This document shows positions 1-47,205 of a stretch of 47,205 nucleotides of DNA, in pieces (positions within the stretch are counted from its first letter, which is position 1; each line of letters starts with the position of its first letter). The stretch spans positions 1-47,205 of the forward strand of contig WGBD01000010.1 in NCBI GenBank assembly GCA_015494465.1, in the 5' to 3' direction. Below the pieces are notes generated by a model. The model did no database searches, was not told the origin of the DNA, and was given only the letters and a program-made list of their open reading frames with translations. The position numbers and the translations under genes were made by a program. This DNA comes from Candidatus Omnitrophota bacterium. GTDB lineage: Bacteria; Omnitrophota; Gorgyraeia; S143-82.

Positions 1-1
1 G

Positions 2-478
2 TTGATAGGCGGACCGGTGAAAGGGTTTGACATGGCCCAACCCCTTATGGGAGAACTGATTTCAGTTTTGGAAAAGCTGTCAGAGGATGTGTTGATTACC
101 ACCTCCCGCCGCACCCCGGGATGGATAGAGGAGTGGTTGAGGGGGAGGGAATTCAAATACAAGGTAATTGCAAACGATTTCAATCCCGAGGGGGCGGTGG
201 ATGCCATACTGTCCCGGGCGGAGAGGTCGTTGGTGACCCCTGATAGCGCTTCCATGATAGCAGAGGCCCTTGCCAGCGGGAAGGCGGTGGGGGTGTGGGC
301 ACCGGTACTGCCGGCTGGCAAGCACGGGAGGTTGGTCTCTGCGCTGATCTCAAAGGGGGCCCTGACGAGGATCCGGGATGGGAAGGACCTGGAGAGGTTT
401 GTCGCTGGGGACCTTGGGGGCCGGGCACAGGCGGGTTTGGATCTGGTCCGTATCCTTCAGGAACGCATACAATTTTGA
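2..478 (+). CDS. ELM1-like (DUF1022) protein, 3' part only
   Basis: The gene runs in from the left edge, so only the last 158 codons are visible and the true start is missing. The fragment begins with a GGP motif. It continues with ITTSRRTP and an SLVTPDSASMIAEALASGK segment, a pattern typical of the C-terminal half of the bacterial mitochondrial-fission-ELM1-like family (DUF1022), which has a glycosyltransferase-B-like fold. In bacteria the family often sits near lipopolysaccharide or nucleotide-sugar genes; its biochemical role is not well established. The segment after the S/T-x-DS motif resembles the donor-nucleotide region of GT-B enzymes. It ends 85 bp before the next gene, with a promoter in that gap, so it closes an upstream transcription unit. 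Family call from motifs only. Confidence 0.6.
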   Translation: MIGGPVKGFDMAQPLMGELISVLEKLSEDVLITTSRRTPGWIEEWLRGREFKYKVIANDFNPEGAVDAILSRAERSLVTPDSASMIAEALASGKAVGVWAPVLPAGKHGRLVSALISKGALTRIRDGKDLERFVAGDLGGRAQAGLDLVRILQERIQF

Positions 479-510
479 ACGAATTTAAAACATTTTATTT
501 TCTGCTCAAT

Positions 511-539
511 TTGACAACTGGGTTGGTGTGTGTTATTCT
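511..539 (+). promoter_or_regulatory. Sigma-70-type promoter for the PilZ cluster
   Basis: TTGACA at 511-516 is separated by exactly 17 bp from TATTCT at 534-539. An AT-rich tract (481-510) precedes it and could act as an UP element. The expected transcription start is near 546, about 18 nt before the GTG start of the first PilZ gene. The -10 region (GTGTTATTCTTAAA) closely resembles the one before the GH26 gene at 22867. Confidence 0.7.
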
Positions 540-563
540 TAAATAGATTTGGGAGGGATTGGG

Positions 564-914
564 GTGACGAAACGGCAAGAGAGACGCAGGTATCCGCGAT
601 GGCAACTGCGCGTTCCCGTACGCTTCAAGGTGCAAGGTAGACCGCAAGTGTTCTCTGGCTCTTTGTCTAGGGATGTAAGCGCCGGTGGTATAAGGGTTTT
701 GACCGACCAGTTTCTGCCGAAGGATACCCCTCTGGAGCTGGAACTGTTCTTGGAGCCCTTCAAACGGCTAATCCCGGCAAGGGCCAGGGTGGTGTGGTTG
801 GAGCAGGTCCCTTACAGGGACGACGCCTATCAGATGGGATTGGAGTTCTCTTACATAGAGCCGTTGCACCGCAAGGACATAATGAAGCTCGGGGAGGCAT
901 ACGGTAAAAACTAA
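564..914 (+). CDS. PilZ domain protein
   Basis: A 116-residue protein made almost entirely of one PilZ domain, the usual cyclic-di-GMP receptor fold. The N-terminal arginine cluster (RQERRRYPR) and the D-x-S-x-x-G motif (SRDVSAGGIRV) are the two ligand-contacting elements, and both are present. I placed the start at GTG 564 because GGGAGG at 551-556 is 7 nt upstream; the longer reading from TTG 549 would place the Shine-Dalgarno sequence inside the gene. It lies directly behind a good promoter and is followed 13 bp later by a small zinc-ribbon gene and then a second PilZ gene, so the three are likely co-transcribed. No output domain is attached, so it probably works by binding a partner. Partner unknown. 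Confidence 0.88.
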   Translation: MTKRQERRRYPRWQLRVPVRFKVQGRPQVFSGSLSRDVSAGGIRVLTDQFLPKDTPLELELFLEPFKRLIPARARVVWLEQVPYRDDAYQMGLEFSYIEPLHRKDIMKLGEAYGKN

Positions 915-927
915 GGAGGGGGTCTAG

Positions 928-1107
928 ATGAGTGAAGAGACTGCGGTGGTGAGGCGTACTAAGTCGACGAACTGCGCCTTCTGTGGGAAGTTGGTGCGCA
1001 GGATAAAGATGTATTATCGCAATGGCAAGTACTATTGCAGTAAGCGCTGTTTCAAGAAGATGCAGGAGAAGTTGGCCAAAGAGAAGGAGTCGGAGCAGGC
1101 GAGTTAG
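928..1107 (+). CDS. Small CxxC/CxxxC zinc-ribbon protein (59 aa)
   Basis: An intact reading frame of 59 codons starts at ATG 928, 8 nt after the Shine-Dalgarno-like AAGGAGGGGG (913-919 region), and ends with TAG at 1105-1107. The product has two cysteine pairs, C16-x2-C19 and C37-x3-C41, spaced 17 residues apart, with aromatic residues between them (MYYRNGKYYCSKRC). This is the shape of a TRASH- or YHS-like treble-clef zinc site. The rest is strongly basic with a charged C-terminal helix. It sits between two PilZ genes with short gaps on both sides, so it is probably expressed with them. It could be a metal-binding adaptor or a nucleic-acid-binding protein; nothing in the sequence decides which. 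Confidence 0.8.
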   Translation: MSEETAVVRRTKSTNCAFCGKLVRRIKMYYRNGKYYCSKRCFKKMQEKLAKEKESEQAS

Positions 1108-1129
1108 TTATCGAGGGGAGGCGATAGCG

Positions 1130-1492
1130 ATGGCGAGTGTAGTGGAGAGAAGACGGCACAAGAGGGTGAATTCCCGTCTGCCATTGAAACTGCGGGAGGG
1201 AGATTACGACTTCATCACCGAGACCAAGAACGTCAGTTGTAGCGGTGCCTATTGCGAGGTCAACCGCTATCTGCCTCCTCTTACTAAGGTGGAGATCACC
1301 CTCGTCTTCCCCAAGGGCAACGGTGAGACGGAGTCGGTCTCCTGTAAGGGTATAGTGGTGAGAACCGACCACATGCCTTACAGCAACGGGACCAATCACT
1401 ACTGCGTTGCTATCTACTTCTCTGAGATCAGCAAGGCAGACATGAGCAAGCTCAACGCCTTCGTGGAGTCGCAGGCCTCTCATCTCAACTGA
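1130..1492 (+). CDS. PilZ domain protein, second copy
   Basis: A 120-residue PilZ protein. The start at ATG 1130 is supported by AGGGGAGG at 1114-1121; a longer in-frame reading begins at 1022 but overlaps the zinc-ribbon gene and is not needed. The arginine motif is ERRRHKR at the N-terminus. The second motif reads NVSCSGAYCEV, where the usual D/N-x-S-x-x-G is kept (N-V-S-C-S-G). It carries four cysteines (two in that motif region, then S-C-K-G and Y-C-V-A), unlike the first copy, which has none. The protein likely binds cyclic di-GMP and is the partner or paralogue of the gene at 564. The stop overlaps the start region of the next gene, pointing to translational coupling. Confidence 0.87.
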   Translation: MASVVERRRHKRVNSRLPLKLREGDYDFITETKNVSCSGAYCEVNRYLPPLTKVEITLVFPKGNGETESVSCKGIVVRTDHMPYSNGTNHYCVAIYFSEISKADMSKLNAFVESQASHLN

Positions 1493-1496
1493 TGCG

Positions 1497-2051
1497 GTGG
1501 CGCGCAGGGCGGAGTTAGGACTCCTTATCGTCGGTTTGATATTCGATTCCCGCATTCCCTTTCCCGATGTGTTGCAATCTCTGGAGTCCCGCTGGGGGGA
1601 GGTGGCCTTTCTTTCCCCGGTCTGGGACTTCTCAAAAGTAACCGATTACTACGCGGAGGAGATGGGGGCTTCCCTACTCCGGAGGTTCGTGGTCTTCGAT
1701 AGGCCGATAATCCCGGTGGATCTGATAGGCATAAAGCACGAGGCAGAGAAAATAGAGGATGCCTATCGCCGGGAGAACGGCGGACGGACGGTTAATGTGG
1801 ATCCGGGATTCCTCTCCGGGGACAAACTCCTCTTGGCCAGCCACAAGAACCACTATCACCGGATATATCTGGGAGAAGGCGTCTTCGTGGAGTTGACTCT
1901 TGCCTTCTGTCGGGGGAGGTGGCGCGCTTTGGAGTGGACCTATCCGGACTTCCGGGACATTTATGTAGAGTGGTTTGCCTCTATAAGGCAGGGCGTGAGA
2001 GAGGGGATCTTCAATCATCGGAGGAAAGGTGTTCAAGAGGGTCGTGGTTAA
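1497..2051 (+). CDS. DUF4416 family protein
   Basis: A 184-residue cytoplasmic protein. It matches what I recall of DUF4416: an opening GLLIVGLIF strand, then a TDYYAEEMG motif, then IGIKHEAEKIE, VNVDPGFLSGDKLLLAS, HRIYLGEGVFVELTL and EWTYPDFRDIYVEWF. Function is not established; the family is found in thermophiles and deltaproteobacteria. No Shine-Dalgarno sequence precedes GTG 1497. The upstream PilZ stop codon lies only 5 nt before, so translation probably depends on coupling. Its 3' end overlaps the murB start by 23 bp, which ties the PilZ cluster to the cell-wall operon. Confidence 0.75.
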   Translation: MARRAELGLLIVGLIFDSRIPFPDVLQSLESRWGEVAFLSPVWDFSKVTDYYAEEMGASLLRRFVVFDRPIIPVDLIGIKHEAEKIEDAYRRENGGRTVNVDPGFLSGDKLLLASHKNHYHRIYLGEGVFVELTLAFCRGRWRALEWTYPDFRDIYVEWFASIRQGVREGIFNHRRKGVQEGRG

Positions 2052-2874
2052 GGAATTGGTGAGTCTTAAGAACAGCACCTCCTTCCGGATAGGGGGCAAG
2101 GCCCGTTATCTGGTGATTGCCAACGACGAGGAAGACCTGAGGGGCGCGCTGGAGCTGGCCTCGGGCGTTGGTCTGCCTTGGATGGTCCTGGGGGGAGGGA
2201 CGAATCTCCTCTTGGCAGAGGGGATCTTGAACTATGTCTTTATCCGCTTGGGTAGGGGGTTCGTGGGGGTCAATGCGGTGGAAGGAGGGCGCTTAGAGGT
2301 GGGGGCAGGGACCCCGGTGGAGAGACTCGTAAGGTTGAAACCCTGCGAGTTTTCTATATTTTTTGGTTTGCCGGGGACGGTAGGGGGAGGCCTAAAGGGC
2401 AATGCGGGGGTGCGGATCGGGAATAGGTATGTGGGCCTCTTGGATGCCTGTGAGAGGGTGAAGGTGCTGAGGCCGGATGGGGCTGTCCTCTGGATAGATG
2501 CGAAGGACCTGCCAAAGGGATACCGATACTCGGGCATAGATGGTATCATATTATCTGCTGTTTTTGACCCGGGGAGACTGCAGGAGTTTTGGGGTGTGAT
2601 ACCCCAACGGCCGGTAGTGGAGCCGTTCCCCAATGCGGGATGCGTCTTTAAGAATCCCTCTCCGGACCTTAGCGCGGGGAGGTTGATTGAGGAGTTGGGA
2701 TTTAAGGGGGTCAGGCGTGGGGATGCGATGGTCTCCCGACTCCACGCCAACTTCGTCCTCAATGTGGGTAATGCAAGGTTCGATGATACGATGGGACTCA
2801 TTGAGGAGATTCGGAGTAGGGCAAAGCAGGAACGGGGTATAGATCTGCAACTCGAGATAAAGGTGGTGCGGTGA
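2029..2874 (+). CDS. murB: UDP-N-acetylenolpyruvoylglucosamine reductase
   Basis: MurB reduces UDP-GlcNAc-enolpyruvate to UDP-MurNAc with NADPH and FAD in cytosolic peptidoglycan synthesis. FAD-binding elements are visible: TSFRIGGKARYLV, WMVLGGGTNLLL and GLPGTVGGGLKGNAG. The 281-residue length and lack of the extra loop fit the type II (Bacillus-like) class. The active-site motif reads NAGCVFKNP, so the usual proton-donating serine is a cysteine (residue 205); the rest of the motif and the final ANFVLN block are normal. Start GTG 2029 has GAGG at 2021-2024 just upstream. The gene overlaps DUF4416 by 23 bp and ddl by 4 bp (GTGA), the tight packing of a cell-wall operon. Confidence 0.95.
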   Translation: MFKRVVVKELVSLKNSTSFRIGGKARYLVIANDEEDLRGALELASGVGLPWMVLGGGTNLLLAEGILNYVFIRLGRGFVGVNAVEGGRLEVGAGTPVERLVRLKPCEFSIFFGLPGTVGGGLKGNAGVRIGNRYVGLLDACERVKVLRPDGAVLWIDAKDLPKGYRYSGIDGIILSAVFDPGRLQEFWGVIPQRPVVEPFPNAGCVFKNPSPDLSAGRLIEELGFKGVRRGDAMVSRLHANFVLNVGNARFDDTMGLIEEIRSRAKQERGIDLQLEIKVVR

Positions 2875-3782
2875 AGGTAGCGGTGCTTATGGGGGGCACC
2901 TCCCCGGAGAGTCAGGTCTCTTTGAAGTCGGGCAGGGCGGTGGCCGAGGCCCTGCGGAGGGTGGGCCACGAGGTGTGGGATGTGGTGGTGGAACGGGAGG
3001 AAGAGGACTACCTTAGGGCGCACATCCCCTCGGATGTGGACCTGGTCTTTATTGCCATGCACGGGGGCGCGGGTGAGGACGGGAGGGTGCAGGAACTCTT
3101 GGAGGGGATGGGCCTTGCCTATACGGGCTCTGGTCCCCAGGCGAGCAGGATGGCCATGGACAAGGTCCTGTCCCGCAGGAGGTTTTCGGAGGCCGGTCTG
3201 CCCCAGCCGGAGTTCGTGGTCTGGGAGAAAGGCAAGGACAATCCTAGTCCGGAGTTTGGCCTGCCGTGGGTGGTAAAGCCCTCGTCGGCAGGCTCGAGCA
3301 TTGGGCTGTCTCTGGTGAGGGAAGAGGAAGAACTCTTGCCTGCCTTGGAGAGGGCCTACGAGATCTCTGCCCAGGTGTTGGTAGAGGAGTACATCAAAGG
3401 GGTGGAGATAACCGTTGGGATAGTGGGAGATCGTGCCTTTGAGGTTGTTGAGGTGGTCCCAGTGCATTCGCAGGTCTTCGACTACCGTTCCAAGTACACC
3501 CACGGAGAGACGGAGTACATCATACCTGCCCGGATCAGCGAGGAGGATCGGGCCTTGGCGAAAGAGACCGCCAGAAAGGCCTTTTCCTCTCTTGGTTGTC
3601 GGGACTTCGGCCGGGTGGACATGATATTTGCAGAGGAAGGGCCGGTGGTGTTGGAGGTGAATACCATTCCAGGTATGACGGAATTGAGTCTTCTGCCCAT
3701 GGCCTGCAGGTACGAGGGTATTGGGTTTGAGGTTTTGTGCCAGCGCATATGTGAACTGGCATTGAAGAGGAGTGAGGGCTGA
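2871..3782 (+). CDS. ddl: D-alanine--D-alanine ligase
   Basis: Ddl joins two D-alanines with ATP for the peptidoglycan stem peptide. The 303-residue product is of normal length. It has the N-terminal LMGGTSPES loop and HGGAGEDGRVQ. The ATP-grasp core is present (VVKPSSAGSSIGLSLV, then EEYIKGVEITVG), as are the flexible loop YRSKYTHGETEYIIPA and the metal site GRVDMIF...LEVNTIPGMTELSLLP. It starts at GTG 2871 inside the murB stop codon (GTGA), which implies coupled translation, and ends one base before ftsQ. Placement between murB and ftsQ is the classic division/cell-wall order. Confidence 0.96.
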   Translation: MKVAVLMGGTSPESQVSLKSGRAVAEALRRVGHEVWDVVVEREEEDYLRAHIPSDVDLVFIAMHGGAGEDGRVQELLEGMGLAYTGSGPQASRMAMDKVLSRRRFSEAGLPQPEFVVWEKGKDNPSPEFGLPWVVKPSSAGSSIGLSLVREEEELLPALERAYEISAQVLVEEYIKGVEITVGIVGDRAFEVVEVVPVHSQVFDYRSKYTHGETEYIIPARISEEDRALAKETARKAFSSLGCRDFGRVDMIFAEEGPVVLEVNTIPGMTELSLLPMACRYEGIGFEVLCQRICELALKRSEG

Positions 3783-3783
3783 G

Positions 3784-4554
3784 ATGGGAAAGGGCAGGCG
3801 GAAGAGGCCTTCAAATACTGCGGAGGGATTAAGGCGCTTCCTTCCGTGGTTGGTGAAGGTGGGGCTTGCCCTCGGGTTGATAGGTCTGTGTCTCTTTGGG
3901 GTGTACCTTGCGGTCTTCAAGAATCCGGTGTTTGCGGTGAAGGAGGTCAAGTCCAATGTGCCCTTGCCTGCAGAGGTAAAATTGGAGGTCTACGGGCAGA
4001 ACATATTTTCCCTGTCTCTGCCCCGGATATACGAGGAATTGTTGGAGCGCTATCCGTTTTCCAAAAAGATAGAGATACAGAAGGTCCTCCCTAACGAGGT
4101 GCGGGTGTTCGTCCTTAGGCGCAGGCCGGTCTTCTTCGTCAGGCGTTCGGGCCTGCTCTATCCTATTGACGAGGAGGGGTACGTCTTGGAGGTGAACAGC
4201 GACCTTCCCCGGGAGGTAATCGAACTGCGTTTGGATCCGGATACCCCCTTAAAAGAAGGAGAGGTGGTGGAGTCCGAGGCGGTATTCTCCGCCCTGGAGT
4301 TGTGGAGGGCCCTGCGGAAGCTCAAGTTGACGGAGGTCTTTGACTTCGAATACATAGACGCCCAACAGCCTTACGAGTTGCGGGTAAAGTTGAGGAAAGG
4401 ACCGTTGTGGAAGATACGGGGCGGGAATTACGAGGAGAAGTTGAAGGTCTTCAAGGAGAGGCTCCTCAATACCTTCCTTGAGGACCTTCCTCGCATGGGG
4501 CCGGACAGTTATGTCTTGTTTCTGGAGGACGGCACCATCACCGTGAACCCTTGA
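3784..4554 (+). CDS. ftsQ: Cell division protein FtsQ (POTRA domain)
   Basis: A 256-residue bitopic membrane protein. The N-terminus is basic (GKGRRKRPS), followed by one membrane span (residues about 22-45, VKVGLALGLIGLCLFGVYLAVF). A periplasmic POTRA domain follows, starting at KNPVFAVKEVKSN and including the LLERYPFSKKIEIQKVLPNEVRVFVLRRRPVFFV stretch; a PIDEEGYVL segment marks the beta domain. FtsQ is a scaffold linking early and late divisome proteins. I chose ATG 3784, one base after the ddl stop, over GTG 3772 because GAGGG at 3774-3778 is suitably placed. Sequence identity to well-known FtsQ is low, so the call rests on topology, POTRA pattern and position. Confidence 0.85.
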   Translation: MGKGRRKRPSNTAEGLRRFLPWLVKVGLALGLIGLCLFGVYLAVFKNPVFAVKEVKSNVPLPAEVKLEVYGQNIFSLSLPRIYEELLERYPFSKKIEIQKVLPNEVRVFVLRRRPVFFVRRSGLLYPIDEEGYVLEVNSDLPREVIELRLDPDTPLKEGEVVESEAVFSALELWRALRKLKLTEVFDFEYIDAQQPYELRVKLRKGPLWKIRGGNYEEKLKVFKERLLNTFLEDLPRMGPDSYVLFLEDGTITVNP

Positions 4555-4559
4555 GGGAT

Positions 4560-5741
4560 ATGGCGGATCTCTTTCTCGACATCGGCGGTACGAGGGTGGT
4601 GTGGGGGGCACTTCCCGAGGAAGGCCTGCCTTTGGTGAAGGTGGTTCCCCTGCCGAGGTTGGGCGGATCGGAGGAAGAGGATCTCAATGTTGCCGTCCTT
4701 AAGGGATTGCATTCCTTGAGGCAGGAGTTGAACGAGTCGTTCAAGAAGGTCTGGGTCATCCTCGGGGTTGGGGACACCCTATCGCCTATGCGGATGAAGG
4801 AGGTCCGGTTGCTCTCTCCTAATAAACGGCTGCCCCTTAGGCCTTCCCATCTGGAGGCGATGCGGGTCAAGACCCTTTCCCGGGCGGTCTCTAAGGGGTA
4901 TGTGGTGGTGGACAGGGAATTGATAGAGGTAGAGGTGGACGGTATCTCCTATCCCGGGCTCCCCAAGGATAAGGGCTTGAGGGCCCATTCGGTGGTCCTG
5001 GCGGAGTACCTGATCGGGATAGAGTCCGCTAAGCGTTCCTGGATAAGGTCTCTCTTGAGGAAGGAGAGGTTGAAGCTGGAGGGGATCCTTCCGAGGGAGG
5101 TACTCATATCCAAGGCCTGTTTCTCCCAGAAGGAGATGGACAAGGGCGGGATCCTCATAGACATCGGTTTCAATCGCACGGTGGTGCTCTTCTGGAAGAG
5201 GGGGTGTTTGGTGGATGTGGCGGTCTTCCCTTACGGCGGTAAGGACCTCACCAGCTCCATTATGAAGGAGTTTGGCATCCCCTTTGGGGTGGCGGAGGAG
5301 TTCAAGCGGCGGTATGTGGATGTGGACTTTTTCCGTTCGGTGGAGGACAGGATCCGTCTGGATGTGGGGGGAAAGCGATTCGAGATATCCGGGTATCGTC
5401 TCTGCAAGGTGGTGCACGGTTGCATAGAAGGGATACTGGAGGAGGTGAAACGGCACCTGTTCTCCCGGGAGATAGTTCTGGACGATGTGGTGGTGGGGAT
5501 CACCGGGGGTGTGTGCATGCTGGACGGGGTGGTGGAGATGACCGAACACATACTCGGTCTGCCGACGAAGATGGCCTTCTCCAAGAATCAATCCTGCCTC
5601 CGGGCGATAAGCCCGGGCAGTCCCTATGCCCTGATAGCCGGGGCCTTTTGGAGGTATCGGGAGGGTAAGATAGACCTTTACAGTCCGACTTGGAAAGAGA
5701 AGGTGATGCTGGCCCTTAAGGAGTTGTGGGATTTCTTCTGA
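4560..5741 (+). CDS. FtsA-like actin-fold ATPase
   Basis: A 393-residue cytoplasmic protein of the actin/HSP70 superfamily. Phosphate-1 motif LDIGGTRVVWG is at the N-terminus and phosphate-2 motif GGILIDIGFNRTVVLF is near residue 200. The stretch PYGGKDLTSSIMKEFGIP and AEEFKRRYV matches the FtsA/PilM family, and an adenosine-motif-like GITGGVCMLDGVVEM follows. With ftsQ directly upstream, FtsA (membrane tether of FtsZ) is the natural reading. It differs from classic FtsA in its weak N-terminal similarity. No clear C-terminal amphipathic helix is seen apart from the aromatic end KVMLALKELWDFF, which could serve. No ftsZ follows. Start could also be TTG 4551, overlapping ftsQ. Confidence 0.7.
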   Translation: MADLFLDIGGTRVVWGALPEEGLPLVKVVPLPRLGGSEEEDLNVAVLKGLHSLRQELNESFKKVWVILGVGDTLSPMRMKEVRLLSPNKRLPLRPSHLEAMRVKTLSRAVSKGYVVVDRELIEVEVDGISYPGLPKDKGLRAHSVVLAEYLIGIESAKRSWIRSLLRKERLKLEGILPREVLISKACFSQKEMDKGGILIDIGFNRTVVLFWKRGCLVDVAVFPYGGKDLTSSIMKEFGIPFGVAEEFKRRYVDVDFFRSVEDRIRLDVGGKRFEISGYRLCKVVHGCIEGILEEVKRHLFSREIVLDDVVVGITGGVCMLDGVVEMTEHILGLPTKMAFSKNQSCLRAISPGSPYALIAGAFWRYREGKIDLYSPTWKEKVMLALKELWDFF

Positions 5742-6022
5742 TGAAGCGGTTTAGTGAGTTCGAAAAGGCGGTTTATAGGGAGGTCTTGAAGATACCCTTG
5801 GGTGAGGTCAGGACCTACGAAGAGATCGCCCAGGCCATTGGCAGGCCCAAGGCGGTGCGGGCGGTTGGGCAGGCCCTGAAAAGGAATCCCTTTCCCCTGA
5901 TCATCCCCTGCCACAGGGTGGTAGCGAAACGGGGGATCGGGGGCTACTCCCGAGGGGTCGAGAAGAAACGGCGTCTTTTGAGGTTGGAGTCCCGGGTAAA
6001 GGAGATGCTCTATGGCAGGTAA
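5741..6022 (+). CDS. ogt: Methylated-DNA--protein-cysteine methyltransferase, short form
   Basis: A 93-residue protein consisting only of the DNA-binding/active-site domain of O6-alkylguanine-DNA alkyltransferase. The acceptor motif IIPCHRVV is intact with Cys57, so it is not an alkyltransferase-like (ATL) protein, where this Cys is Trp. The RAVGQALKRNPFPL arginine-finger helix and the GGYSRGVEKKRRLL block are also present. The N-terminal RNase-H-like domain of full-length Ogt/Ada is absent, as in many short MGMTs. ATG 5741 shares its A with the ftsA-like stop codon (TGATG), so translation is coupled; the 3' end overlaps purM by 11 bp. The suicide repair reaction moves a methyl group from guanine O6 to the cysteine. 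Confidence 0.9.
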   Translation: MKRFSEFEKAVYREVLKIPLGEVRTYEEIAQAIGRPKAVRAVGQALKRNPFPLIIPCHRVVAKRGIGGYSRGVEKKRRLLRLESRVKEMLYGR

Positions 6023-6995
6023 GCGGAAGATTACCTATCGCTCCGCCGGGGTGGACATAAGGGGGGCGGAGAGGTTCGTCGACTTTATAGAGAAGAGGGT
6101 GGGGCTGGATAGGGGATTTGGTGCTCTGTATCCCCTGCCCAAGGGATTGGATAGGCCGGTATTGGTGTCTTCCACCGACGGGGTGGGGACGAAGTTGAAG
6201 TTGGCCTTCCTTTCGGGAAGGCACGACACCGTGGGGATAGATCTGGTGGCGATGAATGCAAACGACATCGTCTGCCGGGGGGCACGCCCGCTCTTTTTTC
6301 TGGACTACATCGCCTGTGGAAAGTTGGATGTCAGGGTCCTGAGGCGGGTGATAGAGGGTATTGCCCGGGGATGTGAGATGGCGGAGATGAGCTTGATAGG
6401 GGGGGAGACCGCGGAGATGCCCGGGTTCTATCCCGAAGGGGAGTACGACCTTTCGGGGTTTTGCGTGGGAGTGGTTGAGGCAAAGGACCTCCTGCCCCGA
6501 CGGGGGATAAAGGAGGGAGACCTCGTCGTAGGTTTGGCCTCCTCGGGTCTGCACAGCAACGGGTTCTCTCTAGTGAGGAAGGTCTTTCCCAAGCGGGAGA
6601 TCCTCAAGAGGATCGACGAGTTCCTGACTCCTACCCGGATATACTCCCCGCAGATCCTCGCTCTACTCAAGGAGTTTCCGGGGAAGGTCAAGCAGATAGC
6701 CCACATCACCGGTGGGGGATTCTATCTCAAGGCGATAAAGGGGATCCCCGAGGGCCTGGGGCTTAGATTTGACACGACTTCCTTTCCTATTCCTCCTATA
6801 TTCTCTGAAATACAGGAGCGGGCGGGGATGTCCAAGGAGGAGATGTTCTCTACCTTCAACATGGGGTTGGGGATGACCTTGGTGGTGTCCAGGCGCTGGG
6901 CGGATAAGGTGGTCTCGTTTCTGCGCAGGTGGCAGGATTGTTGGGTAGTGGGGGAGGTGGTGCGTGCAAGGTCGAGGGAACGGGTGCAGGTGTAG
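6012..6995 (+). CDS. purM: Phosphoribosylformylglycinamidine cyclo-ligase
   Basis: PurM (AIR synthetase) closes the imidazole ring in step 5 of purine synthesis using ATP. The 327-residue product shows the family signatures: YRSAGVDI at the start, VSSTDGVGTKLKLA, MNANDIVCRGARPLFFLDY, and LIGGETAEMPGFY. Further on are GLASSGLHSNGFSLVRKVF, AHITGGGF and STFNMGLGM. Length is slightly below the usual 340-350. It starts inside ogt (11 bp overlap) and its own last 32 bp overlap the start of the TonB receptor gene. No other pur genes are in the window. Confidence 0.95.
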   Translation: MAGKRKITYRSAGVDIRGAERFVDFIEKRVGLDRGFGALYPLPKGLDRPVLVSSTDGVGTKLKLAFLSGRHDTVGIDLVAMNANDIVCRGARPLFFLDYIACGKLDVRVLRRVIEGIARGCEMAEMSLIGGETAEMPGFYPEGEYDLSGFCVGVVEAKDLLPRRGIKEGDLVVGLASSGLHSNGFSLVRKVFPKREILKRIDEFLTPTRIYSPQILALLKEFPGKVKQIAHITGGGFYLKAIKGIPEGLGLRFDTTSFPIPPIFSEIQERAGMSKEEMFSTFNMGLGMTLVVSRRWADKVVSFLRRWQDCWVVGEVVRARSRERVQV

Positions 6996-8730
6996 GCTCC
7001 TTTCGTTGCTGTTCTTCGCCCTTTTCGGCTGGGGTGCTATCTCTTGGGCAGAGGGTGATGTGGAACTCACCCCAGTGGTGGTGTACCAGGATAGGATGGG
7101 GGATCTGGAGGCAAGGACGGAGCCCAGCTGGGAGGTGATCGTCTCCGAGGAGGGAGGGGTTTCAGGGGTGCAAGAGCTCCTGATCCACGATGTCCGTACG
7201 GCGGTGGATCTGGGAAGGGGAGGGGAGGGGATTGCAACCGTGTCGTTGCGGGGATTTTCTCCCCGTCACACCCGGGTGATGGTAGAAGGCGTGGCGATAA
7301 ACTCCTTGGCCTCGGGCTATCCCAGTGTGAATCGCCTGCCGTTTGTGGGCTTGGAGAGGGTGCAATTCCTGACCGGTGGTCCCTCTACCCTTTGGGGTGC
7401 GGGATTGGGAGGGGTGATGAACTTCCGATACGCCCTTTCCCGCTCCTTCCTGGAGGGATTGGTTGGGAAGGATTCGCTACACGCCTTGCGGGCTGGGGTG
7501 AGGCTCCCGCAGGGCTGGTTTGGGCTGGACATCGGGGAAGGCTATCCCGATGTCTTGCGGAAGGACCGGGACTGGAAGAAGGGGGTCTTTAAGGTTCAAT
7601 TGGGAGGGATGGCGCTCTTTGGCCTGTATTCTCAGGGCGACATCTCTTCTGGGGTATTCCCCGACGAGACATGGGAACGGGACAGATACAGGGACTTTAT
7701 AGGTAAGGTTTCTTGGGACAAAGAATTGGGCAATTGGCAGGCCAAGATGTCTCTCTCCGTCGTAGACGGGGCTACGGTGGTGGAGGACTTCGCAGATCCG
7801 GATGCCCAAGATCCCTACAGCCGGACGGACACCTCCCAGCGCAGGGTCGTCTTTTCCGGGGATCTCTGGAGGTGGTGGGACGATTCGGGCCTGAAGTTTG
7901 GCTGGGATGCGGAGGTGGACCGGCTGGATTCGGTGTACCTGAGCGAGACCAAGACCGCTCGCTCTTTGGGGATCTACGGGGAGTACACGACCTGGATTGG
8001 TCCGTTAGAGGTGAGCGCCGGGCTGAGGGCGGATCGCAACTGGGATTACGCTTCGGACCTTTCCGGACACCTTGGTGTGAAGTGGGGTGGATGGCGGGTA
8101 AATCTGTCCCGGGCGGTTTCTCCCCCGCCGTTGTTGTGGCGGTATTACGACGAGACCCGGGCAGGTATAAGGGGCAATCCGGACATCTCACCGGAGAAGG
8201 CTTGGGTGTATTCGCTGGAGTGGGAGCGGGAGTTACTGGGGCTGGATTGGGCTCTGGGATACGAGTTTTACCGTATAGAGGACGCGCTGGCGGTGGACAG
8301 GGATGCTGGTGGGCATTACTTTATGCGGAATTATCGCCTCTGGTCTCAGGAAAACTGGGACCTGGGATGCTCGTGGAGGGGCGAGCGTTGGGGCTGGCGA
8401 CTGTCCGTGAATTTCTCCCGCATCAAGGACGAGCACAGTGGGGAGGAGCGCAAGGGGGTTGAGAAGTTTCGGTTCTCGTTCGAGCCGTGGGTGCGCCTTC
8501 CCGGCGGATGGAAGTTGCAGGCGGTAGTCTGGTTGAGGGATTCTAACATGCCTTCCACTTACCGGGCGAGAGACAACCGGGCCGTCGTGGATCTCTACCT
8601 CACCCGGGAATTCGCCCGGGGGCAGGTCTATCTTGGGATGCAGAATGCCCTTAACGAGGACTTTTGGGAGGACTACTTTTATCCCCTGGAGAAGAGGCGA
8701 TGGCGGGTTGGAGTAAGGCTCTTCTGGTGA
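6964..8730 (+). CDS. TonB-dependent outer-membrane receptor
   Basis: A 588-residue outer-membrane receptor. A signal peptide (RLLSLLFFALFGWGAISWAEG) is followed by a TonB-box-like ELTPVVVY. The plug domain runs from about residue 45 to 145 and contains VSLRGFSPRHTRVMVEGVAIN and LTGGPSTLWGAGLGGVM. A beta barrel of about 440 residues follows, ending NALNEDFWEDYFYPLEKRR and a terminal aromatic W (VGVRLFW), the insertion signal. It is BtuB-sized rather than the larger siderophore type. GTG 6964 is supported by GGGAGG at 6952-6957; the gene starts inside purM. Downstream come a periplasmic solute-binding protein and a radical-SAM peptide cassette, so the ligand may be that peptide or its metal complex. 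That assignment is inference; ligand not readable from sequence. Confidence 0.88.
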   Translation: MQGRGNGCRCRLLSLLFFALFGWGAISWAEGDVELTPVVVYQDRMGDLEARTEPSWEVIVSEEGGVSGVQELLIHDVRTAVDLGRGGEGIATVSLRGFSPRHTRVMVEGVAINSLASGYPSVNRLPFVGLERVQFLTGGPSTLWGAGLGGVMNFRYALSRSFLEGLVGKDSLHALRAGVRLPQGWFGLDIGEGYPDVLRKDRDWKKGVFKVQLGGMALFGLYSQGDISSGVFPDETWERDRYRDFIGKVSWDKELGNWQAKMSLSVVDGATVVEDFADPDAQDPYSRTDTSQRRVVFSGDLWRWWDDSGLKFGWDAEVDRLDSVYLSETKTARSLGIYGEYTTWIGPLEVSAGLRADRNWDYASDLSGHLGVKWGGWRVNLSRAVSPPPLLWRYYDETRAGIRGNPDISPEKAWVYSLEWERELLGLDWALGYEFYRIEDALAVDRDAGGHYFMRNYRLWSQENWDLGCSWRGERWGWRLSVNFSRIKDEHSGEERKGVEKFRFSFEPWVRLPGGWKLQAVVWLRDSNMPSTYRARDNRAVVDLYLTREFARGQVYLGMQNALNEDFWEDYFYPLEKRRWRVGVRLFW

Positions 8731-10142
8731 GCCTGTTGGCACTCTGGCTGGGTGGTGCTGGCCTTTGTGAGGTGAGCCTGCGCTGGGGTGTGATCGGATC
8801 CCGTCCCGAAAACCTGGATCCTGCGGAGGTGGAGAATTGGGGGAAGGTGTATTCCCTCGCTATGTTCGACAGCCTGTTCGACAGGATCGGTCAAGAGTTG
8901 GTGCCAGTACTGGCCGAGGATCTGAAGGAGGTATCCCCTGGGGTGTGGAGGCTAAAGATAAGGGAGAAGGTCTGGTTCCACGACGGGAAGGAGCTCAGCG
9001 CCGACGATGTGCTTTTCTCCTTGGAGAGGTACAAGGCCCTGGGGAAGGCACACCAGGGGGAGGGGTACTTGAAGAAGGTCCTGCGAAGGGAGAAGAGGCT
9101 GGGTCGCTACGATGTTGAACTTGTGACCGCTCCCGATGTCGCCGAAGATACGCTAAGGCGTTTACTTCAATTTCCCGTATTGCCTGCCCACTGGTTCTCT
9201 TCTCCGGAGAAGGTTAAGGCCTTTGAGAGGCATCCAATAGGGACCGGTCCGTTTAGGTTTTACAGGGCTGGAGCTGGGAGGTTGATCTTAAAGGCCAACA
9301 AGCACTACTTTGGGGGGAGACCGAGGATAGATGAGTTGGTGGTACGGTTTTATCCCAATCTCAGCTCTCTGGTGCTGGCCTTGATCTCCCGCAAGGTGGA
9401 TGCCTTGACTGGACTTCCGTTGGTATATCGCGATCTCCTTTCCAGGATCGATGCCTATCGGGTCTATGAGGCACACACGGACTACGGTGTTGGGCTCACC
9501 TTCTTGAATCAGGGGTTGGGGAAGGACCCCTTGATCCGCAAGGTCGTCGCCCTGGCTTTGGGGGAGGATCAGTTCGAGGACCTAGATTACGGGATGGAGT
9601 GGATAGGTCGAAGACGGTCAGATCTGGAGACCGCAGGTCGCCTGCTGGCCTTTGGTGGGTTTGAGCGAAGAGGGGGTTGGTGGACGCGCGATGGTAAGCG
9701 GGTGATCTTGCGCTTGCTTTGGCCCAATTACGAGCGCTTCGACGCCTATTGGCTGGTCTACGCCCTAAAACGGGCCCTGGCTAGATTGGGTCTGCTTGTG
9801 GAATTCGTGGACGACCCTTCTCTAGCGGATTCTATGGTGGGATATTTTTATGTGGGGGAAGATAGGATGACCCGAGAGATCGACGAGACGAGGGCTCCCT
9901 ATCTGTATTCGTGGTTGTTGGGCTTACCCGTGGACAATATTTTCCAGGCGAATCTAAAGAAGACGACCATCTCTAGGGGCGAGGCTAGTTGGTTCGTGCC
10001 TATGTTTGAGTTTGGGTTTATATCGGTGTTGAACCGGGCGTTTTTCGTCGATGGCAGATGTGATCCCTCGAGGATCTCCTCGGTTTGTTGGTGCCAGCTC
10101 CAGGTGGGGAAAAATAAAAGAAAGGGGGTGATGGTATGGTAA
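8700..10142 (+). CDS. Extracellular solute-binding protein, family 5 (Opp/Nik/MbnE type)
   Basis: A 480-residue periplasmic protein. It has a signal peptide (KALLVSLLALWLGGAGLCE) and the family-5 pattern: SLRWGVIGSRPENLDP, MFDSLFDRIGQELVPVLAEDL, WFHDGKELSADDVLFSLERYK and PIGTGPFRF. These proteins bind oligopeptides, nickel or peptide-type metallophores (MbnE of methanobactin loci belongs here). No ABC permease genes are nearby, so it must use a transporter elsewhere or act only as a periplasmic carrier. ATG 8700 lies inside the TonB receptor gene (31 bp overlap), and the last 7 bp overlap the start of the 38-residue peptide gene. The C-terminus contains an odd CWC motif. Function with the flanking receptor and peptide is inference. 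Confidence 0.85.
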   Translation: MAGWSKALLVSLLALWLGGAGLCEVSLRWGVIGSRPENLDPAEVENWGKVYSLAMFDSLFDRIGQELVPVLAEDLKEVSPGVWRLKIREKVWFHDGKELSADDVLFSLERYKALGKAHQGEGYLKKVLRREKRLGRYDVELVTAPDVAEDTLRRLLQFPVLPAHWFSSPEKVKAFERHPIGTGPFRFYRAGAGRLILKANKHYFGGRPRIDELVVRFYPNLSSLVLALISRKVDALTGLPLVYRDLLSRIDAYRVYEAHTDYGVGLTFLNQGLGKDPLIRKVVALALGEDQFEDLDYGMEWIGRRRSDLETAGRLLAFGGFERRGGWWTRDGKRVILRLLWPNYERFDAYWLVYALKRALARLGLLVEFVDDPSLADSMVGYFYVGEDRMTREIDETRAPYLYSWLLGLPVDNIFQANLKKTTISRGEASWFVPMFEFGFISVLNRAFFVDGRCDPSRISSVCWCQLQVGKNKRKGVMVW

Positions 10143-10252
10143 AGGTAGTACGCGAGGGCAACAGATCCGTGGACACGCTGAATTGGTGCTGTTGGCCTCC
10201 GGGCACGGAGGCGAACAGGGTACTCCTCCCTAGCGAAGGCGAAGAGGAGTAG
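10136..10252 (+). CDS. 38-aa candidate RiPP precursor with WCCWPPG core
   Basis: A short frame, ATG 10136 to TAG 10250-10252, gives a 38-residue peptide. Its centre is W17-C18-C19-W20-P21-P22-G23, preceded by a hydrophilic N-terminal part (MVKVVREGNRSVDTLN) and followed by an acidic tail (SEGEEE). The Shine-Dalgarno AAGGGGGTGAT (10122-10132) is one mismatch from the full anti-16S complement and sits at ideal spacing, stronger than most in the window. The gene lies between the solute-binding protein (7 bp overlap) and a radical SAM/SPASM enzyme. Small size, paired Cys/Trp and position next to a SPASM maturase and ABC exporter are what is expected of a ribosomally made, modified peptide. Which residues are modified, and where the leader is cut, cannot be told from sequence. 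Confidence 0.72.
   Translation: MVKVVREGNRSVDTLNWCCWPPGTEANRVLLPSEGEEE
10221..10251 (+). other. Hairpin over the precursor stop codon
   Basis: TACTCCTC (10221-10228) and GAGGAGTA (10244-10251) form a perfect 8-bp stem; CCT/AGG (10229-10231 with 10237-10239) can extend it inside. The TAG stop of the peptide is within the 3' arm. No U-tract follows, so this is not a classic terminator; stabilising the 3' end of the peptide message is more likely. Confidence 0.6.
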
Positions 10253-10258
10253 TCCTGA

Positions 10259-10277
10259 GGCCCCCTTCTTGGGGGCC
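10259..10277 (+). other. GC-rich hairpin between precursor and maturase
   Basis: GGCCCCC (10259-10265), loop TTCTT, GGGGGCC (10271-10277): a perfect 7-bp all-GC stem. Only TTT follows a few bases later, so termination would be partial at best. Together with the hairpin just upstream it forms a tandem pair exactly between the peptide gene and the radical SAM gene, where other RiPP operons carry attenuators or stabilisers that raise precursor over enzyme. Confidence 0.65.
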
Positions 10278-10322
10278 GGCTTTATCCTTTGGAAGGCGTT
10301 GTGTTGGACGCGGGGGAGACGG

Positions 10323-11621
10323 ATGCGGACATCGGTATACAATCTCTATGTGTGGGACTTTCCCAAGCAGGGGAATGCGGTAGTCTTCAACACCCGTACC
10401 TCTGCCCTGTTGGAGATGGATCTTAAGACTGCTCAGGGCTTGAAGCGGGGAGACCTCAAAGGATTGGATCCCGAGACCTTGTCCCTTCTCCAGGAAAACG
10501 GTCTGGTGGTGGATTCGGAAGATCCGTGGGAGGAGTTGGAGGCCTCTAAAGAGGATCTGAGAAGGCTTGGGTTAGATGTGACCCTCCTTACCACTTACGA
10601 GTGCAATTTTGCCTGTCCGTATTGCTTTGAAAAGGGGGTAAAGAGACCCTCTTACATGAGCTTGGAGACTGCAGGCAAGGTCCTGGATTGGGTGGGGAGT
10701 TGGGTAAGAGAGCGAGGCTATCCAGCGGTCTCCTTCACATTCTACGGTGGAGAGCCCCTATTGAACAAGGAAGTGGTGGAGTTTTTCCTGGCCTCAGCCG
10801 GGGACCTGGCCCCCAGGGTTGTCTTCTTTCTCTTTACTAACGGAAGTCTTCTCGAGGAAGAAGACATCGTGGGCTGGAGATCGGCTGGCCTGCAGGAGAT
10901 CCGCGTCACCATAGACGGTCCCGAGGACCTCCACGATAGGCGTAGGCCGTTTAGGGACGGGAGGGGCACTTTTTGGGAGATCGTTCATCGCTTGAAGAAG
11001 GTGCTCCCTATAGTGAAGGTCTCCTTGAATGTGAACCTCTCTGAGGAAGGTTATTCTCGGATGGACGAGTTATTCCGGATACTCGCAACCGAGTTGCCGG
11101 TGGATAGGATAGCCAGTCTGATCATGAGTCCGGTGATCCCCGCGGTGGCGGACCTCTCAAATCGGCCTTACATCTCCGAGACCCTGGTCTCCCTCTTTTC
11201 TTCGGGTGGGGCCTTTGAAAGATTGGTAGAGTTAGTGCGAAAGGCCCGGGGATACGGGTTCAATGTCCGGATCCCGTTGAGCAGGTTCGCCTGCCCGCTG
11301 TTGGTGAGAGACGGAGGCATAATCGTAGACACCGAGGGCAGTCTTTACAAGTGCAGTTCTATGGTTGGGCACGAGGAATTCAGGATAGGGACGGTCGACA
11401 GAGGCTTTAATCGAAAATTCCAGGAATTCCTCTCCCTCCGTCCTTGGCAGGATTGTCCCAAGGATTGCCCTTATCTTCCTATCTGTCAAGGGGGTTGTCG
11501 GCTTTTCTCCTTGTTTGAGGCGGGCGACCTCAAGAAGAGCTTCTGTCGACGGGATTTCTTCGACAGATACTTCCCGGAAATCGTAAAGCTGGAGTACGAG
11601 TTTCTATGTGGGGCTTCTTGA
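10323..11621 (+). CDS. Radical SAM/SPASM peptide maturase
   Basis: A 432-residue enzyme. Residues 1-90 form a small N-terminal domain (NLYVWDFPKQGNAVVFNTRT) of the type that recognises precursor leaders. The radical SAM cluster motif is C94-x3-C98-x2-C101 (ECNFACPYCFEKG), followed by FTFYGGEPLLN and VTIDGPEDLHDRRRPF, all normal for SPASM enzymes. The C-terminal SPASM domain has GSLYKCSS, then C-x3-C-x5-C-x3-C (CPKDCPYLPICQGGC) and a last FC, enough to bind two auxiliary [4Fe-4S] clusters. Such enzymes install thioether or carbon-carbon crosslinks in peptides. Start ATG 10323 follows GGGGGAG; the longer reading from 10269 would run through the hairpin. The gene overlaps the ABC gene by 16 bp. 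The 38-residue upstream peptide is the obvious substrate. Confidence 0.9.
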   Translation: MRTSVYNLYVWDFPKQGNAVVFNTRTSALLEMDLKTAQGLKRGDLKGLDPETLSLLQENGLVVDSEDPWEELEASKEDLRRLGLDVTLLTTYECNFACPYCFEKGVKRPSYMSLETAGKVLDWVGSWVRERGYPAVSFTFYGGEPLLNKEVVEFFLASAGDLAPRVVFFLFTNGSLLEEEDIVGWRSAGLQEIRVTIDGPEDLHDRRRPFRDGRGTFWEIVHRLKKVLPIVKVSLNVNLSEEGYSRMDELFRILATELPVDRIASLIMSPVIPAVADLSNRPYISETLVSLFSSGGAFERLVELVRKARGYGFNVRIPLSRFACPLLVRDGGIIVDTEGSLYKCSSMVGHEEFRIGTVDRGFNRKFQEFLSLRPWQDCPKDCPYLPICQGGCRLFSLFEAGDLKKSFCRRDFFDRYFPEIVKLEYEFLCGAS

Positions 11622-13186
11622 TCAGTCGGATAGGGATAGGTAGGGTTCTATTCGTCTTGGGCTTGGACCTGCTGTCTCAGGGGATGTTGGTCGTCATCCC
11701 TTTGTTGATAAGGAGGATGCTCTCCGGTGAGAGTTGGGTCGGGGGTTGGCAGGGTGCAGGTGCAGTGGTGACGCTCGTGATAACTAGGATGGCGATCTAC
11801 ATCTGGAGGGATGGGGTGGTGGCTGATTGGGTGGAGGGGTTGACCTTGAGTCTGAAGGAGGAGTTGATCCCTTCCACGGAGAGGTTAGGGCCCCGGGCCA
11901 TCGCCTTTGGAGACCTTTTCGTTAACCTATCCCGGGATGTAGAGAGGATAAGGTCCTTTTTGGCAGGTATTGCTTTCCCTGCCTTGAGCGATGTGGTCTA
12001 TCTCGGCCTTGCGCTGGTGGGGGCTTTGATCGTCTTCCCTCAGGTGATCCTCCCGCTTTTGGTGTTCATTGGGGTGGTTATATCGGTCTATGGGTTCTAC
12101 ACGAAGAGGATGATGTCCTTGTACGAGTCCTTACGGGAAACCTTAAAGTGGACCTTCCGGTATGTCTCGGAGTTGATGCAGGGGTGGGTGGAGGCCTGGA
12201 TATACGAGCTGGATGCGGTCTTGGCTCAGAGGCTCCGGGAGGCCTTCCGCAGGGAAGGTGAGCTCCGCAAGCGCTTGTTTCTGCTCTCTTCGCGTTTGGC
12301 GGTGATCAGTGAGGCCCTGGTTCAGGTGGGTGCGGTGGCGGTGTTGGTCTTGCTCCTTTCCTTTCGCAGTGCCCTGGGCTTGAGCCTTGGCGATGTCGTG
12401 GCGGGGTACATGCTCGTCTCTTTTGGAATAAGACCGGTGGTTAGATTGGTCTCACTCTCCTCTTCTTTGGCCGGGGTGAAGGTGGCCTGGGATAGGATAG
12501 AGTCTGCTCGGAGATCCCTCCAGCTGGGGGCAGGGGGCTTTGGTAGGTATCTCCCTAATGCGGTGTCCTTGAAGCTTTCGGGCGTTGGATTCTGGTACGA
12601 GCCAGGGAGGTGGCTTTTCCGAGGGCTGTCTGCTGAGGTGGCGGAAGGGAGACTGTTGTTGATCACCGGACCGAATGGTAGTGGTAAGACCACGCTGATG
12701 AAGCTGATGTTGGGGATGCTGACCCCCAAAGAGGGAAGCATTCGGATTGGAGGGGTATCTTCTGCGGACTTGGATTGGAGGCGATTTCGCCGGGTCGTGG
12801 GCGTGCTTTGGGCGGAAGAGTTTTTTACTTCTGGTACGGTTGAGGAGAACTTGAGGGTGGGGCTAGAGGATTTCCCTAGGCAGAAGGCCTTGGAAATGAT
12901 GAGGTTGGCAGGTCTAGAGGGAATAGACCTTTCCACACCCATAGATCCCGCAGGTAAGGGGCTATCCAGGGGCCAGCGAAGACGCTTGGGTCTGATAAGG
13001 GCCCTCTTGAGGGGCAAGAGGTTGCTCGTTCTGGACGAGGTCTTTGCCAATCTGGATAGCAAGGGAAGGGAGTGGGTGGTCGATGTGCTCTCCGACCTAA
13101 AGGGTAAGGTTACCGTAGTCGTCAGTACGAATTTTATTTCCGATGAACTGTTGGCCTTGGCAGAGGAGGTGGTGCGTTTGGGGTGA
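11606..13186 (+). CDS. ABC exporter half-transporter (membrane + ATPase fused)
   Basis: A 526-residue half-transporter: five or six membrane spans in residues 1-310, then an ATPase domain. Walker A is GPNGSGKTT (K361), the signature is LSRGQRRRLGL and Walker B is RLLVLDEVFANLD. There is no C39 peptidase domain, so it does not cleave a leader itself. Two usual catalytic positions are changed: the Q-loop glutamine reads Ala403 (VLWAEEFF) and the H-loop histidine is missing (VVVSTNFIS, Thr508). These changes may slow or alter ATP hydrolysis. The gene overlaps the radical SAM gene by 16 bp and the kinase gene by 4 bp (GTGA). Export of the modified peptide is the likely role; lipid or drug export cannot be excluded. 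Confidence 0.87.
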   Translation: MWGFLISRIGIGRVLFVLGLDLLSQGMLVVIPLLIRRMLSGESWVGGWQGAGAVVTLVITRMAIYIWRDGVVADWVEGLTLSLKEELIPSTERLGPRAIAFGDLFVNLSRDVERIRSFLAGIAFPALSDVVYLGLALVGALIVFPQVILPLLVFIGVVISVYGFYTKRMMSLYESLRETLKWTFRYVSELMQGWVEAWIYELDAVLAQRLREAFRREGELRKRLFLLSSRLAVISEALVQVGAVAVLVLLLSFRSALGLSLGDVVAGYMLVSFGIRPVVRLVSLSSSLAGVKVAWDRIESARRSLQLGAGGFGRYLPNAVSLKLSGVGFWYEPGRWLFRGLSAEVAEGRLLLITGPNGSGKTTLMKLMLGMLTPKEGSIRIGGVSSADLDWRRFRRVVGVLWAEEFFTSGTVEENLRVGLEDFPRQKALEMMRLAGLEGIDLSTPIDPAGKGLSRGQRRRLGLIRALLRGKRLLVLDEVFANLDSKGREWVVDVLSDLKGKVTVVVSTNFISDELLALAEEVVRLG

Positions 13187-14796
13187 AGGAGGATAAAGGA
13201 TATCGTAAGTTCTCCTCTAAGTTAGGGCGCTTGTTTGGGGCCCTCTTGTTGGTCTTTGCCCTGATAGACGGTATCCTGTTTTATGCCTTGCTTAGGGGGT
13301 TGCTCGGTGATGTCTTCTCGATAGCTCGGCGACACTACGCCAACAACATCGCCCGGCGCTTGGAGGAGAGATTGGATGAATACAGGACGATGGGTTCTAG
13401 CTTGTTGGATCTGCGGGATGTCCACTTACTCCAAGCCCCTTGGCAGGTGAGGTTGGCCTTAGCAGAATTTAACCTGCGCTTTCCCGAGGTAGAGTGCAGT
13501 TACTGGTTGGGAGAAGATGGTATCGTCTCTTCTTGCCCGGATAGAGCAGTGCCATCTCTGCACTGCGAAGGGCCTACATGCGCCAGGATTGATCGGAAAG
13601 ACGAAAGGTCGCTCGTTTGGCTGTTGATCAAGGGCCGAGGTGGGGATCTGCTCCTGAGGTTGCCTATGTACGGTCTGTGGGCCTATTGGGGACACCTGCT
13701 CGTGCCTACTCCTTATTTCGATGTATCGATCACCGACGCTGGCGGTAGGTGCGTCTACGACTCCCGAGGTGGTGAGGATTCCTGTGCGGGGATCCGAGAA
13801 AAGGCGATCGATAGGGCGCGGATCGAATCCATGGATTGGACCCTCGTGATTATCCCCCGATTTGCCTACTGGTTGAGGAGATGGGGACGGTTTTTTGGTT
13901 GGATGCTGGCGATCCAGATACTGATCTTGGGAGTCGTTGCGGGGATTTCGGTGTGGATCGTGAAGAGGAGCTTTAGAGACCTCGAGGAGATAATACCCTT
14001 TGTAGACCGGATATCCAAAGGGGACTTCCAGGCCAGGCTGACCTTGCGAAGAGACGACGAGATCGGACTGCTTGCCAGGCATGTGAATGGGATGGTCGCT
14101 GAGCTCCAGGAGTATCGGCGTCTCTCAAACATATGGTTGATAGGTAAGGCGATGACCTGGTTGGCTCACGAGATCAAGAATAAGATCCTCCCTGCTAAGG
14201 CCTTTTTGCAAGGCGTGATGGAGGGTAGGTTGGAGAAGGACTTTTTGGAGAAGATGGGTAGGGTTGCCCTGGATCAGATAGAGAAGACGGAGTCTTTGTT
14301 AGAGGACTTTTCTAATCTCAGGATGGACCTCCAACTCCACTTGGTAGAGGTGGACATCTGTGCCCTAGTTCAGGAGGTGGTAAGGGGATTCCAGCCGCTT
14401 ATCGTGAAGAAGGGAATCGATGTGGAGGTCTCGTGTACTCCCGAGTTGAAGTGGGTTGTGGACGGAGATAAGTTCTCTATCGCCTTGGGCAACCTGTTAT
14501 TGAACGCCTTGGAGGTCTTGGGGCCGGGTGGGAAGGTCGATATAAGGGCCCGGGTCAGGGGAGATGTGCTCTTGATGGAGGTGGAGGATAACGGTCCTGG
14601 TATACCCGAGGAGGTGAAGTCCCACCTGTTCGAGCCGTTTACCAGAGAGGGGCGGGAACGGTCTCCGAATCGAGGTGTGGGTCTGGCCATAGTCTACAAC
14701 ATAGTCAAGGCCCATGGAGGGAGCATAGCGGTAGAGAGTTCCAGCGAAGGGACGAAGTTCGTGATCAAGATCCCCAGGTCTGCGATTAGAAGGTAG
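13183..14796 (+). CDS. Sensor histidine kinase with cysteine-rich external domain
   Basis: A 537-residue membrane kinase. TM1 is near residues 14-38, an extracytoplasmic sensor spans about 40-235, and TM2 is near 240-262 (FGWMLAIQILILGVVAGISVW). HAMP follows at about 263-320. The dimerisation helix carries the phospho-acceptor H329 (TWLAHEIKNKILPAK), then the ATPase domain has GNLLLNALEVL, DNGPGIP and GVGLAIV. The sensor domain has several cysteines (VECSYW, SSCPD, LHCEGPTC, GRCVYD, DSCAG), suited to a metal, a redox signal or disulfides. It starts within the ABC gene stop (GTGA), so it is made together with the peptide export system. Its likely partner is the REC-AraC regulator 98 bp downstream, which has its own -10 element. 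Signal unknown; the modified peptide or its metal load is a reasonable guess. Confidence 0.9.
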   Translation: MKEDKGYRKFSSKLGRLFGALLLVFALIDGILFYALLRGLLGDVFSIARRHYANNIARRLEERLDEYRTMGSSLLDLRDVHLLQAPWQVRLALAEFNLRFPEVECSYWLGEDGIVSSCPDRAVPSLHCEGPTCARIDRKDERSLVWLLIKGRGGDLLLRLPMYGLWAYWGHLLVPTPYFDVSITDAGGRCVYDSRGGEDSCAGIREKAIDRARIESMDWTLVIIPRFAYWLRRWGRFFGWMLAIQILILGVVAGISVWIVKRSFRDLEEIIPFVDRISKGDFQARLTLRRDDEIGLLARHVNGMVAELQEYRRLSNIWLIGKAMTWLAHEIKNKILPAKAFLQGVMEGRLEKDFLEKMGRVALDQIEKTESLLEDFSNLRMDLQLHLVEVDICALVQEVVRGFQPLIVKKGIDVEVSCTPELKWVVDGDKFSIALGNLLLNALEVLGPGGKVDIRARVRGDVLLMEVEDNGPGIPEEVKSHLFEPFTREGRERSPNRGVGLAIVYNIVKAHGGSIAVESSSEGTKFVIKIPRSAIRR

Positions 14797-14850
14797 GATT
14801 TTGCAAGTTGATTTGCGAAAAGCGTCAAGCATTTCCCAAGCGTGTTGATC

Positions 14851-14856
14851 TATAAT
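14851..14856 (+). promoter_or_regulatory. Consensus -10 box before the REC-AraC gene
   Basis: A perfect TATAAT lies 37 nt before the ATG. No convincing -35 hexamer is found at 16-18 bp, so the promoter may depend on an activator. This is the only break in the run of overlapping genes between 564 and 17602. Confidence 0.5.
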
Positions 14857-14893
14857 CTCTCCTGGAAGTGGGCTCTTCTGCAGGAGAGGGGCG

Positions 14894-15616
14894 ATGGGGG
14901 AGAAGAAGGGAACTTACAAGCCTACCATATTGGTATTGGACGACGAACCAGCGGTTAGGGCGAGTTTTGCCCTGTCCTTCCCCGAATATCAGTTCATAGG
15001 AACGGATTCTCCGTTTGAGGCCCTGGAGATACTGCGCTCTCCCAATAGGATCCGCTTGGTGGTCCTGGATGTGGTTATGCCGGGCATAAACGGGATAAGC
15101 GTGTTGAGGCAGATAAGGAAGGTGGATCCCTCTATCCCGGTCGTCATATGTACCGGATACGGAAGTAAGGAGATAGTGGTGGAGGCCTTGAGGGCAGGGG
15201 CCAACGACTACATCGAGAAGCCGTTTAACCTGCAAACGGTGAGGAGGATCTTCGCTCGATTGATAGAGGACACATTGGAGGAGGGAAAGGACAAGGTCCA
15301 GTGGGCCTACGAGATGCTGAGGGAAGGTTTCCACAAGAACATAAATCTAGAGAAAGTCAGCTCTGCCCTCAACCTCAATCCCAAGTACCTGAGCCGGGCG
15401 TTTAAGGAGAGGTTTGGGAGGAGGTTTACCGAGCTGAAGAATTCCTTGCGGATGGAGAAGGCCAGAGAGCTCTTGGCCCATACGGACATGTCTATTACCG
15501 AGATAGCGATAGAGGTGGGCTTCTCTTCTCCCGAAGTTTTTTCTAGAAACTTCAAAGAGGAACACGGGATAACCCCCTCGGACTACAGGGCGTTGTTCAG
15601 ATCCGGAGGGAGGTAG
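14894..15616 (+). CDS. Response regulator, receiver + AraC-type DNA-binding domain
   Basis: A 240-residue regulator. The receiver domain (residues 8-125) has the acidic pair in VLDDEP, phospho-acceptor D59 in VVLDVVMPG, T in CTGYG and K in EKPF. The C-terminal AraC-type double helix-turn-helix occupies about 140-235, with NLEKVSSALNLNPKYLSRAF as the first recognition unit and MSITEIAIEVGFSSPEVFSRNF as the second. The layout is that of two-component AraC regulators rather than sugar-sensing AraC. ATG 14894 follows GGAGAGGGG. A membrane kinase is upstream and a soluble PAS kinase 3 bp downstream; either could phosphorylate it. Likely controls the peptide cassette or the secreted-fibre locus; no binding sites identified. 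Confidence 0.93.
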   Translation: MGEKKGTYKPTILVLDDEPAVRASFALSFPEYQFIGTDSPFEALEILRSPNRIRLVVLDVVMPGINGISVLRQIRKVDPSIPVVICTGYGSKEIVVEALRAGANDYIEKPFNLQTVRRIFARLIEDTLEEGKDKVQWAYEMLREGFHKNINLEKVSSALNLNPKYLSRAFKERFGRRFTELKNSLRMEKARELLAHTDMSITEIAIEVGFSSPEVFSRNFKEEHGITPSDYRALFRSGGR

Positions 15617-15618
15617 GT

Positions 15619-17223
15619 ATGGACCGTACGCTCGATCTTTTGGAGCTCCTACCGGTAGGGATATTCGTGACCGACAAGAACGGCCAGATGACTTATGTGA
15701 ATCAGGCCTTGGTTTCTATGGTGGGCTATCCCAGGGAAGAGCTGATAGGCAGGTCCCCTAGGATATGGAAGTCTGGCAACCACACTTTGGGATTCTACAA
15801 ACAGCTCTGGCAGACGATCCTCTCTGGCCGTAAGTGGGATGGTATCATCCAGAACAAGAAGAAGGACGGCACGATCTACTGGCAGGCCACGGAGATCATC
15901 CCTCTAAAGCAGGGGGAGGATCTGCAGGGCTTTTTGGCGGTGGCTCGGGATGTAAGCTACGAGTACTACCAGCAACAGCAGGTCTTAGACTACTACGAGC
16001 AACTTTACATGGATGTCTTGAACCATGTACGGGTAGGAATTGCGATATTCAGCGGGGACAGGAGTCTGATGTACATAAATCCTCAATTGAAGAGGTGGTT
16101 GGGGGAGAACGGTGGTGTGGAGGTGTGCGCAGTATCTTTGATGGAGGTCCCGTTCGTCAGCTGCTGTGTGGATAAGGCCTTTTGCCAGGGACAGCTGGGG
16201 GAGATAACCGTAGAGTTGAACGGTGGCTTTTTCCGGGTCACCACCTTCCCGATGCGGTTGGACGGTAAGGTCACGAGCGTAGTCGTGGTCTTCGTGGACA
16301 TCACTAAGGAAAAGACCGTGGAGAGGGAACTTGCATTGTACAAGGAGTTTCTGGAGCAAGAGATAGAGAACCGCACTTACGCCCTTACCCAGGCCAAGAG
16401 GCGGTTGGAGCTCCAGGCGATGGAGTTGACCGAGGCCCACGAGAACCTTAAGGTCCTTTACGAGGAGTTGAAGGAGAAGAATCGTCAGTTGCGGTATCTG
16501 GATCAACTGAAGACGGAGTTCGTGTTTACCGTCTCGCACGAGATTCGAACCCCCTTGACCACCATCCGTGAGGGCGTGGCCTTGATCTTGGATCGGGTGT
16601 TCGGGGAAATAACAGCCGAGCAAGAGGACATATTGAGGACCGTTCTGGCGGACATAGATCGTTTGTCTCGAATAGTGTCTGACTTCTTGGACATAGCCAA
16701 GATAGAGAGTGGTCGGTTGGCCTTGGACAAGAGAGAGGTGGACCTCTCGGAACTGCTCCAGGGATGTCTGAAGAGCTTTGTTCCTGTTGCCGAGGGCAAG
16801 GGCTTGGAGTTGATCTCAGAGGTCGAGGAGGGGCTTTTGTCCCAGTGCGATCCCGATAGGATAAACCAGGTCCTGGTAAACCTGTTGGGGAACGCGTTGA
16901 AGTTTACCGAAGAAGGATTTATTAGGGTTGAGGCCAAACGAAGCGAGGACGGTCGTTGGGTTCAGGTAGTAGTCGAGGATACGGGCCCGGGCATCCCGGA
17001 CGAAGATAAGGAAAAGGTGTTCGACAAGTTCTATCAGGTGGGGAGAAAGGCCGGACCAGGCCCCCAGGGTACTGGTCTAGGCCTGCCCATCTCGAAGAGG
17101 TTAGTGGAGTTGCACGGGGGACAGATGTGGGTTGAGGATCGGCCAGGGGGAGGGAGCCGGTTTTGTTTCACCCTCCCGTTAGAGGAGGTGAGGAGTTATG
17201 TCCAGGATACTGGTAGTAGATGA
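15619..17223 (+). CDS. PAS-domain sensor histidine kinase (soluble)
   Basis: A 534-residue cytoplasmic kinase with no membrane span. PAS 1 lies in residues 8-115 (LPVGIFVTDKNGQMTYVNQA, VSMVGYPREELIG, WQATEIIPLK). A second PAS-like domain is at about 128-232; it contains SCCVDKAFC and ends in VFVDITKEK. A long coiled coil follows (235-300, rich in E/K/L heptads). The HisKA domain carries H307 (FTVSHEIRTPLTTI) and HATPase_c has NLLGNALKFTEEG, DTGPGIP and GTGLGLPISKRLVELHGG. The start is 2 nt after the REC-AraC stop and the end overlaps the receiver gene by 26 bp, so the three genes form one signalling unit. Cysteines in the second PAS may sense redox state or bind a cofactor; this is speculative. 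Confidence 0.94.
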   Translation: MDRTLDLLELLPVGIFVTDKNGQMTYVNQALVSMVGYPREELIGRSPRIWKSGNHTLGFYKQLWQTILSGRKWDGIIQNKKKDGTIYWQATEIIPLKQGEDLQGFLAVARDVSYEYYQQQQVLDYYEQLYMDVLNHVRVGIAIFSGDRSLMYINPQLKRWLGENGGVEVCAVSLMEVPFVSCCVDKAFCQGQLGEITVELNGGFFRVTTFPMRLDGKVTSVVVVFVDITKEKTVERELALYKEFLEQEIENRTYALTQAKRRLELQAMELTEAHENLKVLYEELKEKNRQLRYLDQLKTEFVFTVSHEIRTPLTTIREGVALILDRVFGEITAEQEDILRTVLADIDRLSRIVSDFLDIAKIESGRLALDKREVDLSELLQGCLKSFVPVAEGKGLELISEVEEGLLSQCDPDRINQVLVNLLGNALKFTEEGFIRVEAKRSEDGRWVQVVVEDTGPGIPDEDKEKVFDKFYQVGRKAGPGPQGTGLGLPISKRLVELHGGQMWVEDRPGGGSRFCFTLPLEEVRSYVQDTGSR

Positions 17224-17602
17224 CGAGCCGAATGTGAGGAAGGTGATAACCTCCAGGTTGCGAAGTGCAGGATACGATGTCGACACTGCCTGCAACGGAT
17301 ACGAGGCCTTGGGGGCCTTCATCGCAGGTCTGGATAGCAACCCTTATTCCTTGATAATCCTCGACATCATGATGCCAGGATTGGGAGGATTGGAGACCTT
17401 GGAGCTGATTCGCAAAGAGGAGGAATTAAGGGGTATCTACTACGGGGAGGGGGTCCCCATCATCATGCTAACCGCCCTCAAGAAACCCTACATGCAGGCC
17501 TTCGGTTCTGGTTGTGACGATTACATGGTAAAGCCTTACCAGCCCGAGGAGCTGTTGAACAAGGTGCGAGAGAAGATATCGTTGCGTTTTTCTGCCAGTT
17601 AG
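17198..17602 (+). CDS. Single-domain response regulator
   Basis: A 134-residue protein that is only a receiver domain: VVDDEPN at the N-terminus, phospho-acceptor D56 (IILDIMMPG), T in MLTAL, and K in MVKPYQ. There is no output domain, so it acts as a phosphorelay intermediate, a phosphate sink or a protein-binding switch. It overlaps the PAS kinase gene by 26 bp, with GAGGAGGTGAGGAG just before its ATG (17182-17195). With the REC-AraC protein in the same operon, a branched or sequential relay is possible. The gene for tRNA-Val follows, and the tRNA promoter lies across the 3' end of this gene. Confidence 0.93.
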   Translation: MSRILVVDDEPNVRKVITSRLRSAGYDVDTACNGYEALGAFIAGLDSNPYSLIILDIMMPGLGGLETLELIRKEEELRGIYYGEGVPIIMLTALKKPYMQAFGSGCDDYMVKPYQPEELLNKVREKISLRFSAS

Positions 17603-17611
17603 CTGTATAAT
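17583..17611 (+). promoter_or_regulatory. Promoter of tRNA-Val
   Basis: TTGCGT (17583-17588), a 17-bp spacer, then TATAAT (17606-17611). Expected start is about 17618, ten bases before the mature tRNA 5' end. The -35 box lies inside the last codons of the receiver gene. Confidence 0.65.
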
Positions 17612-17627
17612 ATCCTTCGATCGAGCT

Positions 17628-17704
17628 GGGCGGTTAGCTCAGTTGGTTAGAGCGTCTGACTTACATTCAGAAGGTCAGAGGTTCGAGTCCTCTACCGCCC
17701 ACCA
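17628..17704 (+). tRNA. tRNA-Val (anticodon UAC)
   Basis: A full cloverleaf is visible. The acceptor stem is GGGCGGT/ACCGCCC. The D arm is GCTC...GAGC, and the anticodon arm is TCTGA-CTTACAT-TCAGA with anticodon TAC, reading GTA and other GTN valine codons. The T arm is AGAGG-TTCGAGT-CCTCT. The CCA end is encoded (17702-17704). No terminator hairpin with a U-run is seen after it. No integrase or direct repeat of the 3' end is seen nearby, so there is no sign that it serves as an integration site. Confidence 0.96.
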
Positions 17705-17739
17705 TTGATGTGCTTGTTGTAGGGGCGCGGGCTTCTTTG

Positions 17740-17768
17740 TTGACAAATCTATAAATGTATGGTTTACT
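17740..17768 (+). promoter_or_regulatory. Promoter of the secreted-fibre locus
   Basis: A consensus TTGACA (17740-17745), a 17-bp AT-rich spacer, then TTTACT (17763-17768, four of six matches). The predicted transcript starts about 40 nt before ATG 17816 and would contain the palindromic A/T block at 17779-17803. Confidence 0.55.
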
Positions 17769-17778
17769 TCATAAGACG

Positions 17779-17803
17779 AGCTTTTTAAAAGCTTTTAAAA
17801 AAG
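17779..17803 (+). repeat. AT-rich palindrome in the 5' leader
   Basis: AGCTTTT (17779-17785) and AAAAGCT (17787-17793) form a near-perfect inverted repeat. It overlaps a second palindrome AAAAGCTTTT (17787-17796) and the mirror-like CTTTTTAAAAGCTTTTAAAAAAG. It lies between the predicted transcription start and the ribosome binding site GAGGTG (17803-17808), so it could be an operator or an RNA hairpin. Confidence 0.45.
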
Positions 17804-17815
17804 AGGTGCCATAAT

Positions 17816-19066
17816 ATGCAAGACCTGAGGCGATCACCCGTAGACGAGATCAAGAAGCTCCTAATCCCGTCTATTTCTTTGGTTTTTGTCTTCGTTTTTC
17901 TTGTCCACCAGGCAAGGGCGGTAGAGCTCGTCCTTGGGAAAGGTGGAGACCGCCTTTCTATAAGCGATCCAAAAGGGGCCGAGCTCGACTTGACCTTGAT
18001 CAACCCAGAGAGGGAGAGGGTCTCTTTAGAGCAGTACCTGGTCCAGCCTCTGCGGGATCCGAGTGGAAAGATTTATTCTTCGCTGTTGCGGTGTGAAGTG
18101 ATCCCTGCCGGGCCAGTTACAGGGCGGATAGACTGGGTGAAGGGGGAGTTCGTTGCCCGCTCGCCTAAAAGGGTCTTGGAGCTCTTGGGTAGGGAATCCG
18201 CTAGTGCGAGGTACAGGCTCCGGTTTTGGGTGGATGCGCCTCCTGCCCGGCCTTTAAAAGGGCTCTTGCGTCTCGTGCTTCGAGACGGGAGGGGGAGACA
18301 GATCATGGCCTATCCGGTGGTGGTAGAGGTAGGGGCCGGTGCTAACGGGGTGGAGGTCGTGGAGCTTTCGGATAAAGGGAGGGTGATGGTAAGAAACGGC
18401 AAGGACGGATATGTGAGGATACGCGTACTGGTGAGCGGGGCCAGGATGTTGAAAGAGAGGTCCTTGCCCGACTTATTAGTGAAGGTAAGCGGAGGAGGGA
18501 GCTCGGGTAGTTGGCAGAGGCTAGAGCGGATCTTGCCTCTCCCTAAGGGAGAAGACCTCCTAATCAGGTTTAAGGTGCCGGGGGATGTGCCAGCCGGGCG
18601 TTGGATCGGTAAGATCTTCCTGCAGTCGGCCGGTGCTACCATCCCCATCCCGGTGGAGGTAGAGGTCAAGCGGATCATGGAGTTGAAGGTGAGCAGGACG
18701 GCCTTGGCCCTGCGCTGGGATCCCAAACTGCGCAGGTCCTCTTTGGGGGAATTGGAGATAAAGGTACGGGCTAACGAGGCGGGAGGGTTTTCCCTGGTGC
18801 AGGAGCCTACGGTGAAGTACTTGATGAGTGGTAAGCACGAGATACCAGTGAGCGCCCTGGAGTTTAGGGTCTTTGAGAGAAGGGGCGAAGAGTGGGTGCC
18901 TTTGACCGGCTGGTTAAAGGTTAGCGATAGGGTGGTATTTTACAAGGCACCGGGACCGGTCGAGGCAGACCTTAAGTTGGTGTATAGGTTGTCTACGGAG
19001 GCAGTAAAAGGGGCGGTCGCCGGAGAGTACGAGTTGCCGGTGAGGTTTTCCATAGTCTCGAACTGA
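17816..19066 (+). CDS. Secreted protein of the fibre locus, family unknown
   Basis: I do not recognise this 416-residue protein. It has a basic N-terminus and a signal peptide (about residues 13-35, KKLLIPSISLVFVFVFLVHQ, cleavage after ARA). The rest is rich in beta-strand patterns (alternating hydrophobic residues, V/R/E/G), with a single cysteine (C in LLRCEVIP). Three or four Ig-like segments are likely; PIPVEVEVKRIMELKVS joins two of them. The C-terminus (AVAGEYELPVRFSI) has the G-x-Y-x5-F strand pattern also seen at the ends of the GH26 and pilin-like proteins downstream. It opens the locus, followed after 12 bp by the chaperone gene, so it is probably a periplasmic or surface subunit. 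The call is by context. Confidence 0.7.
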   Translation: MQDLRRSPVDEIKKLLIPSISLVFVFVFLVHQARAVELVLGKGGDRLSISDPKGAELDLTLINPERERVSLEQYLVQPLRDPSGKIYSSLLRCEVIPAGPVTGRIDWVKGEFVARSPKRVLELLGRESASARYRLRFWVDAPPARPLKGLLRLVLRDGRGRQIMAYPVVVEVGAGANGVEVVELSDKGRVMVRNGKDGYVRIRVLVSGARMLKERSLPDLLVKVSGGGSSGSWQRLERILPLPKGEDLLIRFKVPGDVPAGRWIGKIFLQSAGATIPIPVEVEVKRIMELKVSRTALALRWDPKLRRSSLGELEIKVRANEAGGFSLVQEPTVKYLMSGKHEIPVSALEFRVFERRGEEWVPLTGWLKVSDRVVFYKAPGPVEADLKLVYRLSTEAVKGAVAGEYELPVRFSIVSN

Positions 19067-19078
19067 AGGAGGGATTAG

Positions 19079-19861
19079 ATGAAGCGGTGGTTGCAGGGGT
19101 GGTTGTTGGGGATGTTGGTGTTGAGCCCGATACTAGGCAACTCCGCGTTCGTGAATCTCGACAAGGTAAAGGTCCGCATCACCCAGCCGAGGGGATCGGA
19201 TGTGGCCGGATTCGTGGTAGTAGAGAACAGGGAGGACCGGCCCGTCGTCGTCAAGGTATACGCGATGGAGTGGAAGTATGTACCTCCTTACGATGGGGCA
19301 AAGGAGTTCTATCCCCTCGATACCACTTGTCCGCACATCAGTGAGTGGTTTCGTTTCTCTCCTACCGAGCTCCACTTGGATCCCGGTGAAAAGGCTCTGG
19401 TGCACTATCGAGCCAACATCCCCCCGGATCTACCTCGCCCTTGTTACCTCGTGTTGTTTTTCGAGACCGAGGCGGGCGGGGGCGAGTCGGTTATAGGCAA
19501 GGAGCGGATAGGGTTACAGCTCCTTACTCGAGTGGGAACCCTGTTTTTGATAGAGCCTTCGGACCTGGTGGTAAACGATGTTGACATCGCAGAGGCCAAA
19601 CTGGAAGGTAACAAGTTGAAGATTAGGCTTGTGCAGAGGGGTAATTGTGCGCTCATAGGAAAGCTCTCTGCCTTCGTGATGGGTGAAGGAGAGATGTTGA
19701 TAGCCAGGTCTAAACACACCTCGGTTTACGCTCCTCCAGGGGCCGATCTGTGGGTCCCAGTAGAGTTGCAGGGAGAGACCGCTGGGGCCCGATCGGTGAT
19801 GATTACCCTTCAAGTGGAGGGGGGATCTCCGGTTAGCAAGGAGTTACCCCTCAGATTCTGA
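19079..19861 (+). CDS. PapD-like periplasmic fimbrial chaperone
   Basis: A 260-residue exported protein (signal MKRWLQGWLLGMLVLSPILG) with a two-Ig-domain layout. The N-terminal domain shows the chaperone pattern: VAGFVVVENREDRPVVVKVYA, then FRFSPTELHLDPGEKALVHY, then PCYLVLFFETEA. The P-x-E-L-x-L-x-P-G-E block and the hydrophobic PCYLVLFFE strand correspond to the subunit-binding F1/G1 region of pilus chaperones. The second domain (about 160-260) is more variable. Two Cys (TTCPH and RPCYL) may form a disulfide. Strong ribosome binding site AAGGAGGG (19066-19073) overlaps the preceding stop codon. Such chaperones hold subunits by donor-strand complementation and hand them to an outer-membrane usher, here probably the next gene. 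Similarity to proteobacterial chaperones is distant. Confidence 0.68.
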   Translation: MKRWLQGWLLGMLVLSPILGNSAFVNLDKVKVRITQPRGSDVAGFVVVENREDRPVVVKVYAMEWKYVPPYDGAKEFYPLDTTCPHISEWFRFSPTELHLDPGEKALVHYRANIPPDLPRPCYLVLFFETEAGGGESVIGKERIGLQLLTRVGTLFLIEPSDLVVNDVDIAEAKLEGNKLKIRLVQRGNCALIGKLSAFVMGEGEMLIARSKHTSVYAPPGADLWVPVELQGETAGARSVMITLQVEGGSPVSKELPLRF

Positions 19862-19872
19862 AGGAGGCGAGG

Positions 19873-22794
19873 ATGAGGAGATCGGGTAAATGTTGTCCAC
19901 TTAATAATGAATTTAAAATAGATTTTGCTCTCGATATAAAAATATTATCGGCACGCTCCCTCCGCAAGGTCCTCTTGGTGTCGTTGGCCTGTCTCCTAAC
20001 GACCACGGGACTGCCGCTGGACTCCTTCGCCTATACGGGAGCTGGGGCGGTGGAGTTGGCCTCCCTGGATCACGAGTTGGCGATGCAGTGGGAACGGATA
20101 TACGCAGAGGCAGAGCGAGTAGCAAGGGAGATGGAGATGCTGAAGGAGTTGGAGGATTGGTCCAAGGGGAGAAGGGCCCAGAGGTATAGGGAGATGACCC
20201 GGGCCCTTATGTCTGCAGAGGCGCAAGATCTGGATAGATTGGCGGAGATGAATCGCGAGCTGGAGAGGTGGGAGTCGGGTAAGGAAAGAACCCGTCAGGA
20301 AGAGATGCTTTTGGCCCTGAAATCCGCGGAGAAGGAACGCCTAAGGGCTATGGAAAAGGCCTTGGAGGCCTTCGGGGGGAGGATTGAGAGGAGAAAAGGC
20401 CCCAAGGAGGAGAGACGAACTGAGACTGGAGAGGCACCGACCCTGCGCAGTCCTGAAGGGATAAGGGCCTACAAGGAGGTCACTCTGGATGAGAGTCAGC
20501 GTGGCTCTACCGTGGAGGTAGAGATGGACGCCTCTCTGCCATTGGTGATAAATTTCCCATCCGCGGTGCGTCAGGTCGCGGTGGTAGACGAGGGTATGTT
20601 GGGTTGGGAGCAGGTGGGCTCTAAGCAGGTGCGCTTCTATTCTAAAGGGGGGTTGGGTAAGACGGTGGTGTATGTGTGGGATGTGGACGGGAGGTGGACG
20701 CTCGACCTCACGGTGGTCCCTCCTCGGATAATCAAGGAAGTGGAGCGTCAGGCCAAACGGGAGAGGGAACGGCGCGAGCACCTCAAGCTTTCCTATTCTA
20801 CGGATTGGTGGAGCTATTACGAGGGAGAAGACTTTGGGGATCAGGAGAGGACGGATCTTGGTTTTACCCAGACCTTTTCTCTGTTTGGGCCTACCGAATA
20901 CGGGGAGCTCTCCGCTTCTGCTACCCTGGAAAAGGAAGGGGACAGTTACGCGGTGAACTATCGCTTCGTGAGTTTGAGGGGGATAAATAGGTTTGGGTTG
21001 AAAGATGGCTCCGTCACCTTGGGCAACTACTTTGGTGAGATGTCCAGGTTGAGTTTTCCCGGTAGTGCCTTGGATGGGGTGTATGTGACGGAGGACAGGA
21101 AGGACTGGAGGTTTAAGGCCTTCTACGGTGACACGGAGGATTATTGGAATTATGTCCCACTGGTGGGGGAGAGCGAGGCCACCCTTAAGGGATTTGAGAT
21201 CGGCTGGAAGGATCTGTCCTTCCGGATGGCAAAGAGGAGTGGTTCCGAGCAGGGCGAGCGTAGAGTGTATGCGGAACAGGTTTATTCCTTGGGTCTGGAT
21301 ACCGAGCTGAGGGATTGGCGAGTATCGGGAGAAGTCGCTTACGACGAAGAGAAGTGGGCAGGATTGTTGGACCTTTACGGCAACATCGGGCAGTGGTCTG
21401 CTTGGATATTGTTGAAAGATGTGGAGCCCGGATTTAGGACGGTGAACGGGTTCCCGGTCTACGGCGGTGAATACGGAATAGAGGCCCGCTTGGATAAGGA
21501 GATAAACCGAGATAGGTGGGGAGTCTACGCCAATGTATTCAGGAACAAGGAGTATCCTAATCCCAAGGATCCTGATCGCTTCAATCTAGAGTTTTCCTTT
21601 GATTGGTCGAGAGAAGAGGAAAGGTATGCCTACGGTTGGGGAGCGGAATACAACGACTACAGGGGTATGAGCGGTCCTTACAGGAACTGGGAGCTCAGGG
21701 GCTTTTATAAACGGAATCTGCAGATAGGTCCCGCAGACCTTTCTTGGTCCGCGTTCCTTTCCCATTCGGACAACAAAGACGAACTGCTGGATAGGGAGTA
21801 TGTCGTCGACAGGTTGACCAATCGGATAGATTGGGATGCGATCCCGGGTAAGCTCAATCTCTACGGCATCTACGAGGTAGGGCAGGTGGAAGACAAGTAT
21901 CAGGACGAGAAGACCCATCCAAGGGTTGCAGAGCTGGGAGTGAACCTCTACGGGGCCGAGAAGACTGGAAAGTGGAGCTGGTCTTTCCTGTCGGGATACA
22001 GGTACGAGTCCCACGGAGATCTGCCCTACAGCTTTGCCTCCAACCAGGACATGCTCTTCCTCTCCGGACGCCTGGATTACGAGATAGGAGAGGGTAGATC
22101 TTGGTATGTGCAGGCGGATATGCGCAAGTACTATCCCGACGATGCGGACAGGTTCGTGCGCTCCGAGGTATTCGTTGGTTTAAGGTGGCTGTGGGATACT
22201 GGCCTGTCCTTGCTCCCGAAGGTACACATCTGGGGATATGTGTTCGAAGACGCTAATCGCAACGGGGTGCTGGATGCAGGGGAAAAGACGCTTCCGGGGA
22301 TTCGCCTGCGCTGTTTGGAGAAGGAGGTCGAGACCGACAGCAAGGGCAAGTACGACTTTGGACGCCTGCGAGGGGAGGGCATGGAGGTCGAGATCGACGG
22401 CACCAGCCTGCCGGTAGGCATGCTTCCATTGACCCCGGTGAGGCCGATATCGTTTGCGGACGGACGAGAGCAAAGGGTGGACTTTGCGGTGAGGTATGTA
22501 AGTGGGGTGCAGGTGATGGTATTTCTCGACAAGGATAAGGACGGAAAGTGGTCATCCGGCGATTACGGCCTAAGCGGAGTTAAGGTGTGCGTTGGAGAGG
22601 AGTGCAGGTATACCGATGTGCAGGGGATGATCTACTTCTCGGGATTGGAGGAGGGGGACTATCAGGTGGTACTGGACCCCACCACTTTAGACGAAGGGCT
22701 TCTGCCCGAGGTCCCGGTGCGCCAGCCTGTCCACCTCCCCAAAGGGGCGATCAAGAAGGTCTACTTCCCGGTAAAGGGCCTTCCCAGAGATTGA
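19873..22794 (+). CDS. Large outer-membrane barrel, usher-like, with secretin-type N-domain and SdrD-B-like domains
   Basis: A 973-residue exported protein. After an unusually long, AT-rich-coded N-region (31 residues) comes a signal peptide (LRKVLLVSLACLLTTTG). Residues about 60-190 are charged helices. Residues about 205-285 (LPLVINFPSAVRQVAVVDEG ... TVVYVWDVDGRWTLDLTV) match the N-terminal domain of type II/III secretion and CpaC-type pilus secretins. About 300-780 is an aromatic-rich transmembrane beta barrel. Residues 784-973 hold two SdrD-B/Cna-B-like Ig domains with calcium-type loops (FEDANRNGVLDAGE and FLDKDKDGKWSSGD). I see no FimD/PapC plug or signature. By position after a PapD-like chaperone and before pilin-like subunits it probably does the usher's job. 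Start ATG 19873 has AAGGAGG at 19861-19867. Confidence 0.7.
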   Translation: MRRSGKCCPLNNEFKIDFALDIKILSARSLRKVLLVSLACLLTTTGLPLDSFAYTGAGAVELASLDHELAMQWERIYAEAERVAREMEMLKELEDWSKGRRAQRYREMTRALMSAEAQDLDRLAEMNRELERWESGKERTRQEEMLLALKSAEKERLRAMEKALEAFGGRIERRKGPKEERRTETGEAPTLRSPEGIRAYKEVTLDESQRGSTVEVEMDASLPLVINFPSAVRQVAVVDEGMLGWEQVGSKQVRFYSKGGLGKTVVYVWDVDGRWTLDLTVVPPRIIKEVERQAKRERERREHLKLSYSTDWWSYYEGEDFGDQERTDLGFTQTFSLFGPTEYGELSASATLEKEGDSYAVNYRFVSLRGINRFGLKDGSVTLGNYFGEMSRLSFPGSALDGVYVTEDRKDWRFKAFYGDTEDYWNYVPLVGESEATLKGFEIGWKDLSFRMAKRSGSEQGERRVYAEQVYSLGLDTELRDWRVSGEVAYDEEKWAGLLDLYGNIGQWSAWILLKDVEPGFRTVNGFPVYGGEYGIEARLDKEINRDRWGVYANVFRNKEYPNPKDPDRFNLEFSFDWSREEERYAYGWGAEYNDYRGMSGPYRNWELRGFYKRNLQIGPADLSWSAFLSHSDNKDELLDREYVVDRLTNRIDWDAIPGKLNLYGIYEVGQVEDKYQDEKTHPRVAELGVNLYGAEKTGKWSWSFLSGYRYESHGDLPYSFASNQDMLFLSGRLDYEIGEGRSWYVQADMRKYYPDDADRFVRSEVFVGLRWLWDTGLSLLPKVHIWGYVFEDANRNGVLDAGEKTLPGIRLRCLEKEVETDSKGKYDFGRLRGEGMEVEIDGTSLPVGMLPLTPVRPISFADGREQRVDFAVRYVSGVQVMVFLDKDKDGKWSSGDYGLSGVKVCVGEECRYTDVQGMIYFSGLEEGDYQVVLDPTTLDEGLLPEVPVRQPVHLPKGAIKKVYFPVKGLPRD

Positions 22795-22844
22795 CAGATA
22801 CCCCCCTCCGTGTTTAAAAGTTATGAAAAGTTTTATTTTGGGCT

Positions 22845-22872
22845 TTGACTTCTTAATAGGCTGTGTTATACT
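22845..22872 (+). promoter_or_regulatory. Promoter of the GH26-pilin pair
   Basis: TTGACT (22845-22850), 16-bp spacer, TATACT (22867-22872), preceded by an A/T-rich tract (22813-22840). The gap between the two genes (22795-22922) holds this promoter and nothing else that I can identify. It allows the enzyme and major-subunit genes to be transcribed more than the upstream assembly genes. Confidence 0.7.
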
Positions 22873-22922
22873 TTAAGTGATACAAAAGAGTTCCTCTTTA
22901 AATAGGCTCAAAAGAGGCTGAT

Positions 22923-24389
22923 ATGAAACGGCTTATAGTGATCCTCGTCGCGACATTCTTCGTCTTTGACCTCGCCTTGGCCCAGACGGAGATCGGGGTG
23001 TGGTTAGGGAATTCGAATCCTTCCAGCGAAGATGTCAAGGGGTTTGAACAGAAGATAGGTAGACACATCTCTTCGGTCTTGATCTTCCAAGGGATGTATC
23101 CCGGTGGGGTGGAGCCCATATTGCCCTCTACCTTCAGGAACATCCTCTGTCACGACGGTTACAATACCCACACCTCTCTCCACTTTACCCTGGAGCCCTG
23201 GGTGAACCTGACCTCTATAGCCAACGGCTTTTACGATCCGGTCTTTAAAGGTCTAGCAAAGAAGTTGAGCTCCTACCCGGGAGAGGTCCGATTTCGCTTC
23301 GGTCACGAGATGATCCAGGACGACGATCCAGGCACTCCTGGGTGGTACCCTTGGCAGGATCGCCCAGAGGAATACAAGAGGGCCTACCTGCGGATTTACC
23401 ACATATTCCGTTCTTCTGGGGCAGATAATGTGAGATTCGTGTGGTCTCCGAACCACCACCTAGCGGATCCCCAGGTCTTGGCCAAGTACTATCCGGGTAA
23501 AGAGTATGTGGACTGGATTGGTATGGACGGATACGAGTGGTATCCTGGGGAGAGCTTCGACGACATCTTCTCTGCCCTCTACGAGGCAGTTACGAACCAT
23601 CCCGAGATCTTCGGAGACAAGGACATAATGTTGGCGGAGTTTGCAGCCATGGAGGGAGGAGATAAGGCGGTTTGGATCCAAGACGCCTTCAACAAGATAA
23701 AGGACGAGTACCAGAAGATAAAGGCCTTCTACTGGTTCGACGAGGACAAGGAGCGCGATTGGCGGGTGGATTCCTCCCCTGAAAGTCTGGAGGCCTTTAG
23801 AAAGGCCATGAAGGATCCCTACTTCGTTGGGCACGCAGAGGATCCCTCAGATCCCTGTCCTTACGAGAAAAAGAAGATCGTCGAAGACGGTAACGCAAAC
23901 CTAAAGATCCAGGTCGAGGTTCCTAGGGTGAATCAGTTGCAGGTGGCGATCAGCAAGGTCAATCCCGATAATTCCTGGAGTAAGGAGGAAGAGATCGACT
24001 TCGGTCAGCTGGAGTTCGACGAGGAGAACAAGATATTCCGTTCGCGGGTCTACTTCGTGATGGATGTAGGGATCGCTTGCAATTCCGGGGAATGGAAGCT
24101 CGTCTACGAGGCAACCCCTTTGGTCTCTCCCAACGGAGGAGATCTGAGCGATCACATAAATGTTACCTTCTGCTCCATGGAGGGGGGCAACGAGCGGGTG
24201 ATAGAGAAGGTCGCTTACAGCGACTTCCACAAGGAGTTTTCGAAAGAGCAACTAGAAGGGAGGTGGTTGCGGATCTATTATGGATTGGCCACTGGTTTGG
24301 AGGATGCCCCGGGGGTTAGTCCGGTCTCTCTGGCTCTACCCGCAGGGGAATACCAGGGCTCGGTTACGGTAAGTTTGGTGGTGAAGTAG
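22923..24389 (+). CDS. Secreted GH26 glycoside hydrolase fused to a pilin-like domain
   Basis: A 488-residue exported protein; signal peptide MKRLIVILVATFFVFDLALA, mature end QTEIG. Residues about 25-300 form a GH26 (beta/alpha)8 barrel: general acid E129 in RFRFGHEMIQ, nucleophile E239 in IMLAEFAAMEGG, 110 residues apart as in characterised GH26 mannanases, plus VRFVWSPNHH and YVDWIGMDGYEW. GH26 members attack beta-mannan, beta-1,3-1,4-glucan or xylan; substrate not readable here. Residues about 315-488 form a second domain clearly homologous to the whole next gene product (QVAISKVNPDNSW; WLRIYYGLATG; LPAGEYQGSVTVSL). That domain ends in the G-x-Y-x-G-x-V-x-V strand of spore-coat-U/archaic pilin subunits. 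An enzyme carried on a fibre subunit is the likely meaning. Confidence 0.82.
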   Translation: MKRLIVILVATFFVFDLALAQTEIGVWLGNSNPSSEDVKGFEQKIGRHISSVLIFQGMYPGGVEPILPSTFRNILCHDGYNTHTSLHFTLEPWVNLTSIANGFYDPVFKGLAKKLSSYPGEVRFRFGHEMIQDDDPGTPGWYPWQDRPEEYKRAYLRIYHIFRSSGADNVRFVWSPNHHLADPQVLAKYYPGKEYVDWIGMDGYEWYPGESFDDIFSALYEAVTNHPEIFGDKDIMLAEFAAMEGGDKAVWIQDAFNKIKDEYQKIKAFYWFDEDKERDWRVDSSPESLEAFRKAMKDPYFVGHAEDPSDPCPYEKKKIVEDGNANLKIQVEVPRVNQLQVAISKVNPDNSWSKEEEIDFGQLEFDEENKIFRSRVYFVMDVGIACNSGEWKLVYEATPLVSPNGGDLSDHINVTFCSMEGGNERVIEKVAYSDFHKEFSKEQLEGRWLRIYYGLATGLEDAPGVSPVSLALPAGEYQGSVTVSLVVK

Positions 24390-24412
24390 CGGTTTAAGGA
24401 GGAGGTGAGGTC

Positions 24413-24997
24413 ATGAAAAGAGCAGTAGCGGTCTTGTTAGCGAGTGCGGTGTTGGGCCTTGGGTTGGCTTATGCCCAGACCACGAGCAAGAATGTGGTGA
24501 TAAAGGCACAGATCCCTTCCCAGGAGGGGCTATCGGTGGCCATATCCCGGATAGACAAGAACAATAACTGGCACACCGCTGACGAGATCTTCTTCAACTC
24601 CTTGCATTACAACACTGATTACGGGATATTCCTCTCCGACGACTACTACGCGGTGGATGTGGGGGTGTTGAGCAACGCAGTGGACTGGACGCTTTCCTAC
24701 ACCGCTACCAGTGTGGTCGGCCCTAACAACTACAAGTTGGACAAGCACATAAATGTGACCTTCGTCAAACAGATAAGTGACAGTGAGGCCCAGGAACTGA
24801 CCAAGGTCACCTATGGAGATGCCCTTGGTCCGCTCAGCTTCAACAAGGCTGATCTCCAGGGAGGTTGGTTGAGGATCTACTACGGCATCGCTACCGGGGA
24901 TCAGCAGACCGACGCACCCGGTGCTGCGCCCATAACCACCGATGTGCCGGCAGGTCTGTATTCCGGTACCATCACCATCACCTTGACCACTCGCTAA
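24413..24997 (+). CDS. Pilin-like secreted subunit (spore-coat-U/DUF4402-like pattern)
   Basis: A 194-residue exported protein; signal peptide MKRAVAVLLASAVLGLGLAYA, mature start QTTSKN. The mature chain is beta-rich, contains no cysteine, and ends VPAGLYSGTITITLTTR, the closing strand pattern of archaic chaperone-usher subunits (spore coat U, CsuA/B) and DUF4402. It aligns along its length with the C-terminal domain of the upstream GH26 protein: VAISRIDKNNNW against VAISKVNPDNSW, DKHINVTF against SDHINVTF, GGWLRIYYGIATG against GRWLRIYYGLATG. The ribosome binding site AAGGAGGAGGTGA is near perfect, and a strong terminator follows, as expected for an abundant structural subunit. Early alternating hydrophobics (NVVIKAQIP) could be a donor strand. 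Fibre formation is inference. Confidence 0.72.
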   Translation: MKRAVAVLLASAVLGLGLAYAQTTSKNVVIKAQIPSQEGLSVAISRIDKNNNWHTADEIFFNSLHYNTDYGIFLSDDYYAVDVGVLSNAVDWTLSYTATSVVGPNNYKLDKHINVTFVKQISDSEAQELTKVTYGDALGPLSFNKADLQGGWLRIYYGIATGDQQTDAPGAAPITTDVPAGLYSGTITITLTTR

Positions 24998-25015
24998 CCA
25001 ATCCGGTAGTTATAG

Positions 25016-25051
25016 AGGTGCCCATGGTTGATTCCCGTGGGCACCTTTTTT
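25016..25051 (+). terminator. Rho-independent terminator of the fibre locus
   Basis: AGGTGCCCATGG pairs with CCGTGGGCACCT (12-bp stem including one G-T pair, 25016-25027 with 25035-25046, 7-nt loop), followed by TTTTTT. This is the clearest terminator in the window and closes the locus after the pilin-like gene. Confidence 0.93.
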
Positions 25052-25078
25052 ATCCTCTAATTGATGGAGAGGTTAAAG

Positions 25079-28000
25079 ATGGATGGTAAGAGGTCTGCTT
25101 CCGTCTCAGGGTACTGGAAGAAGGTGATGGTCGTCTGCTTCGGCGTCATCTTCTTTGCTTCCTGTCTTTCCTGGGCAGGGGTGGAGGGTGTTGTCTGGAG
25201 CGGTGATGGTTTGGGCTTCTCCCTGGTCTCGGAGTCGGGGAGATCTTCCTTGGGGGAGAGGCTGGTTTTGGAGGCCCTTGCCTTTGAGAGGGATCGGGTC
25301 TGGGTAAACCTTGCACCCTGGATAGACGAGAGGCAGGCGTTGGCCCCAGAACTGGTAGGGACCGCGTTGGGGCGCGTGCTGTTGGAGGCAGACCTCCAGC
25401 TGAAGAGGGATGTGGCCTCTCAGATGCTGGCCTTGGCAGATGAGCTGAGGAATCTCGGGAACGGTCTCCCTCGAGTCTGGATATCCCCGGACCGCGTGGA
25501 GTTGGGCACCGAGGGAGGGCGGTGCAGGATAGCCTCTTTGACCTTAAGGGTATCGGTGGAAGGGATCTCCGACGAAAAGGTTAGGGCAAAATTGGAGTCT
25601 CGTCTTACCCGATTGGTCAACTCTGCGGATCGGTATGGGGATCTTCGAGAACTGATGAAGGCAGTGTTCTTGGCGGAATTCCTGCGGGGGATAGGGCCTT
25701 CCCCAGACCTCTGGTCGGTCTATTCTCATCTCGTCAGGCGAAGTGCCCCTAAGCGATACGATGTACTCCAGGCCTACCAAAGAGATTTTTTCTCTCCTGA
25801 GGAGTTTGATCGGGGAGCTGGGCAGGTCTGGGCTATAGGGGGGATAAGGTGCGACGGCGGGAGAGTGGAGAAGACGCCCTTAAGGGAGTGGGAGGTGAGG
25901 AAGGCCTATGTGGAGAGGGCAGAGGATGTCCTTGGGAGGCTTATACCCCCTTTGGGGGAGTCCCAGGAGGGCTATCTCCTGGATGGCCTGAGGAGGGAGT
26001 TGAGGGATCGCTTGACGAATACTCGAGGGAGGTGGGAGGGGTATCGCCTTTATGTGGACTCTGCTTTGAAAGAGTTCGGGCTTGGAGGGGAAGAGGTGGA
26101 CCTAGTGGCCTACGCCCTTGCCCTGTACGACGGAAAGATCTCCCTTGAACCTGGGGATCTGCCTAGCCTACTGTTGCTGAATCTGGCGAATCTGGTGGAG
26201 GATTATCCCTTGAGTCTAACCGCTTGGCAGTTGGACTTGGTGCGGTTTTTAGACCTAGAGCGGGTTGTTAAAGCAGTAAATGTGTATATACTTCAAAGAG
26301 AAGGTTATGCCTTTGAGAAGGCGAAGGAAAGGGTGGAGGAGATCTGGGAGGGCGTGAATAGGACCCTGGTAGAGATGCGGCGGGAAAAGAATTTTATACC
26401 ATCTTCAAAGGCCAGAGGTGAGGCGGAGTTCGCCAAACTGATGTCCGCCCTGCCGGATAAGTTGAAGGCCCTGCTCGACGAGGTCCACCGGAACAGGATG
26501 GTGGTGGCGGACCCCAAGACCTGGACCACCCTGAGAGAGAAACTAAGCGATGAGCAGTGGGCGGGCTTCTTGACCTTGGTCTCTCTACAGTTCCTTTCTC
26601 CCCAAGAGATCCGGAGATTCGTCTCCCGGGAAAGGGTCAGTGCCTACCTGGAGACCTTGCTCGAGGTAGAGCAAAAGGCCCTCGCGGAACTGTCCGGCAG
26701 TCGTCTGGACGAGGTGGAGGCCTTCGTGGTAGACGGGATAAAGCTCTGCGCACGGGTATATTCGGATCTGGTGCGGGAGAAGCTGGGATACAAGTTTGCT
26801 TCTCCGCTTACGGACGAGGAGTGGGAGTCCTATAAAGAGGAGTACAAAAAGGTCCTGGGGGAGGAGGGTCTTGAGGATCTGCTTGAGGAATTGCGCAGGT
26901 TTGCTGAGGAGATGAAGCGCAATGGCAAAAGGAAGGTCGTTATCTTCAACGCCACCTTCTTCGGTGGAGGCGTTGCAGAGATGATCCCGGGGATGTGGCG
27001 GTTCCTGCAGAGGTTTGGGATAGAGGTGGAGTGGCAGATAGTCCGTCCCCGCAATCCAAGCCGGTTCTACGCGGTGACCAAGAAGATGCACAACGCCATC
27101 CAGGGGCAGGAAGTGGAGTTTACGGACGAGGATGTGAAGCTACTGGAGACGGTTGGGCGGGACAACTTTGAGATATACAAGTCGTGGATAGACGATCCGG
27201 AGGTGGGGGCGGTATTCTTCGAGGATCCACAGGTGGTCTCTACCCTTAAGTTCTTCTTGGACTATCTGGACGCTACTGGGCGGAGGTTTCCGATCGCCTT
27301 TCGCCTGCACATAGATGTCAGCGGTTTGCAGGGTAAGAACGCGGATTCGGGGGCAGGGAAACTGTGGGCGTATCTGGACGGGGTCCTCTCTCGCTTGAGA
27401 GAGGAGCACTCGGGTGTCCTGTTGTGCCAGCCTTACCTCGTTCCGCCCACCTGGGAAGGAAAGGAACGCGTGTTTACCCAACCGCCTGGTATAGACATAC
27501 TCAGCCCCAAGAACAGCGTAAAATCCAGAGAGGAGGTACTAGAGATACTTCACCGGTTGAAGGCAAAGGAGAGGTTTGGGAGGGACCTGGCCCCTCTGCT
27601 GGACAGCGGTCGGCAGGTGATAGTCACCGGGGCAAGGGCGGATGCCTGGAAGGGCCTGCTTCAGGTGGCCTTGGCATATGTGGACCTGGTCAAGAGGTGG
27701 GAGGGGGAAGGCCGGTCCAAGGACGAACTGCCGGTGATGGTCCTATTCGCAGGCGGGGCGGACGACGATCCGGAGATAAAGGTCATACGGCCCCAGTTGG
27801 AGGCCTTGGTAGACAGGTACAAAGATTACATATACTTTCTCTGGAATCCCCAAGGAGAGGAGGTAGGTGCGGTCTACAGGCTGGCGGGGATGACCAAGGG
27901 GCCGGTGGCAATCGCCTCGGTTAAGGAGGGCTATAATCTGGTGATTGCCGAGGCGATCCGCCAGGGCGCCTTGCCCATCACCACAAATGCAGGGGGGTTG

Positions 28001-28912
28001 AAACGGTTTGAAAGCATTCGGGTAAACGGGCAGACCTATCCCTGGATAATAGACCTCAAGGACCCGAAGGTGAAAAGGCTCTTCGAGGAGGCCCAACCGA
28101 AGGAGTTGATGGACGAGGACTCCGAGGTAACCAAGGCATTGGTGGAGAGGCTGACTGCCAAGTTGGATGGGTTCTTGCGGGAGTACAGGCGGAATCCCCA
28201 GGAGTATCTGGCTCACCTCGGCCCACTTACCCGCCATGTGTTTGAGACCTCCCTCTTGCCTATGAGCCGGGATTACCTGAGGTGGACGGTGGAGTACCTT
28301 AGTGGGAATTGGCAGGGTCCCGAGAAGGAGGTGTTGCCAAGGTATGTGTATGTGGTGGTGGAGGATCCCGAGAGGCTGGGTAAGGTCTTGAGGGAGTACA
28401 TCCCCTCCCGGTTGAGTTTGGCTGAGGGGCGGTTGAAGGATCGCCTTGCCTGGTTCGTGGCTGTGGGTGAACTGCTCTTAGGGGTGGAGAGGGATCCAGT
28501 TTCTAGGACCGTTTCCCTTTCCGGTCAGGGACAGCGGAGTGAGTTGCACCACTGGTTGGCGTTGTTGTTTCCCGACTCAATCGAGCTAGGGCCTCCTTCC
28601 GAGGAGGCAGAGGCCTCGGTGGAGGAGCTGATGAGGTTGGGTGAGGAGTTGGACAAAGAGGGCTTCCGTTCCTGGTTGAAAGACAGGGTCGATATCTTTC
28701 CCGAGGCCTGGATCTCAGGGTTCGATAGCAAGCGGTTCAGCGTAAAGATGCTGGTGGCCTCCTATGTGCTCGAGAGGTTGGGGGAGAAGGGCGCTTTGAC
28801 TGCAGTGCTAGAGAGGCTGGCCGGGCAGATAGGCCTGGAGGACATCTTGGAGTTTGTCCACAGGCTGGATTCCTTGGTAAAAGAGACCGAGCGGGGCGGT
28901 GTAGAGTTTTAG
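25079..28912 (+). CDS. Giant exported protein with embedded TreT-like GT4 glycosyltransferase
   Basis: A 1277-residue protein. ATG 25079 is set by GGAGAGG (25066-25072); an upstream ATG at 25064 has no such site. The N-terminus is a signal peptide or anchor (KKVMVVCFGVIFFASCLSWAG). The FASC could even be a weak lipobox. Residues about 40-260 resemble the N-terminal part of the protein at 45129 (shared V-N/D-L, A-D-x-x-L-K-x-x-V and L-R-V patterns). Residues about 615-1050 are a GT-B glycosyltransferase close to trehalose-synthase TreT: FNATFFGGGVAEMIPGMW, KKMHNAIQGQE, the phosphate-site TGARADAWKG, and the E-x7-E motif in KEGYNLVIAEAI. Nucleotide-sugar donors are not expected outside the cytoplasm, so either the N-terminus is a cytoplasm-facing anchor or the domain has another role. 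No partner gene points to a substrate. Confidence 0.75.
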   Translation: MDGKRSASVSGYWKKVMVVCFGVIFFASCLSWAGVEGVVWSGDGLGFSLVSESGRSSLGERLVLEALAFERDRVWVNLAPWIDERQALAPELVGTALGRVLLEADLQLKRDVASQMLALADELRNLGNGLPRVWISPDRVELGTEGGRCRIASLTLRVSVEGISDEKVRAKLESRLTRLVNSADRYGDLRELMKAVFLAEFLRGIGPSPDLWSVYSHLVRRSAPKRYDVLQAYQRDFFSPEEFDRGAGQVWAIGGIRCDGGRVEKTPLREWEVRKAYVERAEDVLGRLIPPLGESQEGYLLDGLRRELRDRLTNTRGRWEGYRLYVDSALKEFGLGGEEVDLVAYALALYDGKISLEPGDLPSLLLLNLANLVEDYPLSLTAWQLDLVRFLDLERVVKAVNVYILQREGYAFEKAKERVEEIWEGVNRTLVEMRREKNFIPSSKARGEAEFAKLMSALPDKLKALLDEVHRNRMVVADPKTWTTLREKLSDEQWAGFLTLVSLQFLSPQEIRRFVSRERVSAYLETLLEVEQKALAELSGSRLDEVEAFVVDGIKLCARVYSDLVREKLGYKFASPLTDEEWESYKEEYKKVLGEEGLEDLLEELRRFAEEMKRNGKRKVVIFNATFFGGGVAEMIPGMWRFLQRFGIEVEWQIVRPRNPSRFYAVTKKMHNAIQGQEVEFTDEDVKLLETVGRDNFEIYKSWIDDPEVGAVFFEDPQVVSTLKFFLDYLDATGRRFPIAFRLHIDVSGLQGKNADSGAGKLWAYLDGVLSRLREEHSGVLLCQPYLVPPTWEGKERVFTQPPGIDILSPKNSVKSREEVLEILHRLKAKERFGRDLAPLLDSGRQVIVTGARADAWKGLLQVALAYVDLVKRWEGEGRSKDELPVMVLFAGGADDDPEIKVIRPQLEALVDRYKDYIYFLWNPQGEEVGAVYRLAGMTKGPVAIASVKEGYNLVIAEAIRQGALPITTNAGGLKRFESIRVNGQTYPWIIDLKDPKVKRLFEEAQPKELMDEDSEVTKALVERLTAKLDGFLREYRRNPQEYLAHLGPLTRHVFETSLLPMSRDYLRWTVEYLSGNWQGPEKEVLPRYVYVVVEDPERLGKVLREYIPSRLSLAEGRLKDRLAWFVAVGELLLGVERDPVSRTVSLSGQGQRSELHHWLALLFPDSIELGPPSEEAEASVEELMRLGEELDKEGFRSWLKDRVDIFPEAWISGFDSKRFSVKMLVASYVLERLGEKGALTAVLERLAGQIGLEDILEFVHRLDSLVKETERGGVEF

Positions 28913-28951
28913 TCTCTGCGCGGGTTTCTGGAATCTTTCCCTTCCCGGAGG

Positions 28952-28957
28952 TATAAT
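28952..28957 (+). promoter_or_regulatory. -10 box of serS
   Basis: TATAAT with a weak -35 (TGGAAT, 28929-28934, 17-bp spacer). Expected start about 28964, giving a 22-nt leader that carries GGGAGGAGG. No T-box or other leader structure fits in so short a leader. Confidence 0.55.
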
Positions 28958-28985
28958 CTTTTTGTCCAAGCGGGAGGAGGTCTTT

Positions 28986-30260
28986 ATGTTGGACATACGG
29001 TTCATCAGGGAGAATCTGGATCTGGTAAAAGAACGGGTGGCCAGCAAGGGATACGAGATAGATTGGGATCGCTTCGTCGCCATAGACTCCGAGAGGCGAA
29101 GACTTCAGGCCGAACTTGACGAGTTAAGGAACCGACGGAAGCAGGTCTCCAAAGAGATTGGAATCCGCAAGAGGGCCGGGGAGGATGTGAGTCCCTTGCT
29201 CTCCGAGGCGGAGGAGTTGTCCACGAAGGTGGGGGAGGCCGAAGATAGGCTCAGCGTTTTGGAGAGGGACCTGCGCGGAATATTGATACGGATTCCCAAC
29301 CTGCCCCATCCTTCGGTTCCGGTGGGCGGCCCGGAGAGAAACCAGGTGGTGAAGGAGTGGGGAAGGATAGAGGAGAAGCCCTTCAAGGTGAGGCCCCACT
29401 GGGAGGTGGCCATAGACTTGGGGATAATGGACTTCGAGCGGGCCTCTAAGATATCGGGTTCTAACTTTGCCCTCTTTCTGGGGACAGGCGCCAGGTTGGA
29501 GAGGGCCCTGTTTACCTTTATGCTGGACCTGCATACCCGCAAGCACGGGTATAAAGAGGTCTTCCCTCCCTTCCTGGTCAACCGCGAGTGCATGTTCGGG
29601 ACCGGACAGTTGCCGAATCTGGAAGAGGACATGTACAGGTTAAAGGACGACGACCTCTTCCTGATACCGACTGCAGAGGTGCCGGTTACCAACCTGCACC
29701 GGGACGAGGTCTTGGAAGAGGAGTCCCTGCCCCTGTATTACACCGCCTATACTGCCTGTTTTCGGCGGGAGGCAGGCTCTTACGGGAGGGATACGAAGGG
29801 CCTGTTGCGGGTGCACCAGTTTGATAAGGTGGAGTTGGTGAAGTTTACCCTCCCCGAGACCTCGTACGAGGAACACGAGAAACTTTTAAGGGATGCCGAG
29901 GAGGTCCTGCAGTTGTTGAAGGTCCCTTATCGGGTGGTCCTGCTCGCGTCCGGGGATCTCAGTTTCGCCGCAGCGAAGTGCTACGACATAGAGATATGGG
30001 CCCCGGGGGTGGAGAAGTGGTTGGAGGTCTCCTCCTGCAGTAACTTCGAGGACTTTCAGGCCCGTCGGGCCAACATCCGATTCCGCAGGAAGGGGTCCCG
30101 CAAGACGGAGTTCGTCCACACCCTCAACGCCTCAGGGGTGGCTCTGGCCCGGTTGGTCGCTGCCATATTGGAGCTCTATCAACTGCCCGACGGCAGGGTG
30201 GAGGTCCCAGAGGCCCTGCGCCCGTATGTGGGGCAGGATGTAATAGGCTATGAAGGCTGA
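28986..30260 (+). CDS. serS: Seryl-tRNA synthetase
   Basis: A 424-residue class II synthetase that charges tRNA-Ser (and tRNA-Sec where present). The N-terminal long antiparallel coiled coil (residues about 25-105, ERRRLQAELDELRNRRKQV) contacts the tRNA long variable arm. The catalytic domain has motif 2 (TACFRREAGSYGRDTKGLLR), the serine-binding PTAEVPVTNLHRDE, and motif 3 (NASGVALARLVAAILE). Start ATG 28986 is 5 nt after GGGAGGAGG; the upstream in-frame start at 28962 overlaps the promoter. The 3' end overlaps rsmI by 11 bp. Confidence 0.97.
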   Translation: MLDIRFIRENLDLVKERVASKGYEIDWDRFVAIDSERRRLQAELDELRNRRKQVSKEIGIRKRAGEDVSPLLSEAEELSTKVGEAEDRLSVLERDLRGILIRIPNLPHPSVPVGGPERNQVVKEWGRIEEKPFKVRPHWEVAIDLGIMDFERASKISGSNFALFLGTGARLERALFTFMLDLHTRKHGYKEVFPPFLVNRECMFGTGQLPNLEEDMYRLKDDDLFLIPTAEVPVTNLHRDEVLEEESLPLYYTAYTACFRREAGSYGRDTKGLLRVHQFDKVELVKFTLPETSYEEHEKLLRDAEEVLQLLKVPYRVVLLASGDLSFAAAKCYDIEIWAPGVEKWLEVSSCSNFEDFQARRANIRFRRKGSRKTEFVHTLNASGVALARLVAAILELYQLPDGRVEVPEALRPYVGQDVIGYEG

Positions 30261-31020
30261 AGCCGGCAACCGTTCTTTGGGGGTCCTTTATCTGGTTGCC
30301 AGCCCTATCGGTAACCTCGAGGACATCACCTTTAGGGCACTGCGGATCCTCCGAGAGGTGGATGTCATCGCCTGTGAGGACACCCGCTGGGCCAAGAAAC
30401 TCCTATCGAGGTACGAGATAAAGAAGCCCCTTTTGTCCTACCACGAACACAACGAGCAGGCCCGAACTAAGGAGTTGATGGATTACCTGCTGAAAGGTAG
30501 GGATGTGGCCCTGTTGAGTGATGCAGGCACGCCCTTGATAGACGATCCCGGCTATCCTCTGGTGAGGTATGCGGTGGAGAGCGGGATAAAGGTGGTGCCC
30601 TTGCCTGGTCCTTCGGCCTTTCTCTCCGCCTTGGTCGCCTCGGGCCTTCCCTGTGATAGGTTCCTGTTTACTGGATTTCTGCCTAGGAAGAAGGGGAGGA
30701 AGACCCGCCTGTGGCAGATAAGGAGGATGGCGGAGGAGGGGGCGATAACCGTCGTCTTCTACGAGGCACCCCACCGTTTGAGGAGGTTGATAGACGATCT
30801 CGTGTACTTCTTCGGGGCAGAGACCCGGGCGGTAGTGGCCAAGGAGCTGACCAAGGTGAACGAAGACTTCCTTAGGGGGACCCTTGAGGAGGTGCAGGCC
30901 TTTCTTTCGCAACGAGAGGACTGGATACGGGGGGAGTTCGTGGTCTTGATATACATAGAAAAGAGACATACTTTTCCCGAGATAAAGATCCCGGAGGTAG
31001 TTCCCAAAGGCGGAGATTGA
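30250..31020 (+). CDS. rsmI: 16S rRNA 2'-O-methyltransferase RsmI
   Basis: A 256-residue SAM-dependent enzyme that 2'-O-methylates C1402 of 16S rRNA (E. coli numbering). Signatures: LYLVASPIGNLEDITFRALR, IACEDTRWAKKLL, LLSYHEHNE, LLSDAGTPLIDDPGYPLV, VPLPGPSAFLSALVASGL, FTGFLPRKKGRK and VFYEAPHRLRR. All belong to the tetrapyrrole-methylase-fold RsmI family, and the length is close to normal. ATG 30250 lies within the last codons of serS, so translation is coupled. Confidence 0.97.
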   Translation: MKAEAGNRSLGVLYLVASPIGNLEDITFRALRILREVDVIACEDTRWAKKLLSRYEIKKPLLSYHEHNEQARTKELMDYLLKGRDVALLSDAGTPLIDDPGYPLVRYAVESGIKVVPLPGPSAFLSALVASGLPCDRFLFTGFLPRKKGRKTRLWQIRRMAEEGAITVVFYEAPHRLRRLIDDLVYFFGAETRAVVAKELTKVNEDFLRGTLEEVQAFLSQREDWIRGEFVVLIYIEKRHTFPEIKIPEVVPKGGD

Positions 31021-31029
31021 ATATATAAT
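31001..31029 (+). promoter_or_regulatory. Promoter giving a probably leaderless ptsN-like mRNA
   Basis: TTCCCA (31001-31006), 17-bp spacer, TATAAT (31024-31029). Only 8 nt separate the -10 box from ATG 31038, so the transcript would begin one or two bases before the start codon. No Shine-Dalgarno sequence is present. Confidence 0.6.
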
Positions 31030-31037
31030 GAACTGTT

Positions 31038-31499
31038 ATGGACATAAGCCAGTATCTCTCACCAGATAGGATATTCTTGGATAAGATCTTCGAGTCCAAG
31101 GAAGAGATGTTGAACTTCCTCCTGGAGAAGGTGGCTGGCGATCCTGCGGTGCTGGACCCGGAGGAGGTGCGTAAGGACCTGTTCGAGCGGGAGGCAAAGG
31201 GCGGTACTGCCCTGGAAGACGGGATAGCGGTCCCCCACGCCCGCACTAACGGGGTAAGGGACATAGTGATGGCCTTTGTGCGCTTGGGGGTGCCCTTGGA
31301 TCTGGGTTCAGCCGACGGAAGGCCTTCCCGGTTCGTGTTTTTGATACTGGTCCCTAAGGATAGGGTGAATGAGTACCTTGAGGTCTTAGGACACATCGCC
31401 AGGATAATGAAGAGACCGACGGTGAGGGAGAGGTTGATAGGTCTGAAGACCCCAGAGGAGGTCTTCGACATCTTTAAGGAGTTGGAGGTCAAGGGATGA
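31038..31499 (+). CDS. PTS EIIA (PtsN/fructose type) domain protein
   Basis: A 153-residue single EIIA domain of the fructose/nitrogen family. The phospho-acceptor is H67 in GIAVPHARTNGVRD; the LSPDRIFLDKIFESKEEML opening and RFVFLILVPKD strand are typical. No EIIB, EIIC, HPr or EI genes are nearby, so it is more likely a regulatory PtsN-type protein than a sugar transporter part. The -10 box is 8 nt upstream of ATG and there is no ribosome binding site, implying leaderless translation. It overlaps the macro-Nudix gene by 4 bp (ATGA). Confidence 0.9.
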   Translation: MDISQYLSPDRIFLDKIFESKEEMLNFLLEKVAGDPAVLDPEEVRKDLFEREAKGGTALEDGIAVPHARTNGVRDIVMAFVRLGVPLDLGSADGRPSRFVFLILVPKDRVNEYLEVLGHIARIMKRPTVRERLIGLKTPEEVFDIFKELEVKG

Positions 31500-32440
31500 G
31501 GGTGGAGTTCAAGGGAGTAGCGGTAGAGTTCGTGCGAGGCGACATCACTGCCCTGGAGGTGGAGGCCATCGTGAACGCAGCCAACAACCAGCTCCTCATG
31601 GGGGGAGGTGTTGCGGGGGCGATAAAGCGTAAAGGGGGAAAGGAGATAGAAGACGAGGCCCGGGAAAAAGGACCAATAGAGATAGGAGAGAGCGTATTGA
31701 CCTCCGCGGGGAGGTTGCCCGCCAAGTATGTGATACACGCCGCGACGATGGGGATGGACTTTCGCACCGACTACGACATCGTGAGGAAGTGCGTAAGGTC
31801 GGTGTTGGATCTGTGTATGAGGGAGGGGATATCCGAGGTGGCCTTTCCTGCCTTGGGGGCAGGGGTGGGGGGATTGGATCTGGTCTTGGTGACCAAGGTG
31901 ATGGTGCAGGAGATATTCAAGGCGATAAGGGAAAATCGCGCCCCTCAGAGGATCTTACTCGTCTTTTACACCCAGTTGGACTTTGAGAAGGGTATGCTGG
32001 GCTATAGTTATCTGGAGCACCTGATAAACAAGACGATGCAAGGGCCGTTCCTTACCGTGGATGCGGTGGTCTTTGACGACCTTTCTTCTCCCAAAAAGGT
32101 GGTCTTGGTAAAGAGGAAGAATCCCCCGTTTGGTTGGGCCCTACCCGGTGGGTTCGTGGATTACGGGGAGACGGTTGAAGAGGCGGTGGTGCGGGAATTG
32201 AAGGAGGAGACGGATCTGGATTATCGGGACTACGAGCAACTGCGCGTATTTTCCGATCCGAATAGAGATGAGAGGTTCCACACCGTCACCGTTGCCTTTG
32301 TGGGAACGGCCTCGGGTTCGCCCAAGGCCGGCTCGGACGCAGGTGAAGCGAGGTGGTTCGATCTGGAGGAACTCCCTTCCCAGATCGCCTTTGACCATAG
32401 ACAGATCATAGAAACCGCAAGGAGGAGGCGTCATGGTTAA
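31496..32440 (+). CDS. Macro domain-Nudix (ADP-ribose pyrophosphatase) fusion
   Basis: A 314-residue two-domain enzyme. Residues 1-175 form a macro domain: VEAIVNAANNQLLMGGGVAGAI, the ADP-ribose-binding signature, and AFPALGAGVGGLD. Residues about 185-310 form a Nudix domain with a complete Nudix box (GGFVDYGETVEEAVVRELKEE) and the archaeal ADP-ribose pyrophosphatase-like tail (DPNRDERFHTVTVAF, AGSDAGEARWFDLEELP, AFDHRQII). The fusion suggests sequential chemistry: the macro domain removes or deacylates ADP-ribose, and the Nudix domain then splits free ADP-ribose to AMP and ribose-5-phosphate. Role may be NAD by-product clearance or reversal of protein ADP-ribosylation. ATG 31496 overlaps the ptsN-like stop. 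Confidence 0.92.
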   Translation: MRVEFKGVAVEFVRGDITALEVEAIVNAANNQLLMGGGVAGAIKRKGGKEIEDEAREKGPIEIGESVLTSAGRLPAKYVIHAATMGMDFRTDYDIVRKCVRSVLDLCMREGISEVAFPALGAGVGGLDLVLVTKVMVQEIFKAIRENRAPQRILLVFYTQLDFEKGMLGYSYLEHLINKTMQGPFLTVDAVVFDDLSSPKKVVLVKRKNPPFGWALPGGFVDYGETVEEAVVRELKEETDLDYRDYEQLRVFSDPNRDERFHTVTVAFVGTASGSPKAGSDAGEARWFDLEELPSQIAFDHRQIIETARRRRHG

Positions 32441-32669
32441 TGCAATGGTCCTGACCAGGTTTATGGTGGGTAAGGAGAAGAAGGCCATAGAGGAGATCAA
32501 GAAGATCCCCGGGGTGCTAGAGGTCAAGACCGTATTCGGGGCTTGGGATGCGGTGATTATGGTAACTGCCGATGGATTGAAGGAACTTGCGGATGTGGTG
32601 GTGGACAGGATAAGGTGCACCGATGGGGTCGTAGGAACCGAGACCTTGGTGGAAGTGGGGATCGGGTAG
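32433..32669 (+). CDS. Stand-alone Lrp/AsnC-type ligand-binding (RAM) domain
   Basis: A 78-residue protein consisting only of the AsnC C-terminal effector domain: [19 protein letters not shown], then [19 protein letters not shown], then [17 protein letters not shown]. There is no helix-turn-helix. Such stand-alone RAM domains form dimers or rings and are thought to sense amino acids or modulate full-length Lrp proteins. The start overlaps the macro-Nudix stop by 8 bp, with GGAGGAGG at 32421-32428. Confidence 0.88.
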
Positions 32670-32694
32670 AACGCTTGAGAAGGGAGAGAGGCCA

Positions 32695-33471
32695 ATGGCA
32701 GTTGTAGTTTTGGTAATCACCGGATTGCTGTTTGCCTTCCTGCTGTACTGGGTCTCGCGGATATTCTATGTGCCGGTGGATCATCGGGTGGAGGAAGTGG
32801 AGAAGCTCCTGCCTGGGGCGAACTGTGGGGGCTGTGGTTTTGCGGGCTGTCATGAGTTTGCGGTGAGATTGGTGAAAGGTGAGGTCGTTCCTGCCCGGTG
32901 CCCGGTGTCGTCGGAAGAGACCCGACAGAAGATATGCCAGCTCCTCGGATTGGAACAGGGGGATGCGCTAAGACAGGTGGCCTTCGTCCATTGCGGAGGT
33001 CGGTTGGACAAGGCCCAGAGGCGGGCGGAATACCACGGGGTAAAGGATTGCCTCTCGGTGGACATGCTCTTGAAGGGGGATAAGGGATGTGTCTTTGGAT
33101 GCCTTGGCTATGGGGACTGCGTTAGGGCCTGCCCGTTCAACGCTATCCATATCGTTGACGGGATAGCAGTGGTGGACAAAGAAAGATGCACCGGATGTGG
33201 AAAGTGCGTTGCGGTCTGCCCGAGAGGGATTATAGAACTCGTCCCCTACAAACAAAGGATATTCGTTGCCTGCGCCTCACGGGATCTGGGTAAGGATGTA
33301 TTGCCCGTCTGTAAGGTGGGATGTATCGCCTGCCGGAAGTGTGAGAAGGCCTGTCCGGTGGATGCAATACATGTGATAGACAACTGCGCGGTTATAGACT
33401 ATTCCAAGTGCATCAACTGTGGAAAGTGCGCGCAGGTCTGCCCTACGGGTGCGATCGTAAGACTGGGTTAG
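32695..33471 (+). CDS. rnfB: RnfB-like polyferredoxin, stand-alone
   Basis: A 258-residue membrane-anchored iron-sulfur protein. It has one N-terminal span ([19 protein letters not shown]). A [4Fe-4S] Fes domain follows ([16 protein letters not shown] ... PARCPV). Four ferredoxin-type cysteine sets complete it: [50 protein letters not shown] and [16 protein letters not shown]. In Rnf complexes this subunit takes electrons from ferredoxin. The other rnf genes are absent here, so it may be a free electron-transfer subunit or belong to a complex encoded elsewhere. Its stop overlaps the convergent marR-like stop by 4 bp. Confidence 0.88.
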
Positions 33472-34046
33472 CACTCTAGGAGCTGGAAGTGAGGGCAGTA
33501 TATTGAGAAGTGATCAGGGTGGAGTTGACGGTTGGTTATCTTGCAGGTGATCTTGCCCTTTCTTGGGATTGCATTACTGCAGAACGGACATATCCGTATT
33601 ACCTTCAAGAGGCCTTTGTCATTTAGTTCTTTGGCAACCTTTAGGAGGGTTCGATAGAGGTCCCGTTTCTCCCCTGCGGGCAGGGAATCTACTATGCCTG
33701 CAATGGTTGAACCGGTGCGGGATAGTTTTCTGGTAAGGCGTCTGCCCTTGGGTGTGAGACGAAGGTGGCGTTTGCGACGGTCGTCAGGGGCGGTCTTCAT
33801 CACGACGAGCCCTTTCTCCACGAGGCGCTTTATGGATTCGCTCACCGTGGCCTTGCTGAGATTGAGTTCTTCGGAGATCTGAGATACCCCGGGATCGGGG
33901 AGGAAGGATATTAATCCGAGGATCTCGATCTGGGTAGAGGATAGATTCTCTTTATAGGCCAGATCCAGCAAAGATGTCCTATAGCTTTGGCAGATTCTCT
34001 CTAGTAAAAATGCTATGTTCTCGCTGGTGCGGTCTTCCGCTCTCAT
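33468..34046 (-). CDS. MarR-family regulator with cysteine-rich C-terminal tail
   Basis: A 192-residue repressor-type protein. Residues about 8-150 form the MarR winged helix ([40 protein letters not shown], wing [20 protein letters not shown]). An extension of about 40 residues follows with CPFC, ITC, a His-containing [10 protein letters not shown] and a terminal C, enough for a zinc or iron-sulfur site. It diverges from hcp-rubredoxin-fprA across a 109-bp spacer with two matching TTAG-N5-CTAA palindromes, one abutting its own start codon. I infer that it represses itself and the hcp operon in response to nitric oxide, oxygen or redox state through the cysteines. Confidence 0.88.
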
Positions 34047-34062
34047 TTGTTAGTACTCCTAA
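34046..34062. promoter_or_regulatory. Left MarR-type operator (TTAG-N5-CTAA)
   Basis: TTTGTTAGTACTCCTAA; the core TTAG-TACTC-CTAA is palindromic. It touches the marR-like start codon and is the inverted counterpart (16 of 17 bases) of 34124-34140. Binding here would block the marR-like message, whose likely promoter on the minus strand is TTGTCC-17-TATTTT. Confidence 0.7.
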
Positions 34063-34081
34063 TTTTTTATTAAAATACCAC

Positions 34082-34110
34082 TTGACATGCTGAAGGACAA
34101 GTAATAATCT
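34082..34110 (+). promoter_or_regulatory. Promoter of the hcp operon
   Basis: Consensus TTGACA (34082-34087), 17-bp spacer, weak -10 TAATCT (34105-34110). The predicted start (about 34117) is just before the right operator, so a bound regulator would sit on the first transcribed bases. Confidence 0.55.
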
Positions 34111-34123
34111 AATTTCAAGATAG

Positions 34124-34140
34124 TTAGGATTACTAACAAA
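34124..34140. promoter_or_regulatory. Right MarR-type operator (TTAG-N5-CTAA)
   Basis: TTAGGATTACTAACAAA; core TTAG-GATTA-CTAA. Reverse complement matches the left operator in 16 of 17 positions. Lies 15 bp before ATG of hcp, next to the ribosome binding site AGAGGAGGTG (34140-34149). Confidence 0.7.
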
Positions 34141-34155
34141 AGAGGAGGTGTAGAG

Positions 34156-35445
34156 ATGAGTATGTTCTGCTACCAGTGTTCCCAGACTGCAAAGGGAGAA
34201 GGTTGTACCACCTACGGCGTGTGCGGGAAGGATCCCACGCTGGCCAAACTCCAAGACAACCTAGTGTTTGCCTTGAAAGGCATCTCTGCCTACACCTATC
34301 ACGCCCGGGAGTTAGGGGTCTCGGACGAGGAGGTGGATGCCTTTTTGGCGGAGGCCCTTTACTCGACCCTTACCAATGTGAACTTCGATCTGGACAGGTT
34401 TATCGACCTCTCCCTCAAGGCGGGACAGATGAATCTCAAGGTCATGCGCCTGCTCAAGGAGGCCCACATAAAGAGCTTTGGTGAACCAAGGCCTACAAAA
34501 GTAAGGGCCACTGCCAAGAAAGGCAAGGCCATCATCGTCACCGGGCACAACCTGAAGGCCCTTTACGAGTTGTTGAAACAGAGCGAGGGTAAGGGGGTGA
34601 ACATCTATACCCATTCGGAGATGCTCCCTGCCCACGGCTATCCGGAGTTGAAGAAGTTTCCCCATCTGGTTGGGAATCTTGGTGGGGCCTGGCACGATCA
34701 GAGGCTCTTGTTCAACGAGTATCAGGCTGCGATATTGGGGACATCCAACTGCGTCTTGATCCCTGACGAGTCCTACAGGGACAGGATGTTTACCACCAGC
34801 ATTGCGGGTTTGCCCAATGTCAAACACATTGAGGGATACGACTATTCTGAGGTTATCCAGAGGGCCCTCGAGTTGCCGGGATTGGACGAGGAGGAAGAGA
34901 AGTACATCACCACTGGCTATTCCAAATCGGTCGTCTTGTCCTTGGCGGGTAAGATAAAGGAATTGGTAGAGGCGGGCAAGATCCACTACTTCTTCCTGGT
35001 GGGGGGATGCGATACCCCGTTCCGTAGGAGCGCCTACTATCGCGAGTTCGTGGAGCTCCTTCCCAAGGAGACAGTAGTCCTGACCTTGGCCTGCGGTAAG
35101 TATCGGATAAACGACATGGATCTGGGGGACATTGACGGTGTGCCTCGCCTGATAGATCTGGGTCAGTGTAACGACGCAATAGATGCCATAGAGATTGCAG
35201 TTGCCTTGGCGGATCTGTTCGGCACCGATGTCAACGGCCTGCCGTTGAGGTTGATCGTATCCTGGATGGAGCAGAAGGCAGTGGCAATCCTTTGGACGCT
35301 GCTTTCCTTGGGTATAAGAAACATCTACCTTGGCCCGGTGAAGCCGGCCTGGGTTGACGAGACCATCCTGAAGGTTTTGGTGGACAGGTTCGGTTTGAAG
35401 TTGATATCTACCGCTGAGGAGGATGTAAAGGCTATATTGGGTTGA
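34156..35445 (+). CDS. hcp: Hybrid-cluster protein / hydroxylamine reductase, short class
   Basis: A 429-residue Hcp. The N-terminal [4Fe-4S] motif is C5-x2-C8-x8-C17-x5-C23 (MFCYQCSQT ... [10 protein letters not shown]), the anaerobe-type spacing. Hybrid-cluster ligands are in [52 protein letters not shown] and [10 protein letters not shown]. It is about 110 residues shorter than class I proteins (about 540), matching the class III type of archaea and thermophiles that lacks one helical bundle. Hcp detoxifies nitric oxide or reduces hydroxylamine. With rubredoxin and a diiron flavoprotein downstream it forms a nitrosative/oxidative stress operon under the divergent MarR protein. Confidence 0.95.
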
Positions 35446-35479
35446 TCAGCGACGGCTAGCGGGAAAAAGGAGGTTCGCC

Positions 35480-35638
35480 ATGAAGAAGTACAGGTGCACG
35501 GTCTGCGGTTATGTCTACGATCCTGCTCTCGGAGACCCGGATCACGGGATAGAGCCGGGAACCCCGTTTTCTGCCCTTCCCGAGGACTGGACCTGTCCGT
35601 TGTGCGGGGCAGGAAAGGATCAGTTTGAGGAGGCCTAA
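35480..35638 (+). CDS. Rubredoxin (52 aa)
   Basis: A complete 52-residue rubredoxin, too short for many gene finders. ATG 35480 follows AAAAAGGAGG (35465-35473). The iron is held by C6-x2-C9 ([16 protein letters not shown]) and C39-x2-C42 ([15 protein letters not shown]). It sits between hcp and the diiron flavoprotein. In such operons rubredoxin passes electrons from an NAD(P)H reductase to the flavodiiron protein or to rubrerythrin and superoxide reductase downstream. Confidence 0.97.
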
Positions 35639-35649
35639 GGAGGTCGGAG

Positions 35650-36819
35650 ATGGTGCGTAAGGTGGCCGAGAGGGTCTTTTCCGTAGGAGCCATAGACTGG
35701 GACAGAAGGCTGTTCGACGAGTTGATACCGCTGCCCGACGGGACGAGTTATAACTCCTATCTCCTGATGGGCAATGACAAGGTGGTCCTCTTGGATACGG
35801 TGGACCCTTCCAAAGAGGCCGAACTCTTCGCCAATCTGGAGGAGTTGGGGGTAGATCGCATAGATTATGTGGTCGCCCACCACGCGGAGCAGGACCACTC
35901 CGGGGCCCTGCCTGCGGTGTTGAGGCGCTACCCGATGGCGAAGGTAGTGACCAATGCCAAGTGTAAGGAGTTTCTTATGGACCTCCTTCCGGAGTTGGAG
36001 GAGGACCAGTTTATGGTAATAGAGGACGGCTCACGGCTTCCTCTGGGCGGTCTTACGCTCCAGTTCGTCTTCACTCCTTGGGTCCACTGGCCGGAGACGA
36101 TGAGTTCCTATCTTGAGGAAGAGGGGATACTGTTTTCCTGCGACTTCTTTGGCTCCCACACCGCTACCACGGATCTGTTCGTCAGGGACGAGTGCAAGGT
36201 CCTTGCGGACGCCAAGAGGTATTACGCAGAGATAATGATGCCGTTTAGACTCCAGATCAGGAAGAATCTGGAGAGGTTAGCCCAGTACGAGATAAAGATG
36301 ATCGCCCCCAGTCACGGGCCTGTGTACGACCGCCCGGGACTCATACTCTCTGCCTACCGGCAGTGGATATCCGATGAGGTGGAGAAGAAGGCGGTCGTTG
36401 CCTATGTCTCTATGCACGGGAGCAGTTCCCGGGTGGTAGATGTGGTGGTGGATAGATTTGCGGAGAAGGGGATCTCGGTATCACGGGTCAATCTCACCGT
36501 GGCAGATCTGGGAGAGCTGGCTATGGAGCTGGTGGATGCAGGGGCCTTGGTAATGGTCGGTCCATATGTCTTGGCCGGTGTGCACCCCACCCTCATGCAC
36601 ACCGCATATCTAGTAAACGCCCTCCGTCCCAAGGTGAAGGCCTTAGGGGTGATCCTGAGTTACGGATGGGGCGGATTGGGGGCAAAGCAGATCTCCGGCG
36701 TCACCGGTTCCTTGAGGCCGGAGGTCCGGATGGAACTGCTTATCAAGGGCCATCCCAAGGACAGGGATGTAGCAGAGATAAAGGCCCTTGTGGATTCTAT
36801 GGTTTCGGTCTTGGTGTAA
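35650..36819 (+). CDS. Flavodiiron protein (FprA type)
   Basis: A 389-residue soluble A-type flavoprotein. The N-terminal beta-lactamase-like domain carries the diiron ligands H78-x-E80-x-D82-H83 (AHHAEQDHSG), H in TPWVHWPETM, D in FSCDFFGSH and H in APSHGPVYD. The C-terminal flavodoxin domain (about 250-389) has VVAYVSMHGSSSRVVDVV as the FMN phosphate loop and SYGWGGLGAKQ. It reduces oxygen to water and/or nitric oxide to N2O using electrons from rubredoxin. ATG 35650 is 11 nt after the rubredoxin stop, with AAGGAGG between. Confidence 0.95.
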   Translation: MVRKVAERVFSVGAIDWDRRLFDELIPLPDGTSYNSYLLMGNDKVVLLDTVDPSKEAELFANLEELGVDRIDYVVAHHAEQDHSGALPAVLRRYPMAKVVTNAKCKEFLMDLLPELEEDQFMVIEDGSRLPLGGLTLQFVFTPWVHWPETMSSYLEEEGILFSCDFFGSHTATTDLFVRDECKVLADAKRYYAEIMMPFRLQIRKNLERLAQYEIKMIAPSHGPVYDRPGLILSAYRQWISDEVEKKAVVAYVSMHGSSSRVVDVVVDRFAEKGISVSRVNLTVADLGELAMELVDAGALVMVGPYVLAGVHPTLMHTAYLVNALRPKVKALGVILSYGWGGLGAKQISGVTGSLRPEVRMELLIKGHPKDRDVAEIKALVDSMVSVLV

Positions 36820-36853
36820 TTACTGAGCACCTTTTGGGGTGGGTTCAGGCCCG

Positions 36854-36874
36854 TCTAAATAATATCTAAATAAT
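36854..36874 (+). repeat. Two 10-bp direct repeats, 11-bp period
   Basis: TCTAAATAAT occurs at 36854-36863 and 36865-36874, so the copies recur once per helical turn. They lie just upstream of and overlap the PerR-like box, before the perR promoter. Confidence 0.5.
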
Positions 36875-36885
36875 AATTGTTATTA
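36871..36885. promoter_or_regulatory. PerR/Fur-type box
   Basis: TAATAATTGTTATTA, a 15-bp palindrome with six matching bases in each arm, close to the PerR consensus TTATAATnATTATAA. It lies 14 bp upstream of the -35 of the PerR-like gene, consistent with autoregulation by an upstream or looped complex. Confidence 0.6.
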
Positions 36886-36899
36886 TCCAAAAATTTCTA

Positions 36900-36927
36900 T
36901 TGACAAATATTAAATTTAAAGTATAAT
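36900..36927 (+). promoter_or_regulatory. Consensus promoter of the perR operon
   Basis: TTGACA (36900-36905), 16-bp A/T spacer, TATAAT (36922-36927): both hexamers perfect, the best promoter in the window. Transcription should begin about 13 nt before ATG 36947. Confidence 0.85.
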
Positions 36928-36946
36928 ACCCCTTCCAAGACGAAAG

Positions 36947-37363
36947 ATGGTGAATGGAATGGAAGACAGTTTGGAGAGGATAAGGTCGGCAGGGCTCAAG
37001 ACCACGGTCCAGAGGGTTTCGGTGTACGAGACCCTGCAGTCTATGGGACACGCGACCTGCGATGCGGTCTTTGATAAGGTGAGGGAGAGGATCCCCACGA
37101 TCTCGCTTGCCACGGTCTACTCCGTATTGCGCTCCTTCTCGGAGAAGGGGCTTATAAGGGAATTGACCTTGTACAACGACAAGGTGGTCTTCGACATAAC
37201 GCCGGAGGACCACTACCACTTCGTATGTCTTAGATGTGGAAGAATAGAGGACCTAAGCGTTGGCACCTGCCCTTACCCGGGTGAGGTGGATGCCTCGATA
37301 GAAAGGTTCTGTGGGGTGTACTATGGGTTGTGTGGAGACTGTAAAAACGAGGAGGTAGAGTGA
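36947..37363 (+). CDS. perR: Fur-family regulator, PerR-like
   Basis: A 138-residue Fur-family repressor. The N-terminal winged helix has [20 protein letters not shown] and [19 protein letters not shown] as recognition helix. The metal sites are visible in [11 protein letters not shown] (regulatory His plus structural CxxC) and CGDC at the C-terminus (second CxxC of the structural zinc). Gene order (perR, peroxiredoxin, superoxide reductase, rubrerythrin) fits a peroxide-sensing PerR better than an iron-uptake Fur. There is a matching 15-bp box upstream. ATG 36947 has no good ribosome binding site; ATG 36959 is an alternative. Confidence 0.85.
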
Positions 37364-38037
37364 TGGAGAACAGGATTCCGCTCTTGGGAGAGAGGTTCCC
37401 GGAGATGAAGGTCCAGACCACACACGGTGTTTTGGAACTGCCCAAGGCCTACGAGGGCAAGTGGTTCGTCCTCTTCAGCCATCCGGCGGACTTCACTCCG
37501 GTGTGCACCACTGAGTTCGTGGCCTTCCAGATAAGGTACGAGAAGTTCCGCAAACTCAACACCGAATTAATCGGACTCTCCATCGATCAGGTCTTCAGCC
37601 ACATAAAGTGGGTGGAGTGGATAGAAGAGAACATCAAGGTGGACGGCAAGCCGGTGAAGATAGAGTTCCCGATAATTGCCGACGATACCGGCAGGGTGTC
37701 CAGCAAACTGGGATTGATACACGGGGCCAAGGGGACCAACACCGTAAGGGCGGTCTTTATCGTGGATCCCCGGGCCAACATCAGGGCAATCCTTTACTAT
37801 CCTCAGGAGTTGGGGAGGAATGTGGACGAGATACTGAGGATGGTAGAGGGCTTCCAGGTAGGGGAGGCCAACAAGGCAGCCATCCCCCACAACTGGCCCA
37901 ACAACGAGTTGGTGGGTGATAATGTAATCGTTCCTCCGGCGATGAGCGTGAAAGAGGTGGAGGAGAGGAACTCCGCGGTCAAGAAGGGTGAGATAAAGTG
38001 CTTCGACTGGTGGTTCTGCTATAAGCCGGTAAAGTAG
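37363..38037 (+). CDS. Peroxiredoxin, Prx6/archaeal type
   Basis: A 224-residue thiol peroxidase. Peroxidatic Cys48 is in [12 protein letters not shown]. Two C-terminal cysteines in [11 protein letters not shown] match the resolving pair of archaeal Prx6-type enzymes such as that of Aeropyrum. [17 protein letters not shown] and the long C-terminal domain ([16 protein letters not shown]) are typical. ATG 37363 shares its A with the perR stop (TGATG), with GAGGAGGT 7 nt upstream. It removes hydrogen peroxide made by the superoxide reductase encoded next. Confidence 0.95.
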
Positions 38038-38048
38038 TGAAGGGGATT

Positions 38049-38074
38049 GGGCAGAGGGGACTTCCCCTCTGCCC
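38049..38074 (+). other. 11-bp perfect hairpin between peroxiredoxin and superoxide reductase genes
   Basis: GGGCAGAGGGG (38049-38059), loop ACTT, CCCCTCTGCCC (38064-38074). No T-run follows, so it is not a standard terminator; processing, stability or control of the next gene are options. Confidence 0.7.
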
Positions 38075-38091
38075 TCCTTAAAAGAAGGAGG
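38073..38091 (+). promoter_or_regulatory. Hairpin that can cover the superoxide reductase ribosome binding site
   Basis: CCTCCTT (38073-38079) is the exact complement of the Shine-Dalgarno AAGGAGG (38085-38091), with an AAAAG loop. Its 5' arm shares two bases with the 3' arm of the hairpin just upstream, so the two structures compete at their junction. Sequestration of the ribosome binding site is likely; the trigger is unknown. Confidence 0.6.
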
Positions 38092-38097
38092 TTTGGT

Positions 38098-38481
38098 GTG
38101 GCCAAGAGAGGTGAGGTCTACAAGTGCGAGGTCTGCGGGAACATCGTTCAGGTTATGCACGGAGGCGCAGGGGCATTGGTCTGCTGTGGTAAGGAGATGG
38201 TGTTGCTGGAGGAGAAGACGGCGGACAGCGCCACGGAAAAGCATGTCCCTTACATAGAGTATGTGGACGACAGGTATGTGGTGAAGGTTGGGCAGAACGC
38301 CGCCCATCCCATGGAGGAGAATCACTACATAGAGTGGATTGAGCTGGTCGTGGACGGCGTTTCGCACATAGCCTTCCTGAAGCCAGGCCAGGATCCGAAG
38401 GCGGAGTTCGTTATCCCCAAGGGCAACGAGGTCTACGCCCGGGAGTACTGCAATGTCCACGGCTTGTGGTTGGGTAAGTAA
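38098..38481 (+). CDS. Desulfoferrodoxin / superoxide reductase (2Fe type)
   Basis: A 127-residue protein. The N-terminal desulforedoxin domain has YKCEVCGN ... VCCGKEM (centre I, four Cys). The superoxide reductase domain supplies centre II ligands: EKHVPYIE (Glu, His), [13 protein letters not shown] (two His) and [10 protein letters not shown] (Cys, His). It reduces superoxide to peroxide, which peroxiredoxin and rubrerythrin on either side then remove. GTG 38098 is 6 nt after AAGGAGG, which lies in a potential blocking hairpin. Electrons likely come from the rubredoxin at 35480. Confidence 0.96.
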
Positions 38482-38497
38482 CCGAAAGGAGTGATGT

Positions 38498-39070
38498 ATG
38501 CCCGAATTGAAAGGTACTAGGACCGAGAAGAACCTCCTCATAGCCTTCGCGGGCGAGTCCCAGGCGAGGAATCGCTACACCTATTACGCCTCTAAGGCCA
38601 AGAAGGAGGGTTACGAGCAGATAAGCGCTATCTTCGCCGAGACCGCCGATCAGGAGAAGGAGCACGCCAAGAGGTTGTTCAAGTTCTTGGAGGGCGGTGC
38701 GGTGGAGATCACTGCCACCTATCCCGCAGGGGTGATAGGCTCGACCTTAGAGAATCTTCGCGAGGCGGCAGAGGGAGAGAACTACGAGCACTCCAAGATG
38801 TATCCCGAATTCGCAAAGGTGGCCGAAGAAGAGGGGTTCCCGGAGATCGCCGAGGTATTCCGGGCCATTGCCAAGGCGGAGATGTGGCACGAGGAGAGAT
38901 ATCGGCTGTTTATGGAGAGGATAGAGACGGGGACGGTCTTCCGTGCGGATAAGCCGATCCGCTGGAAGTGCCGGAACTGCGGATACGTTCACGAGGGGAC
39001 CGAACCACCGGAGAGGTGCCCTGCCTGTGCCCATCCTCGGGCCTTTTACGAGAGGATAACCGGGTATTAA
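38498..39070 (+). CDS. Rubrerythrin
   Basis: A 190-residue peroxide reductase. The four-helix diiron domain carries [51 protein letters not shown] and [14 protein letters not shown], which together give the Glu/His ligands. The C-terminal rubredoxin-like domain has [10 protein letters not shown] and CPACAHP. Standard length and order. It closes the perR-prx-sor-rbr operon, 16 bp after the superoxide reductase gene, and ends 7 bp from a convergent gene. Confidence 0.96.
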
Positions 39071-39077
39071 GGCCTCG

Positions 39078-39863
39078 TTATAGATACCGGTGGGCGACGG
39101 TCTCGCCCCGGGGTATGAGGTCCTTGGCCTTGGTGAAGTCGTAGAAGGGGACATCTGAGGTGTCTACCTCTATGCACCCGTCTGCGAGCTGGCTTTGGGT
39201 CTTGGCGACTATGTTCTCCATCAGCAGGAGCGACTGCTCTAAGACCTCCAGCACCCCCAATTGCTGGCGGGATACGGGATACCTCGGGGTTGAGGCCAGG
39301 ACATTCACCGCCCATATCGGTCGATATCCTCGCTTCTTGAGGGTTATAACCGGTATGGGGGAGGCCACTCCTCCGTCGGTGAGGAGGTAGGATCCCATCT
39401 CTACTGGACTCAGGAGGCCGGGGATCCCTATGCTGGCCCGCACTGCCTTCCATAAGGGGCCTTCACTTATCTCCACTGCCCTGCCCGTGCGCAGGTCGGT
39501 TGCCACGACCACCAGCGGTATTCCACAGTCAGAGAATGTTGCATCCGCGAACAATTCTTTTAAGAACTGCTCTATCCTTTTCCCTTCCAGTAGCCCTCCC
39601 CGCGAGAGGGTCAGGGGGTTTATGTCCAATAGTCCCAACAGGCGCCTCCAGTCGGTCTCGTGGGCTATGCGGATCAGGCTGTCTATCTCTCCCTTTAGGC
39701 AGTAGTAGGCCCCGATGAGGCTCCCTATACTGGAACCCGCTATAGCTCTTATCTGGACATCCTTTTCCCGAAGGGCCTTTAATACTCCGAGGTGGGCCAA
39801 ACCCCTGGCGCCCCCACTGCTCAGGGCCAAACCTATAGTTTTGTTCCTTCTAAACCACCACAT
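39078..39863 (-). CDS. Patatin-like phospholipase (RssA/NTE type)
   Basis: A 261-residue protein of the bacterial patatin family. The oxyanion loop is LSSGGARGLAHLGVL, the nucleophile elbow GSSIGSLIGA (G-x-S-x-G) and the catalytic Asp is in LLTDGGVASPIP. No signal peptide or membrane span, so it is cytoplasmic or peripheral. Family members hydrolyse phospholipids or lysophospholipids. Its ATG lies only 8 nt from a -10 box with no ribosome binding site, so it may be translated from a leaderless message. Confidence 0.9.
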   Translation of the reverse strand: MWWFRRNKTIGLALSSGGARGLAHLGVLKALREKDVQIRAIAGSSIGSLIGAYYCLKGEIDSLIRIAHETDWRRLLGLLDINPLTLSRGGLLEGKRIEQFLKELFADATFSDCGIPLVVVATDLRTGRAVEISEGPLWKAVRASIGIPGLLSPVEMGSYLLTDGGVASPIPVITLKKRGYRPIWAVNVLASTPRYPVSRQQLGVLEVLEQSLLLMENIVAKTQSQLADGCIEVDTSDVPFYDFTKAKDLIPRGETVAHRYL

Positions 39864-39868
39864 TCTAT

Positions 39869-39877
39869 ACTATAATA
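39869..39877. promoter_or_regulatory. Shared divergent -10 region (patatin / GH94 genes)
   Basis: TATAAT on the plus strand (39871-39876) and TATTAT on the minus strand (39877-39872) overlap. The minus promoter has TTGTGC at 17 bp and starts a leaderless patatin mRNA. The plus promoter has only a weak -35, with ATG 39916 forty bases on. The two promoters cannot be occupied together. Confidence 0.55.
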
Positions 39878-39915
39878 AATACCTTTAAGCGGATGCACAA
39901 GGGAGAAAACCACTT

Positions 39916-42549
39916 ATGAGGTACGAATTCCTTGATGGATATGGGTCGTTTATAACCTCGGGAGTCGTTCCCAAGACTGCCTACTTCCCGGTCTGCAACG
40001 CAAGGTTCTTAGGGAGCGTCAATGTGGACCTCGCGGGGGATTTGAAGACCGATCAGGATCATTTTTTTTTACCGCCGGTCAGCAGGATAGACCTCACCGC
40101 CAGCAAGTTGACTCCCAATGTCTGGCTTCGTTTCCCTAGGGGGTTGTATTCCCTGTTGGGCGTCTCCAACACCGATCTGAATCGGCTATGGCCGGTGAGG
40201 AAGCGGGTGGAGGCAGGTCTTGGCTGGTTTCGATTGTGGATTACCTGTGGAGAGTTGGGATTGGAGGCCTCCCTAACCACCTACATCCCCCCTGACGAGG
40301 ATGTGCAGATCTTCTGGTTAAAGATAAAGAGCCAGGCTCGCAAGGACCTCTCTTTCGTACCGATATTCACCGTCCCGGTCTATGCCCGTTCCGGGGACAA
40401 CCTGCGGGACCACCGGCATGTGACCTCCCTGCTCAACCGGGTGCGCATCCTGTCCAATGGACTACTGGTCAAGCCAACGATGAGTTTTGACGAGAGGGGA
40501 CACCGCCTAAACGAGGTGGTCTATGGGGTCTTGGCCTCCACCCGACTTGCGGATGTCTACAGCGCTTACGAGGATGTGGTGGGAGAAGGCGATCTCTTAA
40601 ACCCATTGGGGCTATTAAAGTCTTCTGCGGATAGGACGCACATCCAAGGTAAAGAGGTGGTGGCGGGGCTGGTATTTCCCGAGGTCTGCCTCCAGCCGGG
40701 TGAAGGGTGCGAACTGGTGTGTGGCCTGTTTATGGGTAAGGAGGGAGACGAGCGCATTTGGAACCGTAGCGTAAAAAGGGATCCTGCCAAGGGGCTAAAG
40801 AAGGTGCAGGAGTTCTGGCGGGGTTATGTCGATTCCCTGCGTATGGACTTCCCTTCCCAAGACTTCTCCAACTGGTTGGTCTGGGTGGGGGCCCAGCCTT
40901 GGTTCAGGAAGGTTTACGGGTGTTCGTTCCTGCCCGACTTTGACTACGGGCGAGGAGGCAGGGGGTGGCGGGACCTCTGGCAGGACCTGTTGGGTCTGTT
41001 GTTGCGCGATCCGGGGTCCGCCCGGGAGGAGATCCTAAATAACTTCAACGGCGTGAGGATAGACGGATCCAACGCAACCATCATCGGCAAGGGCCGGGGT
41101 GAGTTTGTCGCGGATAGGAATAGGATTACCCGGGTGTGGATGGATCACGGGGTCTGGCCGTGGGAGACGCTGAAGCTGTACATAGACCAGACCGGGGACT
41201 GGCAGATACTCTTCGAGAAGGCCAGATACTTCCGGGACGCCCAGATATTCCGGGCGGGGAAGTACGATACCAATTGGAACGGGGCCCCTTGGCTTACCAC
41301 TACCACCGGCGAGGCGTACGAGGGCTCTATCCTCGAGCACCTCTTGGTCCAGCACCTGGTCCAGGCATTCAATCTGGGGGAGCACGGGATGATCCGCCTG
41401 GAGGATGCGGACTGGAACGACGGGTTGGACATGGCCCGGGAGAGGGGAGAGAGCGTGGCCTTCACCCACTTTTACGCCGGCAATCTGGAGGAGATGGCGG
41501 AGCTGTTAGAGGCGATAGCGGATAAGGTGAAATCAGTTCGGGTGCTTAAGGAACTGGATCTGCTGTTGTATCCCCCTGCCGATGAGGACCCGAGGGAGGT
41601 ATTGAAGGAATACTTCCACCTAACCCAGGAGAGGGGTATTACCGGAGAGACCACCGAGGTGGGTGTGCGGGAACTGGTGAGGATATTGAGGGAGAGGGCA
41701 GGGGTGATGAGGGAAAGACTCCTGTCCCAAGAATTGATAGAGGTAGAAGGGGAGAGGTTTTTCAACGGTTATTACGACAATCTGGGCAGGCGGGTCTGCG
41801 GGAAGGTAGACGGTAGGGTGAGGATGACCCTTACCGGTCAGGTCTTTGCCATAATGAAGGGCACCGCGAGCGAGGGCCTATCCCGTGCCATCGCCAAGGC
41901 AGTGGACAGGTTCCTGTACGATCCATCGGTAGGTGGGTACAGGTTGAATACGGACTTTGGTCAGATATATCCGGAGTTGGGTAGGGCCTTTGCCTTCAGT
42001 TTTGGAGAGAAGGAAAACGGTGCGGTCTTCTCCCACATGGTGGTGATGTACGCCAATGCCCTGTTGAGGCGGGGATTGGTAGCGGAGGCCAAGCGACCTC
42101 TTCTGTCCCTCTTCCGCCTGGCAACCGATTCCGAGCGCTCTCAGGTCTTCCCCTGCCTGCCTGAGTACTTTAATAACGAGGCAAGAGGGATGTACGCCTA
42201 CCTTACGGGTTCCGCCAGTTGGTATGTCTTTACCCTGTTCAGGGAGGTCTTAGGGATCTCTTCTTCCCTCGGGGACCTCCTGTTGTGGCCGAGGATCCCC
42301 AAGGAGATGTTCTTTGCCGGCGACGCTATCGAGTGCGGTTGTACCCTCTTGGGGCGGAGGGTATTGGTGCGGTTTTTGAATCCGGAAGGTCTGGATTACG
42401 AGGAGTATGTGATAAGGTACCTGCGTATCAACCGAAGGCATCGCGAGGTCATGACCAAAAAGGTGAAGGTCCCGCGGGAGGAGTTGGACGAGCTCCTGAA
42501 GACGAGGGGCAAGAACACGATAGAGGTGGTATTGGGATGTGCGGGATAG
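39916..42549 (+). CDS. GH94-like glycoside phosphorylase
   Basis: An 877-residue cytoplasmic protein of the cellobiose/chitobiose phosphorylase superfamily. The N-terminal beta-sandwich (1-280) opens with MRYEFLDGYGSFITSGVVP, then a linker and an (alpha/alpha)6 barrel. The barrel holds the catalytic-acid region EDADWNDGLD (about 496-505), GEAYEGSILEHLL, and the phosphate-site-like EYFNNEARGMYAYLTGSASW. GH94 enzymes cleave beta-glucosides with phosphate, saving ATP. The substrate is not clear: the usual RDxxQD block is replaced by GRGGRGWRDLWQDLL, which is recognisable, but the subfamily cannot be told. The last 13 bp overlap glmS. A link to mannan or glucan use by the secreted GH26 enzyme is possible but unproven. 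Confidence 0.83.
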   Translation: MRYEFLDGYGSFITSGVVPKTAYFPVCNARFLGSVNVDLAGDLKTDQDHFFLPPVSRIDLTASKLTPNVWLRFPRGLYSLLGVSNTDLNRLWPVRKRVEAGLGWFRLWITCGELGLEASLTTYIPPDEDVQIFWLKIKSQARKDLSFVPIFTVPVYARSGDNLRDHRHVTSLLNRVRILSNGLLVKPTMSFDERGHRLNEVVYGVLASTRLADVYSAYEDVVGEGDLLNPLGLLKSSADRTHIQGKEVVAGLVFPEVCLQPGEGCELVCGLFMGKEGDERIWNRSVKRDPAKGLKKVQEFWRGYVDSLRMDFPSQDFSNWLVWVGAQPWFRKVYGCSFLPDFDYGRGGRGWRDLWQDLLGLLLRDPGSAREEILNNFNGVRIDGSNATIIGKGRGEFVADRNRITRVWMDHGVWPWETLKLYIDQTGDWQILFEKARYFRDAQIFRAGKYDTNWNGAPWLTTTTGEAYEGSILEHLLVQHLVQAFNLGEHGMIRLEDADWNDGLDMARERGESVAFTHFYAGNLEEMAELLEAIADKVKSVRVLKELDLLLYPPADEDPREVLKEYFHLTQERGITGETTEVGVRELVRILRERAGVMRERLLSQELIEVEGERFFNGYYDNLGRRVCGKVDGRVRMTLTGQVFAIMKGTASEGLSRAIAKAVDRFLYDPSVGGYRLNTDFGQIYPELGRAFAFSFGEKENGAVFSHMVVMYANALLRRGLVAEAKRPLLSLFRLATDSERSQVFPCLPEYFNNEARGMYAYLTGSASWYVFTLFREVLGISSSLGDLLLWPRIPKEMFFAGDAIECGCTLLGRRVLVRFLNPEGLDYEEYVIRYLRINRRHREVMTKKVKVPREELDELLKTRGKNTIEVVLGCAG

Positions 42550-44339
42550 TCGGGGTGGTCGGTTTTGGCGATAAGAAACAGGAGCTTATCGATGGGCTTA
42601 AGCTCCTCGAGTACCGGGGTTACGATTCCGCCGGTGTGGCGGTGGCGAAGGACGGCAGGATAGAGGTCGTCAAGCGCAAGGGCAAGATAGCGGTGTTGGA
42701 GAGGGCCCTGGGCAGAGCGGACCTCCATGCAACGGTGGGCATAGGCCACACCCGTTGGGCCACGCACGGCGCCCCTAGCGACGCTAACGCCCATCCCCAC
42801 CTGGATTGCAAACGGCGGTTTGCGGTAGTGCACAACGGTATAATAGAGAATTACCTCCCACTCAAAGAGGAACTCCTCGCCAAAGGGCACAAGTTCACGT
42901 CCCAGACCGATACCGAGGTGATAGTCCACCTGTTTGAGGAGCTCTACGACGGAGACATGTTCTCTACTTTGGAGGAGGTGGTAAGTCGGTTGGAAGGGGC
43001 CTTTGCCCTCTGTTTGATATCCAGTGAAGAGCCGGAGCGGTTGGTGGCGGCAAGAAAGGGATCTCCTCTGGTCATAGGGATGGCGGAGGACAAGTACATA
43101 TTCGCCAGCGACATCACCCCGATCCTGCGCTACACCAAGAAGGTGATATATCTCGACGACTACGACCTGGTGGACTGCTCTCCCAGTCGGTTGAGGATTA
43201 CCAATCGGGGAAGGGGGAAGGAGATAAAGATCGACGAGGTCTCTTGGGACATCTCTCAGGCCCAGCGGTGCGGGCATCCCCACTTCATGCTCAAGGAGAT
43301 CCACGAACAGCCCGGGGTGATAAGGCGCCTGTTGGCCCTGCATGTGAAGGATGGGAAGGTGGTCTTCCCGGAGTTGGAGGGGATAGATCCCTTGTCCGTC
43401 TCTCGCCTCTACGTGGTGGGCTGTGGCACTGCCTACCATGCGGGGCTGGTGGGCAGGTATGTGTTCGAGCGGATCGCGGGCCTGCCAGTGGAGATAGATG
43501 TGGCTAGCGAGTGGAGGTACCGAGACCTCGTCCTGGATCCTCAAGGGATGTGCCTGGCTATCAGCCAATCGGGGGAGACTGCGGATACCCTGGCTGCGGT
43601 GGAACGGTTCAAGGACTTGGGGATAAGGACGGTTGCAGTGTGCAATGTGGTGGGGTCCTCACTTACCCGGATGGTGGACGCGACCATTCTTACCCACGCA
43701 GGGATAGAGATAAGCGTTGCCTCCACCAAGGCCTACATCGCCCAGTTGACGATACTTTATCTTTTGGCCCTGTACATAGCTCAGTTGAGGGGTAGGGACA
43801 TTTCGGGATACCTGCAGGAGTTTGATGCGGTCCCTTCTGCGGTGTCGGTAGTGATAGAGAACAAGGCGGAATATCAGAGGCTGGCCAAGCATCACCACCA
43901 CTTTGGATCGTTCCTCTACTTGGGCAGGAATCTGGATTATCCCACCGCACTGGAAGGGGCGCTTAAACTGAAGGAGATATCCTACATACCTGCGGAGGGA
44001 TACCCCGCAGGGGAGATGAAACACGGGCCGATCGCTCTTATAGACGAGTACCGGGCGGTGGTGTGCATAGCCACCGATTCCTTTATTTACGATAAGATGT
44101 TTTCCAACATAGAGGAGATAAAATCCCGACGGGGAAAGACTATAATATTAGCCAGCGCTGGGAACGAGCGCATAGGTAAGGAGATGAAAGAGGTGGTATA
44201 TGTGCCGAAGGTTCACGAGCTGTTCTCGCCGATCGTCAACATAGTCCCCTTGCAGTTGTTTGCTTACTATGTTGCGGTGATGCGGGGCTGTGATGTGGAT
44301 CAGCCGAGGAATCTGGCCAAGTCAGTGACGGTGGAGTGA
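42537..44339 (+). CDS. glmS: Glutamine--fructose-6-phosphate aminotransferase (isomerising)
   Basis: A 600-residue enzyme making glucosamine-6-phosphate, the first step to UDP-GlcNAc. The start is ATG 42537, which puts the nucleophile Cys directly after Met (MCGIVGVVG); the much longer open frame from 42219 runs through the GH94 gene and is not the start. The N-terminal glutaminase has EYRGYDSAGVAV, IGHTRWATHGAPSDANAHPH and HNGIIENY. Two SIS domains (about 280-600) have VGCGTAYHAG, AISQSGETADTLAAV, SVASTKAYIAQL and EGALKLKEISYIPAEGYPAGEMKHGPIAL. The end DQPRNLAKSVTVE is standard. No glmS ribozyme can be fitted because the gene starts inside the upstream gene. Confidence 0.97.
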   Translation: MCGIVGVVGFGDKKQELIDGLKLLEYRGYDSAGVAVAKDGRIEVVKRKGKIAVLERALGRADLHATVGIGHTRWATHGAPSDANAHPHLDCKRRFAVVHNGIIENYLPLKEELLAKGHKFTSQTDTEVIVHLFEELYDGDMFSTLEEVVSRLEGAFALCLISSEEPERLVAARKGSPLVIGMAEDKYIFASDITPILRYTKKVIYLDDYDLVDCSPSRLRITNRGRGKEIKIDEVSWDISQAQRCGHPHFMLKEIHEQPGVIRRLLALHVKDGKVVFPELEGIDPLSVSRLYVVGCGTAYHAGLVGRYVFERIAGLPVEIDVASEWRYRDLVLDPQGMCLAISQSGETADTLAAVERFKDLGIRTVAVCNVVGSSLTRMVDATILTHAGIEISVASTKAYIAQLTILYLLALYIAQLRGRDISGYLQEFDAVPSAVSVVIENKAEYQRLAKHHHHFGSFLYLGRNLDYPTALEGALKLKEISYIPAEGYPAGEMKHGPIALIDEYRAVVCIATDSFIYDKMFSNIEEIKSRRGKTIILASAGNERIGKEMKEVVYVPKVHELFSPIVNIVPLQLFAYYVAVMRGCDVDQPRNLAKSVTVE

Positions 44340-44346
44340 ACCAAGG

Positions 44347-45108
44347 ATGGGGGGGAGGGATAAAAGGATACTGGCGATAGTGCCTGCCCGGGCAGGATCA
44401 AAGGGTCTGCCGGGGAAGAACCTAATGGATCTCGGGGGCAGACCCCTTATTGCCTGGACTATACAGGCGGTGAAGAGGTCGCCTTCCATCACCGACTTCT
44501 GTTTTACCACCGAGTCCGAGGAGATCGCCGAGGTGGCCCGAAGATGGGGGGCCCCGGTGCCGTTTATGAGACCGGAGATCCTTGCCCAGGACGAGACCTC
44601 CTCCCTTGCGGTCCTGTTGCACGCTTTGGGGGAGATGGAGAGGATCAACGCCTGCAGGTACGACATCGTGATATACCTCCAGCCCACCTCACCGTTTCGA
44701 TCCCACAGGGTAATAGAGCGGGGTGTTGAGTTGTTGTCCTCTGCCCCGGAGGATGTAATATCCGCGGTGGGGGTGGCACCGGTGGGAGACAGCCACCCTT
44801 GGTGGGACCTGAAGGAGGGGGAAGGTGGGGTCTTGGAGTACTATGTCGAGGATTCCCAGTTGCCCGGTCCCCGGCCTATGCGCAGGCAGGAACTCCCTCC
44901 CGCCTACCACTTCAACGGCTCCATTGCGGTGGTCAGGCGGTCTTACTTCGACTCCGCCAGGGATCCTATGCCCGTATTTGGGGACAGGTTCCTGGGGATA
45001 GTGATGACCAGGATAGAGTCGGTGAATATAGAGATGCTGGAGGACATAACGCTGGCCCGGGCCATATTGACCGTCTATCCCGAGGTGAGTTCGTGGTTCT
45101 GGGATTAG
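44347..45108 (+). CDS. Acylneuraminate cytidylyltransferase family (NeuA/PseF type)
   Basis: A 253-residue nucleotidyltransferase that activates a nine- or eight-carbon sugar acid with CTP. The CTP loop IVPARAGSKGLPGKNL is intact, followed by PLIAWTIQAVKRSP, CFTTESEEIAEVA, YLQPTSPFRSH and AYHFNGSIAVVRR, then FGDRFLGIVM. The protein is related to NeuA (CMP-sialic acid), PseF (pseudaminic acid) and LegF; KdsB is more distant. No synthase genes (neuB, pseI) are in view, so the sugar is unknown. It lies 7 bp after glmS, so an amino-sugar-derived glycan is likely. Start ATG 44347 has a weak site. Confidence 0.87.
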   Translation: MGGRDKRILAIVPARAGSKGLPGKNLMDLGGRPLIAWTIQAVKRSPSITDFCFTTESEEIAEVARRWGAPVPFMRPEILAQDETSSLAVLLHALGEMERINACRYDIVIYLQPTSPFRSHRVIERGVELLSSAPEDVISAVGVAPVGDSHPWWDLKEGEGGVLEYYVEDSQLPGPRPMRRQELPPAYHFNGSIAVVRRSYFDSARDPMPVFGDRFLGIVMTRIESVNIEMLEDITLARAILTVYPEVSSWFWD

Positions 45109-45116
45109 TTTTGGGG

Positions 45117-45122
45117 TATAAT
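45117..45122 (+). promoter_or_regulatory. -10 box of a leaderless candidate gene
   Basis: TATAAT ends 6 nt before ATG 45129, so the expected first transcribed base is the A of the start codon. GGAG (45123-45126) is too close to the ATG to serve as a normal ribosome binding site. The -35 is weak. Confidence 0.5.
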
Positions 45123-45128
45123 GGAGAC

Positions 45129-46730
45129 ATGAAACTCAAGTGGCCTGTGCTCTACGCATTCCTCCTACTTTTCTTGATGCTAAGCGCTCTTGGTTTCTCT
45201 TCGGATTCTCCTCGGGTCGTGGGTTTAAGGTTCTCGGATTATAGGATCGTTTGGGATGTCCTCCCGAGAGAAGAGGAAGAACTGGAGGCCATGAAGGACT
45301 TGTGGACGGTGCTGCTCCTTCCTTCTTCAGAACTCTTCGTGGACCTCCGTTCGGATAGGTCGGTCTCCGATGTCACGGGGCGTGCGTTGATGTTTTCCCG
45401 TCTGGCGGATAGGTTGATCTCCGCGGATTACGAGTTGAAGTTGGCAGTGCGCAGGGTCTTGAGTTCCTTGGGGGATGAAGAGGTCCGCGCGTTTTGGCAG
45501 GCGGTGGCAAACGGGGAAAGGAAGGCCCCTGAGTCTCTACGGGTCAGAGTGGAGGTAGGCCCTGGAAGGTTGTTCCTCTTGCGGGATGGGATCCTGATAA
45601 AGGACCTGCCTCTAAAGATAAGGGTGCTTTCCGACGACGACCTTCTCGGCCGGATGTTGCAGAAGAAGTTGGAAGACTATCTTGTGGGTTCAGCGGAGTT
45701 TCGGAGACTAGAGACCTTGGCTCGGATAGTCGTCCTTGCCCAAGAGCTCAAGGAATTAGTGAAGTTGAAGGAAAGGAGTGTACGGCTTTCCTCTTACTTC
45801 GGATCCTCTAGGATGTTGGGTCTACTCGGCTCCGAGTTCGTGGTCTTTGACACGCTACGAGATTATCGTAGGATCTCTCGCAAGCCGACGAAGATCTACC
45901 TGGCGGGGAAGGAGATCTCTTTGACCGGAACCATTGATTTGGTAGGTATTACCGGTGATGTTTCCCTAGAAAGGGTGGACATGGGGGTGGAGGAGGCCTT
46001 GGCTAAGATGCAGATGTTCTCTTTGGGGCGAAGGCCGAGCCTGATGCCCTCTGCATTACCGGTGGAGGATGTGGTTAGGGAGTGGATGGCAGAGGTAGAT
46101 CTGGAGCCCTTCTGGGATGTAATAGGGGCGGTGCGCCGAGGCAGGGCCCAGGCGTTGGTGTGTGTTGCCTTTGGATTCCGGGGCAGGGAGGCAAGGCCTG
46201 GGGATTCCATAATGGTTCGGTATTTTTTAGAAGAGACCCGGAGGTTGTTTAAACGGTTGGAGGGAGAGGCGGATTGGGTGAAGGGGATAAGCGGGTACGG
46301 GAAGGTAAAGTTTTTGGCGAGGATTTCTAAGAGGCTTTTGCCCTCGGAGTTGGCAGAGAAGTACAAGGCCTATGTTAAGATGGGTTGGCTTCCGTTTGCG
46401 ATCGGATTCGTGGAGGGGAATGTGGTGGCCTTCAAGTTGAACCGGATCTCTAAGGACTTTTTCTCGGCGCTTTTGGAAAAAGACCAGGCCTGTTTGAGGT
46501 ATGTGGCCAGGCGACATCGCTCGGACTTCTGGTCTGCGGTGGAACACATCTGGAACAAGTACGAGGATCCGTTGGAGAGGGAGCTTAGGTTGTTGGAGGT
46601 CGTCTCTAGCTTCAAGGGGGCTATAAGCCCGGCCATACCAGATCCTTGGTTGTTCATTCGTACCTATCTCCGGAAGCGCTCAGGGGCAGACCCCTATCGT
46701 GGGATCGCGGTCCACCTAGAAGCCATATGA
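45129..46730 (+). CDS. Exported protein sharing an N-terminal domain with the giant TreT-like protein
   Basis: I do not recognise this 533-residue protein. A signal peptide or anchor (KWPVLYAFLLLFLMLSALGF) is followed by a region, residues about 45-260, that parallels the start of the protein at 25079. Shared features are LFVDLRSDRS against VWVNLAPWIDE, then ISADYELKLAVR against LLEADLQLKRDVA, then an L-R-V-x-V strand, and a later KIYLAGKEI against QVWAIGGIRC. The rest (about 290-533) is helical and charged, with no known motif; no catalytic residues stand out. The open frame extends upstream to 44799, but that part lies in the cytidylyltransferase gene; ATG 45129 gives the signal peptide at the right place. 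Its stop overlaps the coaX start (ATGA). Confidence 0.7.
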   Translation: MKLKWPVLYAFLLLFLMLSALGFSSDSPRVVGLRFSDYRIVWDVLPREEEELEAMKDLWTVLLLPSSELFVDLRSDRSVSDVTGRALMFSRLADRLISADYELKLAVRRVLSSLGDEEVRAFWQAVANGERKAPESLRVRVEVGPGRLFLLRDGILIKDLPLKIRVLSDDDLLGRMLQKKLEDYLVGSAEFRRLETLARIVVLAQELKELVKLKERSVRLSSYFGSSRMLGLLGSEFVVFDTLRDYRRISRKPTKIYLAGKEISLTGTIDLVGITGDVSLERVDMGVEEALAKMQMFSLGRRPSLMPSALPVEDVVREWMAEVDLEPFWDVIGAVRRGRAQALVCVAFGFRGREARPGDSIMVRYFLEETRRLFKRLEGEADWVKGISGYGKVKFLARISKRLLPSELAEKYKAYVKMGWLPFAIGFVEGNVVAFKLNRISKDFFSALLEKDQACLRYVARRHRSDFWSAVEHIWNKYEDPLERELRLLEVVSSFKGAISPAIPDPWLFIRTYLRKRSGADPYRGIAVHLEAI

Positions 46731-47205
46731 ACCCGTTGTTGATCGATGTTGGCCATACCCGGATAAAGTACGGCCGTTGTATTGCCCGGGGAAAGGTGGA
46801 ATTGATCGACGAAGCCACCGCCTTGGCCTCCCATTGGGAATTGGTTAGGGTGGCCTCCTTGGTTGGCCGACCAAAGGCCTTGGATTCCATCTCTGCGGAG
46901 AAGATAGAGGAGATAACCTCGGAGTTTGTCCCTCTCCCCTCCCGGTATAACCGCAAGAGTGTGGGCGTTGATCGGCTGTTGAACGCCCTGGCGGGCAGGG
47001 AGTTGGCAGACCAGAGGGGATGCAGAGAAGTGTGGGTGATAGACGGGGGGACGCTCACCACCGTGGATATGGTTAGGGATGGAGAGCACATAGGGGGATT
47101 TATCCTCCCGGGGCTGGGACGCTACCTAACGGGTGTCCGGGAGGTGATTGGGCGAGACTGCCCTCCTCGTTGGGTCCGGTCAGTAGAGGATGCAATTGAT
47201 ACCCC
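46727..47205 (+). CDS. coaX: Type III pantothenate kinase, 5' part
   Basis: The gene starts at ATG 46727 within the previous stop codon (ATGA) and runs off the right edge; 159 codons are visible. Motifs of CoaX are present: IDVGHTRIKYG (usually DxGNT, here His replaces Asn), KSVGVDRLLNALAG, VIDGGTLTTVDMV (usually DxGTAxTxD) and GGFILPGL. CoaX phosphorylates pantothenate, the first step of coenzyme A synthesis, and is insensitive to CoA feedback. The changed residue in the first phosphate loop is worth noting, but the fold pattern is clear. Confidence 0.86.
   Translation, partial: MNPLLIDVGHTRIKYGRCIARGKVELIDEATALASHWELVRVASLVGRPKALDSISAEKIEEITSEFVPLPSRYNRKSVGVDRLLNALAGRELADQRGCREVWVIDGGTLTTVDMVRDGEHIGGFILPGLGRYLTGVREVIGRDCPPRWVRSVEDAIDT

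Follow-up and report, generated by a model that had tools for sequence, protein, structure and literature searches.

The window, by which we mean the whole stretch of 47,205 nucleotides of Omnitrophota DNA analysed here, contains a cassette of six forward-strand genes whose identity, order and strand, as given in a preliminary description of this DNA, are borne out by domain profile matches. These genes encode a TonB-dependent outer-membrane receptor (TBDR; 6964..8730; PF07715 plug, 39.9 bits) that we propose takes up the mature peptide, a family-5 periplasmic binding protein (SBP5; 8700..10142; PF00496, 118.6 bits) that would act as the periplasmic peptide receptor, a precursor peptide of 38 aa (10136..10252), a radical SAM/SPASM peptide maturase (10323..11621; PF04055, 60 bits; TIGR04085 (SPASM), 45 bits against a cut-off of 27), an ABC exporter consisting of membrane and ATPase domains (11606..13186; PF00005, 92 bits; PF00664, 26.7 bits), which is the putative route of peptide export and in which domain profiles detected no peptidase domain, and a sensor histidine kinase with a periplasmic domain (HK1; 13183..14796; HAMP and HATPase, PF00672 and PF02518). 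As previously described, the cassette starts inside the housekeeping gene purM (AIR synthase; 6012..6995, forward strand; PF00586 and PF02769), which lies outside the system: the GTG start of the TBDR gene at 6964, preceded by the Shine-Dalgarno-like GGGGGAGG, is located within the last 32 bases of purM. The most likely start of SBP5 is ATG 8700, and that of the maturase is ATG 10323 rather than TTG 10269, because the aligned family begins there with M[KR]xSxxN. The earlier characterization of the cassette as an overlapping run thus applies to most of the genes but not to the peptide and maturase genes, which do not overlap. The gap between these two genes contains a G+C hairpin (GGCCCCC-TTCTT-GGGGGCC; 10259..10277, forward strand) in the RNA fold of 10240-10330, which might conceivably function in mRNA processing or attenuation; with a z of only -0.98, it is no better than shuffles, and we discarded this candidate.

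The preliminary description did not include a response regulator. One with an AraC-type DNA-binding domain (14894..15616, forward strand; PF00072 and PF12833) adjoins the kinase gene on its 3' side and is the proposed output of HK1. Given that a response regulator follows the kinase in the relatives as well, this gene belongs to the system by conservation, and we accordingly extend the cassette to position 15616. The next gene, encoding a second, cytoplasmic histidine kinase (15619..17223, forward strand; PF00512, PF02518 and PAS), is not a conserved member of the system and is possibly accessory. Elsewhere, the window encodes large carbohydrate-active proteins at 39916-42549 and 25061-28912 (glycosyl hydrolase 94 domain; trehalose-synthase-like domain). 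All sequences considered are draft or metagenome assemblies, and the analysis is computational throughout.

The precursor peptide, MVKVVREGNRSVDTLNWCCWPPGTEANRVLLPSEGEEE, is preceded by the Shine-Dalgarno-like GGGGGTGA. At the same place in a congeneric species, there is a 39-aa ORF with 63% identity over 27 aa (E 7e-6), WCCWPPGTE being common to both peptides, and in nearly every Omnitrophota relative, a small ORF with CC and a good ribosome-binding site is found between SBP5 and the maturase, so that the peptide of the window is more than a chance reading frame. The alignment of 19 peptides (18 from Omnitrophota and one from Auribacterota) yields the consensus MEIIxxGxxxVxxxxxLxCCxPPGTE, in which CC never varies and a single G and a single P hardly do; in the peptide family that accompanies the gene order across Omnitrophota, CC is followed by [WFY]. 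No NCBIfam precursor family covers the peptides of the window or the relatives; for TIGR04229 (cut-off 30 bits), there was no match to the window peptide at E<=0.1 and none to seven relatives at E<=10. As expected of a RiPP made by a SPASM radical SAM maturase, the locus encodes a short precursor with a leader and a core next to the maturase.

In the loci of Acidobacteria, Nitrospirota and Nitrospinota, the maturase gene is directly followed by that of the peptide, which has a single Cys (for example, MKITVIKKATTERKPQNYCPWVVEGDAPQDKK); the peptides of this arrangement, denoted B below, are 25-33 aa long with one Cys only. Such peptides speak against a metallophore, under which the exported CC peptide would bind a scarce metal, be recaptured by the TBDR and handed over to SBP5, with the kinase sensing the loaded complex and adjusting supply, and so does the lack of any further conserved metal-binding residue after CC in the peptide alignments. 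The combination of a TBDR, a family-5 binding protein, a Cys peptide and an exporter is nevertheless made up of methanobactin gene kinds, and scarce metal chelates are the usual cargo of TonB-dependent uptake. We consider such a metallophore, which would work in the manner of methanobactin but be made by a SPASM enzyme, unlikely but the main rival reading.

The maturase alignment has an invariant C-N-x-x-C-x-Y-C motif, which fits the CxxxCxxC cluster motif, and a C-terminal set of Cys residues, as expected of a SPASM radical SAM enzyme. The best family for the window maturase is the geopeptide maturase, TIGR04280, at 228.3 bits against a cut-off of 400; the Omnitrophota relatives score 255-305 bits, and true geopeptide loci 482-724. 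The PapB and SCIFF models score 107 and 87 bits, against cut-offs of 340 and 425, respectively. In the AlphaFold model of the maturase (pLDDT 86.5), the N-terminus consists of three strands and helices, and this beta-rich region is possibly a leader-binding (RRE-like) domain. The nearest PDB entry is CteB (5wgg), both by sequence (86.6 bits) and by fold (E 5e-20, TM 0.69). CteB forms thioether bonds, and from this structural proximity, Cys crosslinking, that is, thioether formation, appears to be the most likely reaction of the maturase. If Cys is indeed used in thioethers, a metal site made of Cys becomes less likely, as it does given the single Cys of the type B peptides.

The maturases of dynobactin and darobactin are SPASM enzymes as well (weak NCBIfam matches), and export combined with autoinduction recalls the control of lantibiotics, so that the product could be pictured as an antimicrobial or predation peptide secreted against competitors or prey and monitored by the TBDR, SBP5 and the kinase for autoinduction. 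There is, however, no conserved immunity gene, a receptor for taking up a toxin would put its own producer at risk, and the peptides are very short, with a leader that lacks a double-Gly site, all of which makes this role quite improbable.

A scan of genome contigs with the exact protein sequence of the window maturase gave no match; the relatives came from an aligned query, which retrieved them from Omnitrophota, Auribacterota, Planctomycetota, Acidobacteriota, Nitrospirota, Nitrospinota, Deltaproteobacteria and Oligoflexia. Profile searches delineate three arrangements, the scores for the first being inflated because its loci were used to make the profiles. Arrangement A consists of regulator, TBDR, SBP5, peptide, maturase, ABC exporter and dCache kinase; arrangement B, found in Acidobacteria and others, of NtrC regulator, maturase, peptide, SBP5 and dCache kinase; and arrangement C, the geopeptide one, of peptide and maturase together with a TBDR, a PF04392 binding protein and a kinase, often divergently oriented. 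In a quick-method tree of 61 sequences, the maturases of types A, B and C and two from planctomycetes fall on one side of a branch with 99% SH-aLRT support, opposite the other SPASM maturases; this side unites the maturases of Omnitrophota, Auribacterota, Planctomycetota, Acidobacteria and Nitrospirota with those of the geopeptide loci. The type C maturases exceed the TIGR04280 cut-off, and geopeptide systems are present in 60 of the 146 sampled Geobacter-class genomes (59 above the curated cut-off). A TBDR and a PF04392-type protein were found in 25/25 of the C loci fetched, and a kinase match in 22/25; four of these loci were profile seeds, leaving 21 independent ones, all with a TBDR and a binding protein, and the 20 Geobacter-class loci were the top-scoring ones rather than a random sample. 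Throughout the loci of the family, a binding protein (PF00496 or PF04392) is almost invariably accompanied by a sensor kinase. The 37 loci of other SPASM maturases from the maturase scan, some with short flanks, gave no SBP5 or TBDR match.

Several loci stand somewhat apart. One Geobacter-class geopeptide locus (L218, ~7656-11300) has two maturase genes and a tandem array of at least three nearly identical peptides, the cores of which differ after CC, and the hypervariability of geopeptide cores suggests specificity types. A contig filed under Ignavibacteriales (L043) encodes a maturase that is 65% identical to the Omnitrophota ones, reflecting either transfer or mis-binning. The window genome itself encodes a second SPASM-type radical SAM protein (G000:C8:43213-43923; L002, L158; 35% over 239 aa) with no adjoining SBP5 or TBDR.

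The same gene order recurs across Omnitrophota, and the receptor closely co-occurs with the maturase. A search of 285 Omnitrophota genomes with a core-clade receptor as the query yielded matches of at least 250 bits in 17, the next match scoring 177 bits. The maturase is present in 14 of these 17 genomes, and in the other three, the contig ends just after SBP5, with the peptide MEIIQEGLADIFELQGLNCCYPPGSESYVYIAE visible before the end in one; hence the core-clade receptor is never found without peptide and maturase except at contig ends. The receptor of the window is divergent (162 bits in this search). In a maximum likelihood tree, which is midpoint-rooted and has long branches (2.07 for the stem of the window and L024), it groups with 16 other receptors from Omnitrophota operons (split 95/99), apart from BtuB and FepA of E. 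coli as well as twelve further Omnitrophota receptors, with the geopeptide receptors falling in between. The tree accordingly gives no support to a BtuB-type cobalamin receptor, an assignment that would have broken the link between receptor and peptide, as would a regular occurrence of receptor and binding protein without peptide and maturase.

The families of SBP5 and TBDR serve many substrates, and the two proteins could in principle import an unrelated nutrient and be merely co-transcribed with a RiPP of another role. The near-constant company of core-clade receptor, peptide and maturase and the recurrence of the association with two different binding-protein families leave this a highly improbable explanation. 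The co-occurrence of receptor and maturase instead indicates that the parts belong together, and the earlier suggestion of a product that is made, exported and recaptured remains the best reading of the locus.

In arrangement B, the neighbourhood contains no receptor or exporter, but both SBP5 and the dCache kinase are retained, which marks these two as the conserved core. In the genus of the window, SBP5 is shorter and more divergent, at ~480 aa compared to ~530 aa in the relatives, and part of the second lobe is missing, so that it may have acquired a different ligand or role. The best NCBIfam match of the window SBP5 (P0002) is a NikA model, at 60 bits, and NikA and CntA are among the family-5 binding proteins, which favours a metallophore. 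A second family-5 binding protein is encoded in the window genome (G000:C4:14641-15780; L167); its contig lacks a PF00528 permease. A search for PF00528 importer permeases found none on the window contig and, in 12 genomes that together represent the three types, none within 20 kb of the maturase. Permeases are encoded elsewhere in the window genome and in other genomes and could act on SBP5 in trans. The absence of a neighbouring permease favours sensing over import but is compatible with a metallophore, since MbnE likewise has no known permease (PMC7558416). Besides transporters, binding proteins are known to activate receptors in the membrane (PMC9602780).

The orthologues of HK1 in the relatives carry dCache_1 (PF02743). 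The kinase had been described as Cys-rich, which holds for the window, where the first 270 aa include 6 Cys, but not for the relatives, with 0-2; because Cys richness is private to the window genome rather than a feature of the family, we dismissed the notion of a Cys-rich metal sensor. The AlphaFold model of the kinase (pLDDT 70, pTM 0.38) was too weak for use.

Among the relatives, by pattern comparison, the promoter element before the peptide operon varies with the regulator type. A sigma-54 -24/-12 site precedes the peptide operon in 7 of the 10 NtrC-type loci of arrangement A: TGGCAYN5TTGCT (10-11 of 11 positions) is located directly before SBP5 in L026, L027, L029, L031, L032 and L152, and the site precedes the peptide in L055, with none in L025, L038 and L039. 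All 14 arrangement B loci scanned have such a site (9-10 of 11) before the maturase, against a background of 0.073 per kb per strand; it is absent from all nine AraC-type or AraC-lineage loci scanned, and the geopeptide loci show no excess over background. The AraC-type loci share GTAGAAAAAAGTCA-N17-CCTATT, located about 100 bases upstream of SBP5; several of them also have it upstream of the regulator or of the gene that follows the regulator. A whole-genome search with the strict pattern yielded 7 matches, six of them within the system, compared to 0 for the reversed control. In the window, the pattern scan found neither a sigma-54 site nor the AraC-lineage element; the sigma-54-like scores in the window genus, 9/11 inside the SBP5 gene of L024 and 7/11 in the window, were taken as chance.

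The seventh strict match (G197:C24:87127-87091, L240; minus strand, 0 mismatches) is situated ~230 bases upstream of an operon for type II CBASS that encodes a TIR-TM effector, HNH, CD-NTase, E1-E2 and JAB (322 bits for CD-NTase, 147 for E1-E2, 163 for JAB and 33 for TIR), and an element with two mismatches (G108:C23:336975-337011, L252) precedes genes for two small secreted proteins of unknown kind. Each of these sites is a single instance; three-mismatch matches outside the system, for which the reversed control gives 0-1 per genome, were not counted. That the regulon of some Omnitrophota reaches anti-phage defence in the form of type II CBASS would, on this evidence, be a long shot. None of the outside matches precedes metal genes, and the positions of these sites, before CBASS and secreted-protein genes, weigh against a metallophore, as does the lack of a metal transporter, Fur-like or metal-efflux gene among the genes checked.

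From the gene content and order, their conservation, the clade structure and the regulator-dependent promoter elements, we infer biochemical steps, a direction of transport, a ligand and a contact between SBP5 and the kinase that would combine as follows. The maturase would bind the short leader of the precursor (MEIIxxG...) and crosslink the CC core, most likely through Cys thioethers, as its CteB-like fold suggests; the ABC exporter would then move the modified product out of the cytoplasm, and the TonB receptor would return it to the periplasm, where SBP5 would capture it and present it to the adjacent kinase. The kinase would drive the response regulator, of the AraC type here and of the NtrC type in relatives, which in turn would switch on the operon of the peptide along with a small number of genes outside the system. 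The system would then be a ribosomal peptide signal that is modified by a radical SAM enzyme, secreted and sensed again, a proposal to which we assign an even chance of being correct. Counting against it, neither promoter element occurs in the window, sigma-54 sites are not in excess in the geopeptide loci, and acidobacterial loci have no receptor or exporter close by. Of the peptide metallophore or signal originally suggested, we favour the signal, the metallophore being less likely because the conserved partners of SBP5 are a sensor kinase and a regulator. More tentatively still, the loci could represent a class of diderm systems in which an exported, radical-SAM-modified pheromone is re-imported by TonB and read out by a binding protein and a kinase, with geopeptide as one branch and with some Omnitrophota regulons reaching CBASS.

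Gram-positive bacteria are well known to use peptide pheromones that two-component systems read. If the proposal is true, a modified ribosomal peptide returning via a TonB receptor would be a new route of communication in diderms; alternatively, the peptides would be a new class that captures metal. Either reading would provide a function for geopeptide systems and their relatives in at least eight phyla, and it names testable partners for each peptide, namely a single receptor, a single binding protein and a single kinase, in carriers that, for geopeptide, include laboratory organisms that can be cultivated.

Methanobactin, to which the preliminary description had likened the cassette, resembles it in the kinds of genes involved, with a small Cys peptide, a TonB receptor, an OppA-like binding protein, an exporter and a regulator, MbnT being the TonB transporter and MbnE the OppA-like protein (PMC7558416). 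Maturation in methanobactin (MbnA/B/C/T/E/M) involves MbnB, and there is an MbnM, as opposed to the SPASM maturase and ABC exporter of the window, and the kinase and response regulator of the window system set it apart further. The parallel therefore stops short of membership, which we ruled out: MbnB (TIGR04159) has 0 matches in the window genome, and no match in 117 Omnitrophota genomes exceeds the cut-off. Eleven of these 117 encode MbnB-like proteins at 52-67 bits (L231, L232 and others), far below the cut-off, which probably belong to a wider enzyme family. The SCIFF/ranthipeptide maturases (CteB/ScfB, PapB) include the closest solved structure and act on a Cys-containing substrate, but the window has no six-Cys peptide, and the neighbourhood is different. 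The streptococcal RaS-RiPPs under SHP/Rgg control are, likewise, radical SAM RiPPs tied to peptide signalling; in these Gram-positive bacteria, a separate, unmodified pheromone controls the RiPP, whereas in the diderm system proposed here, the RiPP itself would be sensed (PMC13361665). In our literature search, which covered few subscription journals, there was nothing on geopeptide, TIGR04280 or TIGR04229, the function of which is undescribed there, and no paper joining peptide pheromone, TonB-dependent and histidine kinase; the name geopeptide is itself known, and its receptor, binding-protein and kinase context appears to be undescribed.

The nearest named relative is, indeed, not methanobactin but the geopeptide system (TIGR04229 peptide, TIGR04280 maturase), which the preliminary description had missed. 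The two systems have maturases in one clade (the 99% branch), short precursors whose CC lies near the C-terminal third, and a TonB receptor, a binding protein and, mostly, a kinase alongside. They differ in that the window maturase is below the 400-bit cut-off and the window peptide lacks a TIGR04229 match, in the binding protein, which is PF00496 in the window and PF04392 in geopeptide, and in the exporter, which is inside the operon in the window system only. Judged by sequence, the Omnitrophota system is a branch of a superfamily that includes geopeptide, namely, a putative receptor-coupled RiPP system, related to geopeptide although outside the cut-offs of its families, with a gene logic conserved across phyla.
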